From contig NZ_CP096040.1 of NCBI RefSeq assembly GCF_023935105.1, positions 2,170,001-2,234,000 of the forward strand: a DNA stretch of 64,000 bases. The letters are read 5' to 3'. Positions 1 through 64,000 of the stretch are shown here, one piece after another. How positions within the stretch are numbered: position 1 is the first letter of the stretch; every line of letters starts with the position of its first letter. The notes beneath the pieces are model-generated. The model searched no databases, had not been told where the DNA came from, and saw only the letters and a program-made list of their open reading frames with translations. The translations under genes and the position numbers were made by a program. The DNA comes from Caulobacter segnis. Its GTDB lineage: Bacteria > Pseudomonadota > Alphaproteobacteria > Caulobacterales > Caulobacteraceae.

Positions 1-1549
1 AGTGCGCGCCGGCGGCTCGGAGGCGATCGCCGAAGGCGCAGGACGGGGGCAGCTCGACCTCGACCCCGGCCCTGGCCTTGCCCTTCAGCCAATCGCTGAG
101 CGCCTCGGCGACGGTGTGGTCCAGGCTGGTCAGGCCGCGGGTGTCCAGGGTCACGCGACCGTTGTTCGGCGCGCTGTCCAGGACCTTGGCGATCTTGGGC
201 AGCTGGACGAACGTGGCCGCGCCTTCCAGGCGGATCTCGCTCTCGTCGGGGCCCAGCTCGCGCTGGAACACGTTGAGGCGCATCTTCTTGAGGTTGGGGA
301 CCAGCTCCAGCAGCGTCAGGGCCATGCCGACCAGCACGCCGGTCAGAAGGTCCGTGGCCACCACCATCACGAAGGTCGCGCCCCAGATCAGGGCGGGGAG
401 CAGACCGTAGCGGGCGAACAGGTGACGCACGTGCTGCAGGCTGACCAGCTTCCAGCCCGTGACGACCAGGACGCCGGCCAGGGCCGCGCTGGGCACCATG
501 CGCAGCAGCCAGGGCAGCAGGGCCACGAAGCCCAGGATCCAGACGCCATGCAGGATCGCCGACATGCGGCTCATGGCGCCGGCCTGGACGTTGGCCGAGC
601 TGCGCACGATCACGCCGGTCATCGGCAGGGCGCCGACCAGGCCGCACAGCATGTTGCCGACGCCCTGGGCGCCAAGCTCCTTGTTGTACTTGGTGCGCTC
701 GCCGTCATGCATGCGGTCGACGGCGGCCGCCGACAGCAGGGTCTCGGCCGAGGCGATGAAGGCCACCGCGATGGCGGTCACCAGCAGCATCGGATCCGAC
801 ATCCGCGCGAAGTCGGCGACACCGGGGATGGCGATGGCGGCGGTGATCGATTCCGGCACCACGATCTTCTTGACGTCCAGCGCCAGGACGGTGGCCAAGA
901 CGGTGCCGGCGACAACCCCCAAGAGCGCCCCGGGGACCAGTTTCAAGGCCTTGGGACGGAACTTCTCCCACAGCAGGATCGAGCCGATCGTGACCACGCC
1001 GACGGCCAGGGCGGCCTCGACCTGGGTGAGGGTCGCGAACTGCACGCCAGCCAGGGCGCCGGGGATGGCGGCCAGGTTCTGAAGGCCGTGGGCCTTGGGC
1101 GAGTCACCGAACAGGACGTGGAACTGGCCCGCCACGATCAGCACGCCGATGCCGGCCAGCATGCCGTGCACGACGGCCGGCGAGATGGCGCGGAACCAGT
1201 TGCCCAGCTTGGCGGCGCCGGCGATCAGTTGGATCAGGCCGGCGACGACCAGGATCGGGCCCAGCATGGACAGGCCGTGCTTGGCGACGATCTCGAAGAC
1301 GATGACCGCCAGGCCGGCGGCGGGGCCGCTGACCTGCAGGGGCGAACCGGCCAGGGCGCCGACGATGACGCCGCCGATGATGCCGGTGACCAGGCCGCGT
1401 TCGGCCGGCACGCCGGAGGCGACGGCGATGCCCATGCAGAGGGGCATCGCCACGAGGAAGACGACGATCGAGGCGATGAAGTCGCGCGGCAGGATCGTCG
1501 AGAACCCCGGCTTTTCGCCGGGGGCGGTGGAAGCGGCGGCCTGGGTCAT
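1..1549 (-). CDS. SulP-family anion transporter (3' end beyond window)
   Basis: Inner-membrane SulP/SLC26-type transporter, probably for bicarbonate or sulfate. Conceptual translation of the minus strand from the ATG at 1549 gives at least 516 residues with no stop before base 1. The first ~30 residues are a soluble lead, then come many hydrophobic segments (for example LCMGIAVASGVPAERGLVTG and the following glycine-rich helices). Near residues 430-516 there is a soluble tail resembling a STAS domain. The ATG overlaps the stop of the upstream carbonic anhydrase gene (ATGA), so the two are probably co-translated. SulP plus beta-carbonic anhydrase pairing is known and favours bicarbonate or CO2 handling, but the substrate is inferred. 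Long open frames on the opposite strand here are shadows. Confidence 0.85.
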   Translation of the reverse strand, partial: MTQAAASTAPGEKPGFSTILPRDFIASIVVFLVAMPLCMGIAVASGVPAERGLVTGIIGGVIVGALAGSPLQVSGPAAGLAVIVFEIVAKHGLSMLGPILVVAGLIQLIAGAAKLGNWFRAISPAVVHGMLAGIGVLIVAGQFHVLFGDSPKAHGLQNLAAIPGALAGVQFATLTQVEAALAVGVVTIGSILLWEKFRPKALKLVPGALLGVVAGTVLATVLALDVKKIVVPESITAAIAIPGVADFARMSDPMLLVTAIAVAFIASAETLLSAAAVDRMHDGERTKYNKELGAQGVGNMLCGLVGALPMTGVIVRSSANVQAGAMSRMSAILHGVWILGFVALLPWLLRMVPSAALAGVLVVTGWKLVSLQHVRHLFARYGLLPALIWGATFVMVVATDLLTGVLVGMALTLLELVPNLKKMRLNVFQRELGPDESEIRLEGAATFVQLPKIAKVLDSAPNNGRVTLDTRGLTSLDHTVAEALSDWLKGKARAGVEVELPPSCAFGDRLRAAGAH

Positions 1550-2253
1550 TCGGCGGCGATGCCCAGGTGATCGGCGGCGACCATGCGGCGGGCCGGACGC
1601 TGGGCGACCGGCAGCGGCGCGCCTTCGTAGACCTGCTCGAACTGGCCGGTGTCGCCGTTATAGGCCTGGATCTGGCCGGTCTCGATCTCGAAGAACCAGC
1701 CGTGCAGGGTCAGTTCGCCCCGGGCCATGGCCGACGCCACCGACGGGTGGGTGCGCAGATGATTGATCTGGACCACCACGTTTTCCAGCGACAGGGCGCG
1801 GGTGCGGCCGTGGTCGTCGAGGTGTCCGTAGCACGAGCACACCACGCTGTGGGCGGCGTGGGCGTGGCGCAGCCAGGCGGCGACGTTGGGCATCTTCTCC
1901 AGCGCCTCGGGATGCGAGAAGGCCTTCATGGCCCCGCAGTCCGAGTGGCCGCAGACGACGATGTCGCGCACGCCCAGCGCCATCACTGCGTACTCCACGG
2001 CCGACGACACGCCGCCGTTGGCTTGGCTGAACGGCGGCACGATGTTGCCGGCGTTGCGGCAGACGAACAGGTCGCCGGGGTTGGCCTGGGTGATGAGCTC
2101 GGGGACGACGCGGCTGTCGGCGCACGAGATCATCAACGCCTTGGGGCTCTGGCCGTGGCTGGCGAGGCGTTCGTAGAGGGCGCTCTGGGCGGGGAAGACT
2201 TGGCCGCGGAACAGCGCGGCGCGTTCGAGAAACTGTTCCAAAGGGACCTCCAT
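1546..2253 (-). CDS. beta-class carbonic anhydrase
   Basis: Interconverts CO2 and bicarbonate in the cytoplasm. The 235-residue protein from the ATG at 2253 has the beta-class zinc set: C44 and D46 in CADSR, H103 and C106 in GHSDC. The preceding NAGNIVPP stretch is also typical. The open frame extends 43 codons further upstream, but that extension is low-complexity and family members start near MEVPLEQ, so I chose the internal ATG; its ribosome site is weak. It is first in an operon with the SulP transporter, with a four-base overlap, so the enzyme probably feeds or drains transported bicarbonate. A 15-bp palindrome lies 118 bp upstream of the start. Confidence 0.9.
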   Translation of the reverse strand: MEVPLEQFLERAALFRGQVFPAQSALYERLASHGQSPKALMISCADSRVVPELITQANPGDLFVCRNAGNIVPPFSQANGGVSSAVEYAVMALGVRDIVVCGHSDCGAMKAFSHPEALEKMPNVAAWLRHAHAAHSVVCSCYGHLDDHGRTRALSLENVVVQINHLRTHPSVASAMARGELTLHGWFFEIETGQIQAYNGDTGQFEQVYEGAPLPVAQRPARRMVAADHLGIAAE

Positions 2254-2370
2254 GAGGATGGCCGCCGCGACGCCAGGAAAAGGGGAGACGAACGTCGCGG
2301 CGGGCGTTTCGGCGGGTGAGGGCCTGACGCACCTTGGAAGGTCGGTTTCTGGTTTTGCTGCGATGCAGCG

Positions 2371-2385
2371 GCTTTGTGACAAAGC
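2371..2385. promoter_or_regulatory. 15-bp palindrome upstream of the carbonic anhydrase gene
   Basis: The sequence GCTTTGT-G-ACAAAGC is a perfect 7-1-7 inverted repeat. It lies upstream of the carbonic anhydrase/SulP operon and overlaps the intergenic space after the sensor kinase gene. Its core TTTGTGACAAA recurs at 5731-5741 in front of another minus-strand gene. It is a candidate operator; the protein that binds is unknown. Confidence 0.4.
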
Positions 2386-2397
2386 GTGTCGGCTCGG

Positions 2398-3720
2398 TCA
2401 GAGCGCCGGCAGCCTCAGCTCCACGCGCAGGCCGCCTTGCGGGCGGTTCTTCAACACCAGGGCGCCGCCTTCGCGCTGCATGATCTGTTGGACGATGGTC
2501 AGGCCTAGGCCGAGGCCCGCGGTGTTGCGGGCCCTAGCGCTGTCCAGCCGGTGGAAGGGCTGCAGCACCTCGGCCAATTCGGTCTCGGGAATGCCGGGGC
2601 CGTTGTCCTCGATGGCCAACACGGCCGTGCGGCCTTCGCGGGCGAGGGTCAGGGTCGCGTCGCCGCCGTAGTGCAGCGCGTTCTCGACCACATTGCTGAT
2701 CGCCCGCTTCAGGGACACGGGGCGGACCTGGACCGGCAGGTGGTCGAGGCCGGCATAGGTCGCGGCGTGCTCGGCGTCGGTGGCGTCGTCGACCACGGTC
2801 ATGGCGATCGCGGCAAGGTCCGTGCGGCGGCGGGGTTCGGGATCCTCCTGGCCGCCCAGATAGGCCAGCAGCGAGTCGAGCATGGCCGTCATCTCGTCGA
2901 CGTCGGCCTCCAGGGCCTCGCGGGCCTCGGCGTCCTTGACGAAGCCGGCCCGCAGGCGCAGGCGGGCCAATGGCGTTCTCAGGTCATGGCCGACGGCCGC
3001 CAGCGCCTCGGTGCGGGCGCGCAACAATCCGGAAATGCGATCCTGCATGGCGTTGAACGCCTTGGCCACCAGCTTGAGGTCGCCAGCGCCGCTCTCGGCG
3101 ATGCGGACCTGCGCGCCCTTGCCGACCTTGTCGGCGGCCTCGGCCAGGGCGCGGAGGGGGCGGCTGAGATTGCGTAGCACCAGGGCTGCGGCGGCGATGA
3201 CCCCCAGGCCCAGGATGAAGGCCGAACCGACGCTGCTGAGCAGCACGGCCCAGGGCGCGGCGCGGATCTTGGTCTTGAGGGTCAGCCACGAGCCGTCGCG
3301 CAGTTGCAGCGCCACTTTCACGCGCGTGTCGCGCGGCAGGGCGCGGTCGATGTCGGCGTTCAGGCGCAGCTCGCGGCCCCGCAGGCTGGGTTCGGCGTCG
3401 CGGAAACGCTCTTTGAGCTCGTGCTCGGTCGTCCGGTTTCGGTCGACGAGGACGGGCAGGGGCGACCAGGTCAGCTCTGTCGCGCGCGATGAGATCATCA
3501 CCGCCTGGGTCTTGCGGTCCTGGGCAGAGGTCGAGTCCAGCAAGGTCTCTGCCGTGACCAGCTGCTCGGCGGCGCGGCGCAACTGGTTGTCGCGATTGGG
3601 ATAGAGGCGACTGTTCTCGAACAGGATCGAGCTGCCGACGAATTCCAGGGCCACGGCCAGCATCAGCACCAGGGTGACCTGGCCGACCAGACGCTGCGGC
3701 CATAGCCGCAGAAGCTTCAT
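2398..3720 (-). CDS. Sensor histidine kinase (EnvZ-like)
   Basis: Membrane sensor kinase of 440 residues. It has TM1 at about residues 12-33, a periplasmic sensor region to about 153, TM2 at about 155-183, a HAMP-like linker to about 235, a HisKA domain with phospho-acceptor H245 in AVGHDLRTPL, and an HATPase_c domain with the N box (NVVENALHYG), DNGPGIP and GLGLGLTIV. It lies directly downstream of the response regulator gene and is probably co-transcribed (30-bp gap). The signal is unknown. The carbonic anhydrase/SulP genes on one side and the secreted proteins on the other are possible targets, but only by position. Confidence 0.92.
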   Translation of the reverse strand: MKLLRLWPQRLVGQVTLVLMLAVALEFVGSSILFENSRLYPNRDNQLRRAAEQLVTAETLLDSTSAQDRKTQAVMISSRATELTWSPLPVLVDRNRTTEHELKERFRDAEPSLRGRELRLNADIDRALPRDTRVKVALQLRDGSWLTLKTKIRAAPWAVLLSSVGSAFILGLGVIAAAALVLRNLSRPLRALAEAADKVGKGAQVRIAESGAGDLKLVAKAFNAMQDRISGLLRARTEALAAVGHDLRTPLARLRLRAGFVKDAEAREALEADVDEMTAMLDSLLAYLGGQEDPEPRRRTDLAAIAMTVVDDATDAEHAATYAGLDHLPVQVRPVSLKRAISNVVENALHYGGDATLTLAREGRTAVLAIEDNGPGIPETELAEVLQPFHRLDSARARNTAGLGLGLTIVQQIMQREGGALVLKNRPQGGLRVELRLPAL

Positions 3721-3750
3721 CGGCGCTCCCAGTTCATCGACGTTCCCAAT

Positions 3751-4521
3751 TCACCGGCGCTCAACGGCCACGGTGAAGATGTAGCCGACGCCGCGCACGG
3801 TGCGTAGCAGCGACTCGGCCTGGTTGGTGACGGCCAGTTTCCGGCGCAGGCGGCTGACCAGCACGTCGATGCTGCGGTCCGAGGCGTCCGAGAAGCGGGC
3901 GCGGGACATCTCCAGCAGGCGCTCACGGCCGATGACCCGCTGGGGCGAACTGACGAAGGCCAGCAGCAGGTCGAACTCGGCGCCGGACAGGTCGACGAAG
4001 GCGCCATCGGGCGACAGCAGCTCGCGACGACCGGGATCCAGGCTCCAGCCGGCGAACGTCATCTGCTGGTGGCCGCGCGGCTGGCTGGCCTGCTGGCCGT
4101 TCTGGGTGCGGCGCAGGATCGCGCGGATGCGGGCGATCAGCTCCTTCTTGCTGAAGGGCTTGCCGATATAGTCGTCGGCGCCGAGCTCCAGGCCGATCAG
4201 GCGGTCGGTCTCGTCGTCGCGGGCGCTGAGCATGACGATCGGCACGTCGCTCTCGCGCCGGATGCTGCGGCACAGATCGAAGCCGTTGCTGCCCGGCAGC
4301 ATCACGTCCAGCAGGATCAGGTCGACGGTGTTGGTCTCCAGCACCCGGGCCATCTCGGCCCCGTGGCCGGCGCTGAGGGGCTGGAAGCCTTCCTCGCGCA
4401 GCAGGCGCATCAGGAGGGTGCGCAGGGCTGGATCGTCCTCGACAATGAGGATGGTCGGCGCGAGCGGCGCTGTCGCCATCTCGCGCGGCAGGGCGATCGT
4501 TCCGTGACCTGAAGAATCCAT
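3751..4521 (-). CDS. OmpR-family response regulator
   Basis: DNA-binding response regulator of 256 residues. The receiver domain (about 23-138) has acidic residues in VEDD, phospho-acceptor D72 in LLDVMLPG, and the K of GKPFSKKEL. The C-terminal half is a winged helix of the OmpR type, ending with a DVLVSRLRRKL-type recognition region and a VRGVGYIF wing. It is transcribed ahead of the sensor kinase. The start at 4521 gives a 20-residue lead before the receiver; an internal ATG at residue 15 is an alternative. Confidence 0.93.
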   Translation of the reverse strand: MDSSGHGTIALPREMATAPLAPTILIVEDDPALRTLLMRLLREEGFQPLSAGHGAEMARVLETNTVDLILLDVMLPGSNGFDLCRSIRRESDVPIVMLSARDDETDRLIGLELGADDYIGKPFSKKELIARIRAILRRTQNGQQASQPRGHQQMTFAGWSLDPGRRELLSPDGAFVDLSGAEFDLLLAFVSSPQRVIGRERLLEMSRARFSDASDRSIDVLVSRLRRKLAVTNQAESLLRTVRGVGYIFTVAVERR

Positions 4522-4608
4522 ACGCTTGGGCTACTTAAGCGCGGCAAAGCCGCAGGCAAGGGCGAAGTCGACGATTTCAGTACGGCTTCACCCGAAAAGG
4601 GGGAAGGC

Positions 4609-4647
4609 GCCCTCGCGCGCATTGCAGGTATGGGGACGCGCGAGGGC
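4609..4647 (-). terminator. Candidate intrinsic terminator after the small secreted protein gene
   Basis: GCCCTCGCGCG (4609-4619) and CGCGCGAGGGC (4637-4647) form a perfect 11-bp stem with a 17-nt loop. Read on the minus strand it is followed by a C-rich stretch and TTTT. A second hairpin, CGGGCTC/GAGCCCG, lies at 4655-4675. Together they probably end the minus-strand transcript arriving from 4698-5638. The rest of 4522-4697 would hold the promoter of the response regulator gene; no clear box was recognised. Confidence 0.55.
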
Positions 4648-4697
4648 TGACCGCCGGGCTCTGCTCTGGAGCCCGTCCGGTCGTTCCGGGGCCGAAC

Positions 4698-4949
4698 CTA
4701 GCTGGCGCGGCACGTATCGGAGGAAGCGCCGTCCGACTTGGCGTCGGCCTTGGCGGCCTCGGCGGTCTTGGGGGCGGGGCAGTCGGACGAAGCCTGCAGT
4801 TTGGCCGCTTCGCGCTTCTTCTTTTCGAGGTTCTTCTTGGCGACCTCCTCGGTGAAGGTCAGGCCGGTGCCTTGCGGGCCCGCGAGGGCTAGGGCGGGGG
4901 AGGCGACCAGGCAGGCGGCCGCCAGGCCGAGGGACGCGAGGATTTTCAT
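4698..4949 (-). CDS. Small secreted protein, unknown function
   Basis: Predicted 83-residue exported protein. The ATG at 4949 is followed by a clear signal peptide (MKILASLGLAAACLVASPALALA). The mature part is short, lysine/alanine-rich, likely helical around EEVAKKNLEKKKREAAK, and holds two cysteines (one in SSDCPAPK and one four residues from the C-terminus). No family was recognised. It lies 41 bp downstream of another secreted-protein gene on the same strand and may share its transcript. A longer frame reaches 5285, but the signal peptide fixes the start. Confidence 0.7.
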   Translation of the reverse strand: MKILASLGLAAACLVASPALALAGPQGTGLTFTEEVAKKNLEKKKREAAKLQASSDCPAPKTAEAAKADAKSDGASSDTCRAS

Positions 4950-4990
4950 ACGGAACACCAACTCTGGGAAAGCAAAAGGCAGGGTGGAGA

Positions 4991-5638
4991 TCAGCCGCCC
5001 GACGTGGTGTCGGCGGCCGCCTGAACGGCGGGCAGGGCGCGGCGGTAACCGTCGACGGCCTTCAGCAGGCCTTCGATCTCGGCGTGGGTGATGGCGGTGC
5101 GATGCTCGTAGCCGCGATCGGACTTGAACTTGAAGCTCCAGGCGCCCGGCGTGGCGGCGGCGCGGCGCAGCTCGCTTTCGGAGACGTCGAAGGAGACTTC
5201 CTCGCGGCACACTTCCGGGGCTTCGAACAGGAAGCACTGGCCGGCGTTGTCCCGGATCTTGGTCACCGGCGCGGCGACCGGCCATTTGCCCGTCTGGTAC
5301 GAGACCTCGCCGTAGCCGCGGATCGAGCCCGGATACATCAGGGTCTGGCGGACCTCGAAGCGGGTGGCACCCGAGCGCTTGTCGACGATGGCCCGCAGGT
5401 GGTTGTCGTTGTAGGGCGACTTGAACAGGCCCCTGCCGCTGTGGAAGCCGCGCTCGGAGCTGATCACGGTCTCGACGTCCAGGGGATCGTCGATGACCTG
5501 GGTCTTGGCGTGGAAATGGTCGGCGGTCAGGGCGGTCTGCTTGGCGGGCAGCTTGTGGGTCTCGGCGGCGGCCGCGCCGGCCCAGGCCACGCCGCCGACC
5601 AGGGCCAACGCCATCAAAGTATTACGGGTCTTGTTCAT
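4991..5638 (-). CDS. Exported protein of unknown function
   Basis: Protein of 215 residues with a signal peptide (MNKTRNTLMALALVGGVAWAGAAAA). The mature part has about 190 residues and no domain I recognise. Visible features are a central segment around LMYPGSIRGYGEVSYQTGKW, two cysteines in GQCFLFEAPEVCREE that may form a disulfide, and a C-terminal helical part. The ATG at 5638 has a good ribosome site (GGGAGA seven or eight bases upstream); the longer open frame to 5806 would remove the signal peptide from the N-terminus and was rejected. A TTTGTGACAAA palindrome lies about 95 bp upstream. Confidence 0.75.
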   Translation of the reverse strand: MNKTRNTLMALALVGGVAWAGAAAAETHKLPAKQTALTADHFHAKTQVIDDPLDVETVISSERGFHSGRGLFKSPYNDNHLRAIVDKRSGATRFEVRQTLMYPGSIRGYGEVSYQTGKWPVAAPVTKIRDNAGQCFLFEAPEVCREEVSFDVSESELRRAAATPGAWSFKFKSDRGYEHRTAITHAEIEGLLKAVDGYRRALPAVQAAADTTSGG

Positions 5639-5730
5639 CCTGGTTCTCCCGAGCGGGGCCGGCTCCGGGGGACGAGTGGCCCTGCTACGGGTCCGAGATT
5701 GGCGAGGCCGCCTTTCGGCTCTGCATCGCG

Positions 5731-5741
5731 TTTGTGACAAA
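5731..5741. promoter_or_regulatory. TTTGTGACAAA palindrome, second copy
   Basis: The same 11-bp core as at 2373-2383, here upstream of the exported-protein gene starting at 5638. Flanking bases are partly alike (TGCATCGC on one side, a GAC a few bases after the core on the other), so it may be a shared operator rather than chance. Confidence 0.35.
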
Positions 5742-5772
5742 GGATGACAGGCGGCGTTTCGTTCGCGGTTGC

Positions 5773-7797
5773 TTAAAGTTTCAGCTTCGCCGCGATCGCC
5801 GACCACGGAACCAGCTTGAAGTTCTGGTGCTCGGGCGGGGCGATGTTGCGGCCGTCCTGGGCGACGAAGGCGCCGCCTTCTAGGCCCGCGCCCAGCGCGG
5901 CGCTGGTGACGTCCAGGCCGTCGGTCTCGGAGATCCCGTCGACGCCGTTGTCGCCGTTGGCGGTGACCGCGAAGCTGCCGACATAGGCGTTGTCGCCTTC
6001 GCGGCGGAACACCGCGTAGCTGTTGTTGCCTTGGCTGGACAGCACCAGGAAGCCCTTGCCGCCCGCTTGCGCGTAGAGGCCGATCCCTTCCAGGTCGTCC
6101 TTCAGGGCTGGATTGTCGGCGACGCGGGTGACGGCTTTCCTGGCGGAGCCCGCCTTCGCGTTAGCCCCCAGCTTCCAGAGCGCGACGTCTTCCTCCGCCA
6201 CATAGAGCGCGCCGGTTTCGTCATCGGCGACACAGCCCTCGGTCTGGGAGCCGAAGCGAATGTCGCGGACCGGCTGGGTCCCGACCTTGCCGGCGGGCGT
6301 GGCGGTCAGCTTCCACTGGCGCACCAGGCCGTCGGGATCGCCGACGAAGACGAAGGTCTGGCCCCGGCGGTCGCGGTACATGCACAGGCCGTAAGGATCG
6401 GAAAGGTCCGTGGGCTGAAGGCCGTCGGCGACATTGCTCAACAGGCGGGTCTCGGGATCGATCGTATAGAGCGCGATGGACTTGTGGGTGCGGTCGCTGG
6501 CGGCGATCAGGGTCACGGTCTTGCCGCCCAGTTTGAAGCCGCCGCGCAGGTCGACATTGTTCATCTTGCCGTCGGGCAGGAACTGCAGACGCTTGCCGGA
6601 GAGGTCGTAGACCGCCAGCCCGCCCTTCTTGTCCGTACCGATGATGGCGCTCTTCGCAGGATCGGTCGGGTGGACCCAGATGGCCGGGTCGTCGGCGGCG
6701 TCACCGTCGTGGTCGACCGGCTCGGTCTCCATGGTCGCGTGGACCAGGGCCAGCTTGCTGGGAGCGACCGGCGGGACGTCGACGCCGACCGGTAGCTTGA
6801 GGGCGGCGGCGACATCGGCCCAGGACAGCATCTTGCTGTGAGCGCCCTGCTTGCGGTCGTCGGCGATCAGCAGGCCGCCGGACGGCAGGCCCGGCCCCAC
6901 CGGCGCGCGCAGGCCGAACAGGGCCGCGGGGTTCTCGACCGTCCCGGCGCTGAAGCTGCCCAGGAAACTGTCGTCGGCGCTTCGGTCATAGACGTTGAAC
7001 GCCGCCGCGTCGGTGTTGGCGGCCACCAGATAGTCGGCGCCCTTGCCGCCGTTGACGATGGCCAGACCGCCGACCTCGCCGGCGATGTGGCCCAGGCGAT
7101 TGATGTCGACGATGACCGGGACCGGCTCGGCCTCGGGATCGGCGTCGTAGCGCCAGATCCCGACCGCGGCCTGGGCGACATAGAGCGCGCCGCTGGCGTC
7201 GTCGGCGACGCAGTACTTGGCCTCGGACGACAGGCGTAGTCGGCGCACGACGCGGCCGTCCATCTTGCCGTCGGCCGTCGGAAACAGCAGCCACTGGTCC
7301 AGCTGGCCGTCGCGGCCCATGGTGAAGGCGTATAGCGACCCGTCGCGGGCGCCGCGGTGCAGGCAGAGCCCTTCGCCGGAATAGCCCAGCATCAGCGGCT
7401 TGGCGTCGATGGCCGCGACCTGGCCGCCGGCCCAGTCGCGGGCCAACAGGCGCAGGCGGCCGCCCTGGCTGTCCAATACGGCCAGGATGGCGCGGGAGCC
7501 GTCGTCGCGGGCGTCGACCGCCTCGACTTCGCCGCCGGGGATCGAGGCGATGCGCTGGCCGTCCAGGCCGTAGAGCTCCAGGCCGGCCAGTTCGGCGCTG
7601 GCGGCGATCACGCTCTTGCCCGGCTCGGTCGGATGACGCAGCAACACCACGCCGTTGGCGCCGCCCTGGGCGGTGGGCGCGGTGGCTCCGATCGCCTGGA
7701 CGACTGGCAGGGGGACGACTGGCAAAGGGACCTGCGCCAGGGCCGGCGCGGCGGCGGTCAGGGTCAGCAGGCTGGCGGCGAGTTTTAGGTGGTTCAC
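5773..7797 (-). CDS. Two-domain beta-propeller phytase (3-phytase family)
   Basis: Secreted phytase of about 674 residues, read from the GTG at 7797, which starts a signal peptide (VNHLKLAASLLTLTAAAPALA). It has two homologous propeller halves. The C-terminal half (about 345-674) has the family signature ADDPAIW (368-374), NNVDLR (413-418) and the DPYGLC and EGCVADD segments, so it should hydrolyse phytate with calcium. The N-terminal half (about 35-335) keeps the repeat framework (GEGLCLHR, AKYCVADD) but lacks ADDPAIW and NNVD, so it is probably non-catalytic or acts on partly dephosphorylated substrate. A purine-rich AGAGGGG lies about 8 bases before the GTG. It is divergent from a histidine acid phosphatase across a shared operator. 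Confidence 0.88.
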   Translation of the reverse strand: MNHLKLAASLLTLTAAAPALAQVPLPVVPLPVVQAIGATAPTAQGGANGVVLLRHPTEPGKSVIAASAELAGLELYGLDGQRIASIPGGEVEAVDARDDGSRAILAVLDSQGGRLRLLARDWAGGQVAAIDAKPLMLGYSGEGLCLHRGARDGSLYAFTMGRDGQLDQWLLFPTADGKMDGRVVRRLRLSSEAKYCVADDASGALYVAQAAVGIWRYDADPEAEPVPVIVDINRLGHIAGEVGGLAIVNGGKGADYLVAANTDAAAFNVYDRSADDSFLGSFSAGTVENPAALFGLRAPVGPGLPSGGLLIADDRKQGAHSKMLSWADVAAALKLPVGVDVPPVAPSKLALVHATMETEPVDHDGDAADDPAIWVHPTDPAKSAIIGTDKKGGLAVYDLSGKRLQFLPDGKMNNVDLRGGFKLGGKTVTLIAASDRTHKSIALYTIDPETRLLSNVADGLQPTDLSDPYGLCMYRDRRGQTFVFVGDPDGLVRQWKLTATPAGKVGTQPVRDIRFGSQTEGCVADDETGALYVAEEDVALWKLGANAKAGSARKAVTRVADNPALKDDLEGIGLYAQAGGKGFLVLSSQGNNSYAVFRREGDNAYVGSFAVTANGDNGVDGISETDGLDVTSAALGAGLEGGAFVAQDGRNIAPPEHQNFKLVPWSAIAAKLKL

Positions 7798-7890
7798 GTC
7801 GAGCGCCCCTCTTGTCACGTTTGCGTCTTGTCCGTCGCCTAGACGCGGCTGGCTGACGTCCGGCTGACGAAGTCCGTCATCTGAAGAAAA

Positions 7891-7960
7891 ATTCCATTCG
7901 TATTGTAAAATGGAAAATCTGTTCGTATCGTGTGGGCAAATGAAACGGCCCCGGAAAAAC
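7891..7960. promoter_or_regulatory. Divergent phytase/phosphatase promoter with IolR-type dyad (site A)
   Basis: TTCCATT (7892-7898) and AATGGAA (7909-7915) are perfect 7-bp inverted arms, 10 bp apart. TGTTCGTATC follows at 7920-7929 and may be the -10 region of the phosphatase gene. About 30 of 38 bases match the region before the TonB receptor at 21953-21990. The dyad lies between the phytase and phosphatase genes and could control both. Confidence 0.6.
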
Positions 7961-7984
7961 AGGTGGCCCACAGGGGAGGTTTGA

Positions 7985-9232
7985 ATGGTGAGGCTTCGCT
8001 ACGCATTGATGACGGCCGCGCTGGTTCCGCTGCTGGCGGGAACGGCGCACGCGGGGACAGGCGGTCCCGCCGGCGACCTGAAGCTGGAACGGATGGTCAT
8101 GGTCATGCGTCACAGCGTGCGGCCGCCGACCAAGGCGCCCGCCACGCCGGCGGGTACGACCGCCCAGCCTTGGGGGACCTGGACCACGCCCTATGGCGAG
8201 CTGACCCCGCACGGCGGCGAGGGCGCGCGACTGATGGGCTCCTATTACCGCACCTTCCTGGGCGCGCGGGGCCTGTTGCCGCGCGAGGGCTGCGCGGCGT
8301 CGGGCGATATCGTCGCCTGGGCCAGCGGCAAGCAAAGGGCGATCAAGACCGCCGAGATGTTCGTCGAGGGCCTGCAGCCCGGCTGTGGCCTGACGGTCGC
8401 CCATCCCGATATCGAGGACAACGATCCGATCTTCCACCCCGCTGAGGGCATCGACGGCGACCTCGCCCTGAAGGCCGCCCAGCGCCAGAAGCCCGGCGTC
8501 GCGGCCGAGGCCAAGGTTCACGCCAAGGACTTCGCGGTGCTGCAGCGGGTGCTGGGCTGCGATCCGGCCACCAAGGCCGGCTGCGGCATCGCCGGCAAGC
8601 CCTCGCACCTGACCGCCAATAAGGGTGACACGCCCGACCTGGGCGGGGCGCTGTCGATCGCCTCGACGGCCGGCCAGACGGTCCTGCTGGAATATGTCGA
8701 GGGCAAGCCGATGGCCGAGGTCGGCTGGGGCCGCGCCTCCAAGGCCGACATCCAGGCCATGCTGCGCTTCCACCCGGTGAAGTTCCACTACGAGGTCGGC
8801 GCGCCCTACATCGCCGAGCGTTACGCCGCGCCGGTCGCCAAGGAAGTGCTGAACGCGCTGAAGGGCGAGGCCGGGACAGGCGGCAAGCTGACCATGCTGG
8901 TCGGCCACGACACCAACATCGCCGCCCTACGCGGTTTCCTGGGCGCGCACTTCACCGCCGCCGACTATCCTCAGGATGACCCGCCGCCCGGAGGGGCCAT
9001 GGGCTTCGAGCTGCTGAAAGACGGGACGGGCCAGCGCTTCGTTCGGGCCTTCTACACCGCCCAGAGCATGGATCAGCTGCGCGAGCTGCAGCCGCTGACC
9101 GCCATCAACCCGCCGGCCTACGCCTATTTCCCGGTCCCGGGCTGCGGCGTGAAGGGCGAGCCGACCCTGTGCCCGCTCGAGACCTTCCAGAAGATCGTCG
9201 GCGGCAAGCTGGCCCGTCCGGCGAAGAACTAG
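7985..9232 (+). CDS. Histidine acid phosphatase (AppA-like phytase/phosphatase)
   Basis: Periplasmic acid phosphatase of 415 residues with a signal peptide (MVRLRYALMTAALVPLLAGTAHA). The N-terminal catalytic motif reads MRHSVRPPTKAP, the RHGxRxP motif with S in place of G, and matches the AppA-type RHGVRAPTKA closely. Proton-donor motif HDTN occurs in LVGHDTNIAALRG. Cysteines typical of secreted members are present (GCAASG, LGCD, CGIAG, GCGVKGEPTLC). A strong GGGGAGG precedes the ATG. Together with the divergent phytase it likely strips phosphates from phytate and lower inositol phosphates. AppA-type specificity is inferred from the motif context; a general sugar phosphatase is the alternative. 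Confidence 0.88.
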   Translation: MVRLRYALMTAALVPLLAGTAHAGTGGPAGDLKLERMVMVMRHSVRPPTKAPATPAGTTAQPWGTWTTPYGELTPHGGEGARLMGSYYRTFLGARGLLPREGCAASGDIVAWASGKQRAIKTAEMFVEGLQPGCGLTVAHPDIEDNDPIFHPAEGIDGDLALKAAQRQKPGVAAEAKVHAKDFAVLQRVLGCDPATKAGCGIAGKPSHLTANKGDTPDLGGALSIASTAGQTVLLEYVEGKPMAEVGWGRASKADIQAMLRFHPVKFHYEVGAPYIAERYAAPVAKEVLNALKGEAGTGGKLTMLVGHDTNIAALRGFLGAHFTAADYPQDDPPPGGAMGFELLKDGTGQRFVRAFYTAQSMDQLRELQPLTAINPPAYAYFPVPGCGVKGEPTLCPLETFQKIVGGKLARPAKN

Positions 9233-9258
9233 ATCGATCCATCCGGCGACACCTCTGG

Positions 9259-9290
9259 CGGCGGCTCTCCTGCGGAGCCGCCGTTTCTTT
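9259..9290 (+). terminator. Intrinsic terminator of the phosphatase gene
   Basis: CGGCGGCTC (9259-9267) and GAGCCGCCG (9275-9283) form a perfect 9-bp stem with a 7-nt loop, followed by TTTCTTT. A second inverted repeat, CTTCTCCC-GCAA-GGGGAGAAG (about 9299-9319), may serve the converging iolG transcript. Confidence 0.75.
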
Positions 9291-9323
9291 GTGTCTCCTT
9301 CTCCCGCAAGGGGAGAAGGGCGT

Positions 9324-10310
9324 TCAGAGCTTCACCACCTGCCCGGTCTTCGCCGACTGGCCGGCCGCCTCGGCCAAGGCCAGGGCCTCGACGCCGTCGA
9401 CATAGCCGACCGAGGGCAGGGCCTCGCCGCGGATGATTTCGGCGAAGTGCGCCATCTCGCGGCGGTAGGCCTCGGCGTAGCGGTCGAGGAAGAAGTTCTG
9501 GAAGGCGTCGCTGGACGCGCCGGCCTCGCCCCAGACGCTGACCGTGCTCTCCATGACGTTGTCGGCGCGGACCAGGCCCTTGGCGCCGAAAGCCTCGATG
9601 CGCTGGTCGTAGCCATAGCCGCTGCGGCGGCTGTTGCTGATCATGCAGATCTTGCCCGAGGCGGTGCGCAGGATGATCTTGGCGGTGTCGACGTCACCGG
9701 CCTCGCCGATCGCCGGATCGACCAGGCAGCTGGCGGCCGCGTAGACCTCGCTCACCGGCTCGTCCAGCAACCAGCGGGCCATGTCGAAGTCGTGGATGGC
9801 CATGTCCTTGAACAGGCCGCCCGAGACCTTGACGTAGCTGACCGGCGGCGGGGCCGGATCGTGGCTGGTGATGTGCACCGTCTCCAGCGCGCCGACGACG
9901 CCAGCCGAGAGCCTGGCTTTGAGCCCCTGGAAGTTCGGGTCGAAGCGGCGGTTGAAGCCCAGGAACAGCTTCACGCCCTTGCCGCCCAGTTCGCCCTGCG
10001 CCGAGCGGGCTCGAGCCAGGTCCTGGTCGATCGGTTTCTCGCAGAACACCGCCTTGCCGGCCGCGATGGCCTTCAGGGAATAGTCCAGGTGGGTGTCGGT
10101 CGAACTGGCGACGATGACCCCGGCCACCGACGGATCGTTCAGCGCCGTGTCGAGGTCGACGACATTCGCGCCGGTCTCGGCGGCCAAGCCGTCGGCGGCC
10201 GCGGCCACCGGATCGACCACATATTTCAGGCGCAGGCCCGGCTGGCCGGCGACGTTCTTGGCGTGGATGCGGCCGATGCGGCCGGCGCCCAAAATGGCGA
10301 TGTCGTGCAT
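9324..10310 (-). CDS. iolG: myo-Inositol 2-dehydrogenase
   Basis: NAD-dependent oxidation of myo-inositol to 2-keto-myo-inositol, first step of the Iol pathway. The 328-residue protein has an N-terminal Rossmann fold (AILGAGRIGRIHAKNV), the EKP catalytic lysine motif in VFCEKPID, and the GFO/IDH/MocA C-terminal domain with GGLFKDMAIHDFDMARW. ATG at 10310 follows an AGGG ribosome site. It is transcribed divergently from iolR across a region with TTCC/GGAA repeats, so control by IolR is likely. The family includes scyllo-inositol and other sugar dehydrogenases; the iol context decides the name. Confidence 0.9.
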   Translation of the reverse strand: MHDIAILGAGRIGRIHAKNVAGQPGLRLKYVVDPVAAAADGLAAETGANVVDLDTALNDPSVAGVIVASSTDTHLDYSLKAIAAGKAVFCEKPIDQDLARARSAQGELGGKGVKLFLGFNRRFDPNFQGLKARLSAGVVGALETVHITSHDPAPPPVSYVKVSGGLFKDMAIHDFDMARWLLDEPVSEVYAAASCLVDPAIGEAGDVDTAKIILRTASGKICMISNSRRSGYGYDQRIEAFGAKGLVRADNVMESTVSVWGEAGASSDAFQNFFLDRYAEAYRREMAHFAEIIRGEALPSVGYVDGVEALALAEAAGQSAKTGQVVKL

Positions 10311-10372
10311 GGGAACCCTAATGCGTTTGCCGCGCCGCTACTCGGTGGTCGCGCTTGGCTCCTCTCTAGTAT

Positions 10373-10405
10373 GGAATAAAAATTCCTTCCATATGAAAAG
10401 TGGAA
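10373..10405. promoter_or_regulatory. iolG/iolR intergenic operator (site B)
   Basis: The stretch contains GGAA-N6-TTCC at 10373-10386 and TTCC at 10387-10390 facing GGAA at 10402-10405. Read on the minus strand it gives TTCC-N15-GGAA, then TTTTT-ATTCCATAC, which lines up with the GAATTTTTGTTCGTATC of the receptor promoter at 21974-21990. It is the probable iolG promoter/operator and may also act on iolR. Confidence 0.6.
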
Positions 10406-10485
10406 TGGGTGCGCGAGCCCGCGAGCGTTTGTGTTCGGCCGCGGAACGGATATTCTATTTCTGAAGCGATCATATCGGGGCGGAA

Positions 10486-11361
10486 ATGACCGAAGAGACC
10501 ACGGCGACCACGGCGCCGGCCACGGCCGAGGAGCTCAGGGCGGCGATCCTCGAGCGCTACGATTCGCTGAGCAAGCGGCTGCAGCAGATCGCCCGCTACG
10601 TGCTGGACGAGCCCAACGAGCTGGCGCTGGAGACTCTGGCGGTGATCTCCGAGCGGTGCGGCGTGCAGCCCTCGGCCATCGTCCGCTTCGCCAAGACCTT
10701 CGGTTATCCTGGCGCCAGCCAGATGCAGCGCCTGTTCCGCGACGGCCTGCTGTCGGGCCATGCCGGCTTGGGCTACGGCGAGCGCGTGCGCCATTTCAAC
10801 GAGGCGGTGGCGCGCAAGTCCGACGGCGGGGCCGATGTCCTGAGCGAGTTCGTCGAGGGCAACACCCTGGCCCTGCAGAACCTGACCCAGACGGTCAGCG
10901 AAGCCGACATGAAGGACGCCGTCGCCCTGATCGACCGGGCCGAGACGGTATATGTCGTAGGCTTTCGCCGCTCGTTCCCGGTGGCCTCGTACCTGGCCTA
11001 TTCGCTGCAGCAGGTGAACAAGCGCACTCTGTTCATCGACGGTGTGGCCGGCCTGACCAAGCAGCAGGTCCAGACCATCGGCCCGCGCGACCTGCTGATC
11101 GCCGTCAGCTACCACCCGTACGCCGAAGAGACGGTGCAGGCCGTCGACATGGCCACCCAGCGCGGCGCGCGGATTCTTTCCATCAGCGATAGTCTGGTCA
11201 GCCCGATCGCCAAGCCGGCCGAACTGGTGCTGCACGTGCGCGAATCGGAGGTGCGGACCTTCCGCTCGCTGGCCGCCTCGATCTGTCTGGCCCAGGCCCT
11301 GGTGATCGGCTTCGCCTTCGAGTCCAGCAAGGAAAAGAAGAAGCTGAAGAAGGGCGGTTGA
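10486..11361 (+). CDS. iolR: RpiR-family transcriptional regulator of inositol genes
   Basis: Protein of 291 residues with an N-terminal RpiR-type helix-turn-helix (about 20-95: SKRLQQIARYVLDEPNELA, then VISERCGVQPSAIVRFAKTFGYPG) and a C-terminal SIS sugar-phosphate-binding domain (about 130-265, VYVVGFRRSFPVASYLAYSL). RpiR proteins in iol clusters commonly repress in the absence of an inositol-pathway intermediate; here its position between iolG and iolC and the nearby dyads support that role. The tail ends in a lysine cluster (ESSKEKKKLKKGG). The ATG at 10486 follows GGGGCGGAA. Confidence 0.88.
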   Translation: MTEETTATTAPATAEELRAAILERYDSLSKRLQQIARYVLDEPNELALETLAVISERCGVQPSAIVRFAKTFGYPGASQMQRLFRDGLLSGHAGLGYGERVRHFNEAVARKSDGGADVLSEFVEGNTLALQNLTQTVSEADMKDAVALIDRAETVYVVGFRRSFPVASYLAYSLQQVNKRTLFIDGVAGLTKQQVQTIGPRDLLIAVSYHPYAEETVQAVDMATQRGARILSISDSLVSPIAKPAELVLHVRESEVRTFRSLAASICLAQALVIGFAFESSKEKKKLKKGG

Positions 11362-11381
11362 TCGGCTTGGCGGACCGTCCG

Positions 11382-11440
11382 TTCCATTCCAAATCAAAAA
11401 TGAAATGGATGTTGCAAGTGTTCTATCTTTGGAATATGCG
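11382..11440 (+). promoter_or_regulatory. iolC promoter/operator (site C)
   Basis: TCCATT (11383-11388) and AATGGA (11404-11409) are perfect inverted arms, giving TTCC-N16-GAAA spacing like the other sites. Downstream TTGCAAGTGTTCTATC (11412-11427) resembles the TTG...TGTTCGTATC of sites A and D and may contain the core promoter of the iolCDEB operon. Confidence 0.55.
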
Positions 11441-11488
11441 TTACATATCGCCGGCGGGGAGGCTGGCTCGGAGTGACGTGGAACCGGC

Positions 11489-13420
11489 ATGGCGCAGGAC
11501 GCAAAGACCCTTGATCTGATCGCCATCGGCCGGTCCTCCGTCGACCTCTACGGACAACAGGTGGGCGGGCGGCTGGAGGACATGTCCTCCTTCGCCAAGT
11601 ATCTGGGCGGCAGCCCGACCAACACCGCCGCCGGCGGGGCGCGCCTGGGGCTGAAGACGGGCCTCCTGACCCGCGTCGGCGCCGACCACATGGGCCGCTT
11701 CATCCGCGAGCAGCTTGAGCGCGAGGGCGTCAATGTCGCCGGCGTGCTGTCGGATCCCGACCGCCTGACGGCCCTGGTGATCCTGGGCATCCGCGACCGG
11801 GTGAACTTTCCGCTGATCTTCTACCGCGAGAACTGCGCCGACATGGCGTTGCAGCCGTCGGACGTCGACGAGACCTGGTTCGCCCAGGCTGGGGCGGTGC
11901 TGATCAACGGCACCCACCTGTCGCAGCCGAACGTCTACGAGACCAGCCTGAAGGCCGCCCGCGCGGTGAAGGCTGCCGGAGGGCGCGTGGCCTTCGACAT
12001 CGACTATCGCCCCGTGCTGTGGGGCCTGACCGGCAAGGACGCCGGCGAGAACCGCTTCGTCGAGAACCAGGACGTCACCGCCAAGCTGCAGGAGGTCGTG
12101 GCCTTGTGCGACCTGATCGTCGGCACCGAGGAAGAGATCCACATCTTGGGCGGCACGACCGACACCATCGCGGCCTTGCGGGCGATCCGCAAAGGCGCGC
12201 CGGACGCGCTGCTGGTCTGCAAGCGCGGGCCGGACGGCTGCGTCGCTTTCCCGGACGCCATTCCCGACACCTTGGACGAAGGCGTCAGCGCCAGGGGTTT
12301 CAAGGTCGAGGTGTTCAACGTGCTGGGGGCGGGCGACGCCTTCATGGCCGGCTTTCTGCGCGGCTGGCTGCGTAACGAGACCGTCGAGACCTGCTGCGAG
12401 TGGGGCAACGCCTGCGGGGCCATCGTCGTCTCGCGCCATGGCTGCACGCCGGCCATGCCGACCTGGGTCGAGCTGGAGGCCTTCCTGTCGGAGCGGGAAC
12501 GTCCGTTCCGCCTGCGCGAGGACGTCGAGCTGGAACACATCCACTGGGCCAGCACCCGCGACCGCGTCTATGACGAGCTGACGGTCCTGGCCGTCGATCA
12601 CCGCAGCCAGTTCCTGGACCTGATCGCCGAGACCGGCGGCGACCCCGAGCGGATCCCGCACTTCAAGACCCTGGCTCTGCGCGCTGTGCGGCAGGTGGCC
12701 GGTCGCGACGAAGCCCGGTTCGGTATGCTGCTGGACGGCCGTTTCGGCTTGGACGCCCTGGCCCAGGCCGCCGACCACGACTACTGGATCGCCCGCCCGA
12801 TCGAGCTGCCCAAGTCGCGGCCGCTGGAGTTCGAGAGCTCTGCCGACGTCGCCACCGAGCTGACGGAGTGGCCGGCGGGGCAGGTGGTCAAGTGCCTGTG
12901 CTTCTATCACCCCGACGACGAGATCGCGTTGCGCGAGCGGCAGGAACGCCAGCTGCTGCGCCTGTTCGACGCCTGTCGGAAGACCCGCCATGAGCTGCTG
13001 CTGGAACTGATCCTGCCGGCCGGCATGGACAGCGACAGCCGCACCGTGGCCCGCGCCATTCGTCGCCTCTATTCCCTGGGCATCCGCCCGGACTGGTGGA
13101 AGCTGGAGCCGCTGCAGGACGCGGTGGCCTGGCGCGAGACCGAGATGGCCATCAACGAGAACGACCCGCTGTGCCGTGGCGTGGTGCTGTTGGGGCTGTC
13201 GGCGCCGGAGGCCGAGCTGCTGGCTTCGTTCGAGGTCGTCGCCCCGTTCCCGATCGTGAAGGGCTTCGCCGTCGGCCGTACCATCTTCTACGATGTCGCC
13301 CGCGATTGGCTGGCGGGTCGTATCGACGACGAGGCGGCGGTCGCCGCGCTCGCCTCCAAGTTCAAGGTGCTGGTCGACGCCTGGCGGCGTCTGCGCGGCG
13401 CTGCCGAGAAGGCCGCGTAA
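11489..13420 (+). CDS. iolC: Fused 5-dehydro-2-deoxygluconokinase / DUF2090 aldolase-type protein
   Basis: Protein of 643 residues. Residues about 5-325 are a PfkB sugar kinase (GRSSVDLYGQQ start, GGSPTNTAAGGARLG, and the catalytic GAGDAFMAGF around 279-288). Residues about 340-640 form a DUF2090 domain (VLAVDHRSQF, RFGMLLDGRFG, LELILPAGMD), related to class I aldolases and known as a fusion partner of IolC. No separate iolJ is seen, so the C-terminal half probably cleaves the phosphorylated product to DHAP and malonate semialdehyde. It heads a run with iolD one base downstream. Confidence 0.9.
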   Translation: MAQDAKTLDLIAIGRSSVDLYGQQVGGRLEDMSSFAKYLGGSPTNTAAGGARLGLKTGLLTRVGADHMGRFIREQLEREGVNVAGVLSDPDRLTALVILGIRDRVNFPLIFYRENCADMALQPSDVDETWFAQAGAVLINGTHLSQPNVYETSLKAARAVKAAGGRVAFDIDYRPVLWGLTGKDAGENRFVENQDVTAKLQEVVALCDLIVGTEEEIHILGGTTDTIAALRAIRKGAPDALLVCKRGPDGCVAFPDAIPDTLDEGVSARGFKVEVFNVLGAGDAFMAGFLRGWLRNETVETCCEWGNACGAIVVSRHGCTPAMPTWVELEAFLSERERPFRLREDVELEHIHWASTRDRVYDELTVLAVDHRSQFLDLIAETGGDPERIPHFKTLALRAVRQVAGRDEARFGMLLDGRFGLDALAQAADHDYWIARPIELPKSRPLEFESSADVATELTEWPAGQVVKCLCFYHPDDEIALRERQERQLLRLFDACRKTRHELLLELILPAGMDSDSRTVARAIRRLYSLGIRPDWWKLEPLQDAVAWRETEMAINENDPLCRGVVLLGLSAPEAELLASFEVVAPFPIVKGFAVGRTIFYDVARDWLAGRIDDEAAVAALASKFKVLVDAWRRLRGAAEKAA

Positions 13421-13421
13421 C

Positions 13422-15266
13422 ATGGCGACTGTCCGTCTCACCGCCGCCCAGGCGACCGTCCGCTGGCTCTCGCAGCAATATGTCGAAACCGGGAAGGGGG
13501 AGGTCCCGTACTTCGCCGGGGTCTGGGCGATCTTCGGCCACGGCAATGTCGCCGGCCTGGGCGAAGCCCTGCACGGCGTCCGTGACGTGCTGCCGACCTA
13601 TCGGGCGCACAACGAACAGGGCATGGCCCACGCGGCCATCGCCTTCGCCAAGCAGTCGCGCCGCGAGCGGGCCATGGTCTGCACCACCTCGATCGGCCCC
13701 GGCGCGACCAACATGGTCACCGCGGCCGCCCTGGCCCATGTGAACCGCTTGCCGGTGCTGTTTCTGCCCGGCGACGTCTATGCCAGCCGCCGTCCCGATC
13801 CCGTTCTCCAGCAGATCGAGGACTTCGGCGACGGCACGATCAGCGCCAACGACGCCTTCAAGCCGGTCTCGCGCTATTTCGACCGCATCGTGCGTCCCGA
13901 GCAGATCCTGGACGCCCTGCCGCGGGCCCTGGCGACCATGCTGGACCCGGCCACCTGCGGCCCCGCGACCCTGGCCTTCTGCCAGGACGTCCAGGCCGAG
14001 GCGTTCGACTATCCGGAAGCCTTCTTCGCCAAGAAGGTCTGGCGCATCCGCGCGCCGCGTCCCGATCCGCGCGAACTGGCGGATCTCGTCTCGCTGATCA
14101 AGGCGGCCAAGCGGCCGCTGGTCGTGGCTGGGGGCGGGGTGCTGTACGCCCGCGCCGAGGCCGCCCTGGCCAACCTCGTCTCCCGCGCCGGCCTGCCGGT
14201 CGCCGAGACGCAAGGAGGGAAGGGGAGCCTGGCCTGGGATCACCCGTTGAACCTGGGCGCCGTCGGTGTCACCGGCACGACCGCCTCGGTGGCGGCGTCG
14301 GAAGAGGCCGACCTGATCATCGGCGTTGGCACCCGCTTGCAGGACTTCACCACCGGCTCGCGCGCCCTGTTCGGCGCCGACGGCCGCAAGCTGGTGCAGA
14401 TCAACGTCGCCCCGCACGACGCCCACAAGCACGGCGCGGCCAGCGTCGTCGGAGACGCCCTGGCGGTGGTCGAGGCCCTTTCCGAGGCGCTGGACGGCTG
14501 GCAGGCTCCGAAGGCCTGGACCGACAAGGCCACAGGCGGCGTTTCCGGCTGGAACGCCATCTTCGACGCGGCGACCAAGCCCGACAATCGCGAGCTGCCG
14601 ACCGACGCCCAGGTGCTGGGCGCGGTATGGCGAGCCTCGTCCGACGACAGCGTGGTGGTCTGCGCCGCCGGCGGCCTGCCGGGCGAGTTGCACAAGCTGT
14701 GGCGCACGCGTCGGCCCGGCGGCTACCACGTCGAGTACGGCTTCTCGTGCATGGGCTACGAGATCGCCGGCGCCGTCGGCGTGAAGATGGCCGCGCCGGA
14801 CCGCGAGGTCCACGTGATGGTCGGCGACGGCAGCTATCTGATGATGAACTCCGAGCTGGCCACCTCGGTGATGCTGGGGACCAAGCTGATCGTCACCGTC
14901 CTCGACAACCGAGGCTTTGGCTGCATCAACCGCCTGCAGGCGGCGACGGGCGGGGCGGCGTTCAACAACCTGCTGGCCGACGCGCGCCACGAAACCCTGC
15001 CGGACATCGACTTCGCCGCCCACGCCGCCAGCCTGGGCGCCCGCTCGGAAAAGGTGGCCAGCCTGGCCGAGCTGGAGGCGGCGCTGCAACGCGCCAAGGC
15101 CAGCGACTGCAGCTACGTCGTGGTCATCGACACCGACCCGATGCCGGCCACCGAAGGCGGCGCCTGGTGGGATGTGACCGTGCCGGAAGTCTCGGTGCGC
15201 CCGACCGTCAACGCCGCGCGCGCCGACTACGAAACCAAGATCAAGCAACAGCGTACGGGGGACTAA
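13422..15266 (+). CDS. iolD: 3D-(3,5/4)-trihydroxycyclohexane-1,2-dione hydrolase
   Basis: Thiamine-diphosphate enzyme that opens the cyclohexanedione ring. The 614-residue protein from the ATG at 13422 has the three ThDP-family domains: N-terminal PYR domain with the glutamate in HNEQGMAHAAIAFAK, central domain around 210-350, and C-terminal PP domain with VMVGDGSYLMMNSEL (GDG...N motif). The start lies one base after the iolC stop. The open frame runs on upstream inside iolC, but MATVRLTAAQATVRWL is the conserved beginning. Cytoplasmic, third Iol step. Confidence 0.93.
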   Translation: MATVRLTAAQATVRWLSQQYVETGKGEVPYFAGVWAIFGHGNVAGLGEALHGVRDVLPTYRAHNEQGMAHAAIAFAKQSRRERAMVCTTSIGPGATNMVTAAALAHVNRLPVLFLPGDVYASRRPDPVLQQIEDFGDGTISANDAFKPVSRYFDRIVRPEQILDALPRALATMLDPATCGPATLAFCQDVQAEAFDYPEAFFAKKVWRIRAPRPDPRELADLVSLIKAAKRPLVVAGGGVLYARAEAALANLVSRAGLPVAETQGGKGSLAWDHPLNLGAVGVTGTTASVAASEEADLIIGVGTRLQDFTTGSRALFGADGRKLVQINVAPHDAHKHGAASVVGDALAVVEALSEALDGWQAPKAWTDKATGGVSGWNAIFDAATKPDNRELPTDAQVLGAVWRASSDDSVVVCAAGGLPGELHKLWRTRRPGGYHVEYGFSCMGYEIAGAVGVKMAAPDREVHVMVGDGSYLMMNSELATSVMLGTKLIVTVLDNRGFGCINRLQAATGGAAFNNLLADARHETLPDIDFAAHAASLGARSEKVASLAELEAALQRAKASDCSYVVVIDTDPMPATEGGAWWDVTVPEVSVRPTVNAARADYETKIKQQRTGD

Positions 15267-15269
15267 CCC

Positions 15270-16169
15270 ATGACCATCCGTTTCGGCGTGAGCCCCATCG
15301 CCTGGATCAATGACGACATGCCCGAGCTGGGCGGCGACACCCCGCTGGAAAGCGTGCTGGCCGACTGCCAGGCCATCGGCTTCTCCGGCGTCGAGCTGGG
15401 CGGCGTCTTCCCGCGCGACCCGGCGGTGCTGAAGCCGCTGCTGGACCGCTACGGCCTCTCGCTGGTCGGCGGCTGGTACAGCGGCAATCTCTTGGTCCAC
15501 TCGGCCGACGATGAGATCGCCGCCCTGCAACCGCATCTGGCCTTGCTGAAGGCGATGGGCTGTTCGGTGTTCATCCACGCCGAGACCAGCAACGCCATCC
15601 ACGGTGACCGCTCCAAGACGCTGTCGGCGACCCCGCGCCTCGACGCCGAGGGCTGGAAGGAATTCGGCGCGCGCCTGACCAAGGTGGCCGACTACATCGC
15701 CAGCCAGGGCCTGAAGTTCGCCTATCACCATCACCTGGGCACCGTGGTCGAGCGGCCTGAGGACCTGGAGGCCTTTCTGGCCAACACGGGACCCTCGGTC
15801 GGCCTGACCGTCGACACCGGCCATGCGGCCCTGGGCGGCCTGGACCCGGTGCAGGTGATCCGCAGCTATCCGCACCGCGTCGCCCACGTGCACTGCAAGG
15901 ACATCCGCAGCGAGGTCTTTCACAAGGTGGTCTCGCGCGGCGGCGGCAGCTTCCTGGAAGGCGTGCTGGCCGGCATGTTCACCGTGCCCGGCGACGGTTA
16001 TCTGGACTACGCGGCGGTCATGCAGGCGCTGGCCGAGATCAATTACTCGGGCTGGATCATCGTCGAGGCCGAACAGGACCCCGCCATCGCCAATCCCCGC
16101 CAGTACGGCGAGATGGGCCTGGCGACCCTGAAGAAGGAAGCCGCCGCAGCGGGCTTGAGGGCCGCGTGA
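15270..16169 (+). CDS. iolE: 2-Keto-myo-inositol dehydratase
   Basis: Second Iol step: dehydrates 2-keto-myo-inositol to the dione used by IolD. The 299-residue protein is an AP-endonuclease-2/xylose-isomerase-like TIM barrel (GFSGVELGGVFPRD, FAYHHHLGTVVE, LTVDTGHAALGG, HVHCKDI, IIVEAEQDPA); the acidic and histidine residues in these motifs would hold the metal. It begins three bases after iolD with GGGGG nearby, and its TGA overlaps the iolB start. Confidence 0.93.
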   Translation: MTIRFGVSPIAWINDDMPELGGDTPLESVLADCQAIGFSGVELGGVFPRDPAVLKPLLDRYGLSLVGGWYSGNLLVHSADDEIAALQPHLALLKAMGCSVFIHAETSNAIHGDRSKTLSATPRLDAEGWKEFGARLTKVADYIASQGLKFAYHHHLGTVVERPEDLEAFLANTGPSVGLTVDTGHAALGGLDPVQVIRSYPHRVAHVHCKDIRSEVFHKVVSRGGGSFLEGVLAGMFTVPGDGYLDYAAVMQALAEINYSGWIIVEAEQDPAIANPRQYGEMGLATLKKEAAAAGLRAA

Positions 16170-16975
16170 TGAGCAAGCTGCTGGTTCGCTCGCACGCGCC
16201 CGACGCGTCCGGTTCTGTCCTGGAAGTCACGCCCGCCTCGGCAGGCTGGACCCATGTCGGCTTCCAGGTCGTCAAGTTGGCGGCCGGCGACACCTTTGAC
16301 GGCTCCGAGCCCAACCGCGAGACTTGCGTCGTCGTGATGAGCGGGACCGCCGAGGTCTCGGCCGAGGGCGTTTCGTTCGGCAAGGTCGGCGGCCGCGCCA
16401 GCGTGTTCGAGGATCGGGCCCCTGGCGCGGTCTATGTCCCCGCCGCGACGCCCTATGTCGTCACCGCCGTCACAGACGTCGAGTTGGCTCTCTGCACAGC
16501 CCCGGGCAAGCCAGGCGGCGAGGCCCGCCTCATCGCCGAGGGCGACATGCCGCGCGAGACGCGAGGCCAGGGGACGAACACGCGCCTCGTCCGCAACATC
16601 CTGCCCGAGACGGCCCCGGCCGACGGTCTGCTGGTGGTCGAGGTGATCACGCCCGGCGGCCACTGGTCCAGCTATCCACCGCACAAGCACGACACCGCCG
16701 CGGAGGGCGAGGAGACGGCGCTGGAAGAGACCTACTATCACCGCCTGAACCCGCCGCAGGGCTTCGCCTTCCAGCGCGTCTACACCGACGACCGCAGCCT
16801 GGACGAGACCGTCTGCGTGCAGGACGGCGACGTGGTCATGGTCCCGCGCGGCTACCACCCGGTCGGGGCCCCGCACGGTTACGACCTCTACTACCTCAAC
16901 GTCATGGCCGGACCGCACCGGAAGTGGATCTTCCGCAACGACCCGGCCCACGACTGGATCATGCGCAAGGCCTGA
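16169..16975 (+). CDS. iolB: 5-Deoxy-glucuronate isomerase
   Basis: Isomerises 5-deoxyglucuronate to 2-deoxy-5-keto-gluconate. The 268-residue protein has the two cupin halves of the KduI/IolB family; the C-terminal half has the metal-binding PPHKHD and the downstream ETYYHRLNPPQGFAFQ and MVPRGYHPVGAPHG stretches. I use the ATG at 16169, which overlaps the iolE stop (TGATG); a GTG one codon earlier is possible. It is followed after 59 bp by the transporter gene. Confidence 0.93.
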   Translation: MSKLLVRSHAPDASGSVLEVTPASAGWTHVGFQVVKLAAGDTFDGSEPNRETCVVVMSGTAEVSAEGVSFGKVGGRASVFEDRAPGAVYVPAATPYVVTAVTDVELALCTAPGKPGGEARLIAEGDMPRETRGQGTNTRLVRNILPETAPADGLLVVEVITPGGHWSSYPPHKHDTAAEGEETALEETYYHRLNPPQGFAFQRVYTDDRSLDETVCVQDGDVVMVPRGYHPVGAPHGYDLYYLNVMAGPHRKWIFRNDPAHDWIMRKA

Positions 16976-17034
16976 TCGAACGACATGGCTCATCCCGTCG
17001 CCACGTAGCGGCGGGAGGGCAGGGGGAAACGAAG

Positions 17035-18384
17035 ATGCTGACCTTCTTCGCGCGCGGGCCCGACGCGCCGCCGCTGAGCGATCCGGCGACGATCGACACG
17101 CTGTACCGGCGCCATCGCTTCCGGATCATGCTGGCCATCACCCTGGGCTACGGCATGTCCTATACCTGCCGCCTGGCGCTGGGCATGGTGAAGAAGCCGC
17201 TGATCGATGCGGGCATCTTCACGCCCACCGAGCTGGGCCTGATCGGCTCGGCCCTGTTCTACGCCTACGCCTTCGGCAAGCTGACCAACGGCGTCCTGGC
17301 CGACCACGCCAACATGAAGCGGTTCTTCGCCTTCAGCGTGCTGATCTCGGGCCTGGCCAATGTCGGCATGGGGTTCTCGACCACCGTGGCCCTGTCGGCG
17401 GCGCTGTGGGGGATCAACGGCTGGTTCCAGAGCTTCGGCGCGCCGGCCGGGGTGGTGTCGATGAGCCAGTGGTTCAGCAACCGCGAGCGCGGCCGCTACT
17501 ACGGCGTCTGGAGCACCGCCCACTCGATCGGCGAGGGCCTGACCTTCGCCGCGGTCGGCGGCGTCGTCGCGGCGTTCGGCTGGCGCTACGGCTTCTGGGG
17601 ACCGGCGGCGATCGGCGTGCTGGTGGCCATCGCCGGCTACTTCCTGATCCAGGATCGCCCGCAGACCCTGGGCCTGCCCGCCGTCGCCGACTGGCGTAAC
17701 GACCACTGGCAGGGCGACAAGCCCCAATCGGGGCCGAAGCCGGAGCCCGCCAGCGTCTTTCGGACCCAGCTGCAGATCCTCAAGATCCCCGCCGTCTGGG
17801 CCTTGGCCCTGTCGTCGGCCCTGATCTACGTGACCCGCTACGCCATCAATAGCTGGGGTGTCCTCTATCTGCAGGAGGCGCGTGGCTACAGCCTGGCGGC
17901 GGCCGGCTCGATGCTGATGATCTCGACCCTGGCCGGCATCGTCGGCGCGATCAGCTTCGGGTTCGTGTCCGACAAGGTGTTCGGCGCGCGGCGTCCGCCC
18001 GCCAACCTGCTGTTCGGCTTGCTGGAACTGGCGGGTCTGGCCTTGATCCTCTACGGCCCCAACACCGCGCCGGTCATGATCATCGGCATGATCCTGTTCG
18101 GCCTGGGCATGACGGCCCTGGTCACCTCGCTGGGCGGGCTGTTCGCCACCGACATCTGTCCTAAGCGCGTGGCCGGCGCGGCCGTTGGCCTGATCGGGGT
18201 GTTCAGCTATCTGGGCGCGGCCATCCAGGAACATGTCAGCGGCGTGCTGATCGAGCGTGGCATGCGTGTCATCGACGGCGTGCGACACTACGACTTCGGG
18301 CCCGCCATGATCTTCTGGATGGGCGCGTCCGTCGCTTCCCTGACCCTGGCCGCCGGCCTGTGGCGCACCAAGCTGAGAGACTGA
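17035..18384 (+). CDS. OPA-type (GlpT/UhpT-like) organophosphate transporter
   Basis: Twelve-helix major-facilitator protein of 449 residues in the inner membrane. It looks like an organophosphate:phosphate antiporter and not like a sugar:proton importer. YAFGKLTNGVLADHAN (77-92) is the OPA signature. The two substrate arginines of GlpT appear conserved, R46 in SYTCRLALG and R268 in YVTRYAINSWGVLYLQE, and SDKVFGARR follows as in GlpT. Between iolB and an inositol monophosphatase gene, the likely cargo is inositol monophosphate from phytate breakdown; glycerol or sugar phosphates are alternatives. ATG at 17035 follows AGGGGGAAACGAAG. Confidence 0.85.
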   Translation: MLTFFARGPDAPPLSDPATIDTLYRRHRFRIMLAITLGYGMSYTCRLALGMVKKPLIDAGIFTPTELGLIGSALFYAYAFGKLTNGVLADHANMKRFFAFSVLISGLANVGMGFSTTVALSAALWGINGWFQSFGAPAGVVSMSQWFSNRERGRYYGVWSTAHSIGEGLTFAAVGGVVAAFGWRYGFWGPAAIGVLVAIAGYFLIQDRPQTLGLPAVADWRNDHWQGDKPQSGPKPEPASVFRTQLQILKIPAVWALALSSALIYVTRYAINSWGVLYLQEARGYSLAAAGSMLMISTLAGIVGAISFGFVSDKVFGARRPPANLLFGLLELAGLALILYGPNTAPVMIIGMILFGLGMTALVTSLGGLFATDICPKRVAGAAVGLIGVFSYLGAAIQEHVSGVLIERGMRVIDGVRHYDFGPAMIFWMGASVASLTLAAGLWRTKLRD

Positions 18385-18388
18385 TCCC

Positions 18389-19192
18389 GTGACCGAGCCT
18401 TCCCCGCTGCTGCAGACGATGATCCGCGCGGCGCGCGCCGCCGGCGACCGTCTCAAGCAGGACTTCGCCGAGATCGCCACCCTGGAGATCCAGCACAAGA
18501 ACGGTCCGGCCGACCCCTTCACCATCGCCGACGTGCGCGCCGAGCAGACGGTGAAGTCGATCCTGTCGGAGGCCTATCCAGACTACGGCTTCCTGGGCGA
18601 GGAGGGGGGACTGGTCGAGGGCGCGGACCCCGCCAACACCTGGATCTGCGACCCGCTGGACGGCACCGCCAACTTCCTGATCGGCCTGCCGATCTGGGCG
18701 GTGAACATCGGCCTGCAGTGCGACGGCGAGATCGTGGCCGGGGTGACCTACGTCCCCATGCAGGGCGAGCTGTTCCGGGCCGAGGCGGGCAAGGGCGCCT
18801 ATCTCAACGATGTCCGCATCCACGTGTCGGAGCGCCAGGGCCTGGAACAGGCCATCCTCAGCGTCGGCGTGCCGTTCATGGGCAAGCTGAGGCAGGAGCA
18901 GTTCCACGCCGAGATGCAGCGCCTGACTCCCAAGGTCGGCGGCGTGCGCCGTCTGGGCGCCGGGGCCGTGGACATGGCCTATGTCGCCTGCGGCCGTTTC
19001 GACGCCTATTGGGAGCAGTCGGTCAGCGCCTGGGACATGGCCGCCGGCGCGGTAATCGTGCGCGAGGCCGGCGGGGTGGTCACCGACACCCTGGGCCGCG
19101 ACCTCGACGTCCAGAACGGCACCGTCCTGGCGACCACGCCGCAACTTCTCGACACGTTGCTGCACGAACTGCGACCCGTAGACGCAATCTAG
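18389..19192 (+). CDS. Inositol-monophosphatase-family phosphatase
   Basis: Mg-dependent cytoplasmic phosphatase of 267 residues starting at GTG 18389, four bases after the transporter stop. Metal-site motifs are present: GEEGG (E71/E72), DPLDGTANF (D88, D91, with A in place of the more usual T), and SAWDMAAGAVIVREAGG. It closes the iolCDEB-transporter run and would convert imported inositol phosphate to myo-inositol for IolG. Family members also act on other substrates (histidinol phosphate, PAP), so the substrate comes from context. No clear terminator follows. Confidence 0.87.
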   Translation: MTEPSPLLQTMIRAARAAGDRLKQDFAEIATLEIQHKNGPADPFTIADVRAEQTVKSILSEAYPDYGFLGEEGGLVEGADPANTWICDPLDGTANFLIGLPIWAVNIGLQCDGEIVAGVTYVPMQGELFRAEAGKGAYLNDVRIHVSERQGLEQAILSVGVPFMGKLRQEQFHAEMQRLTPKVGGVRRLGAGAVDMAYVACGRFDAYWEQSVSAWDMAAGAVIVREAGGVVTDTLGRDLDVQNGTVLATTPQLLDTLLHELRPVDAI

Positions 19193-19279
19193 CGCCGTAA
19201 TATTGCTATAAAATTCAATGAGGATGCGCTCTTGGAGGGCGCGCCGCCGTTCTCATGCGCGCCGAAGGACGCTGCCGCC

Positions 19280-19501
19280 ATGCTGAATCTCGTGACCGTG
19301 ACGCCCGAGGAATTCGCCGATCTGCGCATGAGCCTGCCGGCCATCACCGACCGTTATCTGTTCGACGTGTTCGGCATCAGCGAGACCACCTGGGTCAAGC
19401 TGCGCAAGGGCTTGCCGATCAAGCGCGTCACCCTGGAACGCGCCCTGGCCAAGCGCGAGCGCTGGCGAGCGATGGGCGGCGGCGGGCGCTTTGCCGCCTA
19501 G
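19280..19501 (+). CDS. Small conserved-looking protein, unknown
   Basis: A 73-residue protein from the ATG at 19280. An upstream TTG at 19232 would add 16 residues of poor quality. The sequence MLNLVTVTPEEFADLRM, then DRYLFDVFGISETTWVKLRKGLPIKRVTLERALAKRERW, has helix-turn-helix-like spacing (GISETTWVKLRKG) and a basic helical tail, so DNA binding is possible but not shown. No signal peptide. It lies alone between the iol operon and the PepSY/two-component genes. Confidence 0.55.
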   Translation: MLNLVTVTPEEFADLRMSLPAITDRYLFDVFGISETTWVKLRKGLPIKRVTLERALAKRERWRAMGGGGRFAA

Positions 19502-19572
19502 GCCATAACATAAGCCCCGGCCTAGGTTCCCCGTCAGGGGCGTGTCAGGATGGGTGTGGAATCGTCCCGTCC

Positions 19573-19905
19573 ATGATCCTTTCCCGATATCCTTTCCGGA
19601 CCCTCCTGATCGCCGCGGCGGTCGTCTCGGCGCTGGCGGCTGGCGGCGCGAGCGCCGACGATCACAAGAAGCAGAGCCACGAAGCCGCGCGCCAGGCCCT
19701 GCTGCGCAAGGAGGTCCTGCCGCTGACCCGGATCCTGGCCATCGCCGCCCAGCGCGCGCCCGGCGAGGTGATCGAGGTCGAGTTGGAGCAGGGCGACCAC
19801 GGTCGCCTGAAGTACGACCTGAAGATCCTGGCCAAGACCGGCCGTATCCGTGAACTGGAACTCGACGCCAAGACCGGCGCGACCCTGAAGCTCGAGGACG
19901 ACTGA
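19573..19905 (+). CDS. PepSY-type periplasmic protein
   Basis: A 110-residue exported protein with a signal peptide (MILSRYPFRTLLIAAAVVSALAAGGASA). The mature part fits the PepSY fold: helix EVLPLTRILAIAAQRAPGEVIEVELE followed by strands YDLKILAKTGRIRELELDAKTGATL. Such proteins often precede response regulator and kinase genes and may modulate the sensor in the periplasm. Its stop abuts the GTG of the next gene, so all three genes form one operon. Confidence 0.8.
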   Translation: MILSRYPFRTLLIAAAVVSALAAGGASADDHKKQSHEAARQALLRKEVLPLTRILAIAAQRAPGEVIEVELEQGDHGRLKYDLKILAKTGRIRELELDAKTGATLKLEDD

Positions 19906-20571
19906 GTGCGGGCCCTGGTCGTCGAGGACGATCCCGTCGTCGGTCCGGACCTGGCCAAGGCGCTGGCCGCCTCGGGCTTCGTCGTGGACTTGGCGCGCGA
20001 CGGCGAGGACGCCTCGTTCAAGGGCGGGGTCGAGGACTACGCCGTCGTCGTCCTGGACTTGGGGTTGCCGCGCCTGGACGGCCTGTCGGTACTGAGGCGC
20101 TGGCGCAAGGACGGCCGGGGCTTTCCGGTGCTGATCCTTTCGGCGCGCGGCGACTGGACCGAGAAGGTCGAGGGCATCGAGGCTGGCGCCGACGACTACC
20201 TGGCCAAGCCTTTCGAGATGGGCGAGCTGCTGGCCCGCGCCCGGGGGCTGGTCCGCAGGGCCGCCGGGCGCGTCTCGCCGGTGATCGAGGCTGGACGCCT
20301 GTCGCTCGACACCCGCCGGATGTCGGCGACCTTGGACGGCGCGCCGGTCAGGCTGTCGCCGCTGGAGTTCCGGCTGCTGGACTGCCTGGCGCACAATCCG
20401 GGCCGGGCCGTCTCGGCCGGCGAGCTGGCCGAGCAGCTGTACGGCGTCGCCGACACCGCCGACGCCAACGCCATCGAGGCCCTGGTCACCCGCCTGCGTC
20501 GCAAGGTCGGCTCGGACGTGATCGAGACCCGGCGGGGCTTTGGCTACCTGCTGGCCGGGCTCGCGGCGTGA
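19906..20571 (+). CDS. OmpR/PhoP-family response regulator
   Basis: Protein of 221 residues. Receiver domain about 1-115 with VVEDD, phospho-acceptor D51 in VVLDLGLPRLDG and the K of LAKPFEMGEL; winged-helix DNA-binding domain about 125-218 with LSPLEFRLLDCL, ALVTRLRRKVGSD and RGFGYLL. GTG start at 19906 directly follows the PepSY stop. Its last bases overlap the GTG of the kinase gene. The QseB/PhoP subgroup is suggested by length and by the PepSY partner. Confidence 0.92.
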   Translation: MRALVVEDDPVVGPDLAKALAASGFVVDLARDGEDASFKGGVEDYAVVVLDLGLPRLDGLSVLRRWRKDGRGFPVLILSARGDWTEKVEGIEAGADDYLAKPFEMGELLARARGLVRRAAGRVSPVIEAGRLSLDTRRMSATLDGAPVRLSPLEFRLLDCLAHNPGRAVSAGELAEQLYGVADTADANAIEALVTRLRRKVGSDVIETRRGFGYLLAGLAA

Positions 20572-21920
20572 AGGGGCGTTCGCTCAGAGGTCGGCTGATC
20601 GCCGGCGGCATGCTGGCGATCCTGGCGGCTTTGGCCGTGTCGTGGCTGGCCATGACCTGGCTGTTCGAGCGCCACATCGAGCGGCGCGAGATCGCCGACC
20701 TGACCCGCACCGGCCAGGCGCTGGCCGCCGCCGTGCGGCTGCAACCGAACGGCGCGCCTGTCGCCGATGTCGTGCTGAACGATCCACGCCTGCTGCACGC
20801 CATGGGCGGCCTTTATTGGCAGGTCTCGACGCCGGCGGGGACCAAGACCTCGCTGTCGCTGTGGGACCAGACCCTCAAGCCGCCGGCGACTGCGCCGTCC
20901 GACGCCTGGGCCTCTCGGATCGTCGCCGGGCCGTTCGATGACCGCATCCTGCTGGTCGAGCGCTCGGTGCGTCCTGACCGCAACGGGCCCGCCGTGCTGA
21001 TCCAGGTGGCCAGCGACGAGAAGGTCCTGCGCGCGGCCCGCCGCGAATTCGGCCGCGACCTGGCCCTGTTCCTGGCCGGGCTGTGGGTAGTGCTGTCGGC
21101 CGCCGCGGCCGTGCAGGTGGCCCTGGGCCTGGCGCCCCTGGCCCGCGTGCGCCAGGATCTGTCGCGTCTGCGCAAGAGCCCTTCGGCCCGGATGTCCGAC
21201 GATCATCCCCGCGAGATCGCCCCGCTGGCCGAGGCGATCAACGCCCTGGCCGAGGCGCGTGAAGGGGACCTCGCCCGCGCTCGCCGCCGGGCCGGCGACC
21301 TGGCCCACAGCCTGAAGACCCCGCTGTCGGCGCTCTCGGCTCAAAGCCGCCGGGCGCGCGAGGCCGGCGCCATCGAGGCCGCCGATGGTCTGGACGACGC
21401 CATCGCCGCCGTCGCCGCCGCTCTGGAGGCCGAGTTGGCTCGGGCTCGCGCCGCCGCCGCCCGCGAGGCCGCCTTCGCCAGCGAGACCGCGCCCCTGGCC
21501 GTGGCCGAGCGGCTGGTGGCGGTGCTGGAGCGCACGGCCGAGGGCGAGCGGCTGATGTTCGACGTCGAGATCCCGGCGGACCTGCGGGTTCCGGTTTCCG
21601 AGGACGCCGTCACCGAGATGCTGGGCGCCCTGATCGAGAACGCCGCCCGCTTCGCCCGCCGCCAAGTGCGTGTCTCGGGTCGTCCGTTGGCGGATGGACC
21701 GGTGCTGTTCGTCGAGGATGACGGGACCGGCATGGACGACGGGCGGACCGAGGCGGCCCTGGCGCGCGGCGCGCGTCTGGACGAGGCGGGGCCCGGCCAC
21801 GGCCTGGGCCTAGCGATCGTCCGCGACCTGGCCGAATCCTCCGGCGCGGTCCTGCGGATGGATCGCTCGGACCTGGGCGGATTGCGCGCGGCGATCGCCT
21901 GGAGATCGTCCGTGTCCTGA
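20568..21920 (+). CDS. Sensor histidine kinase (PhoQ/QseC-like)
   Basis: Membrane kinase of 450 residues. TM1 about 10-32, periplasmic region to about 165, TM2 about 166-190, HAMP-like region, then HisKA with H247 in DLAHSLKTPLSAL. The HATPase_c domain has the N box (LIENAARFARR), a DDGTGMD G1 box and GPGHGLGLAIV. The LAHSLKTPL form is typical of the PhoQ-type group. GTG start at 20568 overlaps the regulator stop (GTGA). Signal unknown; no target site was recognised. Confidence 0.9.
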   Translation: MKGRSLRGRLIAGGMLAILAALAVSWLAMTWLFERHIERREIADLTRTGQALAAAVRLQPNGAPVADVVLNDPRLLHAMGGLYWQVSTPAGTKTSLSLWDQTLKPPATAPSDAWASRIVAGPFDDRILLVERSVRPDRNGPAVLIQVASDEKVLRAARREFGRDLALFLAGLWVVLSAAAAVQVALGLAPLARVRQDLSRLRKSPSARMSDDHPREIAPLAEAINALAEAREGDLARARRRAGDLAHSLKTPLSALSAQSRRAREAGAIEAADGLDDAIAAVAAALEAELARARAAAAREAAFASETAPLAVAERLVAVLERTAEGERLMFDVEIPADLRVPVSEDAVTEMLGALIENAARFARRQVRVSGRPLADGPVLFVEDDGTGMDDGRTEAALARGARLDEAGPGHGLGLAIVRDLAESSGAVLRMDRSDLGGLRAAIAWRSSVS

Positions 21921-21952
21921 AAACCTTTTCCAGCAACACTTTGCACGAAATT

Positions 21953-21990
21953 TTCCATTCTATTTGCAAAATAGAATTTTTGTTCGTATC
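21953..21990 (+). promoter_or_regulatory. TonB-receptor promoter with IolR-type dyad (site D)
   Basis: ATTCTATTT (21957-21965) and AAATAGAAT (21969-21977) are perfect 9-bp inverted arms around GCA. They overlap TTCC (21953-21956), giving TTCC-N16-AGAA, and are followed by TGTTCGTATC (21981-21990). The block matches site A at about 30 of 38 positions, the closest pair in the window, and links this receptor to the phytase/phosphatase promoters. Confidence 0.65.
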
Positions 21991-22055
21991 TTCTTCCCAG
22001 CGACCCAGAGCGCCAAATGGCGCCGTGGCGGAGTCGTCGACAGGGAAAGGGGAGG

Positions 22056-24632
22056 ATGATGAACGCATCCAAACGCGTGGGCGCGCTGCTGCTCACGTCA
22101 TGCATCGTGGCGCCCGGCATGGCCGCCGCTCAGTCCAATCAGGTTACGACGGTCGAGGAAGTCGTCGTCACCGGCCAGCGCGCCTCGGACCGGGACTCGC
22201 TGCTGAAGAAGCGCGACGCCGTCAGCGCCGTCGAAGTCGTCTCGGCCAACGACGTGGGCAAGCTGCCCGACCAGAACGTCGCCGAGTCCGTCCGCCGCCT
22301 GACCGGGGTGTCGGTGGCCACCGACAAGGGCGAAGGCCGCTATCTGATCATCCGCGGCATCGAGCCGAACCTGGCCAATGTCACGATCAACAATCAGACC
22401 GCCTCGGCCCCGGAGCCGGAGTCGCGCAACGTCAAGCTGGACGACATCCCCTCGGCCCTGATCGGCTCGGTGACGGTGGTCAAGTCGCTGACCGCCGACC
22501 TCGACGCCAACGCCATCGCCGGCCAGGTCGACATCAACACCCTGACCGCCTTCGACCGGAAGAAGAACATCCTCAGCGCCCGCTACGTGCGCGGCGTCTA
22601 CGAGAACAGCGACCGCAAGGCCAACGAGGGCGACCTGTCGGTCGGGGGCAAGTTCGGGCCCGAGAAGCAGTTCGGCCTGGTGTTGGCCGTGAACTATTCC
22701 AAGCGTCCGTCCTATTCCGAGGACATCCTGGCGACCAGCCGCCAGGTCGTGAACGGCGTCGACCTGCCGGCCGAGATGGACCAGCGGATCTACGATCCGG
22801 CCTGGCGCACGCGGAAGGGCGCGGTGGCCAATTTCGACTGGCGTCCGAACGACAGCGTCAAGCTCTACGCCCGGGTCATGTATTCGGAGTTCGGCGACAG
22901 CGAGAGCCGCAACCGCTTCCGGTTCTTCTTCCCGGGCTCGGCCAGCAGCTACACCAACCTGACGGCCGACGGCGGCGACATCAATGTCGGCGCGACCACG
23001 GCCCGCCGCCTGTTCCGCCAGCGCAGCGAGACTACCGACACCACCACCTTCTCGGTCGGCGGCGACGTCTACTGGGGCCCGGGCATGCTGACCGTCCAGG
23101 CCACCCACGCGGAGTCCAACAAGAAGGACCCGATCCGCGACGAGGTCGAGTTCCGGGCCTCGGCGTCGACGGGCCTGGGCGCCAGCTTCCGGCTGGGCGA
23201 CGAGATGCCCGACAGCTTCACGGTCAACGCCGCGGGTCTGAACCCGGCCAACTACCGGCTGAACAACTACAAGCGCGTCTCGCGCAAGGCCGGCGAGGAA
23301 CTGAACCAGCTCCGCGTCGACTACAAGCTGCCGATGTCCGACTGGGGCGAGGGCAGCTATCTGAAGTTCGGGGCCAAGTATCTGAAGCGCGATCGCTTCC
23401 AGGACCAGACCGGCCGCACCTTCACCGCCACCGGCGCGGCGGCGGCCCAGACCCTGGCCTCGTTCGTGGCCGACACCTTCCCGACCATCTCGGACGGCAA
23501 GTACAGCTTCGGCCCGACCATCAACTTCAAGGCCGCCCGCGACTATGTCGATGGCAACCAGAGCCTGTTCACGGTCAACGCCACCGACCAGATCTCGCAG
23601 TCGGTGACCTCGGATTACAAGGTCGTCGAGACGGTCACCGCCGCCTATGTGATGGCCAGCATCCAGCGAGGCGATCTGACCATCATCCCCGGCGTTCGCG
23701 CCGAGCGCACCGAGGGCGACACCAAGGCCATCGCCTTCACCTCGGCCACGACCCTGACCAGCGGCTACAACTCGTTCGGCGGGTACAACTATACGAACTA
23801 CTTCCCGAGCCTGAACCTGAAGTACCAGTTCAGCGCGAACCTCCTGGCGCGCGGGGCGATCACCACGGCCCTGGGCCGGCCGCCGTTCGTGGACCTGGCG
23901 CCAACGGTCACCGTCGACGTGGCCAGCAACACCGTCAGCATGGGCAATCCGAACCTGAAGGCCCAGAAGGCGACCAATTTCGACTTCTCGCTGGAATACT
24001 ATTTCCCCAGCGAAGGCGGCATCTCGATCGGTCTGTTCCACAAGGACATCGAGAACCCGATCTTCAACTCGACCTCGACCGGCCAGAACGGGACCTATGG
24101 CGGCGTCGCCCTGACCAACGCCATCGTCAACTCTTACGCCAACGGGACCAAGGCCAAGGTGACCGGCCTGGAGTTCAACATCCAGAAGCCGCTGACCTTC
24201 CTGCCGTCGCCGCTGGACGGCTTCGGGGTCAACTTCAACATGACCTTCACCGACGGCTCGCTGAAGGTCCCTGGGCGCACGGTGAAGACCCCGTTGATCG
24301 GCCAGGCCGACCGGATCGCCAGCGCCCAAGTCTATTACGAGAAGTACGGCTTCTCGGGGCGCGTGGCCTACACCTACCACTCGGCGTATCTGGACACCGA
24401 CGGCGGCCTGAACGTCAGCGACGCCACCGGCAAGTCGGACGGCTATTTCGGGGCGCTCAGCACCCTGGACGCCAAGGTCGCCTACAAGGTCACCAAGCAG
24501 TTCGAGATCTTCGCCGAAGCCAACAACCTCAACGACGCCTCGGACTATTACTACTTCAGGACCAGCAACCGCTTCCGCGAAGGCGAAAGCTACGGCCGCT
24601 CGTACCGCTTCGGCCTGTCCTACACCTACTGA
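22056..24632 (+). CDS. TonB-dependent outer-membrane receptor, IolR-type promoter
   Basis: Outer-membrane receptor of about 858 residues. Signal peptide MMNASKRVGALLLTSCIVAPGMAAAQ, then a TonB box-like VEEVVVTGQ, a plug domain (DVGKLPDQNVAESVRRLTGVSV, RGIEPNLANVTINN, SLTADLDANAIAGQVDINTL) and a 22-strand-type barrel ending in the aromatic YRFGLSYTY. GGGGAGG precedes two adjacent ATGs at 22056 and 22059, so either may be used. The substrate is unknown. The promoter dyad and the location next to the phytase/iol genes suggest an inositol phosphate, phytate chelate or inositol-containing glycan. Confidence 0.9.
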   Translation: MMNASKRVGALLLTSCIVAPGMAAAQSNQVTTVEEVVVTGQRASDRDSLLKKRDAVSAVEVVSANDVGKLPDQNVAESVRRLTGVSVATDKGEGRYLIIRGIEPNLANVTINNQTASAPEPESRNVKLDDIPSALIGSVTVVKSLTADLDANAIAGQVDINTLTAFDRKKNILSARYVRGVYENSDRKANEGDLSVGGKFGPEKQFGLVLAVNYSKRPSYSEDILATSRQVVNGVDLPAEMDQRIYDPAWRTRKGAVANFDWRPNDSVKLYARVMYSEFGDSESRNRFRFFFPGSASSYTNLTADGGDINVGATTARRLFRQRSETTDTTTFSVGGDVYWGPGMLTVQATHAESNKKDPIRDEVEFRASASTGLGASFRLGDEMPDSFTVNAAGLNPANYRLNNYKRVSRKAGEELNQLRVDYKLPMSDWGEGSYLKFGAKYLKRDRFQDQTGRTFTATGAAAAQTLASFVADTFPTISDGKYSFGPTINFKAARDYVDGNQSLFTVNATDQISQSVTSDYKVVETVTAAYVMASIQRGDLTIIPGVRAERTEGDTKAIAFTSATTLTSGYNSFGGYNYTNYFPSLNLKYQFSANLLARGAITTALGRPPFVDLAPTVTVDVASNTVSMGNPNLKAQKATNFDFSLEYYFPSEGGISIGLFHKDIENPIFNSTSTGQNGTYGGVALTNAIVNSYANGTKAKVTGLEFNIQKPLTFLPSPLDGFGVNFNMTFTDGSLKVPGRTVKTPLIGQADRIASAQVYYEKYGFSGRVAYTYHSAYLDTDGGLNVSDATGKSDGYFGALSTLDAKVAYKVTKQFEIFAEANNLNDASDYYYFRTSNRFREGESYGRSYRFGLSYTY

Positions 24633-24643
24633 TCCTCACCTTT

Positions 24644-24678
24644 GGCCGGCCGCTGGCGAACGCCGTGGCCGGCCTTTT
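24644..24678 (+). terminator. Terminator or attenuator between receptor and triosephosphate isomerase genes
   Basis: GGCCGGCC (24644-24651) and GGCCGGCC (24667-24674), with inner GGCG/CGCC pairs, form a strong hairpin followed by TTTT. It ends only 8 bp before the GGAGG of the next gene, so the isomerase is probably expressed by read-through or from a promoter within the receptor gene. Confidence 0.65.
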
Positions 24679-24695
24679 CATGTCCGGAGGACCGT

Positions 24696-25418
24696 ATGGC
24701 TCCGAACCCTTCGGCGCGCCTGATCGTCGGAAACTGGAAGATGAACGGCGGCCTGGGCCTGCTGGGTGGGCTGGCCGCCGCGCTGAAAGGCGGCGGCTGG
24801 ACGGGCAGGGCGGTGGTCTGCCCGCCTGCCACCCTGCTGGGCGAGGCCCATCGCCTTCTCGGGCCGCTGGGTGTCGAGGTCGGCGGTCAGGACTGCCACG
24901 TCGCCGAGCGCGGCGCCCACACCGGCGACCTTTCGGCCGCCTTGCTGGCGGCGGCCGGGGCGCGGCACGTGATCGTCGGCCATTCCGAACGCCGAGCGGC
25001 CTATGGCGAGGCCGACGCCTGGGTACGGGACAAGGCGGTGGCGGCCGTGGAGGCCGGTCTCTCGCCGATCGTCTGCGTGGGCGACACCGCCGAGATGAGG
25101 GCTGCCGGCTTGGCGGTCGAAACCGTGACACGCCAGGCGCGGGCCGTGCTGGACGCCCGCCTGGCGGGGCGCGCCTGGGCCCTGGCCTACGAGCCCGTCT
25201 GGGCGATCGGCTCGGGCCGGGCGGCCAGCCGCGACGAGATCATCGAGATGCACGCCGCCCTCCGGACCGTGGTCGGACGCGGGACTCTGATCCTCTATGG
25301 GGGCTCGGTGACACCGGGCAACGCCGGCGAGATCCTGGCCTGTCCCGAGGTGGACGGCCTGCTGATCGGCGGCGCGTCGCTGCGCCCCGACCAGTTCGCG
25401 GCGATCCTGCGGACCTAG
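24696..25418 (+). CDS. tpiA: Triosephosphate isomerase (likely pathway-dedicated copy)
   Basis: Interconverts DHAP and glyceraldehyde 3-phosphate. The 240-residue protein has a complete active site: NWKMN, HSERR with the electrophilic histidine, AYEPVWAIGSG with the catalytic glutamate, and YGGSV. It is slightly shorter than usual (about 250). A good GGAGG precedes the ATG at 24696. It lies after a TonB receptor rather than among glycolytic genes. Because the Iol pathway makes DHAP, a dedicated copy would be useful here; that link is inferred. Its TAG overlaps the stop of the convergent methyltransferase gene. Confidence 0.88.
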   Translation: MAPNPSARLIVGNWKMNGGLGLLGGLAAALKGGGWTGRAVVCPPATLLGEAHRLLGPLGVEVGGQDCHVAERGAHTGDLSAALLAAAGARHVIVGHSERRAAYGEADAWVRDKAVAAVEAGLSPIVCVGDTAEMRAAGLAVETVTRQARAVLDARLAGRAWALAYEPVWAIGSGRAASRDEIIEMHAALRTVVGRGTLILYGGSVTPGNAGEILACPEVDGLLIGGASLRPDQFAAILRT

Positions 25419-26077
25419 AGCCTCATCGACAGCTCGACGTCCTCGGCGAACGGCACGGACAGGTAGCCGGCCATCGGCGAGCGCACCCGACCCATGTAGT
25501 CGGGAGCGTAGTCGGCATTGTCGGCGACGATCAGCGCGCCGGGGCGCAGGCGGCTTTCCAGCAGGGCCAGGATCTCGGGATAGAGGGCCTTGGCGCCATC
25601 CAGCAGGACCAAGTCGATCGTCTCGGGCAGGTCACGGGCCAGGGTCTGAAGCGCGTCGCCCTGGCGGATCTCGATCAGGTCGGCGACGCCGGCGGCCTCG
25701 AAGCTGGCCTGGGCCCGCGCGGCCTTGGACGGTTCGAACTCGGTGGTGATCAGCTGGCCGCCGCCGTTGTCGCGCAGGGCCGCGGCCAGATGCAGGGTCG
25801 AGAGGCCGAACGAGGTCCCGAACTCGACGATGGCCGCCGCTCGAATGCTGCGCGCCAGCATGTAGAGCAGGGCGCCGGTCTCGCGCGAGACGGCCAGGGG
25901 ATAGTCCTTCAGGCGGCTGTAGAGTTCGACGTATTCGGTCTTGCTCCGCATCAGCCGCTGTTGCTCCTCGGGGGTCACGTCCGAGAAGGCGGGATCGTTG
26001 CGGGGCGAGGCTTCGTCGGCCTCGGTGAACAGGCGCTCCAGCAGGGGCGCGAGTGGGGCGGCGGTCAGGGTGGTCAT
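25415..26077 (-). CDS. SAM-dependent O-methyltransferase family protein
   Basis: A 220-residue class I methyltransferase of the catechol/caffeoyl-CoA O-methyltransferase type. SAM motif I is VEFGTSFGLSTLHLAAAL, the acidic loop is TTEFEPSKAARAQ, and the metal/substrate site is LVLLDGAKALYPEILALL with IVADNADYAP. The ATG at 26077 gives the family start MTTLTAAPLAPLLERLF; the frame runs further upstream without support. It is divergent from a TetR gene across a palindrome, so it is the likely regulated target. Substrate unknown. Confidence 0.82.
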   Translation of the reverse strand: MTTLTAAPLAPLLERLFTEADEASPRNDPAFSDVTPEEQQRLMRSKTEYVELYSRLKDYPLAVSRETGALLYMLARSIRAAAIVEFGTSFGLSTLHLAAALRDNGGGQLITTEFEPSKAARAQASFEAAGVADLIEIRQGDALQTLARDLPETIDLVLLDGAKALYPEILALLESRLRPGALIVADNADYAPDYMGRVRSPMAGYLSVPFAEDVELSMRL

Positions 26078-26123
26078 GGTCGTTTGGATCCGGAAGGGCG
26101 CGTCCTTGCGCCCCGTTGAAAAT

Positions 26124-26136
26124 ACGAATAATTCGT
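26124..26136. promoter_or_regulatory. Palindrome between methyltransferase and TetR genes
   Basis: ACGAAT-A-ATTCGT is a perfect 13-bp palindrome in the 92-bp divergent gap, with a further TATTCGCG to the right. It is a plausible TetR operator for autoregulation and for the methyltransferase gene. Confidence 0.5.
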
Positions 26137-26169
26137 CAGGTTCTGGTATTCGCGTTGCGAGCCCCGTCG

Positions 26170-26841
26170 ATGAACGACCGCCCAAGTCCCCGGATTTCCT
26201 CGCGAAAGTCGCCCAAGCAAGCCCGCTCGGCCGAGTTGGTGGCGACCATCCTGGAGGCGGCTGTTCAGGTTCTGGCCAAGGAGGGCGCGCAGCGTTTCAC
26301 GACCGCGCGGGTGGCCGAGAAGGCGGGCGTCAGCGTCGGCTCGATCTACCAGTACTTCCCCAACAAGGCAGCCATCCTGTTCCGCCTGCAGAGCGACGAG
26401 TGGCGCCAGACCAGCGACCTGCTGCGCGGCATTCTGGAAGAGAAGGATCGGCCGCCGCTGGATCGCCTGCGCGCCTTGGTCCATGCCTTCGTCCGTTCGG
26501 AGTGCGAGGAAGCCGAGGTCCGGGGCGCGCTGGACGACGCCGCGCCGCTCTATCGCGACGCGCCGGAGGCCCAGGAAGCCCGGCTGTCTGGGACGCAAAC
26601 CTTGCAGGTCTTCATGACCGAGCTGATGCCCGACGTTTCGGCGGCGGTGCGCGACCTGGCCGGGGACCTGATGACCAGCACCCTGAAGCAGGTCGGCAAG
26701 GCGTTCTCGGAAACGCCTCGCACCCCGGCCGAGATCACGGCCTACGCCGACGCCATGGCCGACATGTTCGGCGCCTATCTGGCCTCGCTGGCCGACCCGC
26801 GGCAAACCGGCGCGAGCGGTTCTTGGATTACAAACCCCTAA
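26170..26841 (+). CDS. TetR-family transcriptional regulator
   Basis: A 223-residue regulator. The N-terminal helix-turn-helix (about 20-70) is clear: TILEAAVQVLAKEGAQRFTTARVAEKAGVSVGSIYQYFPNKAAIL. The rest is a helical ligand and dimer domain with a C-terminal TetR_C-type region. ATG at 26170 gives MNDRPSPRISSRKS; the longer frame is unsupported. It is divergent from the methyltransferase gene, the most likely target, and upstream of a serine hydrolase gene that it might also affect. Confidence 0.88.
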   Translation: MNDRPSPRISSRKSPKQARSAELVATILEAAVQVLAKEGAQRFTTARVAEKAGVSVGSIYQYFPNKAAILFRLQSDEWRQTSDLLRGILEEKDRPPLDRLRALVHAFVRSECEEAEVRGALDDAAPLYRDAPEAQEARLSGTQTLQVFMTELMPDVSAAVRDLAGDLMTSTLKQVGKAFSETPRTPAEITAYADAMADMFGAYLASLADPRQTGASGSWITNP

Positions 26842-26895
26842 GTTGACGAGGCTCGGCCGTGTGACGGTAATCCCTGGCGTACAAGGGGATTGCGC

Positions 26896-28347
26896 ATGAA
26901 CACGACCTGGCTTGGCCTGTGCCTGACCACCGCTCTGCTCGCCTCGACCTCGGCGCACGCGCAGACGCCCGAGGTCGAGCAGCGCATTCAGGCGGTGACC
27001 TCGGGCCTGAGACCAGCGGTGACGATCAAGGGGCAGGCCTCGACCCGCGCCCTGGCCGACGAGATGAAGGCCCTGCGCGTGCCTGGCGTCAGCATCGCCG
27101 TGATCAAGGCCGGCAAGGTCGAGTGGGCGCGCGGTTTCGGCGTGACGCGCGAGGGCGGAGCGGCGGTCACCGCCGACACGCTGTTCCAGGCCGGCTCGGT
27201 CAGCAAGCCGGTCGCGGCCGCCGCCGCCTTGCGCCTCGCACAGGAGGGCAAGCTGGCGCTGGACGCCGACGTCAACGCCAGTCTCAAGAGCTGGAAACTG
27301 CCCGCCAGCCCCTTCACTGCCTCGACGCCGATGACGCTGCGGGCGCTGCTGTCGCATACGGCCGGGACCACGGTGCACGGCTTCGCGGGCTACGCGGCCG
27401 GTCAGCCGGTCCCGACCCTGCCGCAGGTGCTGTCGGGCGCGCCGCCGGCCAATTCCAAGCCCGTCGTCGTCGACCAGCCCGTGGGCCAGGCCTATCGCTA
27501 TTCCGGCGGCGGCTATTCGATCGCCCAGCAGATGATGGTCGACGTCACGGGCCAGGCCTTCCCGACGGTGGTGCGCCGGACGGTGTTCGCGCCGCTGGGT
27601 ATGGACCACAGCACCGAGGACCAACCGCTGGACGCCGCCCGCCTGGCCAAGGTCGCCTGGCCGCACGATGCGGCTGGCGCGCCGATCCCCGGCGGTCCGC
27701 ACACCTATCCCGAGATGGCGGCGGCTGGCCTGTGGACCACGCCCGGCGACCTGGCCCGGTTCGTCATCGCCATCCAGCGCTCGGCCAAGGGCCAGGCCGG
27801 CGGCGTACTGTCGCCCGAGATGACCAGGACGATGCTGACTCCGGTCAAGGGCGACTATGGCCTGGGCTTCAACATCACCGCCAGCGGCGGCGAGACCGCC
27901 TTCAGTCACGACGGCTCCAACGCCGGCTACAAGGCGACGCTGGTCGGCTACGTCCAGTCGGGCGACGGCGTCGTGGTGATGACCAACGGCGATCAAGGCT
28001 ATCAGTTGGGCGAGGAGATCGTGCGGGCCGTCGCCGCCGTCTATGGCTGGCCCGACCACAAGCCGGTCGAGCGCGAGGTCGCGGCGGTCCCGATCGCCGA
28101 CCAGACACGTTACGCCGGCGTGTTCAGTCTGGACGGTCAGGGCGACTTCACCATCCGCCGCGACGGCGAGCGGCTGGTGGCCGACATCTGGAAGGGCGTG
28201 GTCGACCCTCTGTACCCGGCCTCGGACCGGGCGTTCTTCATCACGTCGCAGGACCTGCGGATCGTGTTCGCCTCGCCCGAGGATCCCGACCACGGGACGC
28301 TGAGCCTTGGAGGCTTCAGCGCCACATTCAAGCGGAAGGCGGAGTAG
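26896..28347 (+). CDS. Serine hydrolase, beta-lactamase/EstB-like family
   Basis: Exported protein of 483 residues with a signal peptide (MNTTWLGLCLTTALLASTSAHA). The beta-lactamase/transpeptidase fold is shown by SxxK (S101-V-S-K104 in FQAGSVSKPV), a YSG at about 202-204 in place of YxN, and HDGSNAGY in the position of the KTG box. About 100 residues after that form an extra C-terminal strand-rich domain. Members include esterases, D-aminopeptidases and lactamases; the function here is not decided. ATG at 26896 lies one codon after an in-frame TTG-CGC. Confidence 0.82.
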   Translation: MNTTWLGLCLTTALLASTSAHAQTPEVEQRIQAVTSGLRPAVTIKGQASTRALADEMKALRVPGVSIAVIKAGKVEWARGFGVTREGGAAVTADTLFQAGSVSKPVAAAAALRLAQEGKLALDADVNASLKSWKLPASPFTASTPMTLRALLSHTAGTTVHGFAGYAAGQPVPTLPQVLSGAPPANSKPVVVDQPVGQAYRYSGGGYSIAQQMMVDVTGQAFPTVVRRTVFAPLGMDHSTEDQPLDAARLAKVAWPHDAAGAPIPGGPHTYPEMAAAGLWTTPGDLARFVIAIQRSAKGQAGGVLSPEMTRTMLTPVKGDYGLGFNITASGGETAFSHDGSNAGYKATLVGYVQSGDGVVVMTNGDQGYQLGEEIVRAVAAVYGWPDHKPVEREVAAVPIADQTRYAGVFSLDGQGDFTIRRDGERLVADIWKGVVDPLYPASDRAFFITSQDLRIVFASPEDPDHGTLSLGGFSATFKRKAE

Positions 28348-28354
28348 GGGGCGC

Positions 28355-28981
28355 CTAGGCCTTGGGCCCGAACGCGGCCATGAATGTGCTGACCGCGATC
28401 GCGACCTCGGCGTCGACGTCCTCGGGCGTGGGCGCGCCGATATAGTTGACCAGCCGCGCCTTCAGCATGCGGTTCTGGCACAGGCCGATGAACAAGTGGC
28501 CGCCGGCGATCGGGTCGTCGATCTGGATCCGGCCCTCCAGCTTCATCCGCGCCAGGAAGCCGCCTAGCAGCCGGGCGCCGCGCAGGGGTCCCGCCTCGTA
28601 GAAGGCCCGGCCGATGTCCGGCGAGCGTTCGGACGCCGCGGCGATCAGCCGGAAATGGCGCATGTTGCGGTCGGACATGACGTTGGTGATGTAGCGCCGG
28701 CCCAGGCGCGTCAGGGCGGCGCGCACGTCGTCGCCCTCGTCGTCCAGCAGGGCGAACATCTCCGCGCCCTGCCATGAGCAGTAGCGCTCGACATGGGCCT
28801 GGAAGAGCTCTTCCTTGCTCTTGAAGTAGTTGTAGAGCGTGCTTTTGGAGCCGCCGACCTTGGCCGCGATGGTCGACATCGAGGCGGCGTCGAAGCCTTC
28901 CTCCAGGAACACCTCGGCGGCGACGTCGAGAATGGCCTCGCGGCGGGCGTCACGGTCGGAGCGGAACTTGGCGTCGATCAT
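28355..28981 (-). CDS. TetR-family repressor of the efflux cluster
   Basis: A 208-residue regulator with an N-terminal helix-turn-helix (AILDVAAEVFLEEGFDAASMSTIAAKVGGSKSTLYNYFKSKEELF) and a ligand domain of the AcrR/TetR_C type. It is divergent from the outer-membrane efflux gene. Two copies of ACCGTACGGT lie in the divergent space, one next to its own start, which fits autorepression plus repression of the pump genes. The inducer is unknown. Confidence 0.9.
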   Translation of the reverse strand: MIDAKFRSDRDARREAILDVAAEVFLEEGFDAASMSTIAAKVGGSKSTLYNYFKSKEELFQAHVERYCSWQGAEMFALLDDEGDDVRAALTRLGRRYITNVMSDRNMRHFRLIAAASERSPDIGRAFYEAGPLRGARLLGGFLARMKLEGRIQIDDPIAGGHLFIGLCQNRMLKARLVNYIGAPTPEDVDAEVAIAVSTFMAAFGPKA

Positions 28982-28994
28982 CGAATTTCTTTCC

Positions 28995-29072
28995 GACCGT
29001 ACGGTACGGTCGCCTTGACTATAGCGGAATACGGGCCTACTTGCACCCCAGCATATGACTATACCGTACGGT
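28995..29072. promoter_or_regulatory. Twin ACCGTACGGT operators of the efflux cluster
   Basis: GACCGTACGGTACGGTC (28995-29011) holds overlapping copies of the palindrome ACCGTACGGT. A second copy lies at 29063-29072, 52 bp further on. One is close to the TetR start (28981) and the other to the efflux start (29091). This is a textbook layout for a divergent TetR-controlled promoter. Confidence 0.75.
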
Positions 29073-29090
29073 CACATCAAGGCGCCTCTC

Positions 29091-30530
29091 ATGCCGACCT
29101 CCTCAATCACCTTCCTTCGTCGTAGCGGCCCCTATCTCGCGGCGGCCAGCGCCCTGGTCGTGGGCGCCTGCGCCAGCCTGCCGCCGGCCCAGGCCGCGCG
29201 GGTCGCCAAGGCGCCCCAGGCCTACGAGAGCACCCAAGCCCTGGCCGCGCCCGTCGCCGACTGGCCCGCCGACGCCTGGTGGACGGGTTATGGCGACACC
29301 CAGCTGAACGCCTTGGAGGATGAGGCCCTGAAGGGCTCGCCGACCCTGGCCGCCGCCGAGGCCCGCCTGCGCCGCGCCCAGAGCCTGGTCGCCCAGGCCA
29401 CGGCCGCCGACCTGCCGCGCGTGGGCCTGGGCGCCGACGTCGCCGAGAACAAGCAGAGCTACAATGCCGGCATCCCGCCGGCCTTCGTGCCGCACGGTTA
29501 CAACGACACCGGCCGTATCGCCCTCGACTTCAGCTGGGAGCTGGACTTCTGGGGCAAGAACCGCGCCGCCGTCGCGGCCGCCACGTCAGAGGCCAAGGCC
29601 GCCCAGGCTGACGCGGCCCAGGCCCGCCTGACCCTGTCGACCGCCGTCGCCTCGACCTATGCCGAGCTGTCGCGCCTCTACGCCCAGCGCGACGTCGCCG
29701 AGCAGGCGGTGCGTCTGCGCCAGGAGACCTCGAACCTGGTCGCCAAGCGCGTCGCCAATGGTCTCGACACCCGGGCCGAGAGTGAACAGGCCGCGGCGGG
29801 GCCGCCGGCCTCGAAGGCCGAGCTGTCGGCCTTGGACGAACAGATCGCCCTGACTCGCAACGCCCTGGCCGCCCTTTTGGGCGCCGGCCCGGATCGGGGC
29901 CTGGCCATCGCCCGCCCGGCCAGCGCGACGATCAAGCCGTTCGGTCTGCCGGCCAACCTGCCGGCCAACCTGATCGGCCGCCGTCCCGACGTGGTCGCCG
30001 CCAAGTGGCGCGCCGAAGCGGCCACGGCTCGCACCAAGCAGGCCAAGGCCGCCTTCTATCCGGACATCAACCTGACCGGTTTCGTGGGCGTGCAGTCCCT
30101 CTATCTCGACAAGCTGTTCTCCAGCGGTTCGGACATCGGCCAGGTCGGGCCGGCCCTGCGCCTGCCGATCTTCGAAGGCGGCCGCCTGCGCGCCGGCCTG
30201 CGCGGCGCCGAGGCCGATCGCGACGCGGCCGTGGCCGCCTATGACGGCGCCCTGACCCAGGCCTTGCGCGATGTCGCCGACGTCACCGCCAGCGAGAAGG
30301 CGCTTGCCAGTCGTCTGGCCGACGCCCGCCTGGCTTTGACCGCCAACGAGAACGCCTACCGCATCGCTCGCCTGCGCTACGAGGGTCAGCTGTCGACCTA
30401 TCAGTCGGTGCTGCTGGCCGAGCAATCGGTCCTGGCCCAGCGCCGGGTCGTCGCCGACCTGGAAAGCCGCGCCTTCGCCCTCGACATCGCCCTGATCCGC
30501 GCCCTCGGCGGCGGCTTCACCGGCGCCTGA
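29091..30530 (+). CDS. Outer-membrane efflux lipoprotein (NodT/OprM type)
   Basis: TolC-like outer-membrane factor of 479 residues. The lipobox VVGAC near residue 27 follows a short hydrophobic stretch (YLAAASALVVGAC), so the protein is lipid-anchored. Two RND-efflux outer-membrane repeats follow (LNALEDEALKGSPTLAAAEARLRRAQ and the later half with NLIGRRPDVVAAKWRAEAATARTKQAKAAFYPDINL), typical of NodT. The ATG at 29091 is preferred because the earlier ATG at 29055 would put the operator inside the gene. First of three efflux genes. Confidence 0.92.
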   Translation: MPTSSITFLRRSGPYLAAASALVVGACASLPPAQAARVAKAPQAYESTQALAAPVADWPADAWWTGYGDTQLNALEDEALKGSPTLAAAEARLRRAQSLVAQATAADLPRVGLGADVAENKQSYNAGIPPAFVPHGYNDTGRIALDFSWELDFWGKNRAAVAAATSEAKAAQADAAQARLTLSTAVASTYAELSRLYAQRDVAEQAVRLRQETSNLVAKRVANGLDTRAESEQAAAGPPASKAELSALDEQIALTRNALAALLGAGPDRGLAIARPASATIKPFGLPANLPANLIGRRPDVVAAKWRAEAATARTKQAKAAFYPDINLTGFVGVQSLYLDKLFSSGSDIGQVGPALRLPIFEGGRLRAGLRGAEADRDAAVAAYDGALTQALRDVADVTASEKALASRLADARLALTANENAYRIARLRYEGQLSTYQSVLLAEQSVLAQRRVVADLESRAFALDIALIRALGGGFTGA

Positions 30531-30570
30531 ACCCCATCACCACGACACCCGCTCCCTAGGACTTGCACCT

Positions 30571-31709
30571 ATGTCCGATCAACAACCCGCTGACACCCAA
30601 GTCGCCGCCGCCCAAAACGAGGCCAATGGCAAGCGCCGCCGCCAGCTGACCCTTCTCGCCGGCGCGGTCGCCGTCGGCGTTGTCGGCTATGGCGCCTGGT
30701 GGCTGGTCTTTGACAGCCACTTCGTCGAGACCGACGACGCCTATGTCGGGGCCGAGACCGCCCAGGTCACGGCCCTGTCGCCCGGTCCGGTCGCCAAGAT
30801 CTTCGTCTCCGAGACGCAAGGCGTGAAGAAGGGCGACCCGCTGGTCGTCATCGATGACGCCGACGCCCGCATCGCCGTCGCCCAGGCCGAGGCCGCTCTG
30901 GGCCAGGCCGAGCGCAAGGTGAAGGGCTACTTCGCCAGCGACACCGCCCTGGCCGGCCAGTTCGAGGCCCGCCAGGCCGACGTGACCCGCGCCGACGCCC
31001 AGATCACCGCCGCGCGCGCCGATGTCGAGCGCGCCCGTGTCGACCTCTCGCGCCGCCAGGCGCTCGTGGGGAGGGGGCGGTTTCCGGTGATGAGCTGACG
31101 ACCGCCCAGAACCGCCTGGCCAACGCCCAGGCCGCCCTGAACGCCGCCCTGGCCGGCCGGGCTCAGGCCCTGGCCAGCCGCGACGCCGCCATCGGCACGC
31201 GCGAGGTCAACACCGTCCTGATCTCCGGCGCCTCGGTCACCGAGAACCCCGAAGTCAAGGCCGCTCAGGCCCGCCTGGACGCCGCCCGCCTGAGCCTGGC
31301 CCGCACCGTGGTCCGCGCCCCGACCGACGGCGTGGTGGCCCGCAAGTCGGTGCAGGTCGGCCAGCAGGTCGCCGTGGGCGCGCCGCTGATGGCCGTGGTC
31401 CCGACCCGCGAGGCCTATGTCGACGCCAACTTCAAGGAAGTGCAGCTGGACAAGGTGGTCCCCGGCCAGCCGGTGATCCTGATCTCCGACCTCTACGGCG
31501 GCGGTGTGAAGTTCCACGGCAAGGTCAAGGGCCTGGCCGGCGGCACCGGTTCGGCGTTCTCGCTGATCCCGGCCCAGAACGCGTCGGGCAACTGGATCAA
31601 GGTGGTCCAGCGCGTGCCCGTCCGCATCACGCTGGACCCGGCCGAACTGGCCGAGCACCCGCTGCGCGTGGGCCTGTCGATGAAGGCCAAGATCGACGTC
31701 GCGAAGTAA
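30571..31709 (+). pseudogene. EmrA/HlyD-type membrane-fusion adaptor, frameshifted
   Basis: Adaptor between inner-membrane pump and outer-membrane channel. Reading from ATG 30571 gives one TM segment (about 26-46), the first half of the lipoyl domain (FVETDDAYVGAETAQVTALSPGPV) and a coiled coil, but stops at 31096-31098. The C-terminal part continues in the preceding frame (EDELTTAQ-type coil, then VRAPTDGVVARKSVQVGQQV, YVDANFKEVQL, RVGLSMKAKIDVAK) to 31709. The break lies at the G-rich run 31068-31080; one missing base restores an intact protein of about 379 residues. Everything downstream is otherwise undamaged, so a recent mutation or a sequence error are both possible. Confidence 0.85.
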
Positions 31710-31737
31710 CTCAGGCCTGCCTGTAAGGAGCCGCCTC

Positions 31738-33294
31738 ATGGCGTCCGAACCATCCCAGGCGGCCGGTCCGCCGCCGATGACCGGGATCCTCCTGGCCGTC
31801 ACCTCGATCGCCCTGGCGCTGGGCACCTTCATGCAGGTGCTGGACAGCACCATCGCCAACGTCTCGATCCCGACCATCGCCGGCAACCTCGGCGTCAGTT
31901 CAAGCCAGGGCACGTGGGTGATCACCGCCTTCGCCGTGGCTAACGGCGTCTCGGTGCCGCTGACCGGCTGGCTGATGGGCCGCTATGGCGTGGTGAAGAC
32001 CTTCGTGGCCTCGGTGATCCTGTTCACGATCGCCTCGTTCCTGTGCGGCATCTCGTGGAACCTCAGCTCGCTGATCTTCTTCCGGATCCTACAGGGCGCG
32101 GTGTCGGGGCCGATGATCCCGGGCTCGCAGGCCTTGCTGATCATGATCTTCCCGCCCAACAAGCGCGGCACGGCCCTGGCCATCTGGTCGATGACCACCC
32201 TGGTGGCCCCGATCTGCGGGCCGATCCTGGGCGGCTACATCTCCGACAACATTTCCTGGCCGTGGATCTTCCTGATCAACGTGCCCGTCGGGATCCTGTG
32301 CGCCGTCGTCTGCTGGCGCAACATGGCCAGCCGCGAGACTCCGACCCGCAAGCTGCCGATCGACCGCACCGGCTTCATGCTGCTGCTGGTCTGGGTCGGC
32401 GCGCTGCAGGTCATGCTGGACACCGGCAAGGAAGCCGACTGGTTCTCCTCGCCCGCCATCGTCGTCGAGATGTGGATCGCCATCATCGGCTTCATCGCCT
32501 GGGTGATCTGGGAGCTGAACGAGAAGCACCCGATCGTCGACCTGTCGCTGTTCCGCTCCAGCAACTTCGCCATCGGCACCATCGCCTTCTGCCTGGGCTA
32601 CGCGGTGTTCTTCGGCAACAACCTGCTGCTGCCGCTGTGGCTGCAGACCCGCATGGGCTACATCGCCACCTGGGCGGGCCTGGTCGCCGCGCCTAGCGGG
32701 GTGGTGGCCGTGTTCCTGACCCCGTTCACCGCGCGCCTGATGACCAAGATCGACGCCCGCTGGCTGGCGACAATCTCGCTGGCGGCGTTCGGCCTGTCGT
32801 TCTTCATGCGCTCGGGCTACACGCCGGACGCCAACTTCTGGGCGCTGGTCATGCCGATGCTGGTCCAGGGCGTGGCGATGAGCACCTTCTTCATCTCGAT
32901 GGTGACCATCTCGCTGAACGGCATCCCGCCCCAGCAGACGCCGCAGGCCTCGGGCCTGTCGAACTTCTCGCGGATCACCGCCGGCAGCTTCGCGGCTTCG
33001 CTGGCCACGACGATCTGGGACCGCGGCGAGGCCGTGCACCAGACCCGCCTAGCCGAGACCATGAGTTCGGGCAGCCCCGCGTGGGTCGACGCGGTCAACA
33101 AGCTGCAGGCGACAGGCATGACCCACCTGCAGGCCGTCGGGGCGATCACCAATCAGGTGATCAACCAGGCCTACCTGCTGGCGGCGCTGGACTTCTTCCG
33201 GGTGTCGGCCTGGCTGTGCGTGATCCTGATCCCGTTGATCTGGCTGACCAAGAAAGCGGTCAGCGGCGGCGGCGCCCACGCGGCGGCGGACTAG
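31738..33294 (+). CDS. DHA2-family drug efflux transporter (EmrB type)
   Basis: Fourteen-helix major-facilitator pump of 518 residues. DHA2 features are LGTFMQVLDSTIANVSIPTIAGNLG in helix 1, the motif-A region LTGWLMGRYG, and the motif-C-like GPMIPGSQALLIMIFP with GPILGGYISDNISWPWIFLINVP. It works with the lipoprotein and adaptor upstream (28 bp from the adaptor stop), probably expelling hydrophobic toxic compounds. If the adaptor is really broken, the pump may be uncoupled. Its TAG overlaps the amidase stop through CTAG. Confidence 0.93.
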   Translation: MASEPSQAAGPPPMTGILLAVTSIALALGTFMQVLDSTIANVSIPTIAGNLGVSSSQGTWVITAFAVANGVSVPLTGWLMGRYGVVKTFVASVILFTIASFLCGISWNLSSLIFFRILQGAVSGPMIPGSQALLIMIFPPNKRGTALAIWSMTTLVAPICGPILGGYISDNISWPWIFLINVPVGILCAVVCWRNMASRETPTRKLPIDRTGFMLLLVWVGALQVMLDTGKEADWFSSPAIVVEMWIAIIGFIAWVIWELNEKHPIVDLSLFRSSNFAIGTIAFCLGYAVFFGNNLLLPLWLQTRMGYIATWAGLVAAPSGVVAVFLTPFTARLMTKIDARWLATISLAAFGLSFFMRSGYTPDANFWALVMPMLVQGVAMSTFFISMVTISLNGIPPQQTPQASGLSNFSRITAGSFAASLATTIWDRGEAVHQTRLAETMSSGSPAWVDAVNKLQATGMTHLQAVGAITNQVINQAYLLAALDFFRVSAWLCVILIPLIWLTKKAVSGGGAHAAAD

Positions 33295-34700
33295 ACCTTC
33301 CGCGTATCGACGAACGGCGCGGCCGGCCAGCGACGCTGGGCCGGCCGCAGTCGTTCCCAGGCCCGCGACAAGGCCAGCACGCCCCGGTCGTCGAAGCGCC
33401 GCCCCACGATCTGCAGGCCGATCGGCAGGCCCTGGGCCGTGTAGCCGCAATTGATCGAGGCCGCGGGCTGCTCGGTCATGTTGAAGGCGACGGTGAAGCC
33501 GATGTGCTCGAACGGCCGGGCCGGATCGTTGGTGGGCGAAGGCAGCTCCGCGTCGAAGGCCGGCATCGGCGCGGTCGGCGAGATCACGAAATCGAACGGC
33601 TGGAAGGCCTTCGCCCCCGCCTCGCGCATCCGCTGGATCTGGTTGAAGCCGCGATAGACCGCGATCCCGTCCGCGCCCCGCGCCGCGCGGGCCCATTCCA
33701 GAATGTAGGGCAGGGCGCGCTCGGCCCGTTCCGGCGGCAGGGCGTCCAGGTCGTTCAGCGAGCGGGTGCGCCAGAAGAGGTCCAGGCCGTTCAGCATCTC
33801 GCGGGTCAGGTAGGGCGCGAACGGCTCGACGATCGCCCCGGCGGCTTCGAACGCCTTGGCGGCGGCGGTCACGGCCTCCGCCACCTCGGGCTCGACCGGC
33901 AGGCCGGCGCCGGCGTCCAGCATCAGGCCGATCCGCAGGCCCTTCAGGTCGATCTCGAGATCGTCCCAGGCGATCGTCTCTGGCGGCAAGCTCATGTAGT
34001 CGCGCCAGTCCGGCTTGGAGAGCACGGTCATGGCTAGGGCGGCGTCCTCGACCGTGCGGGTCATCGGCCCGGCGCAGCGGCCGATGTAGGGCGGGTCGAT
34101 CGGGATGCGGCCGTTGCTGGGCTTCAGGCCATAGATGCCGCACCAGCCGGCCGGCAGGCGGATCGAGCCGCCGATGTCGGTGCCCAGGTGCAGTGGCCCA
34201 TAGCCGGCCGCGGCCGCCGATCCCGCGCCAGCGCTGGAACCGCCGGGCGTCTTGGCCAAATCCCAGGGATTGCGCGACAGCGCGTGGAAGCTGGAAAGGC
34301 CTGACGACAGCATGCCGAAGTCAGGGTTGGTGGTCTTGGCCAGGATCACCGCGCCTGCCTCGCGCAGCCGTGCGGCCGGCGGGGCGTCGATGGGCTCGGG
34401 CGCCAGGTCGGAGGCGGCCGAGCCCAGCGGCTTGGCGACGCCGCGCGTGGCGATCAGCTCCTTGATGGTGACGGGGACGCCGTCCAGCGGGCCCAGCGCC
34501 TCGCCCTTTCGCCAACGGGCCTCCGAAGCGCGAGCCGCCGCCAGGGCCGCCTTCGCGTCCAAGGCCCAGGTGGCGGCGAGATCGGGCTCCCAGGCCTCGA
34601 TCCGCGCCAGCACGGCCGATGTGACCTCGACGGGCGAGAGGTCGCCGACGGCGTACAGCCGGGATAGTTCGGTCGCCGTCAGGTCGGGAAGCGCGCTCAT
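33291..34700 (-). CDS. Amidase-signature family hydrolase
   Basis: A 469-residue amidase with the Ser-Ser-Lys triad visible: K80 in VPVTIKEL, the serines in TPGGSSAGAG (155-156), and nucleophile S179 in GTDIGGSIRLPA. No signal peptide, so cytoplasmic. It hydrolyses an amide bond; the natural substrate is unknown. It is divergent from a P1 aminopeptidase gene, 67 bp apart, and near a peptide ABC importer, which suggests a role in degrading imported peptides or amides. It resembles the amidases sometimes annotated as Glu-tRNA amidotransferase A-like. Confidence 0.88.
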   Translation of the reverse strand: MSALPDLTATELSRLYAVGDLSPVEVTSAVLARIEAWEPDLAATWALDAKAALAAARASEARWRKGEALGPLDGVPVTIKELIATRGVAKPLGSAASDLAPEPIDAPPAARLREAGAVILAKTTNPDFGMLSSGLSSFHALSRNPWDLAKTPGGSSAGAGSAAAAGYGPLHLGTDIGGSIRLPAGWCGIYGLKPSNGRIPIDPPYIGRCAGPMTRTVEDAALAMTVLSKPDWRDYMSLPPETIAWDDLEIDLKGLRIGLMLDAGAGLPVEPEVAEAVTAAAKAFEAAGAIVEPFAPYLTREMLNGLDLFWRTRSLNDLDALPPERAERALPYILEWARAARGADGIAVYRGFNQIQRMREAGAKAFQPFDFVISPTAPMPAFDAELPSPTNDPARPFEHIGFTVAFNMTEQPAASINCGYTAQGLPIGLQIVGRRFDDRGVLALSRAWERLRPAQRRWPAAPFVDTRKV

Positions 34701-34767
34701 GGATCGAGACTAGGACGCTCGCGGGCGGCTTCGCTAGAGTGCGCCGACTCTTCGGAAGGACTTCGCC

Positions 34768-35753
34768 TTGCTTCGACCCGGTCCGCTCAACCTGCTGACA
34801 GACGTGCCCGGCCTCTCGGTCGGCAACGCCACGGACGAGGCGGCGCGAACGGGCGTGACCGTCGTGCGCTTTCCCGGCGGCTGGACGGCGGCCGTCGACG
34901 TGCGCGGCGGTGGGCCCGGCGTGCGCGAGACCGCGGCCCTGTCGCCCGAGAACGGCTACGCCAAGCTGCACGCCCTGACCTTCAGCGGGGGCTCGGTGTT
35001 CGGCCTGGCCGCCGCCGACGGCGTCACCGCCGCCTTGTCGCAGGCGGGCGAAGGCTTCCTGGTGCGGCCCGACACGCCCCGGACCCCGATCGTCGGCGGG
35101 GCGGTGCTTTATGACCTCGCCAACGGTGGCGACAAGGCCTGGGGCCTGGATCCGCCCTATCGCGCCCTGGGCCAGGCGGCGTTCGCGGCGGCCGGAACGG
35201 CCTTTGATCTCGGCGCGGTCGGAGCCGGGCGCGGCGCGCGGGCGGGCCTGGTGCAAGGCGGCCTGGGCTCGGCCTCGCTGGACTTGGGCGACGGGCTGGT
35301 CGTCGCGGCCCTGGTCGCGGTCAATCCCGTCGGCTCAGTGTTCATGCCGGACGGCGAGACCTTCTGGGCCTGGCCGTTCGAGATCGACGGCGAGTTCGGC
35401 GGCCGCGTCCCGAGCGGTCCGGCGAGGGCGATCGAGCCGATGCCCGACGACTCCCGTCTCGCGGGCCAAGGACGCCTGACCGAGGGCGCCAACACGACCC
35501 TGGCCCTGGTCGCCACCAACGCCGGGCTTGGCGCGGGCGAGTGTCAGCGCCTGGCGATGATGGCCCAGGACGGCCTCTCGCGCGCCATCCGTCCGGCCCA
35601 TACGCCGTTCGACGGTGACGTGGTCTTCGCCGCCGCCTCGGGGGCGGTGGATCTCGGGCAGGACGGTCGGGCGCATCGCCTGGCTAGACTGGGCTCGGCC
35701 GCTGGTGACTGCCTGGCGCGGGCTATCGCGCGCGGCGTGCACGCGGCGCAGGG

Positions 35754-35757
<4 letters not shown>
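34768..35757 (+). CDS. P1-family (DmpA/BapA-type) aminopeptidase
   Basis: A 329-residue N-terminal-nucleophile hydrolase of the DmpA/BapA group, which cleave D-amino-acid or beta-amino-acid N-termini. Family marks are LTDVPGLSVGNATDEAARTGVTVV, the VRGGGPGVRET stretch, GAVGAGRGARAG, and the self-cleavage region EGANTTLALVATNAG, where a threonine would be the nucleophile of the smaller chain. No signal peptide. Start is TTG at 34768 with GGAAGGA nearby; no better start lies close. Its TAG overlaps the stop of the ABC gene through CTAG. Confidence 0.87.
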
Positions 35758-37343
<1,586 letters not shown>

Positions 37344-37344
37344 G

Positions 37345-38169
37345 TCAGCGGTCCTCCTGCAGGCGCGGGTCCAGCCGGTCGCGCAGACCGTCGCCCAGCA
37401 GGTTTAGGCCCAGCACGGTGATCACGATCGCCAGGCCCGGGAAGATCGCCTGAAGCGGCGCGATGGCGACCAGGGTCTGGGCGTCGGCCAGCATCTTGCC
37501 CCAACTGGCGGCCGGCGGCTGGGCCCCGAGACCGACATAGGACAGGCCCGCCTCGGCGATGACGCCCAGCGAGAACTGCAAGGTGGCCTGGACGATCAGC
37601 ACGCTGGCCAGGCCCGGGGCGATGTGCTCGATCGAAATCCGCGTCGCCCCCTTGCCGGCCGCGCGGGCCGCCAGGACGTAGTCGCGGGTCCAGAGGCTCA
37701 GCGCTGAACCTCGGGTCAGGCGCGCGAACACCGGGATGTTGAAGACGCCGATGGCGATCACGGCGTTGATCGCGCCCGGACCCAGCACGGCGGTGATCAG
37801 GATCGCCAGGATCAGGGCCGGGAAGGCGAAGACCACGTCCGAGCCGCGCATGACCAGCTCGTCACCCCAGCCTCGGCGGGCGGCGGCCAGCAGGCCCAGG
37901 GGGACGCCGATCCCGGCCCCCAGCAGCACCGCCACCAGCGACACCGACAGAGCGTTGCGGGCGCCCAGCAGGATCATCGAGGCGACGTCGCGCCCGAAAT
38001 GGTCCAGGCCCAGCCAGTGCGCGGCGGTGGGCCCTTGCAGGCGGTGGTCGATGTCGAAGGCGGTGACGTCGTAGGGCGTCCAGACCAGGGAGACCAAGGC
38101 GAAGGCCACGAAGGCCAAGCTGATCGCGGCGCCGACGACGAGCGTAGGGGGGAGGCGCGAGCGGTTCAT
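37345..38169 (-). CDS. Peptide ABC transporter permease (DppC type)
   Basis: Inner-membrane permease of 274 residues. TM1 at about 11-30, the OppC-type loop with GLDHFGRDVASMILLGARNAL, five further helices, and the EAA coupling loop AARAAGKGATRISIEHIAPGL. The ATG at 38169 overlaps the stop of the upstream fused gene (ATGA). It pairs with the permease half of that fusion to form the channel. Confidence 0.93.
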   Translation of the reverse strand: MNRSRLPPTLVVGAAISLAFVAFALVSLVWTPYDVTAFDIDHRLQGPTAAHWLGLDHFGRDVASMILLGARNALSVSLVAVLLGAGIGVPLGLLAAARRGWGDELVMRGSDVVFAFPALILAILITAVLGPGAINAVIAIGVFNIPVFARLTRGSALSLWTRDYVLAARAAGKGATRISIEHIAPGLASVLIVQATLQFSLGVIAEAGLSYVGLGAQPPAASWGKMLADAQTLVAIAPLQAIFPGLAIVITVLGLNLLGDGLRDRLDPRLQEDR

Positions 38170-40711
38170 GATCCGCGCCTTCGCAGGCGGGGATCGACCA
38201 GCACATAGGCCACGTCGACCAGGAAGTTGGTGGCGACCACGGCGAAGACCAGCAGCATCACCACGCCCTGCACCACGATCAGGTCGCGCTGGGTGATGGC
38301 CTGCAGCACGAGCCGTCCCAGGCCCGGCAGGAAGAAGACGTTCTCGATGATCACCCCGCCGGCCAGCAGGAACGGGAACTGCAGGCCCAGGATGGTCAGG
38401 ATCGGGATCAGGGCGTTGGGAAGGCCGTGCCGCCACAAGGCCTGGCTGGCGGTCAGCCCCTTGGCGCGTGCGGTGCGCATCCAGTCCTCGGCCAGGGTGT
38501 CGATGAGGGCCGAGCGGGTGACGCGGGCGATGATCGCCGCTTGCGGCGCGGCCAGGGCGACGGCTGGCAGGGCGAGGGCCTTCAGGGCCGGGATCAGGCC
38601 CGCCTCCCAGCCCGGGAAGCCGCCGGCCGAGACCCAGCGCAGTCCGATCGAGAAGACCATGACCAGGAGGACCGCGAACCAGAAGTTCGGGATGGCGACG
38701 CCGACCTGGGTCAGCCCCATGACTACGGTGTCGGTGGCCTTGCCGCGCCGCGCGGCGGCCAGGGCGCCGATGGGCGCGCCAATGACGATCGACAGCCCCA
38801 CGGCGAGGAGGGCCAAGGGTAGCGAGACGCCAACCCGCTCGGCGACGAGGGCCGCGACCGGGGTCTGGTAGGTGTAGCTGACACCCAGGTCACCGTGCAG
38901 CATGCCGACGAGCCAGGCGAGGTAGCGTTGCGCCGCCGGACCTTCGAGGCCCATCTGCTGGCGCAGGTTGGCGACGGCTTCCGGGCTGGCGTTCAGGCCC
39001 AGCATGTAGGCGGCTGGGTCTCCCGGCACGATCTGGATGATGGCGAAGACCATGAGGCTGGCCGCCAGCAACGTCAGCACCATCACGGCCGCCCGGCCGC
39101 CCAGCCAAGCCACGCCGAAGCGGGCGGCGAGCAACGTCAGGCCGCCTAAGACCGCCAGGACCAGCACGCCGCCGAGGATGGCGCTGACCGACCCGTTCTT
39201 CGCCTTGCCCGCGGCCTCGGCGGCGCCGTCTCCGTCGAACGATGCCACGTGCAGGTCGATGGTCTGGGTCTGGGAATTGACCCAGAAATCCTTCAGTCGC
39301 GCATCGAACACGCCCAGGCGCGGGAACTGGAACAGGAAGCCGTTGACCGCGTCGTCGGCGATGCGACGCTGGATCTGGTCCAGGATCGCCGTGCGCTGGC
39401 CTTCGTCGGTCGCGCCCTTCAGAGCCTGCATCAGGGTGTGGAAGGCGTCGCTGTGGTAGCCGAAATAGTAGTCGGCCTTATCGTAGATGGCGTAGTCCAT
39501 CGGCTCGGCGTGGCTGACGATGGTCAGGTCGAAGGCGTGGCGGCCATAGACCTGGTCCAGCCACTGGGCCCACTCGATGTTCTCGATCTTCACGCGCACG
39601 CCGGCCTGGGCCAGCTGGGCGGCGACGATCTCGCCGCTGCGTCGGGCGTAGTTGGGCGGCGGTAGTTTCAGGGTCAGGTCCAGGCCGTTCGGATAGCCCG
39701 CTTGCGCCAGCAGCGCCTTGGCCTTGGCCAGGTCGTGCGGATAGAGGCCGGTCAGGTCCACATAGGCGGCGTTCTGCGGGGGGAAGTGGCTGCCGATTGG
39801 CGTGCCGTAGCCGTACATCGCCCCGTCGATGATCGCCCGACGATCCAGGGCGTGTTGGAGCGCGCGGCGCACCCGCACGTCTGCCAGCGGACCGGTGCGC
39901 TCGTTCATGGCCAGGATCACCTCGCCCTCGCTGGAGGCGGTGACCACCTTCAGGGCCGGATCGGCGCGCAGCTGGGCCAGGTTTTCCGGCGCGGGATAGT
40001 CGGGGAAGGCGTCGACCTCGTGGGTCTTGATCGCCGCGAAGGCCGCCGCCGGATCGGCGATGAACTTGAACCGCACCGTCTTCAGCTTGGCGGGCGCTCC
40101 CCAATAACTGTCGTTGCGGGCCAGGGTCACCGTATCGCCGCGTCGCCAGCCGGCGAACCTGAACGGGCCGGTGCCGACCGGGGCGGTGGCCAGGCTGCCC
40201 GCCGACTTGGGCGAAACCATCACGCTGTCGCCCCAGGCCAGGGTGTAGAGCAGGTTGCTGTCAGGACTGGCCAGATGCAGGCGCACGGTGCGCGGATCGA
40301 CGACCTCGACCTGGCGGATGACGCTGAGCGCCTGCTTCTGGACGTTGGTCGAGTTGGGCGCGATCGCCCGCTCAAGGCTGAACTTGACGATGCTGGCGTC
40401 GAAGGGCGTCCCGTCCTGGAAACTCGCGCCGTCGCGCAGGTGGAAGGTGTAGATCAGGCCGTCGGGCGAAACCTCCCACCAGGTCGCCAGCAGCGGCTTC
40501 ACCGTCCCCTGGGCGTCCAGGCGCACCAGGCCCTCGAACACGGTGGCGTAGACCACCTCGTCGGTCGCCACGGCGGCGCCCGAGGTCGGGTCCAGGTTCG
40601 GCGGCTCCAGTTGCAGGGCGACGGTCAGATCGTCCTTGGGCGCGGCCTGGGCCAGGGGGCGAGCGCCAGCAGGAAAGCCGCCAGGCCGCCGAGAAACGCT
40701 TTCAGTCTCAC
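38166..40711 (-). pseudogene. Fused peptide-binding protein and DppB permease, frameshifted in signal peptide
   Basis: One long frame from about 40640 down to 38166 joins an SBP_bac_5 peptide-binding domain (about 440 residues, FHLRDGASFQDGTPFDASIVKFSLER) to a DppB permease. The permease part has VPGDPAAYMLGLNASPEAV, then helices, the EAA loop RTARAKGLTASQALWRHGLPNAL, and ends PRLRRRGS. A linker helix (SAILGGVLVLAVLGGLTLLAA) lies between. The signal peptide VRLKAFLGGLAAFLLALAP is in another frame, starting at GTG 40711 that overlaps the TPR gene stop. It meets the main frame at a five-G run on the plus strand (40655-40659); one more base would give an intact protein of about 848 residues. An internal GTG at 40571 gives only a leaderless product. 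Confidence 0.85.
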
Positions 40712-42081
40712 GCCAGGGCCGCCAGGCGCCGTTCGACGCGGGCCCGCGCCTTGGCCGCCTCGCCTGGCAGGCCGAGCCGGTCGTAGACTGCGGCCAGGGT
40801 CCGGTTCAGCGGGACGCCGTCGGGATCGAAGCCGCGCCGCAGCTCCAGGGTCTGCTGGGCTTCCGACAGGCGGTCGGCGCGGATCAGGGCGTCCAGGATC
40901 AGTTGCTCGAAGAGGTCGCGCTGGGCGTGGCTGCCGCCGATTTCGGACAGGCGGGGCAGGGCGGCCCGCAGGCCGCGCAGGGCGCTTGGATAGTCGCCGC
41001 GCGCGTGGGCGACCAGGCCCTCGGCGGCGGGCAGGGCGACCTCGCTCCAGGTCTGGCGGACATGGGCGGGGGCCTCCAGCGCCGCACGCCGCACGGCGGC
41101 CAGCAGCGTGTCGGCCTGCGGCCGGCCGGCGCGGGCCAGGCCATAGAGATACTGCAGGGTCAGGAACGGCTGGACCACATCGTCGGCGCGAGCGGCGAGG
41201 TGGTCGGCGACGTCGGTCCACCGATCGCCCACGTCTACGCTTGCCATCTCCAGTCGGGCCAGCAGCGAGACCGCCCCGACCTGGTCCTGCGAGTAGTCCT
41301 TCTCCTGGGTCCAGCAGTGGTCGTCATAGGCGGCGAGGGCCGCGTCAGCCTTGCCCTGGCTGAGGTAGAATAGCGCCAGGTGCCACCACAGGTGCGTGTC
41401 CATGAACGAGTTCAGGCCCGTCCAGGTGTCGCGGACGCCTTCCAGGAACGCCGCGCCCTCGTCGATGCGACCCTGGGTCAGCATCACGTGGGCCAGGGCG
41501 TGCTGGGCCCACGGCTCCTTGCGCTTGAGCTCGAGGGCGCGGCGAGCGGCGGTCTCGGCCTCGTCCAGCAGGTGGCACTGCTCGTAGGCGAAGGCCAGCA
41601 TGCCATGCAGGTAGGCGACGTCCGCGGCGGCGGGTAAGGCGGCGCTGGCCGTGCGCAGCATGGCCGGGAAGTCGCCGTGGTTGAAATCGTGATAGTGCCG
41701 CAGCTTCAGCGTCAGCAGGTCGCGCGGCCAGCTCTTCTGGATGACCTCGGCGATGGCGAGCGCGCCGGGAATGTCGTCGGCCGACCAGGCGGCGACGAAA
41801 TCGACGAAGGCCCGTTCGCGCGGATGGGCGTCGCGCGCCAGCTCTCGAGCGCGGGCCAGATAGGGCGCGGCGCGTTCGGCCGCCTCGGGGGCTTCCAGCA
41901 GCAGCCACAGCACGGCGGCATAGGCGTTCAGCAGGATGCTGTCCGGATGCGCCTCGGCGGCGCCGATCACCTCGGCCGCCCGGGTCTCGTAGCTGAGAAA
42001 GCCGTCGATGAACCCGTCGACCGCCGCCAGGGCGGCGTCGGACGTCGGGCTCACCGGATTGCCGAGATAGTCGGTACGCAT
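40708..42081 (-). CDS. TPR protein of TTC38-like type
   Basis: Cytoplasmic 457-residue helical repeat protein. It resembles the tetratricopeptide-repeat-protein-38 family: a start with MRTDYLGNPVS and AVDGFIDGFLSYETRAAEVIGAA, a central HYHDFNHGDFPAML and AYEQCHLLDEAETAARRALEL, and WAQHALAHVMLTQGRIDEGAAFLEG. The role in bacteria is not known. It sits between the ABC genes and a hydrolase gene on the same strand, and its stop overlaps the start of the binding-protein fusion (GTGA), so it belongs to the same operon. Confidence 0.82.
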   Translation of the reverse strand: MRTDYLGNPVSPTSDAALAAVDGFIDGFLSYETRAAEVIGAAEAHPDSILLNAYAAVLWLLLEAPEAAERAAPYLARARELARDAHPRERAFVDFVAAWSADDIPGALAIAEVIQKSWPRDLLTLKLRHYHDFNHGDFPAMLRTASAALPAAADVAYLHGMLAFAYEQCHLLDEAETAARRALELKRKEPWAQHALAHVMLTQGRIDEGAAFLEGVRDTWTGLNSFMDTHLWWHLALFYLSQGKADAALAAYDDHCWTQEKDYSQDQVGAVSLLARLEMASVDVGDRWTDVADHLAARADDVVQPFLTLQYLYGLARAGRPQADTLLAAVRRAALEAPAHVRQTWSEVALPAAEGLVAHARGDYPSALRGLRAALPRLSEIGGSHAQRDLFEQLILDALIRADRLSEAQQTLELRRGFDPDGVPLNRTLAAVYDRLGLPGEAAKARARVERRLAALA

Positions 42082-42116
42082 GGGGTTACTCTAGAGGGGC
42101 CGCGCCGCCGCGCCAC

Positions 42117-43082
42117 CTATTGGATGCCGGCGGCGGTCAGGAAAGCGGCCACGTCATCGGCTGTGCGCTGGGGGATCTCGACCTGGGGCAGGTGGCCGAC
42201 CTTGGGATAGATGATCAGCTTGGCGCCCGGGATGGCCTCGGCGAACTTGTGGGCGCCGGCGACCTCGATCAGCGGGTCGATCTCGCCCCACAGGACCAGG
42301 GTCGGAGCCTTGATCGTCGAGAGGACTTCCTTGGTCGCCTGGCTGTGCTTGCCGGGCTGGATCGACATCAGGATGGCGCGGTGGCCTGGGGCGCGCTGCA
42401 GCTCGGCCCAGCGGTCGATGAAGGCGTCGGTGATCACGGCGGGATCCCCGACCTCGCCGCGCAGGCCCGAGCGGATCAGCGGCGTGTTGTCGATCGAGCG
42501 CAGGAAGGCGCGGCCCCAAGAATATTTCAGCAGTTTGAAGGCCAGCGGCGGCTTCTTCAGCGTCGTGGCCGGCCAGCCGGCGGCGTCGGCCAGGATCAGG
42601 CCGTTGACGCGGTTCGGATGGCGCACGGCGACCTGCCAGGCCACGCCGCCGCCCATCGAATTGCCGGCGATGGCGAATTTGGGCAGGTTTTCCTTGGCCG
42701 CCAGGGCGTCGATCAGGTCGGCGAAACCGTCGGCCGAGGCGACATAGCCTTCCGGCGCGCGGGTCAGGCCGTGACCGGGCAGGTCGACCGTGATGATCCG
42801 GTAGCGATCGCCGAGCCGCGCGACCCAGCCCTCCCAGGAGAAGTGGGAGTCGCCGAAGCCGTGGACGAGGACCAGCAGCGGACCGTCGGCCTTGCCCTCG
42901 TCCTTGTAGTGCAGCCGCACGCCGCCGGGCAGGTCGGCATAGTGCGAGGCCTTGGTGGCGTACTTGGCTTCCAGTTTCTCGTACGGGATGTCGGGGCCGC
43001 GCAGCAGCAGCCAGCCGACGAGGCCGGCCAGGACCACGACGGCCACCAGGCCGCCCACGATCAGCAACAGGGTCTTCAACAT
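42117..43082 (-). CDS. Membrane-anchored alpha/beta hydrolase
   Basis: A 321-residue hydrolase with an N-terminal membrane anchor (residues 4-28) and an alpha/beta fold domain. The catalytic triad is visible: S142 in AGNSMGGG, the aspartate in LWGEIDPLIE and the histidine in KVGHLPQVE; VHGFGDSHFSW gives the oxyanion site. It probably faces the periplasm. It lies between the TonB receptor gene and the TPR gene in one minus-strand operon, so it may process the receptor's cargo (ester or amide). The substrate is unknown. Confidence 0.87.
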   Translation of the reverse strand: MLKTLLLIVGGLVAVVVLAGLVGWLLLRGPDIPYEKLEAKYATKASHYADLPGGVRLHYKDEGKADGPLLVLVHGFGDSHFSWEGWVARLGDRYRIITVDLPGHGLTRAPEGYVASADGFADLIDALAAKENLPKFAIAGNSMGGGVAWQVAVRHPNRVNGLILADAAGWPATTLKKPPLAFKLLKYSWGRAFLRSIDNTPLIRSGLRGEVGDPAVITDAFIDRWAELQRAPGHRAILMSIQPGKHSQATKEVLSTIKAPTLVLWGEIDPLIEVAGAHKFAEAIPGAKLIIYPKVGHLPQVEIPQRTADDVAAFLTAAGIQ

Positions 43083-43106
43083 GGGCGGTCCTCCCCGGCG
43101 GTCCGA

Positions 43107-45338
43107 CTAGAAGCGATACTGGGCGCGAACGCCATAGGTGGCCGGCTGGCCCGGCGCGGCGATGTCGATCAGCGGCAGGAAGAAGTTCCGCGTCAGGTCG
43201 TACTTGGTGTTGAAGACGTTGCGGGCGAACACCGTCAGCTCCCACGGGCCCTTGGCCGGCGACACCGTCACGCTGGCGTTGGCTAGCCAATAGCTGTCGA
43301 CGTCGTAGCGCGAACCCAGCAGCAGCGGCTTGGTCTTGTCGTGGAAGGCCCAATTGCCCTGCGCCTGGACCTCGTAGTCGCCGACGCCCCAGGTGTAGGA
43401 CACGTCGCCGCCGTAGCTGAGCGGCGGGAAGCCGACCTTGGCCCCGGTGCGCGAGATGTAGACGGCGCGACCCGCGGCGACGCTGGCCGGGATGTCGAGG
43501 TCGTTGGTGTACTTGTCGAACTTGCCGGTCTTGTAGCCCAGCGACTGCCCGATCCGCAGGGCGGGGACCGGACGCCAGGTCAGCTCCAGCTCGCCGCCGT
43601 AGATGTGCGACTTCTGGGCGTTGACGATGGCCCCGATCGGGCCGTTGTTGATGTCGTAGATCGCCGACTGAACCTGCTGGTCCTTGTAGTCATAGTAGAA
43701 GACCGAGCCGTTCAGCTGGACGGTGTTGTCGGCGAAGCTGGACTTGAAGCCCGTCTCATAGGCCCACAGCGTTTCGGGGCGGAAGCCGTCGACGGCCGAG
43801 GCGTCGCCGACATTGTACGAGGTGAAACCGCCGGACTTCGTGCCCTTGCTGGCGCTGGCGTAGATCAGCACCCCGGCGATCGGACGGTATTCCAAGGCCA
43901 GCTTGCCGGTCAGGGTCTTGTTGTGCAGCGCTTTGTCGGCGGTCGGGCTGAAGTTGGTCGCCGGGGCGCCGGGGGCGAAGACGCCAGCGGTGACGAAGTT
44001 GTCCTGGTTGCGCTTCTCGTTCTCGCCGCGCAGGCCGCCGATCAGCTTGACCTTGTCGGTCAGCGCGTATTCCAGCTGGCCGAACAGCGAGGCCGAGCGG
44101 ACCTTTTGGCTATAGGTCGTGCGGGTGTCGAACAGCAGCGACTGGTAGAAGTCCGAATAGAAGGCCTCGTCGATCGTCTCACGCGAATAGTAGCCGCCGA
44201 CCAGCCACTGCAGCGGACCCTCGGTCTTTGACGAGGCGCGAAGTTCCTGCGAGAAGACCTTGGCGTCGGTGTCGAAATAGGTCCCGGCATAGGCGTAGGC
44301 CGAGGCGTCCCAGTCGTTGTATTCCTTGCGGTGCAGGGTCTCGTAGGACGTGATCGAGACCAGGTCGACGCCGTCGGTCTCGGTGTGGGCGCGCAACGAG
44401 ACGCCGCTGCTCTTGGTGTCGTGGAACGGCTTGGCGTCGGTCGCGATGCCGGTCAGGGCGGCGAAGGCCGCCGAGCCGCCCCAGCCGGTGTTCTTGCGGC
44501 TGCCGTCGGCGGCGATGGTCGGCAGGCTGGCGTTGTAGCCCAGCGGGTTGAAGAGGTAGAGGCCCGTCGGCTCGGACTTGTCATAGCCGGCATGAACGCT
44601 GAGCAGGAAGTCGGTCCTGTCGGTCGGCGTCCAGGCCAGCTGGCCGCGCACGGAGGTCGTGTCCTTGTCGCCCAGCTTCTGGCCGGTCGTGCGGTTCTTC
44701 TGCCAGGCCCCGCCCTGGTCGGTGACGAAGGCCAGGCGGCCGCTCAGCGTGTCGCTGATCGGGCCCGAGACGAAGCCCTCGGCCTTGAATTCCTCGTTGC
44801 TGTCGTATTCGGCGGTGACACCGGCGCTCAGCGAACGGGTCGGACGGTTGGTGATGAAGTTGATCGCGCCGCCGGTGGTGTTGCGGCCGTAGAGCGTGCC
44901 TTGCGGGCCGCGCAGGACCTCCACGCGGGCGATGTCGAACAGCAGGCCCTGGGTCTGGGCCTGGATAGGATAGGCCACCTCGTCGACGCTGACGCCGACG
45001 GTCGAGGAGTTGTTCGAGGCGTAGTCGTCGAAGCCGACGCCGCGCAGGCGGAAGCTGGGCTGGCCGCTGCCGAACTGCGGGGTGATCTCCAGGCTGGGCG
45101 TGGCGAACTGCAGCTGGTTGACCGTGGCGACACCGCGCGCGGCCAGCTGGTCGCCCGAGATCACCGACAAAGCGACGCCGACGTCCTGGGCCGACTGTTC
45201 GCGGCGCTGGGCGGTGACGATCACCTGCTCGACGGCGGTGTCGCCGGGGGCTTCCGGACTGGCTTCGGCGAAGGCGGCGCCGGCGAAGGTCGCGCCGATG
45301 GCGCCGGCCGCGGTTCCGATGAGAAGACGCTTGATCAC
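43107..45338 (-). CDS. TonB-dependent receptor of the peptide/amide operon
   Basis: Outer-membrane receptor of 743 residues. Signal peptide about 1-25 (MIKRLLIGTAAGAIGATFAGAAFA), TonB box-like EQVIVTAQRREQ, plug with VALSVISGDQLAARGVATVNQLQF, RLRGVGF and VEVLRGPQGTLYGRNTTGGAINFIT, then a barrel ending YGVRAQYRF. The plug is of the FecA/IroN-like class common in sphingomonads and caulobacters. Start is GTG at 45338 with GGGGATC upstream. First gene of the run to the ABC ATPases, so it probably takes in the peptide-like substrate of that importer. Confidence 0.9.
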   Translation of the reverse strand: MIKRLLIGTAAGAIGATFAGAAFAEASPEAPGDTAVEQVIVTAQRREQSAQDVGVALSVISGDQLAARGVATVNQLQFATPSLEITPQFGSGQPSFRLRGVGFDDYASNNSSTVGVSVDEVAYPIQAQTQGLLFDIARVEVLRGPQGTLYGRNTTGGAINFITNRPTRSLSAGVTAEYDSNEEFKAEGFVSGPISDTLSGRLAFVTDQGGAWQKNRTTGQKLGDKDTTSVRGQLAWTPTDRTDFLLSVHAGYDKSEPTGLYLFNPLGYNASLPTIAADGSRKNTGWGGSAAFAALTGIATDAKPFHDTKSSGVSLRAHTETDGVDLVSITSYETLHRKEYNDWDASAYAYAGTYFDTDAKVFSQELRASSKTEGPLQWLVGGYYSRETIDEAFYSDFYQSLLFDTRTTYSQKVRSASLFGQLEYALTDKVKLIGGLRGENEKRNQDNFVTAGVFAPGAPATNFSPTADKALHNKTLTGKLALEYRPIAGVLIYASASKGTKSGGFTSYNVGDASAVDGFRPETLWAYETGFKSSFADNTVQLNGSVFYYDYKDQQVQSAIYDINNGPIGAIVNAQKSHIYGGELELTWRPVPALRIGQSLGYKTGKFDKYTNDLDIPASVAAGRAVYISRTGAKVGFPPLSYGGDVSYTWGVGDYEVQAQGNWAFHDKTKPLLLGSRYDVDSYWLANASVTVSPAKGPWELTVFARNVFNTKYDLTRNFFLPLIDIAAPGQPATYGVRAQYRF

Positions 45339-45401
45339 TGCAGATCCCCGTTTTCGGCGCGCATGCGTATCGCGAGAGGCGCCGGTTTTTGTTCGTGAGA
45401 T

Positions 45402-45426
45402 AATTCCTATTTGTTCAGTGGGAATT
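45402..45426. promoter_or_regulatory. Inverted repeat upstream of the receptor gene
   Basis: AATTCC (45402-45407) and GGAATT (45421-45426) flank a 13-bp spacer in the 179-bp gap before the receptor start. It could be an operator. Spacing and flanks differ from the IolR-type sites, so I do not assign it to that regulon. Otherwise the gap shows no gene. Confidence 0.35.
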
Positions 45427-45517
45427 GAAACCGAGATTTCCTCCGGCGAGGCGAAGCTTCTCTAATCGGCGTTCAGTCTGGACGGAAAACGCCGTGACAT
45501 GGAGTCGTCATCGCGCG

Positions 45518-46420
45518 CTACAGCGATGCGGCGTGCTGGGTGACCAGGTCGGCCAGGAAGTCCAGCACGGCGCGGACGCGGGGCAGGGGCGCCAGGTCGG
45601 CGTGGGCCGAGACCCAATAGCTGCGCTGCAGGTCCAACTGCTCGGGCAGCACGCGTTGCAGGCGCGGATCGCCTTCGGCCGAGAACCGGTGCAGCACCCC
45701 GAACCCCAGCCCCGACGCGACGGCGGCTTGCTGGGCGGCGATCGAGTTGGAGCGGAACACCGTCGTCGCGCCCGCCGCCACCTGGTCCAGATAGCGCAGC
45801 TCGGGCACGTCCAGCATCTCGTCGATGTACCAGACCAGCGGCCGCTCCAGCAGTTGGGCCAGGTCCTCCAGCGGCGGCGTCCGGGCCAGGTATGTGCGCG
45901 CGGCGTAGAGGCCCAGACTGTAGTCGGCGAGCTTGCGGGTAACGATGCGACCCTGGGTGGGGCGGCTGAGGCTGATGGCGATGTCGGCCTCGCGGCGCAT
46001 CAGGTTGACGCTGCGCGACAGCGGCGCCAGTTCCAGCTGCAGGCCCGGGAAGCGCTGGTGAAACTGGTGGGCGGCCGGCGCGACCAGATGGGCGCCGAAC
46101 GCTTCCGGCGTCGACAGGCGCACCGTGCCCGACAGGGTTTGTCCCACCGCGCCCAGCCGCTCGCTGGCGCTCATCAGCTCGGCCTCGATGCGCTCGGCGT
46201 GTTCCAGCAGGGTCAGGCCCTGGCTGGTCAGGCTGACGCCACGCGGCGAGCGGTCGATCAGCTTGACGCCCAGATCGGTCTCCAGGGCGGTGACGCGGCG
46301 GGCGACCGTCGTCTGGTCCAGACCCAGCCGCCGGCCGGCGGCCATCAGCCCGCCAGCCCGCGCCACATGCAGCAGGACGCGGAGGTCGTTCCAGTTTGGC
46401 GTATGCAAATTTGCAGGCAT
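45518..46420 (-). CDS. LysR-family transcriptional regulator
   Basis: A 300-residue LysR protein. HTH about 10-70 (NWNDLRVLLHVARAGGLMAAGRRLGLDQTTVARRVTALETDLGVKLIDRSPRGVSLT), then the LysR substrate-binding domain (LELAPLSRSVNLMRREADIAISL). ATG at 46420 gives MPANLHTPNW; the longer frame adds 19 poor residues. It is divergent from mmsA and probably controls it. TTGCA/TGCAA half-sites fill the shared promoter. Confidence 0.9.
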   Translation of the reverse strand: MPANLHTPNWNDLRVLLHVARAGGLMAAGRRLGLDQTTVARRVTALETDLGVKLIDRSPRGVSLTSQGLTLLEHAERIEAELMSASERLGAVGQTLSGTVRLSTPEAFGAHLVAPAAHQFHQRFPGLQLELAPLSRSVNLMRREADIAISLSRPTQGRIVTRKLADYSLGLYAARTYLARTPPLEDLAQLLERPLVWYIDEMLDVPELRYLDQVAAGATTVFRSNSIAAQQAAVASGLGFGVLHRFSAEGDPRLQRVLPEQLDLQRSYWVSAHADLAPLPRVRAVLDFLADLVTQHAASL

Positions 46421-46450
46421 GGTTGCAAAAATTCCAGCTCCCCATGCAAG
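46404..46450. promoter_or_regulatory. LysR/mmsA divergent operator region
   Basis: TGCAAATTTGCA (46404-46415) is a perfect 12-bp palindrome, overlapping the start of the LysR gene. Further TTGCA (46423-46427) and TGCAA (46445-46449) half-sites lie towards mmsA. The layout fits LysR autorepression and activation of mmsA. Confidence 0.55.
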
Positions 46451-46492
46451 AATGCCAGGAGTAAGCCAGGGGGACAATTAGGGAGCTTCGGC

Positions 46493-47992
46493 ATGCGCAC
46501 CATTTCCCACTTCGTCGGCGGCAGCGTCGTCGAGGGAACCTCCGGCCGGTTCGGCGACGTCTTCGATCCCAACACCGGCAAGGTCCAGGCCCGCGTGGCC
46601 CTGGCTTCGGCCTCGGAACTGGACGCCGCCGTCGCCAACGCCAAGGCCGCCCAGCTGGCCTGGGCCGCGACCAACCCGCAGCGCCGCGCTCGGGTGATGT
46701 TCGAGTTCAAGCGCCTGCTGGAAGTCCACATGGACGAGCTGGCCGAACTCCTGTCGTCCGAACACGGCAAGGTTATCGCCGACAGCAAGGGTGACATTCA
46801 GCGCGGCCTGGAAGTCATTGAGTTCGCTTGCGGAATTCCGCACCTGCTGAAGGGCGAATACACGCAAGGCGCCGGCCCTGGCATCGACGTCTATTCGATG
46901 CGCCAGGCCCTGGGCGTTGTCGCCGGCATCACCCCGTTCAACTTCCCGGCCATGATCCCGATGTGGATGTTCGGTCCCGCCATCGCTTGCGGCAACGCCT
47001 TCATCCTCAAGCCCTCGGAGCGTGATCCGTCGGTGCCGGTGCGTCTGGCCCAGCTGATGATGGAAGCCGGCCTGCCGCCGGGCATCCTTAATGTCGTCCA
47101 CGGCGACAAGGACTGCGTCGAGGGCATCCTCGACCACAAGGACATCAAGGCCGTCAGCTTCGTGGGCAGCTCGGACATCGCCCAGGCGGTGTTCCAGCGC
47201 GCCGGCGCCGCCGGCAAGCGTGTTCAGGCCATGGGTGGGGCCAAGAACCACGGCCTCGTCCTGCCCGACGCCGACCTGGACCAGGCGACGGCCGACATCA
47301 TCGGCGCGGCCTATGGCTCGGCGGGCGAGCGCTGCATGGCCCTGCCGGTCGTCGTGCCGGTCGGCGCCAAGACCGCCGACGCCTTGCGCGAGCGATTGGT
47401 CGATGCCATCGGCGGTCTGCGGATCGGGGTCAGCACCGACCAGGACGCCCACTACGGCCCAGTGGTCAGCGCCGCCCACAAGGCGCGGATCGAGAGCTAC
47501 ATCCAGATGGGAGTCGACGAGGGCGCCGAGCTGGTCGTCGACGGTCGCGGCTTTGCTTTGCAAGGCCACGAGGATGGCTTCTTCGTCGGTCCGACCCTGT
47601 TCGACCGCGTCAAGCCGACCAGCCGCTCGTACCAGGACGAGATCTTCGGCCCGGTGCTGCAGATGGTCCGCGCCGAGACCCTGGAGGAGGGCATCGGTCT
47701 GGCGTCGCGCCACCAGTACGGCAACGGCGTGGCGATCTTCACCCGCAACGGCGACGCCGCCCGCGAGTTCGCCGACCAGGTCGAGGTCGGTATGGTCGGC
47801 ATCAACGTGCCGATCCCGGTGCCGGTCGCCTATCACAGCTTCGGCGGCTGGAAGCGCTCGGGCTTCGGCGACCTCAACCAGTACGGCATGGACGGGGTGA
47901 AGTTCTATACGCGGACCAAGACCGTGACCCAGCGGTGGCCCAAGGGCGGGGCGGTGCTGGACCAGAGCTTCGTCATTCCGACGATGCGGTGA
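46493..47992 (+). CDS. mmsA: Methylmalonate/malonate-semialdehyde dehydrogenase (CoA-acylating)
   Basis: CoA-dependent aldehyde dehydrogenase of 499 residues, MmsA/IolA type. The catalytic cysteine is C281 in GSAGERCMALPVVV and the oxyanion asparagine is N150 in TPFNFPAMIPMWM; SKGDIQRGLEVIEFACGIP is characteristic of the family. It acts in valine catabolism and in inositol catabolism, where it converts malonate semialdehyde to acetyl-CoA. No other iolA is in the window, so it may serve the Iol pathway, but it has a LysR partner and no IolR-type dyad. ATG 46493 is preceded by AGGGAG. Confidence 0.93.
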   Translation: MRTISHFVGGSVVEGTSGRFGDVFDPNTGKVQARVALASASELDAAVANAKAAQLAWAATNPQRRARVMFEFKRLLEVHMDELAELLSSEHGKVIADSKGDIQRGLEVIEFACGIPHLLKGEYTQGAGPGIDVYSMRQALGVVAGITPFNFPAMIPMWMFGPAIACGNAFILKPSERDPSVPVRLAQLMMEAGLPPGILNVVHGDKDCVEGILDHKDIKAVSFVGSSDIAQAVFQRAGAAGKRVQAMGGAKNHGLVLPDADLDQATADIIGAAYGSAGERCMALPVVVPVGAKTADALRERLVDAIGGLRIGVSTDQDAHYGPVVSAAHKARIESYIQMGVDEGAELVVDGRGFALQGHEDGFFVGPTLFDRVKPTSRSYQDEIFGPVLQMVRAETLEEGIGLASRHQYGNGVAIFTRNGDAAREFADQVEVGMVGINVPIPVPVAYHSFGGWKRSGFGDLNQYGMDGVKFYTRTKTVTQRWPKGGAVLDQSFVIPTMR

Positions 47993-47999
47993 GACGAGC

Positions 48000-48023
48000 G
48001 GGGCGGGCCGAAAGGCTCGCCCC
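48000..48023 (+). terminator. Hairpin after mmsA
   Basis: GGGGCGGGCC, GAAA loop, GGCTCGCCCC form a 10-bp stem with one G-T pair, directly after the mmsA stop. No T-run follows, so termination strength is uncertain. The remaining 48024-48154 holds no recognised element apart from the promoter space of the next gene. Confidence 0.5.
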
Positions 48024-48154
48024 GACGCGCACGGCTTAGGCAATTGGGTCGAAGATCGCGCGAAGCTCGACTGGAGGCTTTCGTTCGGCCGTCCGTTGAC
48101 TCACACAGGCGGCCTGCGCTGCATCCGCGTCAAACGAAGTCGAGCGTCCCGACC

Positions 48155-49402
48155 ATGACCAAAGCCCACCTATTCCTCGCCGCAGCCCTGATGGCCGCGC
48201 CGACCCTCGCCACGGCCCAGGCCGCCAAGAGCACGGTCCCCAAGATCAGTCCCGCCGCGCGCGCCGTCCATGACGCCGCCATCGTGCTGGACACCCACTT
48301 CGACACGCCGGCCCTGTTCTCGCGGCCCGGCTGGGATTTCGCCGACCGGCACGCGGTGACGAAGGATGGCAGCCAGGTCGACCTGCCGCGCATGGTCGAC
48401 GGCGGCGTCGATGGCGGTTTCTTCGCGATCTACACGGCCCAGGGGCCGCGCACCAAGGCCGGCGACGACGCGGCCCGCGCCGCCGCCCTGGTCCGGGCGG
48501 TCGAGATCCACGAGATGCTGGTCAAGCACGCCGACAAGATCGAGATCGCCCTGACGGCTGACGACGCCGCCCGCATCGTCGCCAAGGGCAAGCGCTTCGC
48601 CTATCTCAGCATGGAGAACGCCTATCCGCTGGCCGGCGACCCCGGCATGCTGGACGCCTTCTACGCGCTGGGCGTGCGGATGGTCGGATTCGCCCACTTC
48701 AAGGACAACGACTTCGCCGACAGCGCCACCGACAAGCCCGAGTGGGGCGGGCTCAGCCCCAAGGGCAAGGCGCTGCTGGACGAGATGAACCGCCTGGGCG
48801 TGATCCCCGATCCCAGCCACTCGTCCGACGCGGTGCTGGCCCAGGTGATCGAGCAGTCCAAGACGCCGGTGGTGCTGTCGCACAGCGGCGTGCGGGCGGT
48901 GTTCGACCATCCGCGCAACGTGCCCGACGACCTGCTCAAGAAGCTGGCCGAGAAGGGCGGGGTCATCCAGATCAACGCCTTCTCGTCCTACATGCTGCCG
49001 CCGCCGCCGCCCAATGCGGAGCGGGACAAGGCCATGGCCGCCCTGATGGCCAAGTTCGGCGCGCGCAACAAGATGACCGAGGATCAGGTGGTCCAGCTGA
49101 TGGCCGAGCGGCGCGCGCTCCTGGCCCAGTATCCGATGCCGCGCGCCAATCTCGAGGACCTGATGGCGCACCTGCTGTACGCTCTGAAGCTGGTTGGGCC
49201 CGACCATGTGGGCCTCAGCGGCGACTTCGATGGCGGCGGCGGGGTGGACGGCTACGACAGCGTCGCCGACCTGCCGATCGTCACCGAGCGGCTGCTCAAG
49301 GCCGGCTATTCCAAGGACGACATCGCCAAGATCTGGGGCGGCAACGTCCTGCGGGTGCTCCGCGAGACCGAGGCCTACGTCGCCAGCCACAAGGGCGGAT
49401 GA
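48155..49402 (+). CDS. Membrane dipeptidase family (M19) protein
   Basis: Exported zinc dipeptidase of 415 residues. Signal peptide MTKAHLFLAAALMAAPTLATAQA; metal ligands in VLDTHFDTP (H and D), the bridging glutamate in YLSMENAYPL, histidine in DPSHSSDAV and in VLSHSGVRAVF; then GLSGDFDGGG. Members split dipeptides, including those with a C-terminal D-residue. ATG at 48155 was chosen for the signal peptide. It stands alone with its own terminator and may supply amino acids from the periplasm. Confidence 0.9.
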   Translation: MTKAHLFLAAALMAAPTLATAQAAKSTVPKISPAARAVHDAAIVLDTHFDTPALFSRPGWDFADRHAVTKDGSQVDLPRMVDGGVDGGFFAIYTAQGPRTKAGDDAARAAALVRAVEIHEMLVKHADKIEIALTADDAARIVAKGKRFAYLSMENAYPLAGDPGMLDAFYALGVRMVGFAHFKDNDFADSATDKPEWGGLSPKGKALLDEMNRLGVIPDPSHSSDAVLAQVIEQSKTPVVLSHSGVRAVFDHPRNVPDDLLKKLAEKGGVIQINAFSSYMLPPPPPNAERDKAMAALMAKFGARNKMTEDQVVQLMAERRALLAQYPMPRANLEDLMAHLLYALKLVGPDHVGLSGDFDGGGGVDGYDSVADLPIVTERLLKAGYSKDDIAKIWGGNVLRVLRETEAYVASHKGG

Positions 49403-49412
49403 GCTGAAATGG

Positions 49413-49447
49413 AAAAGGGCGCCGGCCGCGAGGCCAGCGCCCTTTTT
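49413..49447 (+). terminator. Intrinsic terminator of the dipeptidase gene
   Basis: AAAAGGGCGC (49413-49422) with inner GGCC pairs and GCGCCCTTTT (49437-49446) form a long stem ending in a T-run. Between here and 49563 there is a palindrome-rich stretch with CTCTCCCCTGGGGAGAGG-like sequence (about 49544-49562); similar short palindromes occur near 9299-9319 and 57104-57122. Confidence 0.8.
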
Positions 49448-49563
49448 GCTTGATCCTCCCCTCGGCGGGGGAGGCGGCCGAAGGCCGGAGGGGAAGCGCG
49501 GCCGAGTCGGTGTCTTCCTCTCCGTCGTCTCTTCGAGCCGACACCTCTCCCCTGGGGAGAGGA

Positions 49564-50700
49564 TCAGCCCTCGTTTCCGTCGATCCAGGTGGCGGTGACG
49601 TTGAGGTCGTCGTCGAGCAGGCAGAGGTCCGCCGCGTAGCCCGGCGCGATGCGGCCGCGCTGGTCGGCCAGGCCCAGGAACGCCGCCGGGGCGGCCGAGG
49701 CCATCATCACCGCGTCGTCGATGGAGAGGTCCAGCATCCGGACGGCGTTGCGCACCGCCCCGGCCATGTCGAGATCCGAGCCAGCCAGGGTGCCGCCTTC
49801 GCCGACGCAGACCCCGTCGCGCACGACGATCTCCTGGCCCTGCAGGGTGAAGCGCTTGTCGGTCATGCCCACGGTGGGCATGGCGTCGGTGACCAGCATG
49901 AAGCGGTCCAGCGGCCGGGCGCGCAGGGCGATCTTCAGCGTGACAGGATCGACGTGGCGGCCGTCGACGATGATCCCGGCCCAGGCGTCCTGGTTCTCCA
50001 GCACCGCCCCGACCACGCCCGGCTCGCGGCTGGTCAGCGGCGACATGGCGTTGAACAGGTGGGTGACACCGGTCAGGCCGTGGTCGAGAGCCTGGCGCAG
50101 GGTGGCGTAGCTGGCGTTGGTGTGGCCGGCGGCGACATGGACGCCGGCGTCGGCCAGGCGCTGGATCGTCTCCGGCGTGGTCCGCTCGGGGGCCAGGGTC
50201 ACCAGGGTTCGGCCGACCTTCAGCGACGAGAGCAGGGCGATGGCCGCCTCGTCGAGGATCCGGAACTTGCCCGCGTCGTGGATGCCCTTGCGCTTGGGAT
50301 TGAGGAACGGGCCCTCGATGTGGACACCCAGGACGCCAGGGACGCCCGCGGCGATCGCCGCCTCGGTCGCCCGCAGGGCCTGGTCGACGACGGAAAGGTC
50401 GTCGCTGATCAGGGTCGGCAGGAAGCCGGTCGTGCCGAACTTGCGGTGGGCCGCGCCGATGGCGGCGATGGTCTCCACCGTCGGGGCGTCGTTGAACAGC
50501 ACCCCGCCGCCGCCATTGACCTGGGTGTCGATATAGCCGGGGACCAGCAGGCCGCCGGCCAGGTCGCGACGCGCGGCCGAGGCCGGAACCTCAGCCAGAG
50601 GGACCACGCCGGCGATCCGGCCGCCTTCGATCAGGACGGCCTGGCCGTCCAGGATGCCGGCGGCCGTCAGGACGCGGCCGTTGACGAGAGCAGCCAGCAT
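49564..50700 (-). CDS. nagA: N-acetylglucosamine-6-phosphate deacetylase
   Basis: Removes the acetyl group from GlcNAc-6-phosphate produced by the PTS. The 378-residue amidohydrolase has PGYIDTQVNGGGGVLFN, the metal glutamate in GVHIEGPFLNP, histidines in AGHTNASY and THLFNAM, and the catalytic aspartate in LVTDAMPTVG. Its ATG overlaps the deaminase stop by one base (TGATG). Last of the regulator-deaminase-deacetylase run. Confidence 0.95.
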   Translation of the reverse strand: MLAALVNGRVLTAAGILDGQAVLIEGGRIAGVVPLAEVPASAARRDLAGGLLVPGYIDTQVNGGGGVLFNDAPTVETIAAIGAAHRKFGTTGFLPTLISDDLSVVDQALRATEAAIAAGVPGVLGVHIEGPFLNPKRKGIHDAGKFRILDEAAIALLSSLKVGRTLVTLAPERTTPETIQRLADAGVHVAAGHTNASYATLRQALDHGLTGVTHLFNAMSPLTSREPGVVGAVLENQDAWAGIIVDGRHVDPVTLKIALRARPLDRFMLVTDAMPTVGMTDKRFTLQGQEIVVRDGVCVGEGGTLAGSDLDMAGAVRNAVRMLDLSIDDAVMMASAAPAAFLGLADQRGRIAPGYAADLCLLDDDLNVTATWIDGNEG

Positions 50701-51776
50701 CAGACGGTTTCGGTGACCTTGTTGAGGTGGGGCGGGCTGTCGGGATCGTAGCCGCGGGCGACCGACAGGGCGTTGGCCATGCGGTAGAAGCTCTGGATCA
50801 TCAGGATCGGCTCCAGCACCGGATGGGCCGCCACGGTCGGCAGGGTGGGAGCGTCTTCCTCGCCCATCCCTGTTTCTTGGGGCGCGGCCAGCAACACGTC
50901 GGCGCCGCGTTCGGCCAGGCCTCGGGCCATCGCGTCGACGCTGTCGCGGCTCTCGTCGTTCTGGGCGAAGACCAGGGCCGGGAAACCGTCCTTCACCAGG
51001 GCCATGGGACCGTGCAGCACCTCGGCGGCGCTGAAGGCCTCGGCGTGCAGGCCGCAGGTCTCCTTGAACTTCAGGGCCGCTTCCAAGGCCACGGCGAAGC
51101 CGACGCCCCGGCCCAGGACGTAGAGGTTGCTGGCCGAGGTCAGGCGCTCGACGGCCGGGGACCAGTCCAGGCTCCAGGCCTGCGCGAGCGCGGCGGGCAG
51201 GGCGGTCAGGGCCGAGGTCAGCTCGGCGTCCTCGGTCCAGGCGGCGATCAGCTGGGTGATGGCCACCAGGGCGGCGATATAGGACTTGGTGGCCGCGACG
51301 CTGAGCTCGGGGCCGGCGTGCAGCGGGATCACCGCGTCGGCCAGCTGGGCCAGGGGCGAATCCTCGACATTGACCAGGGCCACGGCGTAGCCGCCGGCGG
51401 CCTTGGCCGCCTTCACCGCCGCCAGTAGGTCAGGGCTCTTGCCCGACTGCGAGATGGCCAGGACCAGTGCGCCGTCCAGGTTGGGCGAGGCGTCGTAGAC
51501 CGAGCTGACCGACAGGCCGGCCGACGAGGTCAGAACCCCGGCCTTGGTCTCGATCAGGTAGCGGGCGAAGGTGGCGGCGTGGTCGCTGCTGCCGCGTGCG
51601 ATGGTGACCACCACGCGCGGCGGATGGGCCCGCAGCCGTTCGGCCAGGGTCGCGATCTTCTCGGCGTTGGCCGCCAGCAGCTTCGCCGCCACCGACGAGG
51701 CCTCGCCCGCCTCCAGGAACATCCGCGTGGACTCCGGCGACAGGCGGGCGGGCGAGGACGATGATGACGCCGTCAA
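50700..51776 (-). CDS. nagB: SIS-type glucosamine-6-phosphate deaminase
   Basis: Converts glucosamine-6-phosphate to fructose-6-phosphate and ammonia. The 358-residue protein has two SIS domains like the isomerase half of GlmS (TIARGSSDHAATFARYLIE, LAISQSGKSPDLL, then LYVLGRGVGFAVALEAALKFKETCGLHAEAFSAAEVLHGP). It is the NagB-II form, unrelated to classical NagB. Start is TTG at 51776 with GGAG nine bases upstream; an internal ATG (RMFLEAGEAS) at about 51722 is the alternative. Operon with nagA. Confidence 0.9.
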   Translation of the reverse strand: MTASSSSSPARLSPESTRMFLEAGEASSVAAKLLAANAEKIATLAERLRAHPPRVVVTIARGSSDHAATFARYLIETKAGVLTSSAGLSVSSVYDASPNLDGALVLAISQSGKSPDLLAAVKAAKAAGGYAVALVNVEDSPLAQLADAVIPLHAGPELSVAATKSYIAALVAITQLIAAWTEDAELTSALTALPAALAQAWSLDWSPAVERLTSASNLYVLGRGVGFAVALEAALKFKETCGLHAEAFSAAEVLHGPMALVKDGFPALVFAQNDESRDSVDAMARGLAERGADVLLAAPQETGMGEEDAPTLPTVAAHPVLEPILMIQSFYRMANALSVARGYDPDSPPHLNKVTETV

Positions 51777-51812
51777 GGGTGAGCTCCGGGATACGAGAAA
51801 GAGAATGGCCGG

Positions 51813-52553
51813 CTAGACCGGGTCGTTCAGTTCGGCGACGAAGTCGTAGGCGTCGCCGCGATAATAGGATTGCGAGACCTCGACTGCCCGGCCGTCCCGC
51901 AGGAAGCCGCGCCGTTCGACCAGCAGGCCGGCGTCCTTGGCCTTCACGCCCAGCAGGGACGCATGCTGGGCCGAGATCAGCACGCCGCGCAGGCGTTGCA
52001 GCGCGCGGGCCGGTCGGTGGCCGGTGGCCGCCATGGCCTCGTAGAGCGAGCTCTTGACCGCCTCGACCGAGGGCAGGGCGAAGGCGGCGATCGTGGTGTA
52101 CTCCACCGCCATCGGCGCGCCGTCGGCGTAGCGGACGCGATGGAAGCGATAGACCGGCGCGCCCGGCGACAGGCCCAGGGTCAGCGACTCCTCGGGCGTC
52201 ACGGCACCTTCCATGCGCGCGATCCATTCACTGTGCGGCGTGCGGCCGCGCGCGATCATGTCTTCGGTGAAGCAGGTCAGCTTGGAGAAGTTCTTCTCGA
52301 CCCGCGCGGCGACGAAGGTGCCTGCGCCCTGGCGACGCGTCAGCAGGCCTTCGCTGACCAGCCCGTCCAGCGCCTTGCGGATCGTGATTCGCGAGACATT
52401 GAACTCGTCGGCCATGTCGCGTTCGGGCGGCAGGGCGTCGTCGGGCGACAGGATCTTGCCCTGGATCGCCTCGCGCAGCGCGCGCTGCAGCTGCTTGTAG
52501 AGCGGGGCGGCGTCCCCGACTCCCAAGGGGCCGATCTGCGTGGCCAGCGACAT
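51813..52553 (-). CDS. nagR: GntR/HutC-type regulator of GlcNAc genes
   Basis: A 246-residue regulator. GntR winged helix about 20-85 (PLYKQLQRALREAIQGKILSPDDALPPERDMADEFNVSRITIRKALDGLVSEGLLTRRQGAGTFV) and a UTRA ligand domain about 105-240 of the type that senses GlcN-6-P or GlcNAc-6-P. ATG at 52553 gives MSLATQIGPLG. It heads the nag operon and is divergent from the PTS genes. ATTGGTAT sites near its own promoter and at the PTS and receptor promoters are likely targets. Confidence 0.88.
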   Translation of the reverse strand: MSLATQIGPLGVGDAAPLYKQLQRALREAIQGKILSPDDALPPERDMADEFNVSRITIRKALDGLVSEGLLTRRQGAGTFVAARVEKNFSKLTCFTEDMIARGRTPHSEWIARMEGAVTPEESLTLGLSPGAPVYRFHRVRYADGAPMAVEYTTIAAFALPSVEAVKSSLYEAMAATGHRPARALQRLRGVLISAQHASLLGVKAKDAGLLVERRGFLRDGRAVEVSQSYYRGDAYDFVAELNDPV

Positions 52554-52619
52554 TAAGAGCGCTCCTGAAGCCGACTCGCTTCCCCGTGAAGCGCGTTGAG
52601 GCGGTGGTTGACTAGAAAC

Positions 52620-52627
52620 ATACCAAT
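52620..52627 (-). promoter_or_regulatory. Candidate GntR operator upstream of nagR
   Basis: ATTGGTAT on the minus strand (ATACCAAT on plus), about 67 bp before the nagR start. The same octamer occurs at 57198-57205, and a related TGGTATT at 52735-52741. Probable autoregulation site. Confidence 0.5.
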
Positions 52628-52722
52628 CTAAGTCCTTTTGCAACCGGCCTCATTGTCGCTGGTTCCCAAAACCGCCCTAACGGCCTTGTTGTCAAACGTA
52701 ATTTACGTGGCCTGACAAAAAG

Positions 52723-52746
52723 TGGTGTTCAAAGTGGTATTGAAAT
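52723..52746 (+). promoter_or_regulatory. Candidate GntR operator upstream of the PTS genes
   Basis: Two 12-bp direct repeats in tandem: TGGTGTTCAAAG (52723-52734) and TGGTATTGAAAT (52735-52746). They lie about 80 bp before the fused PTS gene and resemble the octamer sites near nagR and the receptor. Confidence 0.5.
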
Positions 52747-52825
52747 GGCATGCATGCCTGGCGCGGCGGCACGGCTTTCGCGCTGAAGGTGTAGCGCTCG
52801 CCAAGAGCGTGCCGGGGGAGGTTCG

Positions 52826-55318
52826 ATGAGTACGGTGGTCCTGACCGCCCCGCTGCAGGGCTGGGTAGCGCCGTTGGATGAGACGCCGGACGCGGTGTTC
52901 GCCGAGCGGATGCTGGGGGACGGGCTGGCGATCGATCCTTTGGGCTCGACCTTGCATGCGCCTTGCGACGCGGTGGTGACGAGCGTGCACCGGGCGCGGC
53001 ACGCGGTGGCCCTGCGGGCGGCCAATGGGGCCGAGATCCTGATGCATGTCGGGCTGGAGACGGTGGCGCTGGACGGCGAGGGCTTCTCGGTGTTCGTCGC
53101 CGAAGGCCAGAGCGTGAAGGCCGGCGAGCCGCTGCTGGGCTTTGATCTGGATCTGCTGGCCCAGCGGGCCAAGAGCCTGATCACCCCGGTGGTCATCACC
53201 AATCCGGACGCCTTCTCGATCGTGCGCCGCGACCAGGACCGGGCCGTGGGCGTGGGCGACTTCCTGATGGCGCTGTCGCCGGTCGGCGAGACGGCGGCTG
53301 TCACTTCCGCTCCCGCCCTTGAAATCTCCCGCGAGGTGATCGTGCCGCTGGCGCACGGGATCCACGCGCGGCCGGCGGCGCGGATCGCCGAGACGGCGCG
53401 GGGCTTCACGGCCGAGACGGCGCTGAGCGTGACCGGCCGCCGGGCCAGCGCCAAGAGCCCGGTGGGGCTGATGGCCCTGGCCATCCGCCATGGCGATGCG
53501 ATCCAGGTGGTGGCGTCCGGTTCCGACGCCGAGGCGGCGATGGCCGCCATCGCCGACCTGATCGAGAGCGGCATGGGCGAGGGCGCGCCGGTGGCGGCGA
53601 AGGCCGCCACGCCAGTCGTGGCGCCCGCCGAGCTGCCGCGCGACGGGATGCTGAAGGGCGTGCTGGCCGCGCCGGGTCTGTCGATCGGCAAGGCGGTGCG
53701 GCTGGCGTCGTCGGACATCGCCGTGCGCGAAGCCGGCGAGGGCGCAGCCCACGAGGAGGCGGCGCTGACCGCCGCCATCGCCAAGGTCCGCGCCAGGATC
53801 GAAGCCAACGCCCTGACTGGCGACAAGGCCCGCAAGGCGATCCTGGGCGCGCACCTGGCGTTCCTGGAAGACCCTGAACTGTTCGCCGGGGCGCGCCGGC
53901 TGATCGGCGCGGGCAAGAGCGCCGGCTTTGCCTGGCGCGCGGCGGTCGGTGGCTATGTCGAGGCCCTGCGGGGCCTGGGCGATCGCCGCCTGGCCGAGCG
54001 CGTCGACGACCTGATCGACCTGGAGCGCCAGGTGCTCAGGGCCCTGACTGGCGAGGAGGACGACACCACCGTCCTGGCGCCGGGCTCGATCCTGCTGGCC
54101 GACGAGCTCCTGCCTTCGCAGCTGATGGGCGTCGACCCCGGCGTCGTCGCCGGCTTCGCCACCGCCCGCGGCGGCCCGACCTCGCACGTGGCCATCCTGG
54201 CCGCGGCCATGGGCATTCCGGCCCTGGTGGCGCTGGGCGGGGCGGTCTTGAGCGTCGAGGACGGCGCGGCCCTGATCCTGGACGCCGATGGCGGGGCCCT
54301 GCGGGTGGCCCCCGACGCCCCGGCCCTGGCGGCGGCCCAGACCCAGCTGGCTCATCGCCAGGCGCGCAAGGCTCAGGCGCAAGCCGCTGCCCATGATCCG
54401 GCCGTGACCCGCGACGGGACCCGCATCGAGGTGTTCGCCAACACCGGCGCGGTCAAGGACGCGGTGGCCGCCGTCGAGAACGGGGCGGAAGGCAGCGGCC
54501 TGCTGCGCACCGAGTTCCTGTTCCTGGACCGCGAGACCCCGCCCGACGAGGACGAGCAGGCCCGCCAGTACCAGGCCATCGCCGACGCGCTTGCCGGCCG
54601 GCCGCTGATCATCCGCACCCTGGACGTCGGCGGCGACAAGGCCGCGCCCTACCTGCCGATCCCGGCCGAGGAGAACCCGGCCCTGGGCCTGCGCGGCGTG
54701 CGCGTCAGCCTGTGGCGGCCGCATCTCCTGAAGACCCAGCTGCGCGCCATCCTGCGGGTCCAGCCTTTCGGCCAGTGCAAGATCATGGTCCCGATGATCG
54801 GGAGCCTGGACGAGCTGCGCGCCGTGCGCGCGGTGCTCGACGAGGCCCAGCGCGAGCTGGGGATCACCGAGCGCGTCGCGCTGGGGGTGATGATCGAGAC
54901 CCCGGCCGCGGCCGTCACCGCCGACCTGATCGCCGCCGAGGCCGACTTCCTGTCGATCGGCACCAACGACCTGACCCAGTACGTCCTGGCCATGGACCGG
55001 GGCAATCCGGAACTGGCCGCGCGGATCGACGCCCTGCATCCGGCCGTGCTGCGAATGATCGACCTGACCTGCCGTGGGGCCGAAAAGCACGGCCGCTGGG
55101 TCGGGGTCTGCGGCGGCCTGGCCTCGGACCTGGCCGCCACCGCCATCCTGCTGGGCCTGGGCGTCACCGAGCTGTCGACCACGGCCAGCATCGCGCCGGA
55201 GGTCAAGGCACGGGTCCGCGAACTCGACCTGGCCGCCTGCCGCGACCTGGCCCGCCAGGCCCTGAACCAGACGTCCCCCGAGGCCGTGCGCGACCTCGCC
55301 AAAGCTTTCGGAAGCTAA
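52826..55318 (+). CDS. Fused PTS EIIA-HPr-EI for N-acetylglucosamine
   Basis: Single 830-residue phosphoryl-transfer protein. EIIA-Glc-type domain 1-150 with H74 in EILMHVGLE; HPr domain about 168-255 with H180 in AHGIHARPA; enzyme I from about 275 to the end with H454 in RGGPTSHVAILAA and the cysteine of GVCGGLASD near the C-terminus. Phosphate passes from PEP through EI, HPr and EIIA to the permease encoded just downstream. Cytoplasmic. This triple fusion makes the uptake system self-contained. ATG 52826 follows GGGGGAGG. Confidence 0.94.
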   Translation: MSTVVLTAPLQGWVAPLDETPDAVFAERMLGDGLAIDPLGSTLHAPCDAVVTSVHRARHAVALRAANGAEILMHVGLETVALDGEGFSVFVAEGQSVKAGEPLLGFDLDLLAQRAKSLITPVVITNPDAFSIVRRDQDRAVGVGDFLMALSPVGETAAVTSAPALEISREVIVPLAHGIHARPAARIAETARGFTAETALSVTGRRASAKSPVGLMALAIRHGDAIQVVASGSDAEAAMAAIADLIESGMGEGAPVAAKAATPVVAPAELPRDGMLKGVLAAPGLSIGKAVRLASSDIAVREAGEGAAHEEAALTAAIAKVRARIEANALTGDKARKAILGAHLAFLEDPELFAGARRLIGAGKSAGFAWRAAVGGYVEALRGLGDRRLAERVDDLIDLERQVLRALTGEEDDTTVLAPGSILLADELLPSQLMGVDPGVVAGFATARGGPTSHVAILAAAMGIPALVALGGAVLSVEDGAALILDADGGALRVAPDAPALAAAQTQLAHRQARKAQAQAAAHDPAVTRDGTRIEVFANTGAVKDAVAAVENGAEGSGLLRTEFLFLDRETPPDEDEQARQYQAIADALAGRPLIIRTLDVGGDKAAPYLPIPAEENPALGLRGVRVSLWRPHLLKTQLRAILRVQPFGQCKIMVPMIGSLDELRAVRAVLDEAQRELGITERVALGVMIETPAAAVTADLIAAEADFLSIGTNDLTQYVLAMDRGNPELAARIDALHPAVLRMIDLTCRGAEKHGRWVGVCGGLASDLAATAILLGLGVTELSTTASIAPEVKARVRELDLAACRDLARQALNQTSPEAVRDLAKAFGS

Positions 55319-55323
55319 GCCCC

Positions 55324-57096
55324 ATGAAGCTTCAGATGAAGTCTCCGCTCGAAATCCTCCAGCCGCTGGGCCGAGCCCTGATGCTGCCGATCGCGGTGCT
55401 GCCGGTGGCGGGGCTGCTGCTGCGCCTGGGCCAGCCGGATCTCCTGAACATCGGCTTCATCGCCGCGGCCGGTGACGCGATCTTCTCCAACCTCGGCCTC
55501 CTCTTCGCCATCGGCGTGGCCGTGGGCCTGGCGCGTGAGAACAACGGCGCGGCCGGCCTGGCCGGGGTGGTCTGCTTCCTGATCGCCAGCGAAGGGGCCA
55601 AGGCCCTGCTGCACGTCCCGGCCGAGGTCACCGCCCATCTCGTCAAGGATCATGCCGACCTGGCGGGCGCGGCCTACAAGGCCAAGGCGCTGGCCAAGCT
55701 CAGCGTGCCGATCGGCATCCTGTCGGGGGTGATCGCGGGGCTGTTCTATAACCGCTTTTCCGGCTTCAAGCTGCCCGAGTACCTGGCCTTCTTCAGCGGC
55801 CGGCGCTTCGTGCCGATCGTCTCGGGCCTGGCGGGCCTTGTCATGGCCGTGCTGATCGGCTGGGGCTATGACGGCATCAACGGCGGCGTCGACGCGGCCA
55901 GCCGCGCCATCGTCGGCTCGGGCGAGCTGGGCCTGCTGGTCTACGGCTTCCTCAACCGCATCCTGATCGTCACCGGCCTGCACCACATCCTCAACAACAT
56001 CGCCTGGTTCGTGGTGGGCGACTTCCACGGCGCCACCGGCGATCTGCGCCGCTTCTTCGCGGGCGATCCCGCCGCCGGCGGGTTCATGAGCGGCTTCTTC
56101 CCGGTGATGATGTTCGGCCTGCCGGCCGCGTGCCTGGCCATGTACCACACCGCCAAGCCCGACAGGCGCAAGGCCGTGGGCGGCATGCTGGTCTCCCTGG
56201 CCCTGACCTCGTTCCTGACCGGGGTGACCGAGCCGATCGAGTTCTCGTTCATGTTCCTGGCCCCGGCGCTCTACGCCGTGCACGCGGTGCTGACCGGGGT
56301 GTCGATGGCCCTGATGAACGCCCTGTCCGTCAAGCTGGGCTTCACCTTCTCGGCGGGGCTGTTCGACTATGTGCTCAACTTCGGCAAGGCCACCCGTCCG
56401 CTGTGGCTGCTGCCGATCGGGGCGGTCTATGCGGCGGTCTATTACGGCCTCTTCCGGGTCTTCATCACCCGCTTCGACCTGAAGACCCCCGGCCGCGAGG
56501 ACGACGACGTCGTCGCGCCGCAAGCGGTGGCCACCGGCGGCGGGCGCGGGGCCGACTTCGTCCAGGCCCTGGGCGGGGCGGCCAACCTCGTCAGCGTCGA
56601 CGCCTGCACCACCCGCCTGCGCCTGATCGTCGCCGACCAGGGTGTCGTCAGCGAGCCGGCGCTCAAGGCCCTGGGCGCGCGCGGCGTCGTCAAGCCCTCC
56701 GACAAGGCGCTGCAGGTGGTGCTGGGCCCCATCGCCGACGCCGTCGCCGGCGAGATCCGCGCGGCCATGGGCGTCACGCCGGCCCCGGCGGCCAGGCCCG
56801 CCGCCACCACGGTCGTCATGCCGGCCAAGCCCGCGCCGTCCATCCTGCCCACAGTCGAGGACGACCAAAAGGCCCAGGCCCTGGTCGCCGCCCTCGGCGG
56901 CCCGGCCAACCTGCGCCAGGTGGGGACCTGCTCCAGCCGCCTGCGCATCGTCGTCGCCGACCCCGCCGCCGTCGATGAACCGGCCCTCCACGCCGCCGGC
57001 CTGCGCGGCCTCGTCCGCGTCGGCGGCCATGCCCTCCACATCGTCCTGGGCCCCAGCGCCGAACGCGTCGCCGAAGCCATCAAGGGGATCGGGTAG
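55324..57096 (+). CDS. nagE: PTS N-acetylglucosamine permease, EIIC-EIIB-EIIB
   Basis: Inner-membrane permease of 590 residues starting five bases after the previous stop. EIIC about 10-385 (PIAVLPVAGLLLRLG, GLHHILNNIAWF, GVTEPIEFSFMFLAP). Then EIIB about 405-482 with phospho-acceptor C428 in SVDACTTRLRL, an alanine/proline linker, and a second EIIB-like domain about 513-590 with C536 in VGTCSSRLRI. Imports and phosphorylates GlcNAc to GlcNAc-6-phosphate for NagA. The two EIIB domains are unusual; both keep the cysteine. Confidence 0.92.
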   Translation: MKLQMKSPLEILQPLGRALMLPIAVLPVAGLLLRLGQPDLLNIGFIAAAGDAIFSNLGLLFAIGVAVGLARENNGAAGLAGVVCFLIASEGAKALLHVPAEVTAHLVKDHADLAGAAYKAKALAKLSVPIGILSGVIAGLFYNRFSGFKLPEYLAFFSGRRFVPIVSGLAGLVMAVLIGWGYDGINGGVDAASRAIVGSGELGLLVYGFLNRILIVTGLHHILNNIAWFVVGDFHGATGDLRRFFAGDPAAGGFMSGFFPVMMFGLPAACLAMYHTAKPDRRKAVGGMLVSLALTSFLTGVTEPIEFSFMFLAPALYAVHAVLTGVSMALMNALSVKLGFTFSAGLFDYVLNFGKATRPLWLLPIGAVYAAVYYGLFRVFITRFDLKTPGREDDDVVAPQAVATGGGRGADFVQALGGAANLVSVDACTTRLRLIVADQGVVSEPALKALGARGVVKPSDKALQVVLGPIADAVAGEIRAAMGVTPAPAARPAATTVVMPAKPAPSILPTVEDDQKAQALVAALGGPANLRQVGTCSSRLRIVVADPAAVDEPALHAAGLRGLVRVGGHALHIVLGPSAERVAEAIKGIG

Positions 57097-57197
57097 GGCG
57101 AGCGCTCACCCTTGGGGAGAGGGGCGTCGCGCACGCTCTCGCCCTGGCTGCGATCGGCTTGGATCGAGGGGCGAGGTGGTCGCAAAAAAGGCATTAA

Positions 57198-57211
57198 ATT
57201 GGTATTACAAT
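57198..57211 (+). promoter_or_regulatory. Candidate GntR operator upstream of the receptor
   Basis: ATTG-GTATTA-CAAT is an inverted repeat containing ATTGGTAT, the octamer also found upstream of nagR. It lies about 290 bp before the receptor start, so a long leader would follow the promoter. Confidence 0.5.
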
Positions 57212-57502
57212 CGGGATTGACGGGAGGCGCGAAATGGGCGCTAAATAATTAAAACAACATAATAAATCCGACCTTCGGAAAACAAGGGTCGGGTTAGCCC
57301 GAATCCTGAGCTGCCTAAGGATCAGACGCCTTATAAAAGTTCAGAGAAATAAGCGACTTAGAGTGTTCGTTGGCTTGGTCCAACGCCTTATACGTCTCTC
57401 CGTATGCAGTCCGGAGAGGTACTTGAATGGTCTGCTTCATGCTTATCGGCGAGGCGTTGCAGCGTCCTCGCGCCTAAAGGTTCAAAAAAGGGGGATAACA
57501 AG
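57212..57502 (+). other. AT-richer structured leader before the GlcNAc-locus receptor
   Basis: No gene is seen. Inverted repeats suggest RNA hairpins: GTTGG/CCAAC around 57368-57383, CTCTCCG/CGGAGAG around 57394-57419, and GCGAGG/CCTCGC around 57449-57471. The first part is much more AT-rich than its surroundings. An open frame from 57404 runs into the receptor gene but lacks a ribosome site. The stretch may be a 5' untranslated region that controls receptor synthesis. Confidence 0.4.
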
Positions 57503-60181
57503 ATGATCGAACAGAAGAATCCGGCTTCCGCCACGCGCGGTCGCCACAAGGCTTTCGCCCTGGCCCTGTTGGCCGGCGCCTGCTTCGCCGACGCCGCCCT
57601 GGCCCAGACCGCTCCGGCTCCCGCGGCCGAGTCGGTCGACGAGGTCGTGGTCACCGCCTTCCGCAAGAGCCTGGCGACCGCCCTCGAGACCAAGCGCAAG
57701 GACATCCGCGTTTCGGACGGCATCTCGTCCGAGGACATCGGCAAGTTCCCGTCGGAAAACATCGCCGAAGCCATCCAGCGCATTCCGGGCGTCCAGATCT
57801 CGAACATCAACGGCCGGGGCTCGACGATCAGCATCCGGGGCCTGGGCCCGCAATACGCCCTGACCACGGTCAACGGCCAGGCGTTCAAGAGCTCGAACTT
57901 CACCGACGGCTTCCGCTACGACGTCATCCAGACCGAGCTGGCCTCGGGCATCCAGGTCTACAAGTCGCCCACCGCCGACATGGACGCCGGCGGCCTGGCC
58001 GGCACGGTCAATATCGACACCGTCCATCCGTTCGACGTGAAGGGCCGCCAGCTGATCCTGGCCGGCAAGCTGCAGAAGCAGGACCTGATCGGCGGCGACC
58101 CGACCGGCAAGTACGGCCTGACCTATGTCGACCACTTCTTCGACGGCAAGCTCGGCGTGTTCCTGGGCGGCGGCTATCAGGAGCTGAAGGACCGCGGCGA
58201 CTATCTGTGGATGGACCGCTGGACCGTCGCCAATGGCACCTACACCCCGGCTCGCCTGCGCTATCGCCGCATCGATCGCGAGACCAAGCGCTCGATGATC
58301 AACGGCGCGCTGCAGTTCAAGCCGACCAGCGACCTGCAGGTCGACGTGATCGCGACCTACGCCAAGGACAAGACGACCCAGGACATCCACCAGCAGGTCT
58401 TCCTGTTCACGACGCCGTCGGCCTCGAACGTCGTGCCGATCACGGTGACCAACGGCACCGCGACCAAGGTGCAGGTGAACAACTTCCGGCTGGAGAACAA
58501 CCACCAGTTCGAGAACCGGCCGCAGTCGACCGGCGCCCTGACGGGCAACATCCACTACACCGGCCTCGAGAACTGGGACTTCAAGGCGGTCGGCCACTAT
58601 TCGCGCGGCAGCGCGCAGCATAACGAAGAGGCCGCGATCCTGGGGATCAACATCCCCAGCGCCACGGTCGACATCAGCAACCCGAAGAACATCGTCTTCA
58701 CGACGTCGACGGCGCTGACCGATACGGCCCAGTACAATACGGCTACCCTGATCCGGAACACCTATCCGAACGGCGCCTATCGCACGATCGACTCCTACGA
58801 GGACGCCGGCCAGTTCGACGCCAAGCGCTACACCGACTTCGGGATCCTCGAGTCCGTCGCCGTCGGCGCCAAGATCCGCAAGGAAGTGCTCAAGCGCTAC
58901 GTGGTCCGCAAGGACGGCCAGAACACCATTCCGGCCTCGTACTCGCCGACCATGGCCGCCACCGGCATCGCCATCACCAACTTCCTGGACGGCGACATGA
59001 CCTTGCCGGCCGCCTGGGTGTCGCCGAACCTCGACGTCTATCGCGCCGCGCTGAAGGCCCAGGGCGTTTCGATCTACGAAGCCTTCGACCCGGCCGGCAG
59101 CTTCCGCGTCGAGCGTGAGCTGACCTCGTTCTACGCCATGGCCAATCTGAAGGGCGAGGTGCTGTCCAAGACCTTCCGCGGCAATGTCGGCGTGCGCAGC
59201 GAAAGCACCGACCAGACCGTGAAGGGCTATATAGGCGGCGCCGCCAACCCGCAGAACACTGAAGTGAAGCTGGTCGCCGGCAACTACACGACCAAGAAGT
59301 CCTACGACAACATCCTGCCGTCGGCGAACTTCAGCGTCGACCTGACCGACAACCTGCTGCTGCGCGTCGCCGCGGCCAAGGTGCTGGTGCGTCCGATCAT
59401 CGACTCCAACAACCAGCTGGCCACCACGGTGACCACCTCGACGGACACCACCGGCCACAAGGTCAACACGATCTCGATCGGTCAGGGCGACCTGAACCCG
59501 ATGACCGCCAACCAGCTGGATGTCAGCCTGGAGTGGTACTACGGTCAGGGCAACGGCCTGTCGGCGGGCTTCTTCTCGAAGAAGGTCAAGAACGGCGTCT
59601 TCACCCAACTGGTCTGCCCGACCGCGTACGAGGGCACGGCGCTGAGCAAGGACGCCAGCGGCGTCTGCGTCTCGGCCGCGGGTGACACCTATTCGATCAC
59701 CCAGAGCTTCAACGACGCCCGCACGGTCGACATCCACGGCTACGAGCTGAACTGGCAACAGTCGTTCGACGCCTGGCTGCCGATCAACGGTTTCGGCCTG
59801 ATCGCCAACTACACCCACGTGAACCCGGCGACCTCGACGACCGGCTTCCGTCTGGCGAACCTGTCGGAGCATACCGCCAACGGCACGGTGTACTGGGAAA
59901 ACCAGACTTTCAGCGCCCGCCTGTCCGCCAACTACCGCAGCGCCTATGACCAGACCTCGGTGGAGAGCTTCTTCTCCGGGCCGCTTGGCCACACGGTCGC
60001 CGCGCGGACCCAGTTCGACCTGAACCTGGGCTACAACTTCAACGAACACCTGAGCTTCGCATTCGCGGCGATGAACATCAACAACGCGCAGGAGAAGGCC
60101 TACCTCGGCAACTCCAGCCGCTGGCAGATGTCGTCGGCCACGGGCCCCAGCTACTACCTCTCGTTCCAATACAAGATGTAG
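57503..60181 (+). CDS. TonB-dependent receptor of the GlcNAc locus
   Basis: Outer-membrane receptor of 892 residues, class with an N-terminal plug containing SVDEVVVTAFRKSLATALETKR, SEDIGKFPSENIAEAIQRIPGV, RGLGPQYALTTVNGQ and SPTADMDAGGLAGTVNIDT, and a large barrel ending YYLSFQYKM. Signal peptide RHKAFALALLAGACFADAALAQ follows a 14-residue basic lead. ATG 57503 has AAGGGGGA upstream. It probably brings in GlcNAc-containing oligosaccharides for the GH89 enzyme and PTS encoded around it; the exact glycan is not known. Confidence 0.9.
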   Translation: MIEQKNPASATRGRHKAFALALLAGACFADAALAQTAPAPAAESVDEVVVTAFRKSLATALETKRKDIRVSDGISSEDIGKFPSENIAEAIQRIPGVQISNINGRGSTISIRGLGPQYALTTVNGQAFKSSNFTDGFRYDVIQTELASGIQVYKSPTADMDAGGLAGTVNIDTVHPFDVKGRQLILAGKLQKQDLIGGDPTGKYGLTYVDHFFDGKLGVFLGGGYQELKDRGDYLWMDRWTVANGTYTPARLRYRRIDRETKRSMINGALQFKPTSDLQVDVIATYAKDKTTQDIHQQVFLFTTPSASNVVPITVTNGTATKVQVNNFRLENNHQFENRPQSTGALTGNIHYTGLENWDFKAVGHYSRGSAQHNEEAAILGINIPSATVDISNPKNIVFTTSTALTDTAQYNTATLIRNTYPNGAYRTIDSYEDAGQFDAKRYTDFGILESVAVGAKIRKEVLKRYVVRKDGQNTIPASYSPTMAATGIAITNFLDGDMTLPAAWVSPNLDVYRAALKAQGVSIYEAFDPAGSFRVERELTSFYAMANLKGEVLSKTFRGNVGVRSESTDQTVKGYIGGAANPQNTEVKLVAGNYTTKKSYDNILPSANFSVDLTDNLLLRVAAAKVLVRPIIDSNNQLATTVTTSTDTTGHKVNTISIGQGDLNPMTANQLDVSLEWYYGQGNGLSAGFFSKKVKNGVFTQLVCPTAYEGTALSKDASGVCVSAAGDTYSITQSFNDARTVDIHGYELNWQQSFDAWLPINGFGLIANYTHVNPATSTTGFRLANLSEHTANGTVYWENQTFSARLSANYRSAYDQTSVESFFSGPLGHTVAARTQFDLNLGYNFNEHLSFAFAAMNINNAQEKAYLGNSSRWQMSSATGPSYYLSFQYKM

Positions 60182-60231
60182 CGACTTCGGCGCGGCGCCC
60201 GCGTCCTCCCTTTGGCGCCGTGTCCTCCCCG

Positions 60232-60317
60232 GGTCCCGCCGCCGCTCCACCGGAGCGCGCGGGACCTTTTCTCCTGGCGCCCGCCGCTCCATTCTCCTGA
60301 GCGGCGGGCGTCCTTTT
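60232..60317 (+). terminator. Tandem intrinsic terminators after the receptor gene
   Basis: First hairpin: GGTCCCGC (60232-60239) with GCGGGACC (60259-60266), then TTTT. Second: CGCCCGCCGCTC (60278-60289) with GAGCGGCGGGCG (60299-60310), then TCCTTTT. Both stems are perfect. The next gene starts only 31 bp beyond. Confidence 0.8.
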
Positions 60318-60348
60318 CGCAAGATTCCTTCCTGAGACCTCGAGGCCG

Positions 60349-62643
60349 ATGACCGCAGACCTGAACCGACGCCAGGCGCTGGTCGCCGCGATCGCCGCCG
60401 CCGCCGCGCCGTCCGCCTTCGCCGCCAGCCCGGCCAGCGGAACCGCCGCCGCGAAGGCCAGCCTGGATCGTCTGTTCGGCAAGCGTCTGGCCGGCGCGGC
60501 CCTGACCCTCAAGTCTGGCGCGGGGCAGCCCTGGTATTCGGTGACCGGCAAGGGCGGCCAGGTCGCGATCGCCGGCGACAGTCCCGTGGCCTTGGTTCGC
60601 GGGGCCTATGCCTATCTGCGCCAGGCGGGTCTGGCCCATGTCAGCTGGGAAGGCGACCGGGTCGCCCAGGGCGGCGTCTTGCCCGCCGTCGCCACCGGAA
60701 AGGTCGAGACCCCGTTCCGCCACCGCGCCTATCTCAACACCTGCACCTACGGCTACACGACCCCCTGGTGGGGTTGGAAGCGCTGGACGCGCGAGATCGA
60801 CTGGATGGCGGCGCACGGCGTCGACATGCCGCTGGCCATGGAAGGCCAGGAATATGTCTGGCGGGCCCTGTGGCGCGAGTTCGGCCTGAGCGAGGCCGAG
60901 CTGGCCGACTATTTCTCCGGTCCCGCTTTCACGCCCTGGCACCGCATGGGCAATATCGAGGGCTATCGCGCGCCGCTGCCCACCAACTGGATCGACAAGA
61001 AGAAGACCCTGCAGACCCAGATCCTGGGCCGCATGCGGTCGCTGGGCATGACCCCGATCCTGCCGGCGTTCGGCGGCTACGTGCCCAAGGCCTTCGCCCA
61101 GAAGAACCCCAAGGCCCGCATCTACCGCATGCGGCCGTGGGAGGGCTTCCACGAGACCTACTGGCTGGATCCGGCCGACCCGCTGTTCGCCAGGATCGCG
61201 GGCCGGTTCCTGGCGCTGTACACCCAGACCTACGGGACCGGGACCTACTACCTGGCCGACTCGTTCAACGAGATGCTGCCGCCGATCAACGCCGACGGGG
61301 CCGACGCCCGCGACGCGGCCTATGGCGACGGGACGGCCAACACGGCGGCGACCAAGACCAAGGTCGAGGTCGATCCGGCCCTGAAGGCCCAGCGCCTGGC
61401 GGCCTACGGCAAGGCGATCTACGACTCGATCCGCCAGGCGCGGCCTGACGCGGTGTGGGTGATGCAGGGCTGGCTGTTCGGCGCCGACAGCCACTTCTGG
61501 GACCCGGCGGCGATCTCGGCCTATCTGAGCCGGGTTCCCGACGACAAGCTGATGATCCTGGACATCGGCAACGACCGCTATCCGGCGGTGTGGAAGAACG
61601 CCAAGGCCTTCGGCGGCAAGCCTTGGATCTATGGCTATGTCCATAACTACGGCGGCAGCAATCCGGTCTATGGCGACCTAGACTACTACCGCCAGGACAT
61701 TCCGGGCATCGCGGCCAATCCCGACAAGGGCAAGCTGGCCGGGTTCGGCATGTTCCCCGAGGGGCTGCACAACAACTCGATCGTCTACGAGGCGGTCTAC
61801 GACCTGGCCTGGGGCGCGGGGCAGGATAGCACGGCGGCCTGGCTGTCGACCTACGCCCGCTCGCGCTATGGCGAGACGACGCCGCAGCTGGACGCGGCCA
61901 TGGGCCTGCTGGTCCAGGGCGCCTATTCGACCCGCTACTGGTCGCCGCGCTGGTGGAAGAGCAAGGCCGGGGCCTATCTGTTCTTCAAGCGGCCGACGGC
62001 CGGCGTCGCCGACTTCCCGGCCCATCCGGGCGACCGCGCCAAGCTGGACGCGGCCGTGCGGGCGTTGACGGCCCAGGCCGACGCCTATGCCGACCAGCCG
62101 CTGTTCGTGCTGGATTTGGTCGACGCGACGCGGCATCTGGCCAGCCTGGAGATCGATGACCAACTGCAAATCGCCGTGGCCGCCTATCGCGCTGGCGATG
62201 TCGCCGCCGGCGATCGCGCGCGGGCGCGGATCGAGGCGTTGGCGCTGCGGATCGACGCGCTGCTGGGCGTCCAGCCCGAGACCCTGGCGACCTGGATCGA
62301 CGACGCCAAGGCGTATGGCGACACCCCGGCCGACGCGGCCGCCTATGTCGCCAACGCCAAGGCCCAGGTCACGGTGTGGGGTGGGGAGGGCAACCTCAAC
62401 GACTACGCCTCCAAGGCCTGGCAGGGGCTGTATCGCGACTTCTACCTGCCGCGCTGGTCGCGGTTCCTCGACGCGCTGAAGGCGGCCGGGACGGGGGCGT
62501 TCGACGAGGCGGCGGTCACCAAGGACGGCATCGCCTGGGAACGCGCCTGGGTCGCCGCCGACAGCGTCTATCGGCGCGAGCCGCCCGCCGATCCCGTCGC
62601 CGGGGTCAGGGGGCTGATCGCGCGCCTGGACCAAGCCCACTAG
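60349..62643 (+). CDS. GH89 alpha-N-acetylglucosaminidase
   Basis: Releases terminal alpha-linked GlcNAc. The 764-residue protein starts with a twin-arginine-like export signal (NRRQALVAAIAAAAAPSAFA). The family core matches human NAGLU: RHRAYLNTCTYGYTTPWW, the acid/base glutamate E308 in LADSFNEMLPP, and the probable nucleophile E471 in GFGMFPEGLHNNSIVYE. The length is normal for the family. It lies between the GlcNAc-locus receptor and nagX, so its product would feed the PTS. Chitin would need beta-linked enzymes, so an alpha-GlcNAc glycan is the likely source. Confidence 0.92.
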   Translation: MTADLNRRQALVAAIAAAAAPSAFAASPASGTAAAKASLDRLFGKRLAGAALTLKSGAGQPWYSVTGKGGQVAIAGDSPVALVRGAYAYLRQAGLAHVSWEGDRVAQGGVLPAVATGKVETPFRHRAYLNTCTYGYTTPWWGWKRWTREIDWMAAHGVDMPLAMEGQEYVWRALWREFGLSEAELADYFSGPAFTPWHRMGNIEGYRAPLPTNWIDKKKTLQTQILGRMRSLGMTPILPAFGGYVPKAFAQKNPKARIYRMRPWEGFHETYWLDPADPLFARIAGRFLALYTQTYGTGTYYLADSFNEMLPPINADGADARDAAYGDGTANTAATKTKVEVDPALKAQRLAAYGKAIYDSIRQARPDAVWVMQGWLFGADSHFWDPAAISAYLSRVPDDKLMILDIGNDRYPAVWKNAKAFGGKPWIYGYVHNYGGSNPVYGDLDYYRQDIPGIAANPDKGKLAGFGMFPEGLHNNSIVYEAVYDLAWGAGQDSTAAWLSTYARSRYGETTPQLDAAMGLLVQGAYSTRYWSPRWWKSKAGAYLFFKRPTAGVADFPAHPGDRAKLDAAVRALTAQADAYADQPLFVLDLVDATRHLASLEIDDQLQIAVAAYRAGDVAAGDRARARIEALALRIDALLGVQPETLATWIDDAKAYGDTPADAAAYVANAKAQVTVWGGEGNLNDYASKAWQGLYRDFYLPRWSRFLDALKAAGTGAFDEAAVTKDGIAWERAWVAADSVYRREPPADPVAGVRGLIARLDQAH

Positions 62644-62667
62644 AAGAACACCAAAGGGGGGGAATGA

Positions 62668-63783
62668 ATGACCAAACCCGCGCGCTTCCTGTCCCTGGAT
62701 GTCTTCCGGGGACTGACGGTCTGCCTGATGATCGTCGTCAATACGATGGGGCCGGGCGCCAAGGCCTACACCCAGTTGGTGCATGCGCCATGGTTCGGGT
62801 TCACGGCGGCGGACGCGGTGTTTCCGTCGTTCCTGTTCGCGGTCGGCTGCTCGATGGCCTTCGCCTTCTCGCGGGCGATCCCGTTGGGCGAGTTCGCGGC
62901 CAAGGTGCTGCGGCGCGGGGCGCTGATCTTCTTGCTGGGTTTCCTGATGTACTGGTTCCCGTTCGTCCACAAGGTCGACGGGCACTGGGTCGGCAACCCG
63001 CTCTCAGAGACGCGGGTGTTGGGCGTGCTGCAGCGGATCGCGATCTGCTACGTGCTGGCCGCCTTCGCCGTTCGGTGGCTGTCGCCACGCTGGATCGTCG
63101 TGCTGTCGGCCGTGCTGCTGCTGGGCTACTGGGCGATCCTGATGGCCTTCGGCGATCCGGCCGCGCCGCTGTCCAAGCTGGGCAACGCCGGCACCCATCT
63201 GGACCTGTTGCTGATCGGCCAGAACCATCTCTATCGCAAGGATGGCGGCTTCGATCCCGAAGGCCTGCTGGGCGCGCTGCCGGCGACGGTCAACGTCCTG
63301 GCCGGCTACCTGGCAGCGCGCGTCCTGAAAGAGAATGTCGGCGACCGCAAGGCCGTGATCCGGATGGCCCTGGCCGGCGTCGTTCTGATCGCCGCCGCCC
63401 TGGCCTGGAACCCGGCGTTCCCGATCGCCAAGAAGCTGTGGACCGGCAGCTTCGTGCTGCTGACGGTCGGCATTGATCTGATCGTTCTGGCCGGGTTGAC
63501 CGTGCTGCTCGAGGGCAAGTCGCCGAACCCGGCGACGCGCTTCTTCCAGGTGTTCGGCCTCAATCCACTGGTGATCTACCTGTTCTCGGAACTGTTCGTC
63601 GTCGTCCTGAACATGATCGAGGTCGCGCCGGGCATGGGCGTCTATGGCTGGATCGGGATCCATGTCTTCCAGGCCCTGACGCCGGGCGCGCTGGGCTCGC
63701 TGCTGTGCGCGATCGCCTACATGCTGGTCTGTTGGCTGCTGGGCTATGTCATGGACCGTCGCGGCATCGTGGTGAAGCTGTGA
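62668..63783 (+). CDS. nagX: NagX-type membrane protein (heparan-alpha-glucosaminide acetyltransferase-like)
   Basis: Polytopic protein of 371 residues with about ten membrane segments. The start RFLSLDVFRGLTVCLMIVVNTMGPG and the later AADAVFPSFLFAVGCSMAFAFSRAIP identify the DUF5009/NagX group, distantly related to human HGSNAT. NagX is a usual member of GlcNAc gene sets, but its reaction is not established; transacetylation of glucosamine or transport are both proposed ideas. AGGGGGGG precedes the ATG, 24 bp after the GH89 stop. Confidence 0.88.
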   Translation: MTKPARFLSLDVFRGLTVCLMIVVNTMGPGAKAYTQLVHAPWFGFTAADAVFPSFLFAVGCSMAFAFSRAIPLGEFAAKVLRRGALIFLLGFLMYWFPFVHKVDGHWVGNPLSETRVLGVLQRIAICYVLAAFAVRWLSPRWIVVLSAVLLLGYWAILMAFGDPAAPLSKLGNAGTHLDLLLIGQNHLYRKDGGFDPEGLLGALPATVNVLAGYLAARVLKENVGDRKAVIRMALAGVVLIAAALAWNPAFPIAKKLWTGSFVLLTVGIDLIVLAGLTVLLEGKSPNPATRFFQVFGLNPLVIYLFSELFVVVLNMIEVAPGMGVYGWIGIHVFQALTPGALGSLLCAIAYMLVCWLLGYVMDRRGIVVKL

Positions 63784-63785
63784 GC

Positions 63786-64000
63786 ATGCGCTTGTCCATA
63801 CGGCTCGCCGCTCTCGCGGCCGCCTTGCTGTCGGCGACGTCGGCGCTGGCCGCGCCCTCGGGCGATCGCCTGGAAAAGGTGGTCATCCTCAGCCGCCATG
63901 GCGTGCGCGCGGCGATGTCGACGCCCGAGCGGCTGGGCGAGGCTTCGGCCAGGCCGTGGCCGCGCTTCGATGTTCCGCCGGGGCACCTGACCGTACGGGG
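63786..64000 (+). CDS. Second histidine acid phosphatase (5' part only)
   Basis: The first 71 residues are present and the gene runs off the window. A signal peptide (MRLSIRLAALAAALLSATSALA) is followed by the intact catalytic motif LSRHGVRAAMST and a PWPRFDVPPGHLTVRG stretch like the AppA group. The ATG at 63786 is two codons after a GTG at 63780 that overlaps the nagX stop; either may start it. It follows nagX without a gap, so it is in that operon. Its relation to GlcNAc use is unclear. Confidence 0.82.
   Translation, partial: MRLSIRLAALAAALLSATSALAAPSGDRLEKVVILSRHGVRAAMSTPERLGEASARPWPRFDVPPGHLTVR

Follow-up and report, generated by a model that had tools for sequence, protein, structure and literature searches.

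A predicted inositol-monophosphate:phosphate antiporter of the OPA family encoded in an iol operon

The inositol module of Caulobacter crescentus, as described in the available part of PMC2597717, comprises IolR, IolC-D-E-B-A, IdhA and IbpA-IatA-IatP, and its regulation involves a GGAA-N6-TTCC site. Carriers of the organophosphate antiporter (OPA) family, such as GlpT, UhpT and PgtP, normally release a phosphate anion in counterflow, and a net gain of phosphate requires asymmetric self-exchange or another counter-anion (available part of PMC10715179). The kinase TM0415 phosphorylated inositol to inositol monophosphate with PPi as donor, its discoverers leaving the true substrate of the group open; L/L/S at N78/S89/L116 are the changes reported for homolog 49 (available part of PMC5931981). 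Searches of the open-access literature gave no described bacterial inositol-phosphate carrier among the matches listed, in keeping with the initial annotation, which knew of none established in bacteria. Among those matches, carbon gain from inositol phosphate by bacteria is without a named carrier.

The carrier gene and its locus

The window, meaning the whole 64,000-nucleotide stretch analysed, comes from a Caulobacter-like bacterium and contains an iol operon of gene order iolC-D-E-B, followed by genes for an OPA protein and an inositol-monophosphatase (IMPase) homologue. On its flanks the operon has genes for a two-domain phytase, an AppA-like phosphatase and a TonB receptor, and the locus as a whole has the appearance of a gene set for the use of plant phytate. 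Its features are as follows:

5773-7797, minus strand: two-domain beta-propeller phytase (BPP) with a signal-like N terminus; start inferred at the GTG of 7797, giving 674 aa; PF02333 in two stretches, 428 bits
7892-7915, unstranded: palindrome TTCCATT-N10-AATGGAA, 0 mismatches, in the space separating the divergent genes for phytase and acid phosphatase
7985-9232, plus strand: histidine acid phosphatase (HAP), AppA-like, with a signal-like N terminus; PF00328
9324-10310, minus strand: iolG, inositol 2-dehydrogenase; TIGR04380, 439 bits, cut-off 355
10373-10410, unstranded: iolG/rpiR intergenic sites, GGAA-N6-TTCC at 10373-10386 and a weak palindrome copy at 10387-10410 (3 mismatches)
10486-11361, plus strand: RpiR/SIS regulator (IolR-like); PF01380 and PF01418
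11382-11410, unstranded: palindrome before iolC, at 11382-11405 (1 mismatch) and overlapping at 11387-11410 (3 mismatches)
11489-13420, plus strand: iolC fused to DUF2090; NF047869, 759 bits, cut-off 600; PF00294 and PF09863
13422-15266, plus strand: iolD, start inferred; from its translation and homologues at the same place in relatives
15270-16169, plus strand: iolE; TIGR04379, 386 bits, cut-off 290
16166-16975, plus strand: iolB; TIGR04378, 349 bits, cut-off 205
17035-18384, plus strand: OPA-type MFS carrier, predicted inositol-monophosphate:phosphate antiporter; ATG, 449 aa
18389-19192, plus strand: IMPase-family phosphatase, predicted inositol-monophosphatase; GTG, 267 aa
19573-19905, plus strand: PepSY-domain protein; PF03413, start inferred
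19906-20571, plus strand: response-regulator-like gene, named from its translation
20568-21920, plus strand: sensor-kinase-like gene, named from its translation
21953-21976, unstranded: palindrome before the TonB receptor, 1 mismatch
22017-24632, plus strand: TonB-dependent receptor, predicted to bring phytate or products of it across the outer membrane; TIGR01782, 569 bits, cut-off 310; PF00593 and PF07715

The OPA protein belongs to MFS_1 (Pfam), and among solved structures its sequence is closest to GlpT (1pw4, E 2.6e-49) and SLC37A4. The alignment places R46 and R268 opposite GlpT R45 and R269, bearing out the initial annotation of an OPA protein with both arginines after iolB. Comparison of a structure model with GlpT, which had been suggested as a check, agreed: the AlphaFold2 model (mean pLDDT 91.7) found 1pw4 as its top PDB fold match (TM 0.77/0.79). 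Membership in the OPA family is indicated both by similarity to GlpT and SLC37 in sequence and fold and by the paired Pi-binding arginines and cavity residues. The protein scored below the NCBIfam equivalog cut-offs for glpT (227 against 633 bits), UhpT (153 against 497), PgtP (164 against 750) and TIGR00881 (245 against 408). UhpC was the highest-scoring NCBIfam model, also below its cut-off (270 against 564 bits).

The next gene product is indeed an IMPase homologue, as had been proposed: it matched Inositol_P (PF00459) with 221 bits (cut-off 27) and carries the metal-site motifs DPLDGTAN and WDMA, as well as GEE. Its score for NF008027, the inositol-1-monophosphatase equivalog, was below the cut-off (189 against 332 bits). 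The genome encodes four further members of the family, the OPA-adjacent copy being one of five. IMPase-family enzymes are broad in range.

The phytase is the sole PF02333 gene detected in the genome. For the acid phosphatase, the AppA and glucose-1-phosphatase/inositol phosphatase models were the top NCBIfam matches, but neither reached its cut-off. An IbpA homologue encoded in the genome (4irx, E 7e-159) probably serves free inositol. Homologues of the regulator/kinase pair (19906-21920) recur beside the locus in relatives, and the functional link of the pair to the locus is uncertain. Palindromes of the TTCCATT-N10-AATGGAA type occur in four promoters of the locus (5 matches against 0.28 expected); similar ones lie upstream of the OPA gene in five relatives and between the BPP and OPA genes in three.

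Relatives of the carrier and their gene neighbours

Relatives were sampled by exact matches to query peptides (152 stretches, 106 relatives, 80 kept), a procedure that favours close relatives. Gene neighbours were scored by profile searches of stop-to-stop frames, the flags of the window's own row being set from the window. Left out of the tree and counts were L011-L017 (the same genes as L098-L104), 8 of 10 Proteus loci, L037, L046, L049, L050, L088 and L091, and also the paralogues from the window's own genome, whose scores were under the limit. As duplicates of the rows for E. coli UhpC and GlpT, L105 and L106 were excluded from the counts.

In the tree, the window's OPA protein falls in a separate clade of 31 rows (SH-aLRT 100, branch 0.52). 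The tree came from a quick search and contains long branches (L039 is one), and its finer branching order was not relied on. Phytase/HAP, iol, IMPase or PfkB genes occurred in the examined flank of 25 of the 31 clade rows versus 7 of the 46 other OPA rows, the rows being related to one another, which makes the p-value indicative only, and the phytase counts being lower bounds for L098, L099, L101 and L103, where the phytase lies outside or at the edge of the examined stretch. An IMPase or PPi-type kinase was found in the flank of 25 of the 31; in L103, the IMPase directly follows the OPA gene. The other six rows (L024, L032, L034, L100, L102 and L104) had no phytase, iol, IMPase or PfkB gene in the flank, that of L034 showing a TonB receptor alone. 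L037 (57% identical), probably a clade member, had no linked gene in its 5.95-kb contig. Caulobacter strain Root343 carries the module (L018). A plasmid search gave 8 records of <60% identity, with no inositol context among the matches listed.

The gene directly after OPA encodes a TM0415-type kinase (PfkB) with pyrophosphate-signature residues instead of an IMPase in 11 of the 31 clade rows, and no clade row (0/31) has both. Several of the relatives with the kinase in this place belong to other phyla. This replacement suggests two exchangeable routes to free inositol: hydrolysis, or PPi-forming reversal of the kinase. K171, F221 and, in the RXGRGD motif, R229 and R232 of TM0415 are kept in all 13 OPA-linked PfkBs, those of L022 and L035 among them, a pattern that fits the PPi-dependent ribokinase subgroup. 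The fifth PPi-signature residue, M266, occurs in 8 of the 13, the other five having I, V or L, and L/L/S at N78/S89/L116 is found in 11.

The distribution of the carrier was also evaluated across genomes. The OPA gene occurs in 8 of 200 genomes of the order. Among the 11 with iolB above cut-off, OPA and IMPase are both present in five and both absent in six, and the two states occur together inside two genera. In the five, the IMPase adjoins OPA and a two-domain phytase lies 9-13 kb away; in the six, there is no IMPase within about 20 kb. Phytase alone does not track OPA, PF02333 being found in 5 of 8 OPA-positive versus 116 of 192 OPA-negative genomes. G053, G117 and G182 have OPA with no PF02333 and no iolB match. 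Genome G116 has phytase and iol without OPA, so OPA is not required for phytate use. In further genome sets, OPA occurred in 2 of 385 and 4 of 398 genomes, the window's own genome and G047 counted, and the three additional OPA genomes all have it in loci like those of the five.

Cargo of the carrier

The analysis shows which genes are present and how they are ordered, which residues are conserved, that promoters of the locus share a palindrome, and that OPA and IMPase occur or are missing together. We consider the 17035-18384 protein to be most probably an OPA-family antiporter that exchanges inositol monophosphate for phosphate. In this comparative prediction, phytate would pass the outer membrane via the TonB receptor, and in the periplasm the exported phytase and acid phosphatase would dephosphorylate it as far as inositol monophosphate. 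The OPA carrier would swap the monophosphate for cytoplasmic phosphate, and the IMPase would free the inositol and give back the phosphate spent in the exchange. IolG, E, D, B and C catabolise inositol. In relatives with a TM0415-type kinase, the reaction of that enzyme may be reversed, inositol phosphate and Pi yielding inositol and PPi. Weighing against the antiporter reading are the six clade rows with no linked gene, the failure of phytase to track OPA, the three genomes with OPA but neither PF02333 nor iolB, the OPA-less G116, the broad range of IMPase-family enzymes and the incomplete retention of M266 in the kinases.

The initial proposal, that inositol monophosphate is imported and then dephosphorylated in the cytoplasm, is a prediction that comparative evidence beyond that annotation supports better than any other reading, but two parts of the initial reasoning fail. 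One took R46 and R268 as a pointer to the cargo. Both are present in 31/31 clade rows, the other OPA rows have them in 45/46 and 46/46, respectively, and E. coli GlpT, UhpT and UhpC carry both. Since the pair is common to nearly every OPA protein compared, the sensor UhpC included, it does not name the cargo, and we rejected it as a diagnostic. Y39, Y43, R46, Y78, W159, H163, Y265, R268 and Y392, positions that we take to form the Pi site of GlpT, are kept in all 31 clade rows; among the binding-site residues, none taken alone identifies inositol phosphate as the cargo. The other part, that the last phosphate is saved for the cell, does not follow from Pi antiport as treated in the available part of PMC10715179: with phosphate given out in counterflow, import by the carrier would mainly save carbon and ATP.

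A related phosphorylated inositol, such as inositol bisphosphate, glycerophosphoinositol or the phosphate of another inositol isomer, is an unlikely cargo. PhoD-like proteins adjoin OPA in several relatives (weakly matched, at 57 bits where the family cut-off is 1000), making diesters possible inputs, and L062, an OPA relative outside the clade, adjoins a GDPD. However, the monophosphate is the level at which the linked IMPases work, judging by their family, and at which TM0415 was assayed (available part of PMC5931981). It is less likely still that an ordinary carrier of glycerol-3-phosphate, hexose-6-phosphate or phosphoglycerate owes its place in the iol operon to chance: the linkage is repeated in several phyla, OPA is present jointly with IMPase, the proteins form their own clade, and the scores fall under the GlpT, UhpT and PgtP cut-offs. 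Against these stand the generic nature of R46, R268 and the Pi site, the existence of OPA copies without linked genes, and the 41-42% identity of the Proteus OPA, presumably PgtP from the order of its neighbouring genes. PgtP identity was considered from this protein, which falls outside the clade, and was set aside.

The two-component pair downstream and the top NCBIfam score for UhpC would suit a UhpC-like sensor of inositol phosphate. This reading is highly improbable given a score far under the UhpC cut-off, a homologous regulator/kinase pair beside the iol operon of the OPA-less G116 (L107), and matches to both regulator and kinase in the flank of only 10 of the 31 clade rows. A position inside the iol operon could also be expected of an importer of free inositol with an OPA fold by happenstance; we give this the lowest probability of all in view of the IbpA homologue and the intact Pi site, and the IMPase or PPi-type kinase flanking 25 of 31 clade rows likewise speaks against it.

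Extending the inositol-monophosphate antiport reading, we tentatively put forward an undescribed phytate-carbon module as a possibility: an OPA antiporter for inositol monophosphate with exchangeable cytoplasmic partners, either an IMPase, which gives up the ester bond, or a TM0415-type enzyme acting as an inositol-phosphate:phosphate phosphotransferase, which keeps it as PPi. The retention of M266 in only 8 of 13 kinases makes this slightly less probable. If it is true, the TM0415 group would gain a physiological role and a direction. The carrier clade, together with the neighbour rule (OPA with IMPase, or OPA with an RXGRGD kinase), makes the question directly testable, would sharpen 'MFS transporter' annotations and suggests what the pyrophosphate-dependent ribokinase subgroup may do.

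Comparison with described systems

The carrier resembles GlpT, UhpT and PgtP in its fold and in the arginines and tyrosines of the Pi site, and phosphate exchange is assumed. It differs in its separate clade, in scoring below their equivalog cut-offs and in its context of inositol and phytate use; T298 is found in 30 of the 31 clade rows, whereas GlpT and UhpT have E there (E299 in GlpT). Similarly, the IMPase shares the Pfam family and catalytic motifs of SuhB/inositol-1-monophosphatase but is an extra copy adjoining OPA, one of five and below the equivalog cut-offs.

Relative to the C. crescentus module in the available part of PMC2597717, gene order and the RpiR regulator are alike, and the GGAA-N6-TTCC site and an IbpA homologue are also found here. 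In contrast, OPA-IMPase follows iolB in the window, where six OPA-free relatives have iolA and other OPA-positive relatives have iolA, then OPA; here, moreover, the operon has genes for phytase, HAP and the TonB receptor on its flanks. Finally, the OPA-linked PfkBs share K171, F221, R229 and R232 with TM0415 as described in the available part of PMC5931981. They differ in that M266 is kept in 8 of 13 and L/L/S stands at N78/S89/L116 in 11 of 13, in being paired with an OPA carrier and in the reverse direction proposed for them, the window itself having the IMPase in place of a TM0415-type kinase.

The OPA–IMPase pair in its locus

The initial annotation had placed an organophosphate antiporter (OPA) family protein with two GlpT-type arginines, R46 and R268, after iolB, and an inositol-monophosphatase (IMPase) homologue directly after that. 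Both genes were confirmed; the arginines align with GlpT R45 and R269, and the IMPase-family gene begins 4 nt after the OPA gene. Upstream of the pair, on the same strand, are iolC-DUF2090, iolD (by homology only), iolE and iolB.

Genes of the locus
5773-7797, minus strand, two-domain beta-propeller phytase (BPP)
7985-9232, AppA-like histidine acid phosphatase (HAP)
9324-10310, minus strand, iolG
10486-11361, RpiR/SIS regulator
17035-18384, plus strand, OPA-type MFS protein, 449 aa
18389-19192, plus strand, IMPase-family protein, 267 aa
22017-24632, TonB receptor

No PF02333 gene other than that of the phytase turned up in the 5.69 Mb genome, and the first of the protein's two BPP domains is the weaker (111 vs 320 bits). 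Signal-like N termini were read from the translations of both phosphatases, phytase and HAP. Behind the TonB receptor, a frame at 24642-25418 resembles triosephosphate isomerase, with what we take to be the motif of that enzyme, and may serve dihydroxyacetone phosphate from inositol catabolism. A likely iolA (MMSDH, 674 bits) was located at 46505-47938, approximately 27 kb further downstream than the IMPase gene, whereas in relatives a copy follows iolB. Homologues of the PepSY protein, regulator and sensor kinase at 19573-21920 adjoin the locus in relatives L018, L082 and L126, and also stand beside an iol operon lacking OPA (L107).

Two promoter motifs were evaluated. GGAA-N6-TTCC, described for the inositol module of C. 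crescentus (PMC2597717), occurs in the iolG/rpiR gap at 10373 and has four matches in the window vs 0.52 expected, the other three, at 12496 (within iolC), 23993 (within the TonB receptor gene) and 28801, being outside the locus promoters. The palindrome TTCCATT-N10-AATGGAA has five matches in 64 kb vs 0.28 expected (five were reached in 0 of 100 shuffles), a figure that overstates the surprise because the palindrome was first spotted by eye in these same promoters. Four intergenic regions carry it: two of the matches overlap in the rpiR/iolC gap, and one each lies in the phytase/HAP gap, in the iolG/rpiR gap and ahead of the TonB receptor gene. Across 24 relatives' loci, scanned with up to 3 substitutions and a spacer of 9-10, raw matches without a chance expectation, some of them within genes, were obtained before OPA in L018, L019, L020, L070 and L099, before the TonB receptor in the first four of these, and between BPP and OPA in L021, L022 and L027. 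No palindrome-like sequence was detected in five of the 24 (L082, L098, L100, L104 and L108).

The carrier and its neighbours in relatives

Pfam assigns the OPA protein to MFS_1, and among solved structures its best matches are GlpT and SLC37A4. A comparison of a structure model with GlpT had been proposed; in an AlphaFold2 model built from 46 sequences (mean pLDDT 91.7, pTM 0.89), GlpT was indeed the best fold match. The protein scores below every cut-off of the NCBIfam models for GlpT, UhpT, PgtP and UhpC. Its nearest named OPA relative, from Caulobacter sp. Root343, is 89% identical, and other OPA matches in its own genome (E <= 1e-5) are 23-27% identical.

A scan of a genome contig collection yielded 106 OPA relatives, of which 80 were kept. 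In a tree of 79 rows that drew on these, on homologues from the order to which the window belongs and on outgroups from E. coli, the protein fell in a 31-row clade (SH-aLRT 100, stem 0.52). Source organisms of the relatives include Caulobacter, Sphingomonas, Pleomorphomonas and Kangiellaceae, MAGs of Steroidobacteraceae and Betaproteobacteria, and Acidobacteria, Thermoanaerobaculales and KSB1 MAGs. All 31 clade rows have residues Y39, Y43, Y78, W159, H163, Y265 and Y392, and 30 have K82. Most are just as well conserved among the other 46 OPA rows, where 38 have H163 and 41 have W159, and E. coli UhpC has most of them too. The conserved residues mark the OPA family, not the cargo, and the GlpT-type arginines lose the role of cargo pointer given to them initially.

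Genes found by profile searches in scanned flanks, clade rows vs other OPA rows (median flank 18.6 vs 14.1 kb, similar in size; rows are related to each other, so p-values for these counts are a guide only)
Phytase or HAP: 14/31 vs 0/46
Inositol genes: 23/31 (17 with iolB-E, 6 iolG-like only) vs 2/46
IMPase: 14/31 vs 4/46
TM0415-type PfkB: 11/31 vs 2/46
Any of these four: 25/31 vs 7/46
TonB receptor: 15/31 vs 2/46

IMPase immediately follows OPA in 11 of the 14 IMPase-bearing clade rows; in the others it lies 539 nt downstream (L039), 230 nt upstream (L028) or 4.5 kb off on the opposite strand (L082). Six clade rows (L024, L032, L034, L100, L102 and L104) had none of the four gene classes in their scanned flanks. 

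Some further arrangements were observed. A PhoD-like protein (weak family match) adjoins IMPase or OPA, or lies a few kb away, in L098, L099, L101, L103, L125-L127, L021, L022 and L026; its Tat-like start in L098 suggests an exported phosphatase of the same pathway. Four Pasteurellaceae loci (L084, L085, L086 and L093) have IMPase-OPA pairs, the OPA 36-37% identical to the window's, and no iol matches in the DNA scanned. In Paraglaciecola (L062), genes for a TonB receptor and a GDPD phosphodiesterase precede an OPA gene that falls outside the clade, suggesting a glycerophosphodiester system.

Among 200 genomes of the order, OPA was found in 8 (E <= 1e-30), a PF02333 protein in 121 and iolB over the cut-off in 11. 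All 11 iol operons were examined across about 20 kb (the window's own, G000, within the window). OPA then IMPase follow iolB in five (G000, G061, G047, G097 and G132), in G047 after an intervening iolA, and in each of the five the two-domain phytase is 9-13 kb from OPA. Neither gene was found in the corresponding DNA of the other six (G196, G146, G116, G136, G052 and G032), where iolA follows iolB. Both states occur inside each of two genera, so OPA and IMPase are gained or lost together. Against a tight link, however, a PF02333 phytase is no commoner with OPA (5/8 OPA-positive vs 116/192 OPA-negative genomes), G116 lacks OPA despite having phytase and iol, and G053, G117 and G182 have OPA without either. 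Two later draws of 385 and 398 genomes held 2 and 4 OPA-positives. Three were new to the genome sampling, though their species may overlap the 106-relative scan, and all fit: G373 (OPA-IMPase-PhoD-like-TonB receptor-HAP, plus iolG), G603 (iol operon with iolA-OPA-IMPase-PhoD-like) and G794 (iol operon with iolA-OPA-PhoD-like, IMPase 2.8 kb further on the opposite strand).

A kinase in the place of IMPase

In 11 of 31 clade rows, a PfkB-family gene follows OPA by 11-27 nt, and PfkB and IMPase never occur together in the scanned flank of any row of the whole set. Two further OPA-PfkB pairs, from Sedimentisphaerales, lie outside the clade, one (L090) with iolB, C, D, E and G. The 13 kinases are those of L021, L022, L026, L027, L029-L031, L033, L035, L036, L038, L089 and L090. 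For the two searched, L035 and L090, the closest solved relatives were structures of TM0415 (E 6e-43 to 5e-53), an enzyme reported to phosphorylate inositol with PPi, not ATP, through the signature K171, F221, R229, R232 and M266 (PMC5931981). All 13 match this signature at K171, F221, R229 and R232 and keep the inositol-site residues D11, Q141 and R145; M266 is kept in eight and is I, V or L in five. The window's IolC, itself a PfkB relative, has GAGD where the signature has GRGD.

This exchange is the strongest pointer to the cargo because two unrelated enzymes share one slot: one family hydrolyses inositol monophosphate, and a relative of the other interconverts it with inositol. We infer that the kinases run backwards in these loci. 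Such reversal should be energetically possible at high Pi with PPi removed. The kinases may instead work forwards or use a different acceptor. The Km of TM0415 for inositol is poor (12 mM), and its true substrate was left open (PMC5931981). At N78/S89/L116, 11 of the 13 kinases have L/L/S, the changes described for homolog 49; that enzyme yields inositol monophosphates distinct from Ins(1)P, and the authors suspect that its true acceptor is a different one (PMC5931981).

Predicted route and phosphate balance

Under the reading of inositol monophosphate as cargo, phytate would enter via the TonB receptor and be stripped to the monophosphate in the periplasm; the OPA carrier would swap this for Pi, and IMPase would give Pi back in the cytoplasm. 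Phytate degradation has been described for Sphingomonas and Caulobacter isolates (PMC5017799). A carrier for free inositol is probably present already, as the genome encodes an IbpA homologue (L115) matching 4irx, presumably C. crescentus IbpA, at E 7e-159. In C. crescentus, IbpA-IatA-IatP is described as the sole inositol importer (PMC2597717).

Because IMPase returns Pi inside, the cycle would be phosphate-neutral, bringing in carbon without ATP cost. The earlier proposal that the last phosphate is saved would require non-symmetric exchange, which may occur: UhpT and PgtP are reported to support growth on their substrates as sole phosphorus source, and exchange of this kind has been discussed for them (PMC10715179).

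In line with the initial annotation, no bacterial inositol-phosphate carrier was named in the open-access literature searched, as judged from listings. An HlyB-family ABC protein was suggested, as a suggestion only, to move derivatised inositols (PMC2597717), and an iol cluster survey places transporters outside the core set and does not mention inositol monophosphatase (PMC9430895). The carrier is classed here as an OPA member with a new predicted cargo, its substrate and direction both being predictions.
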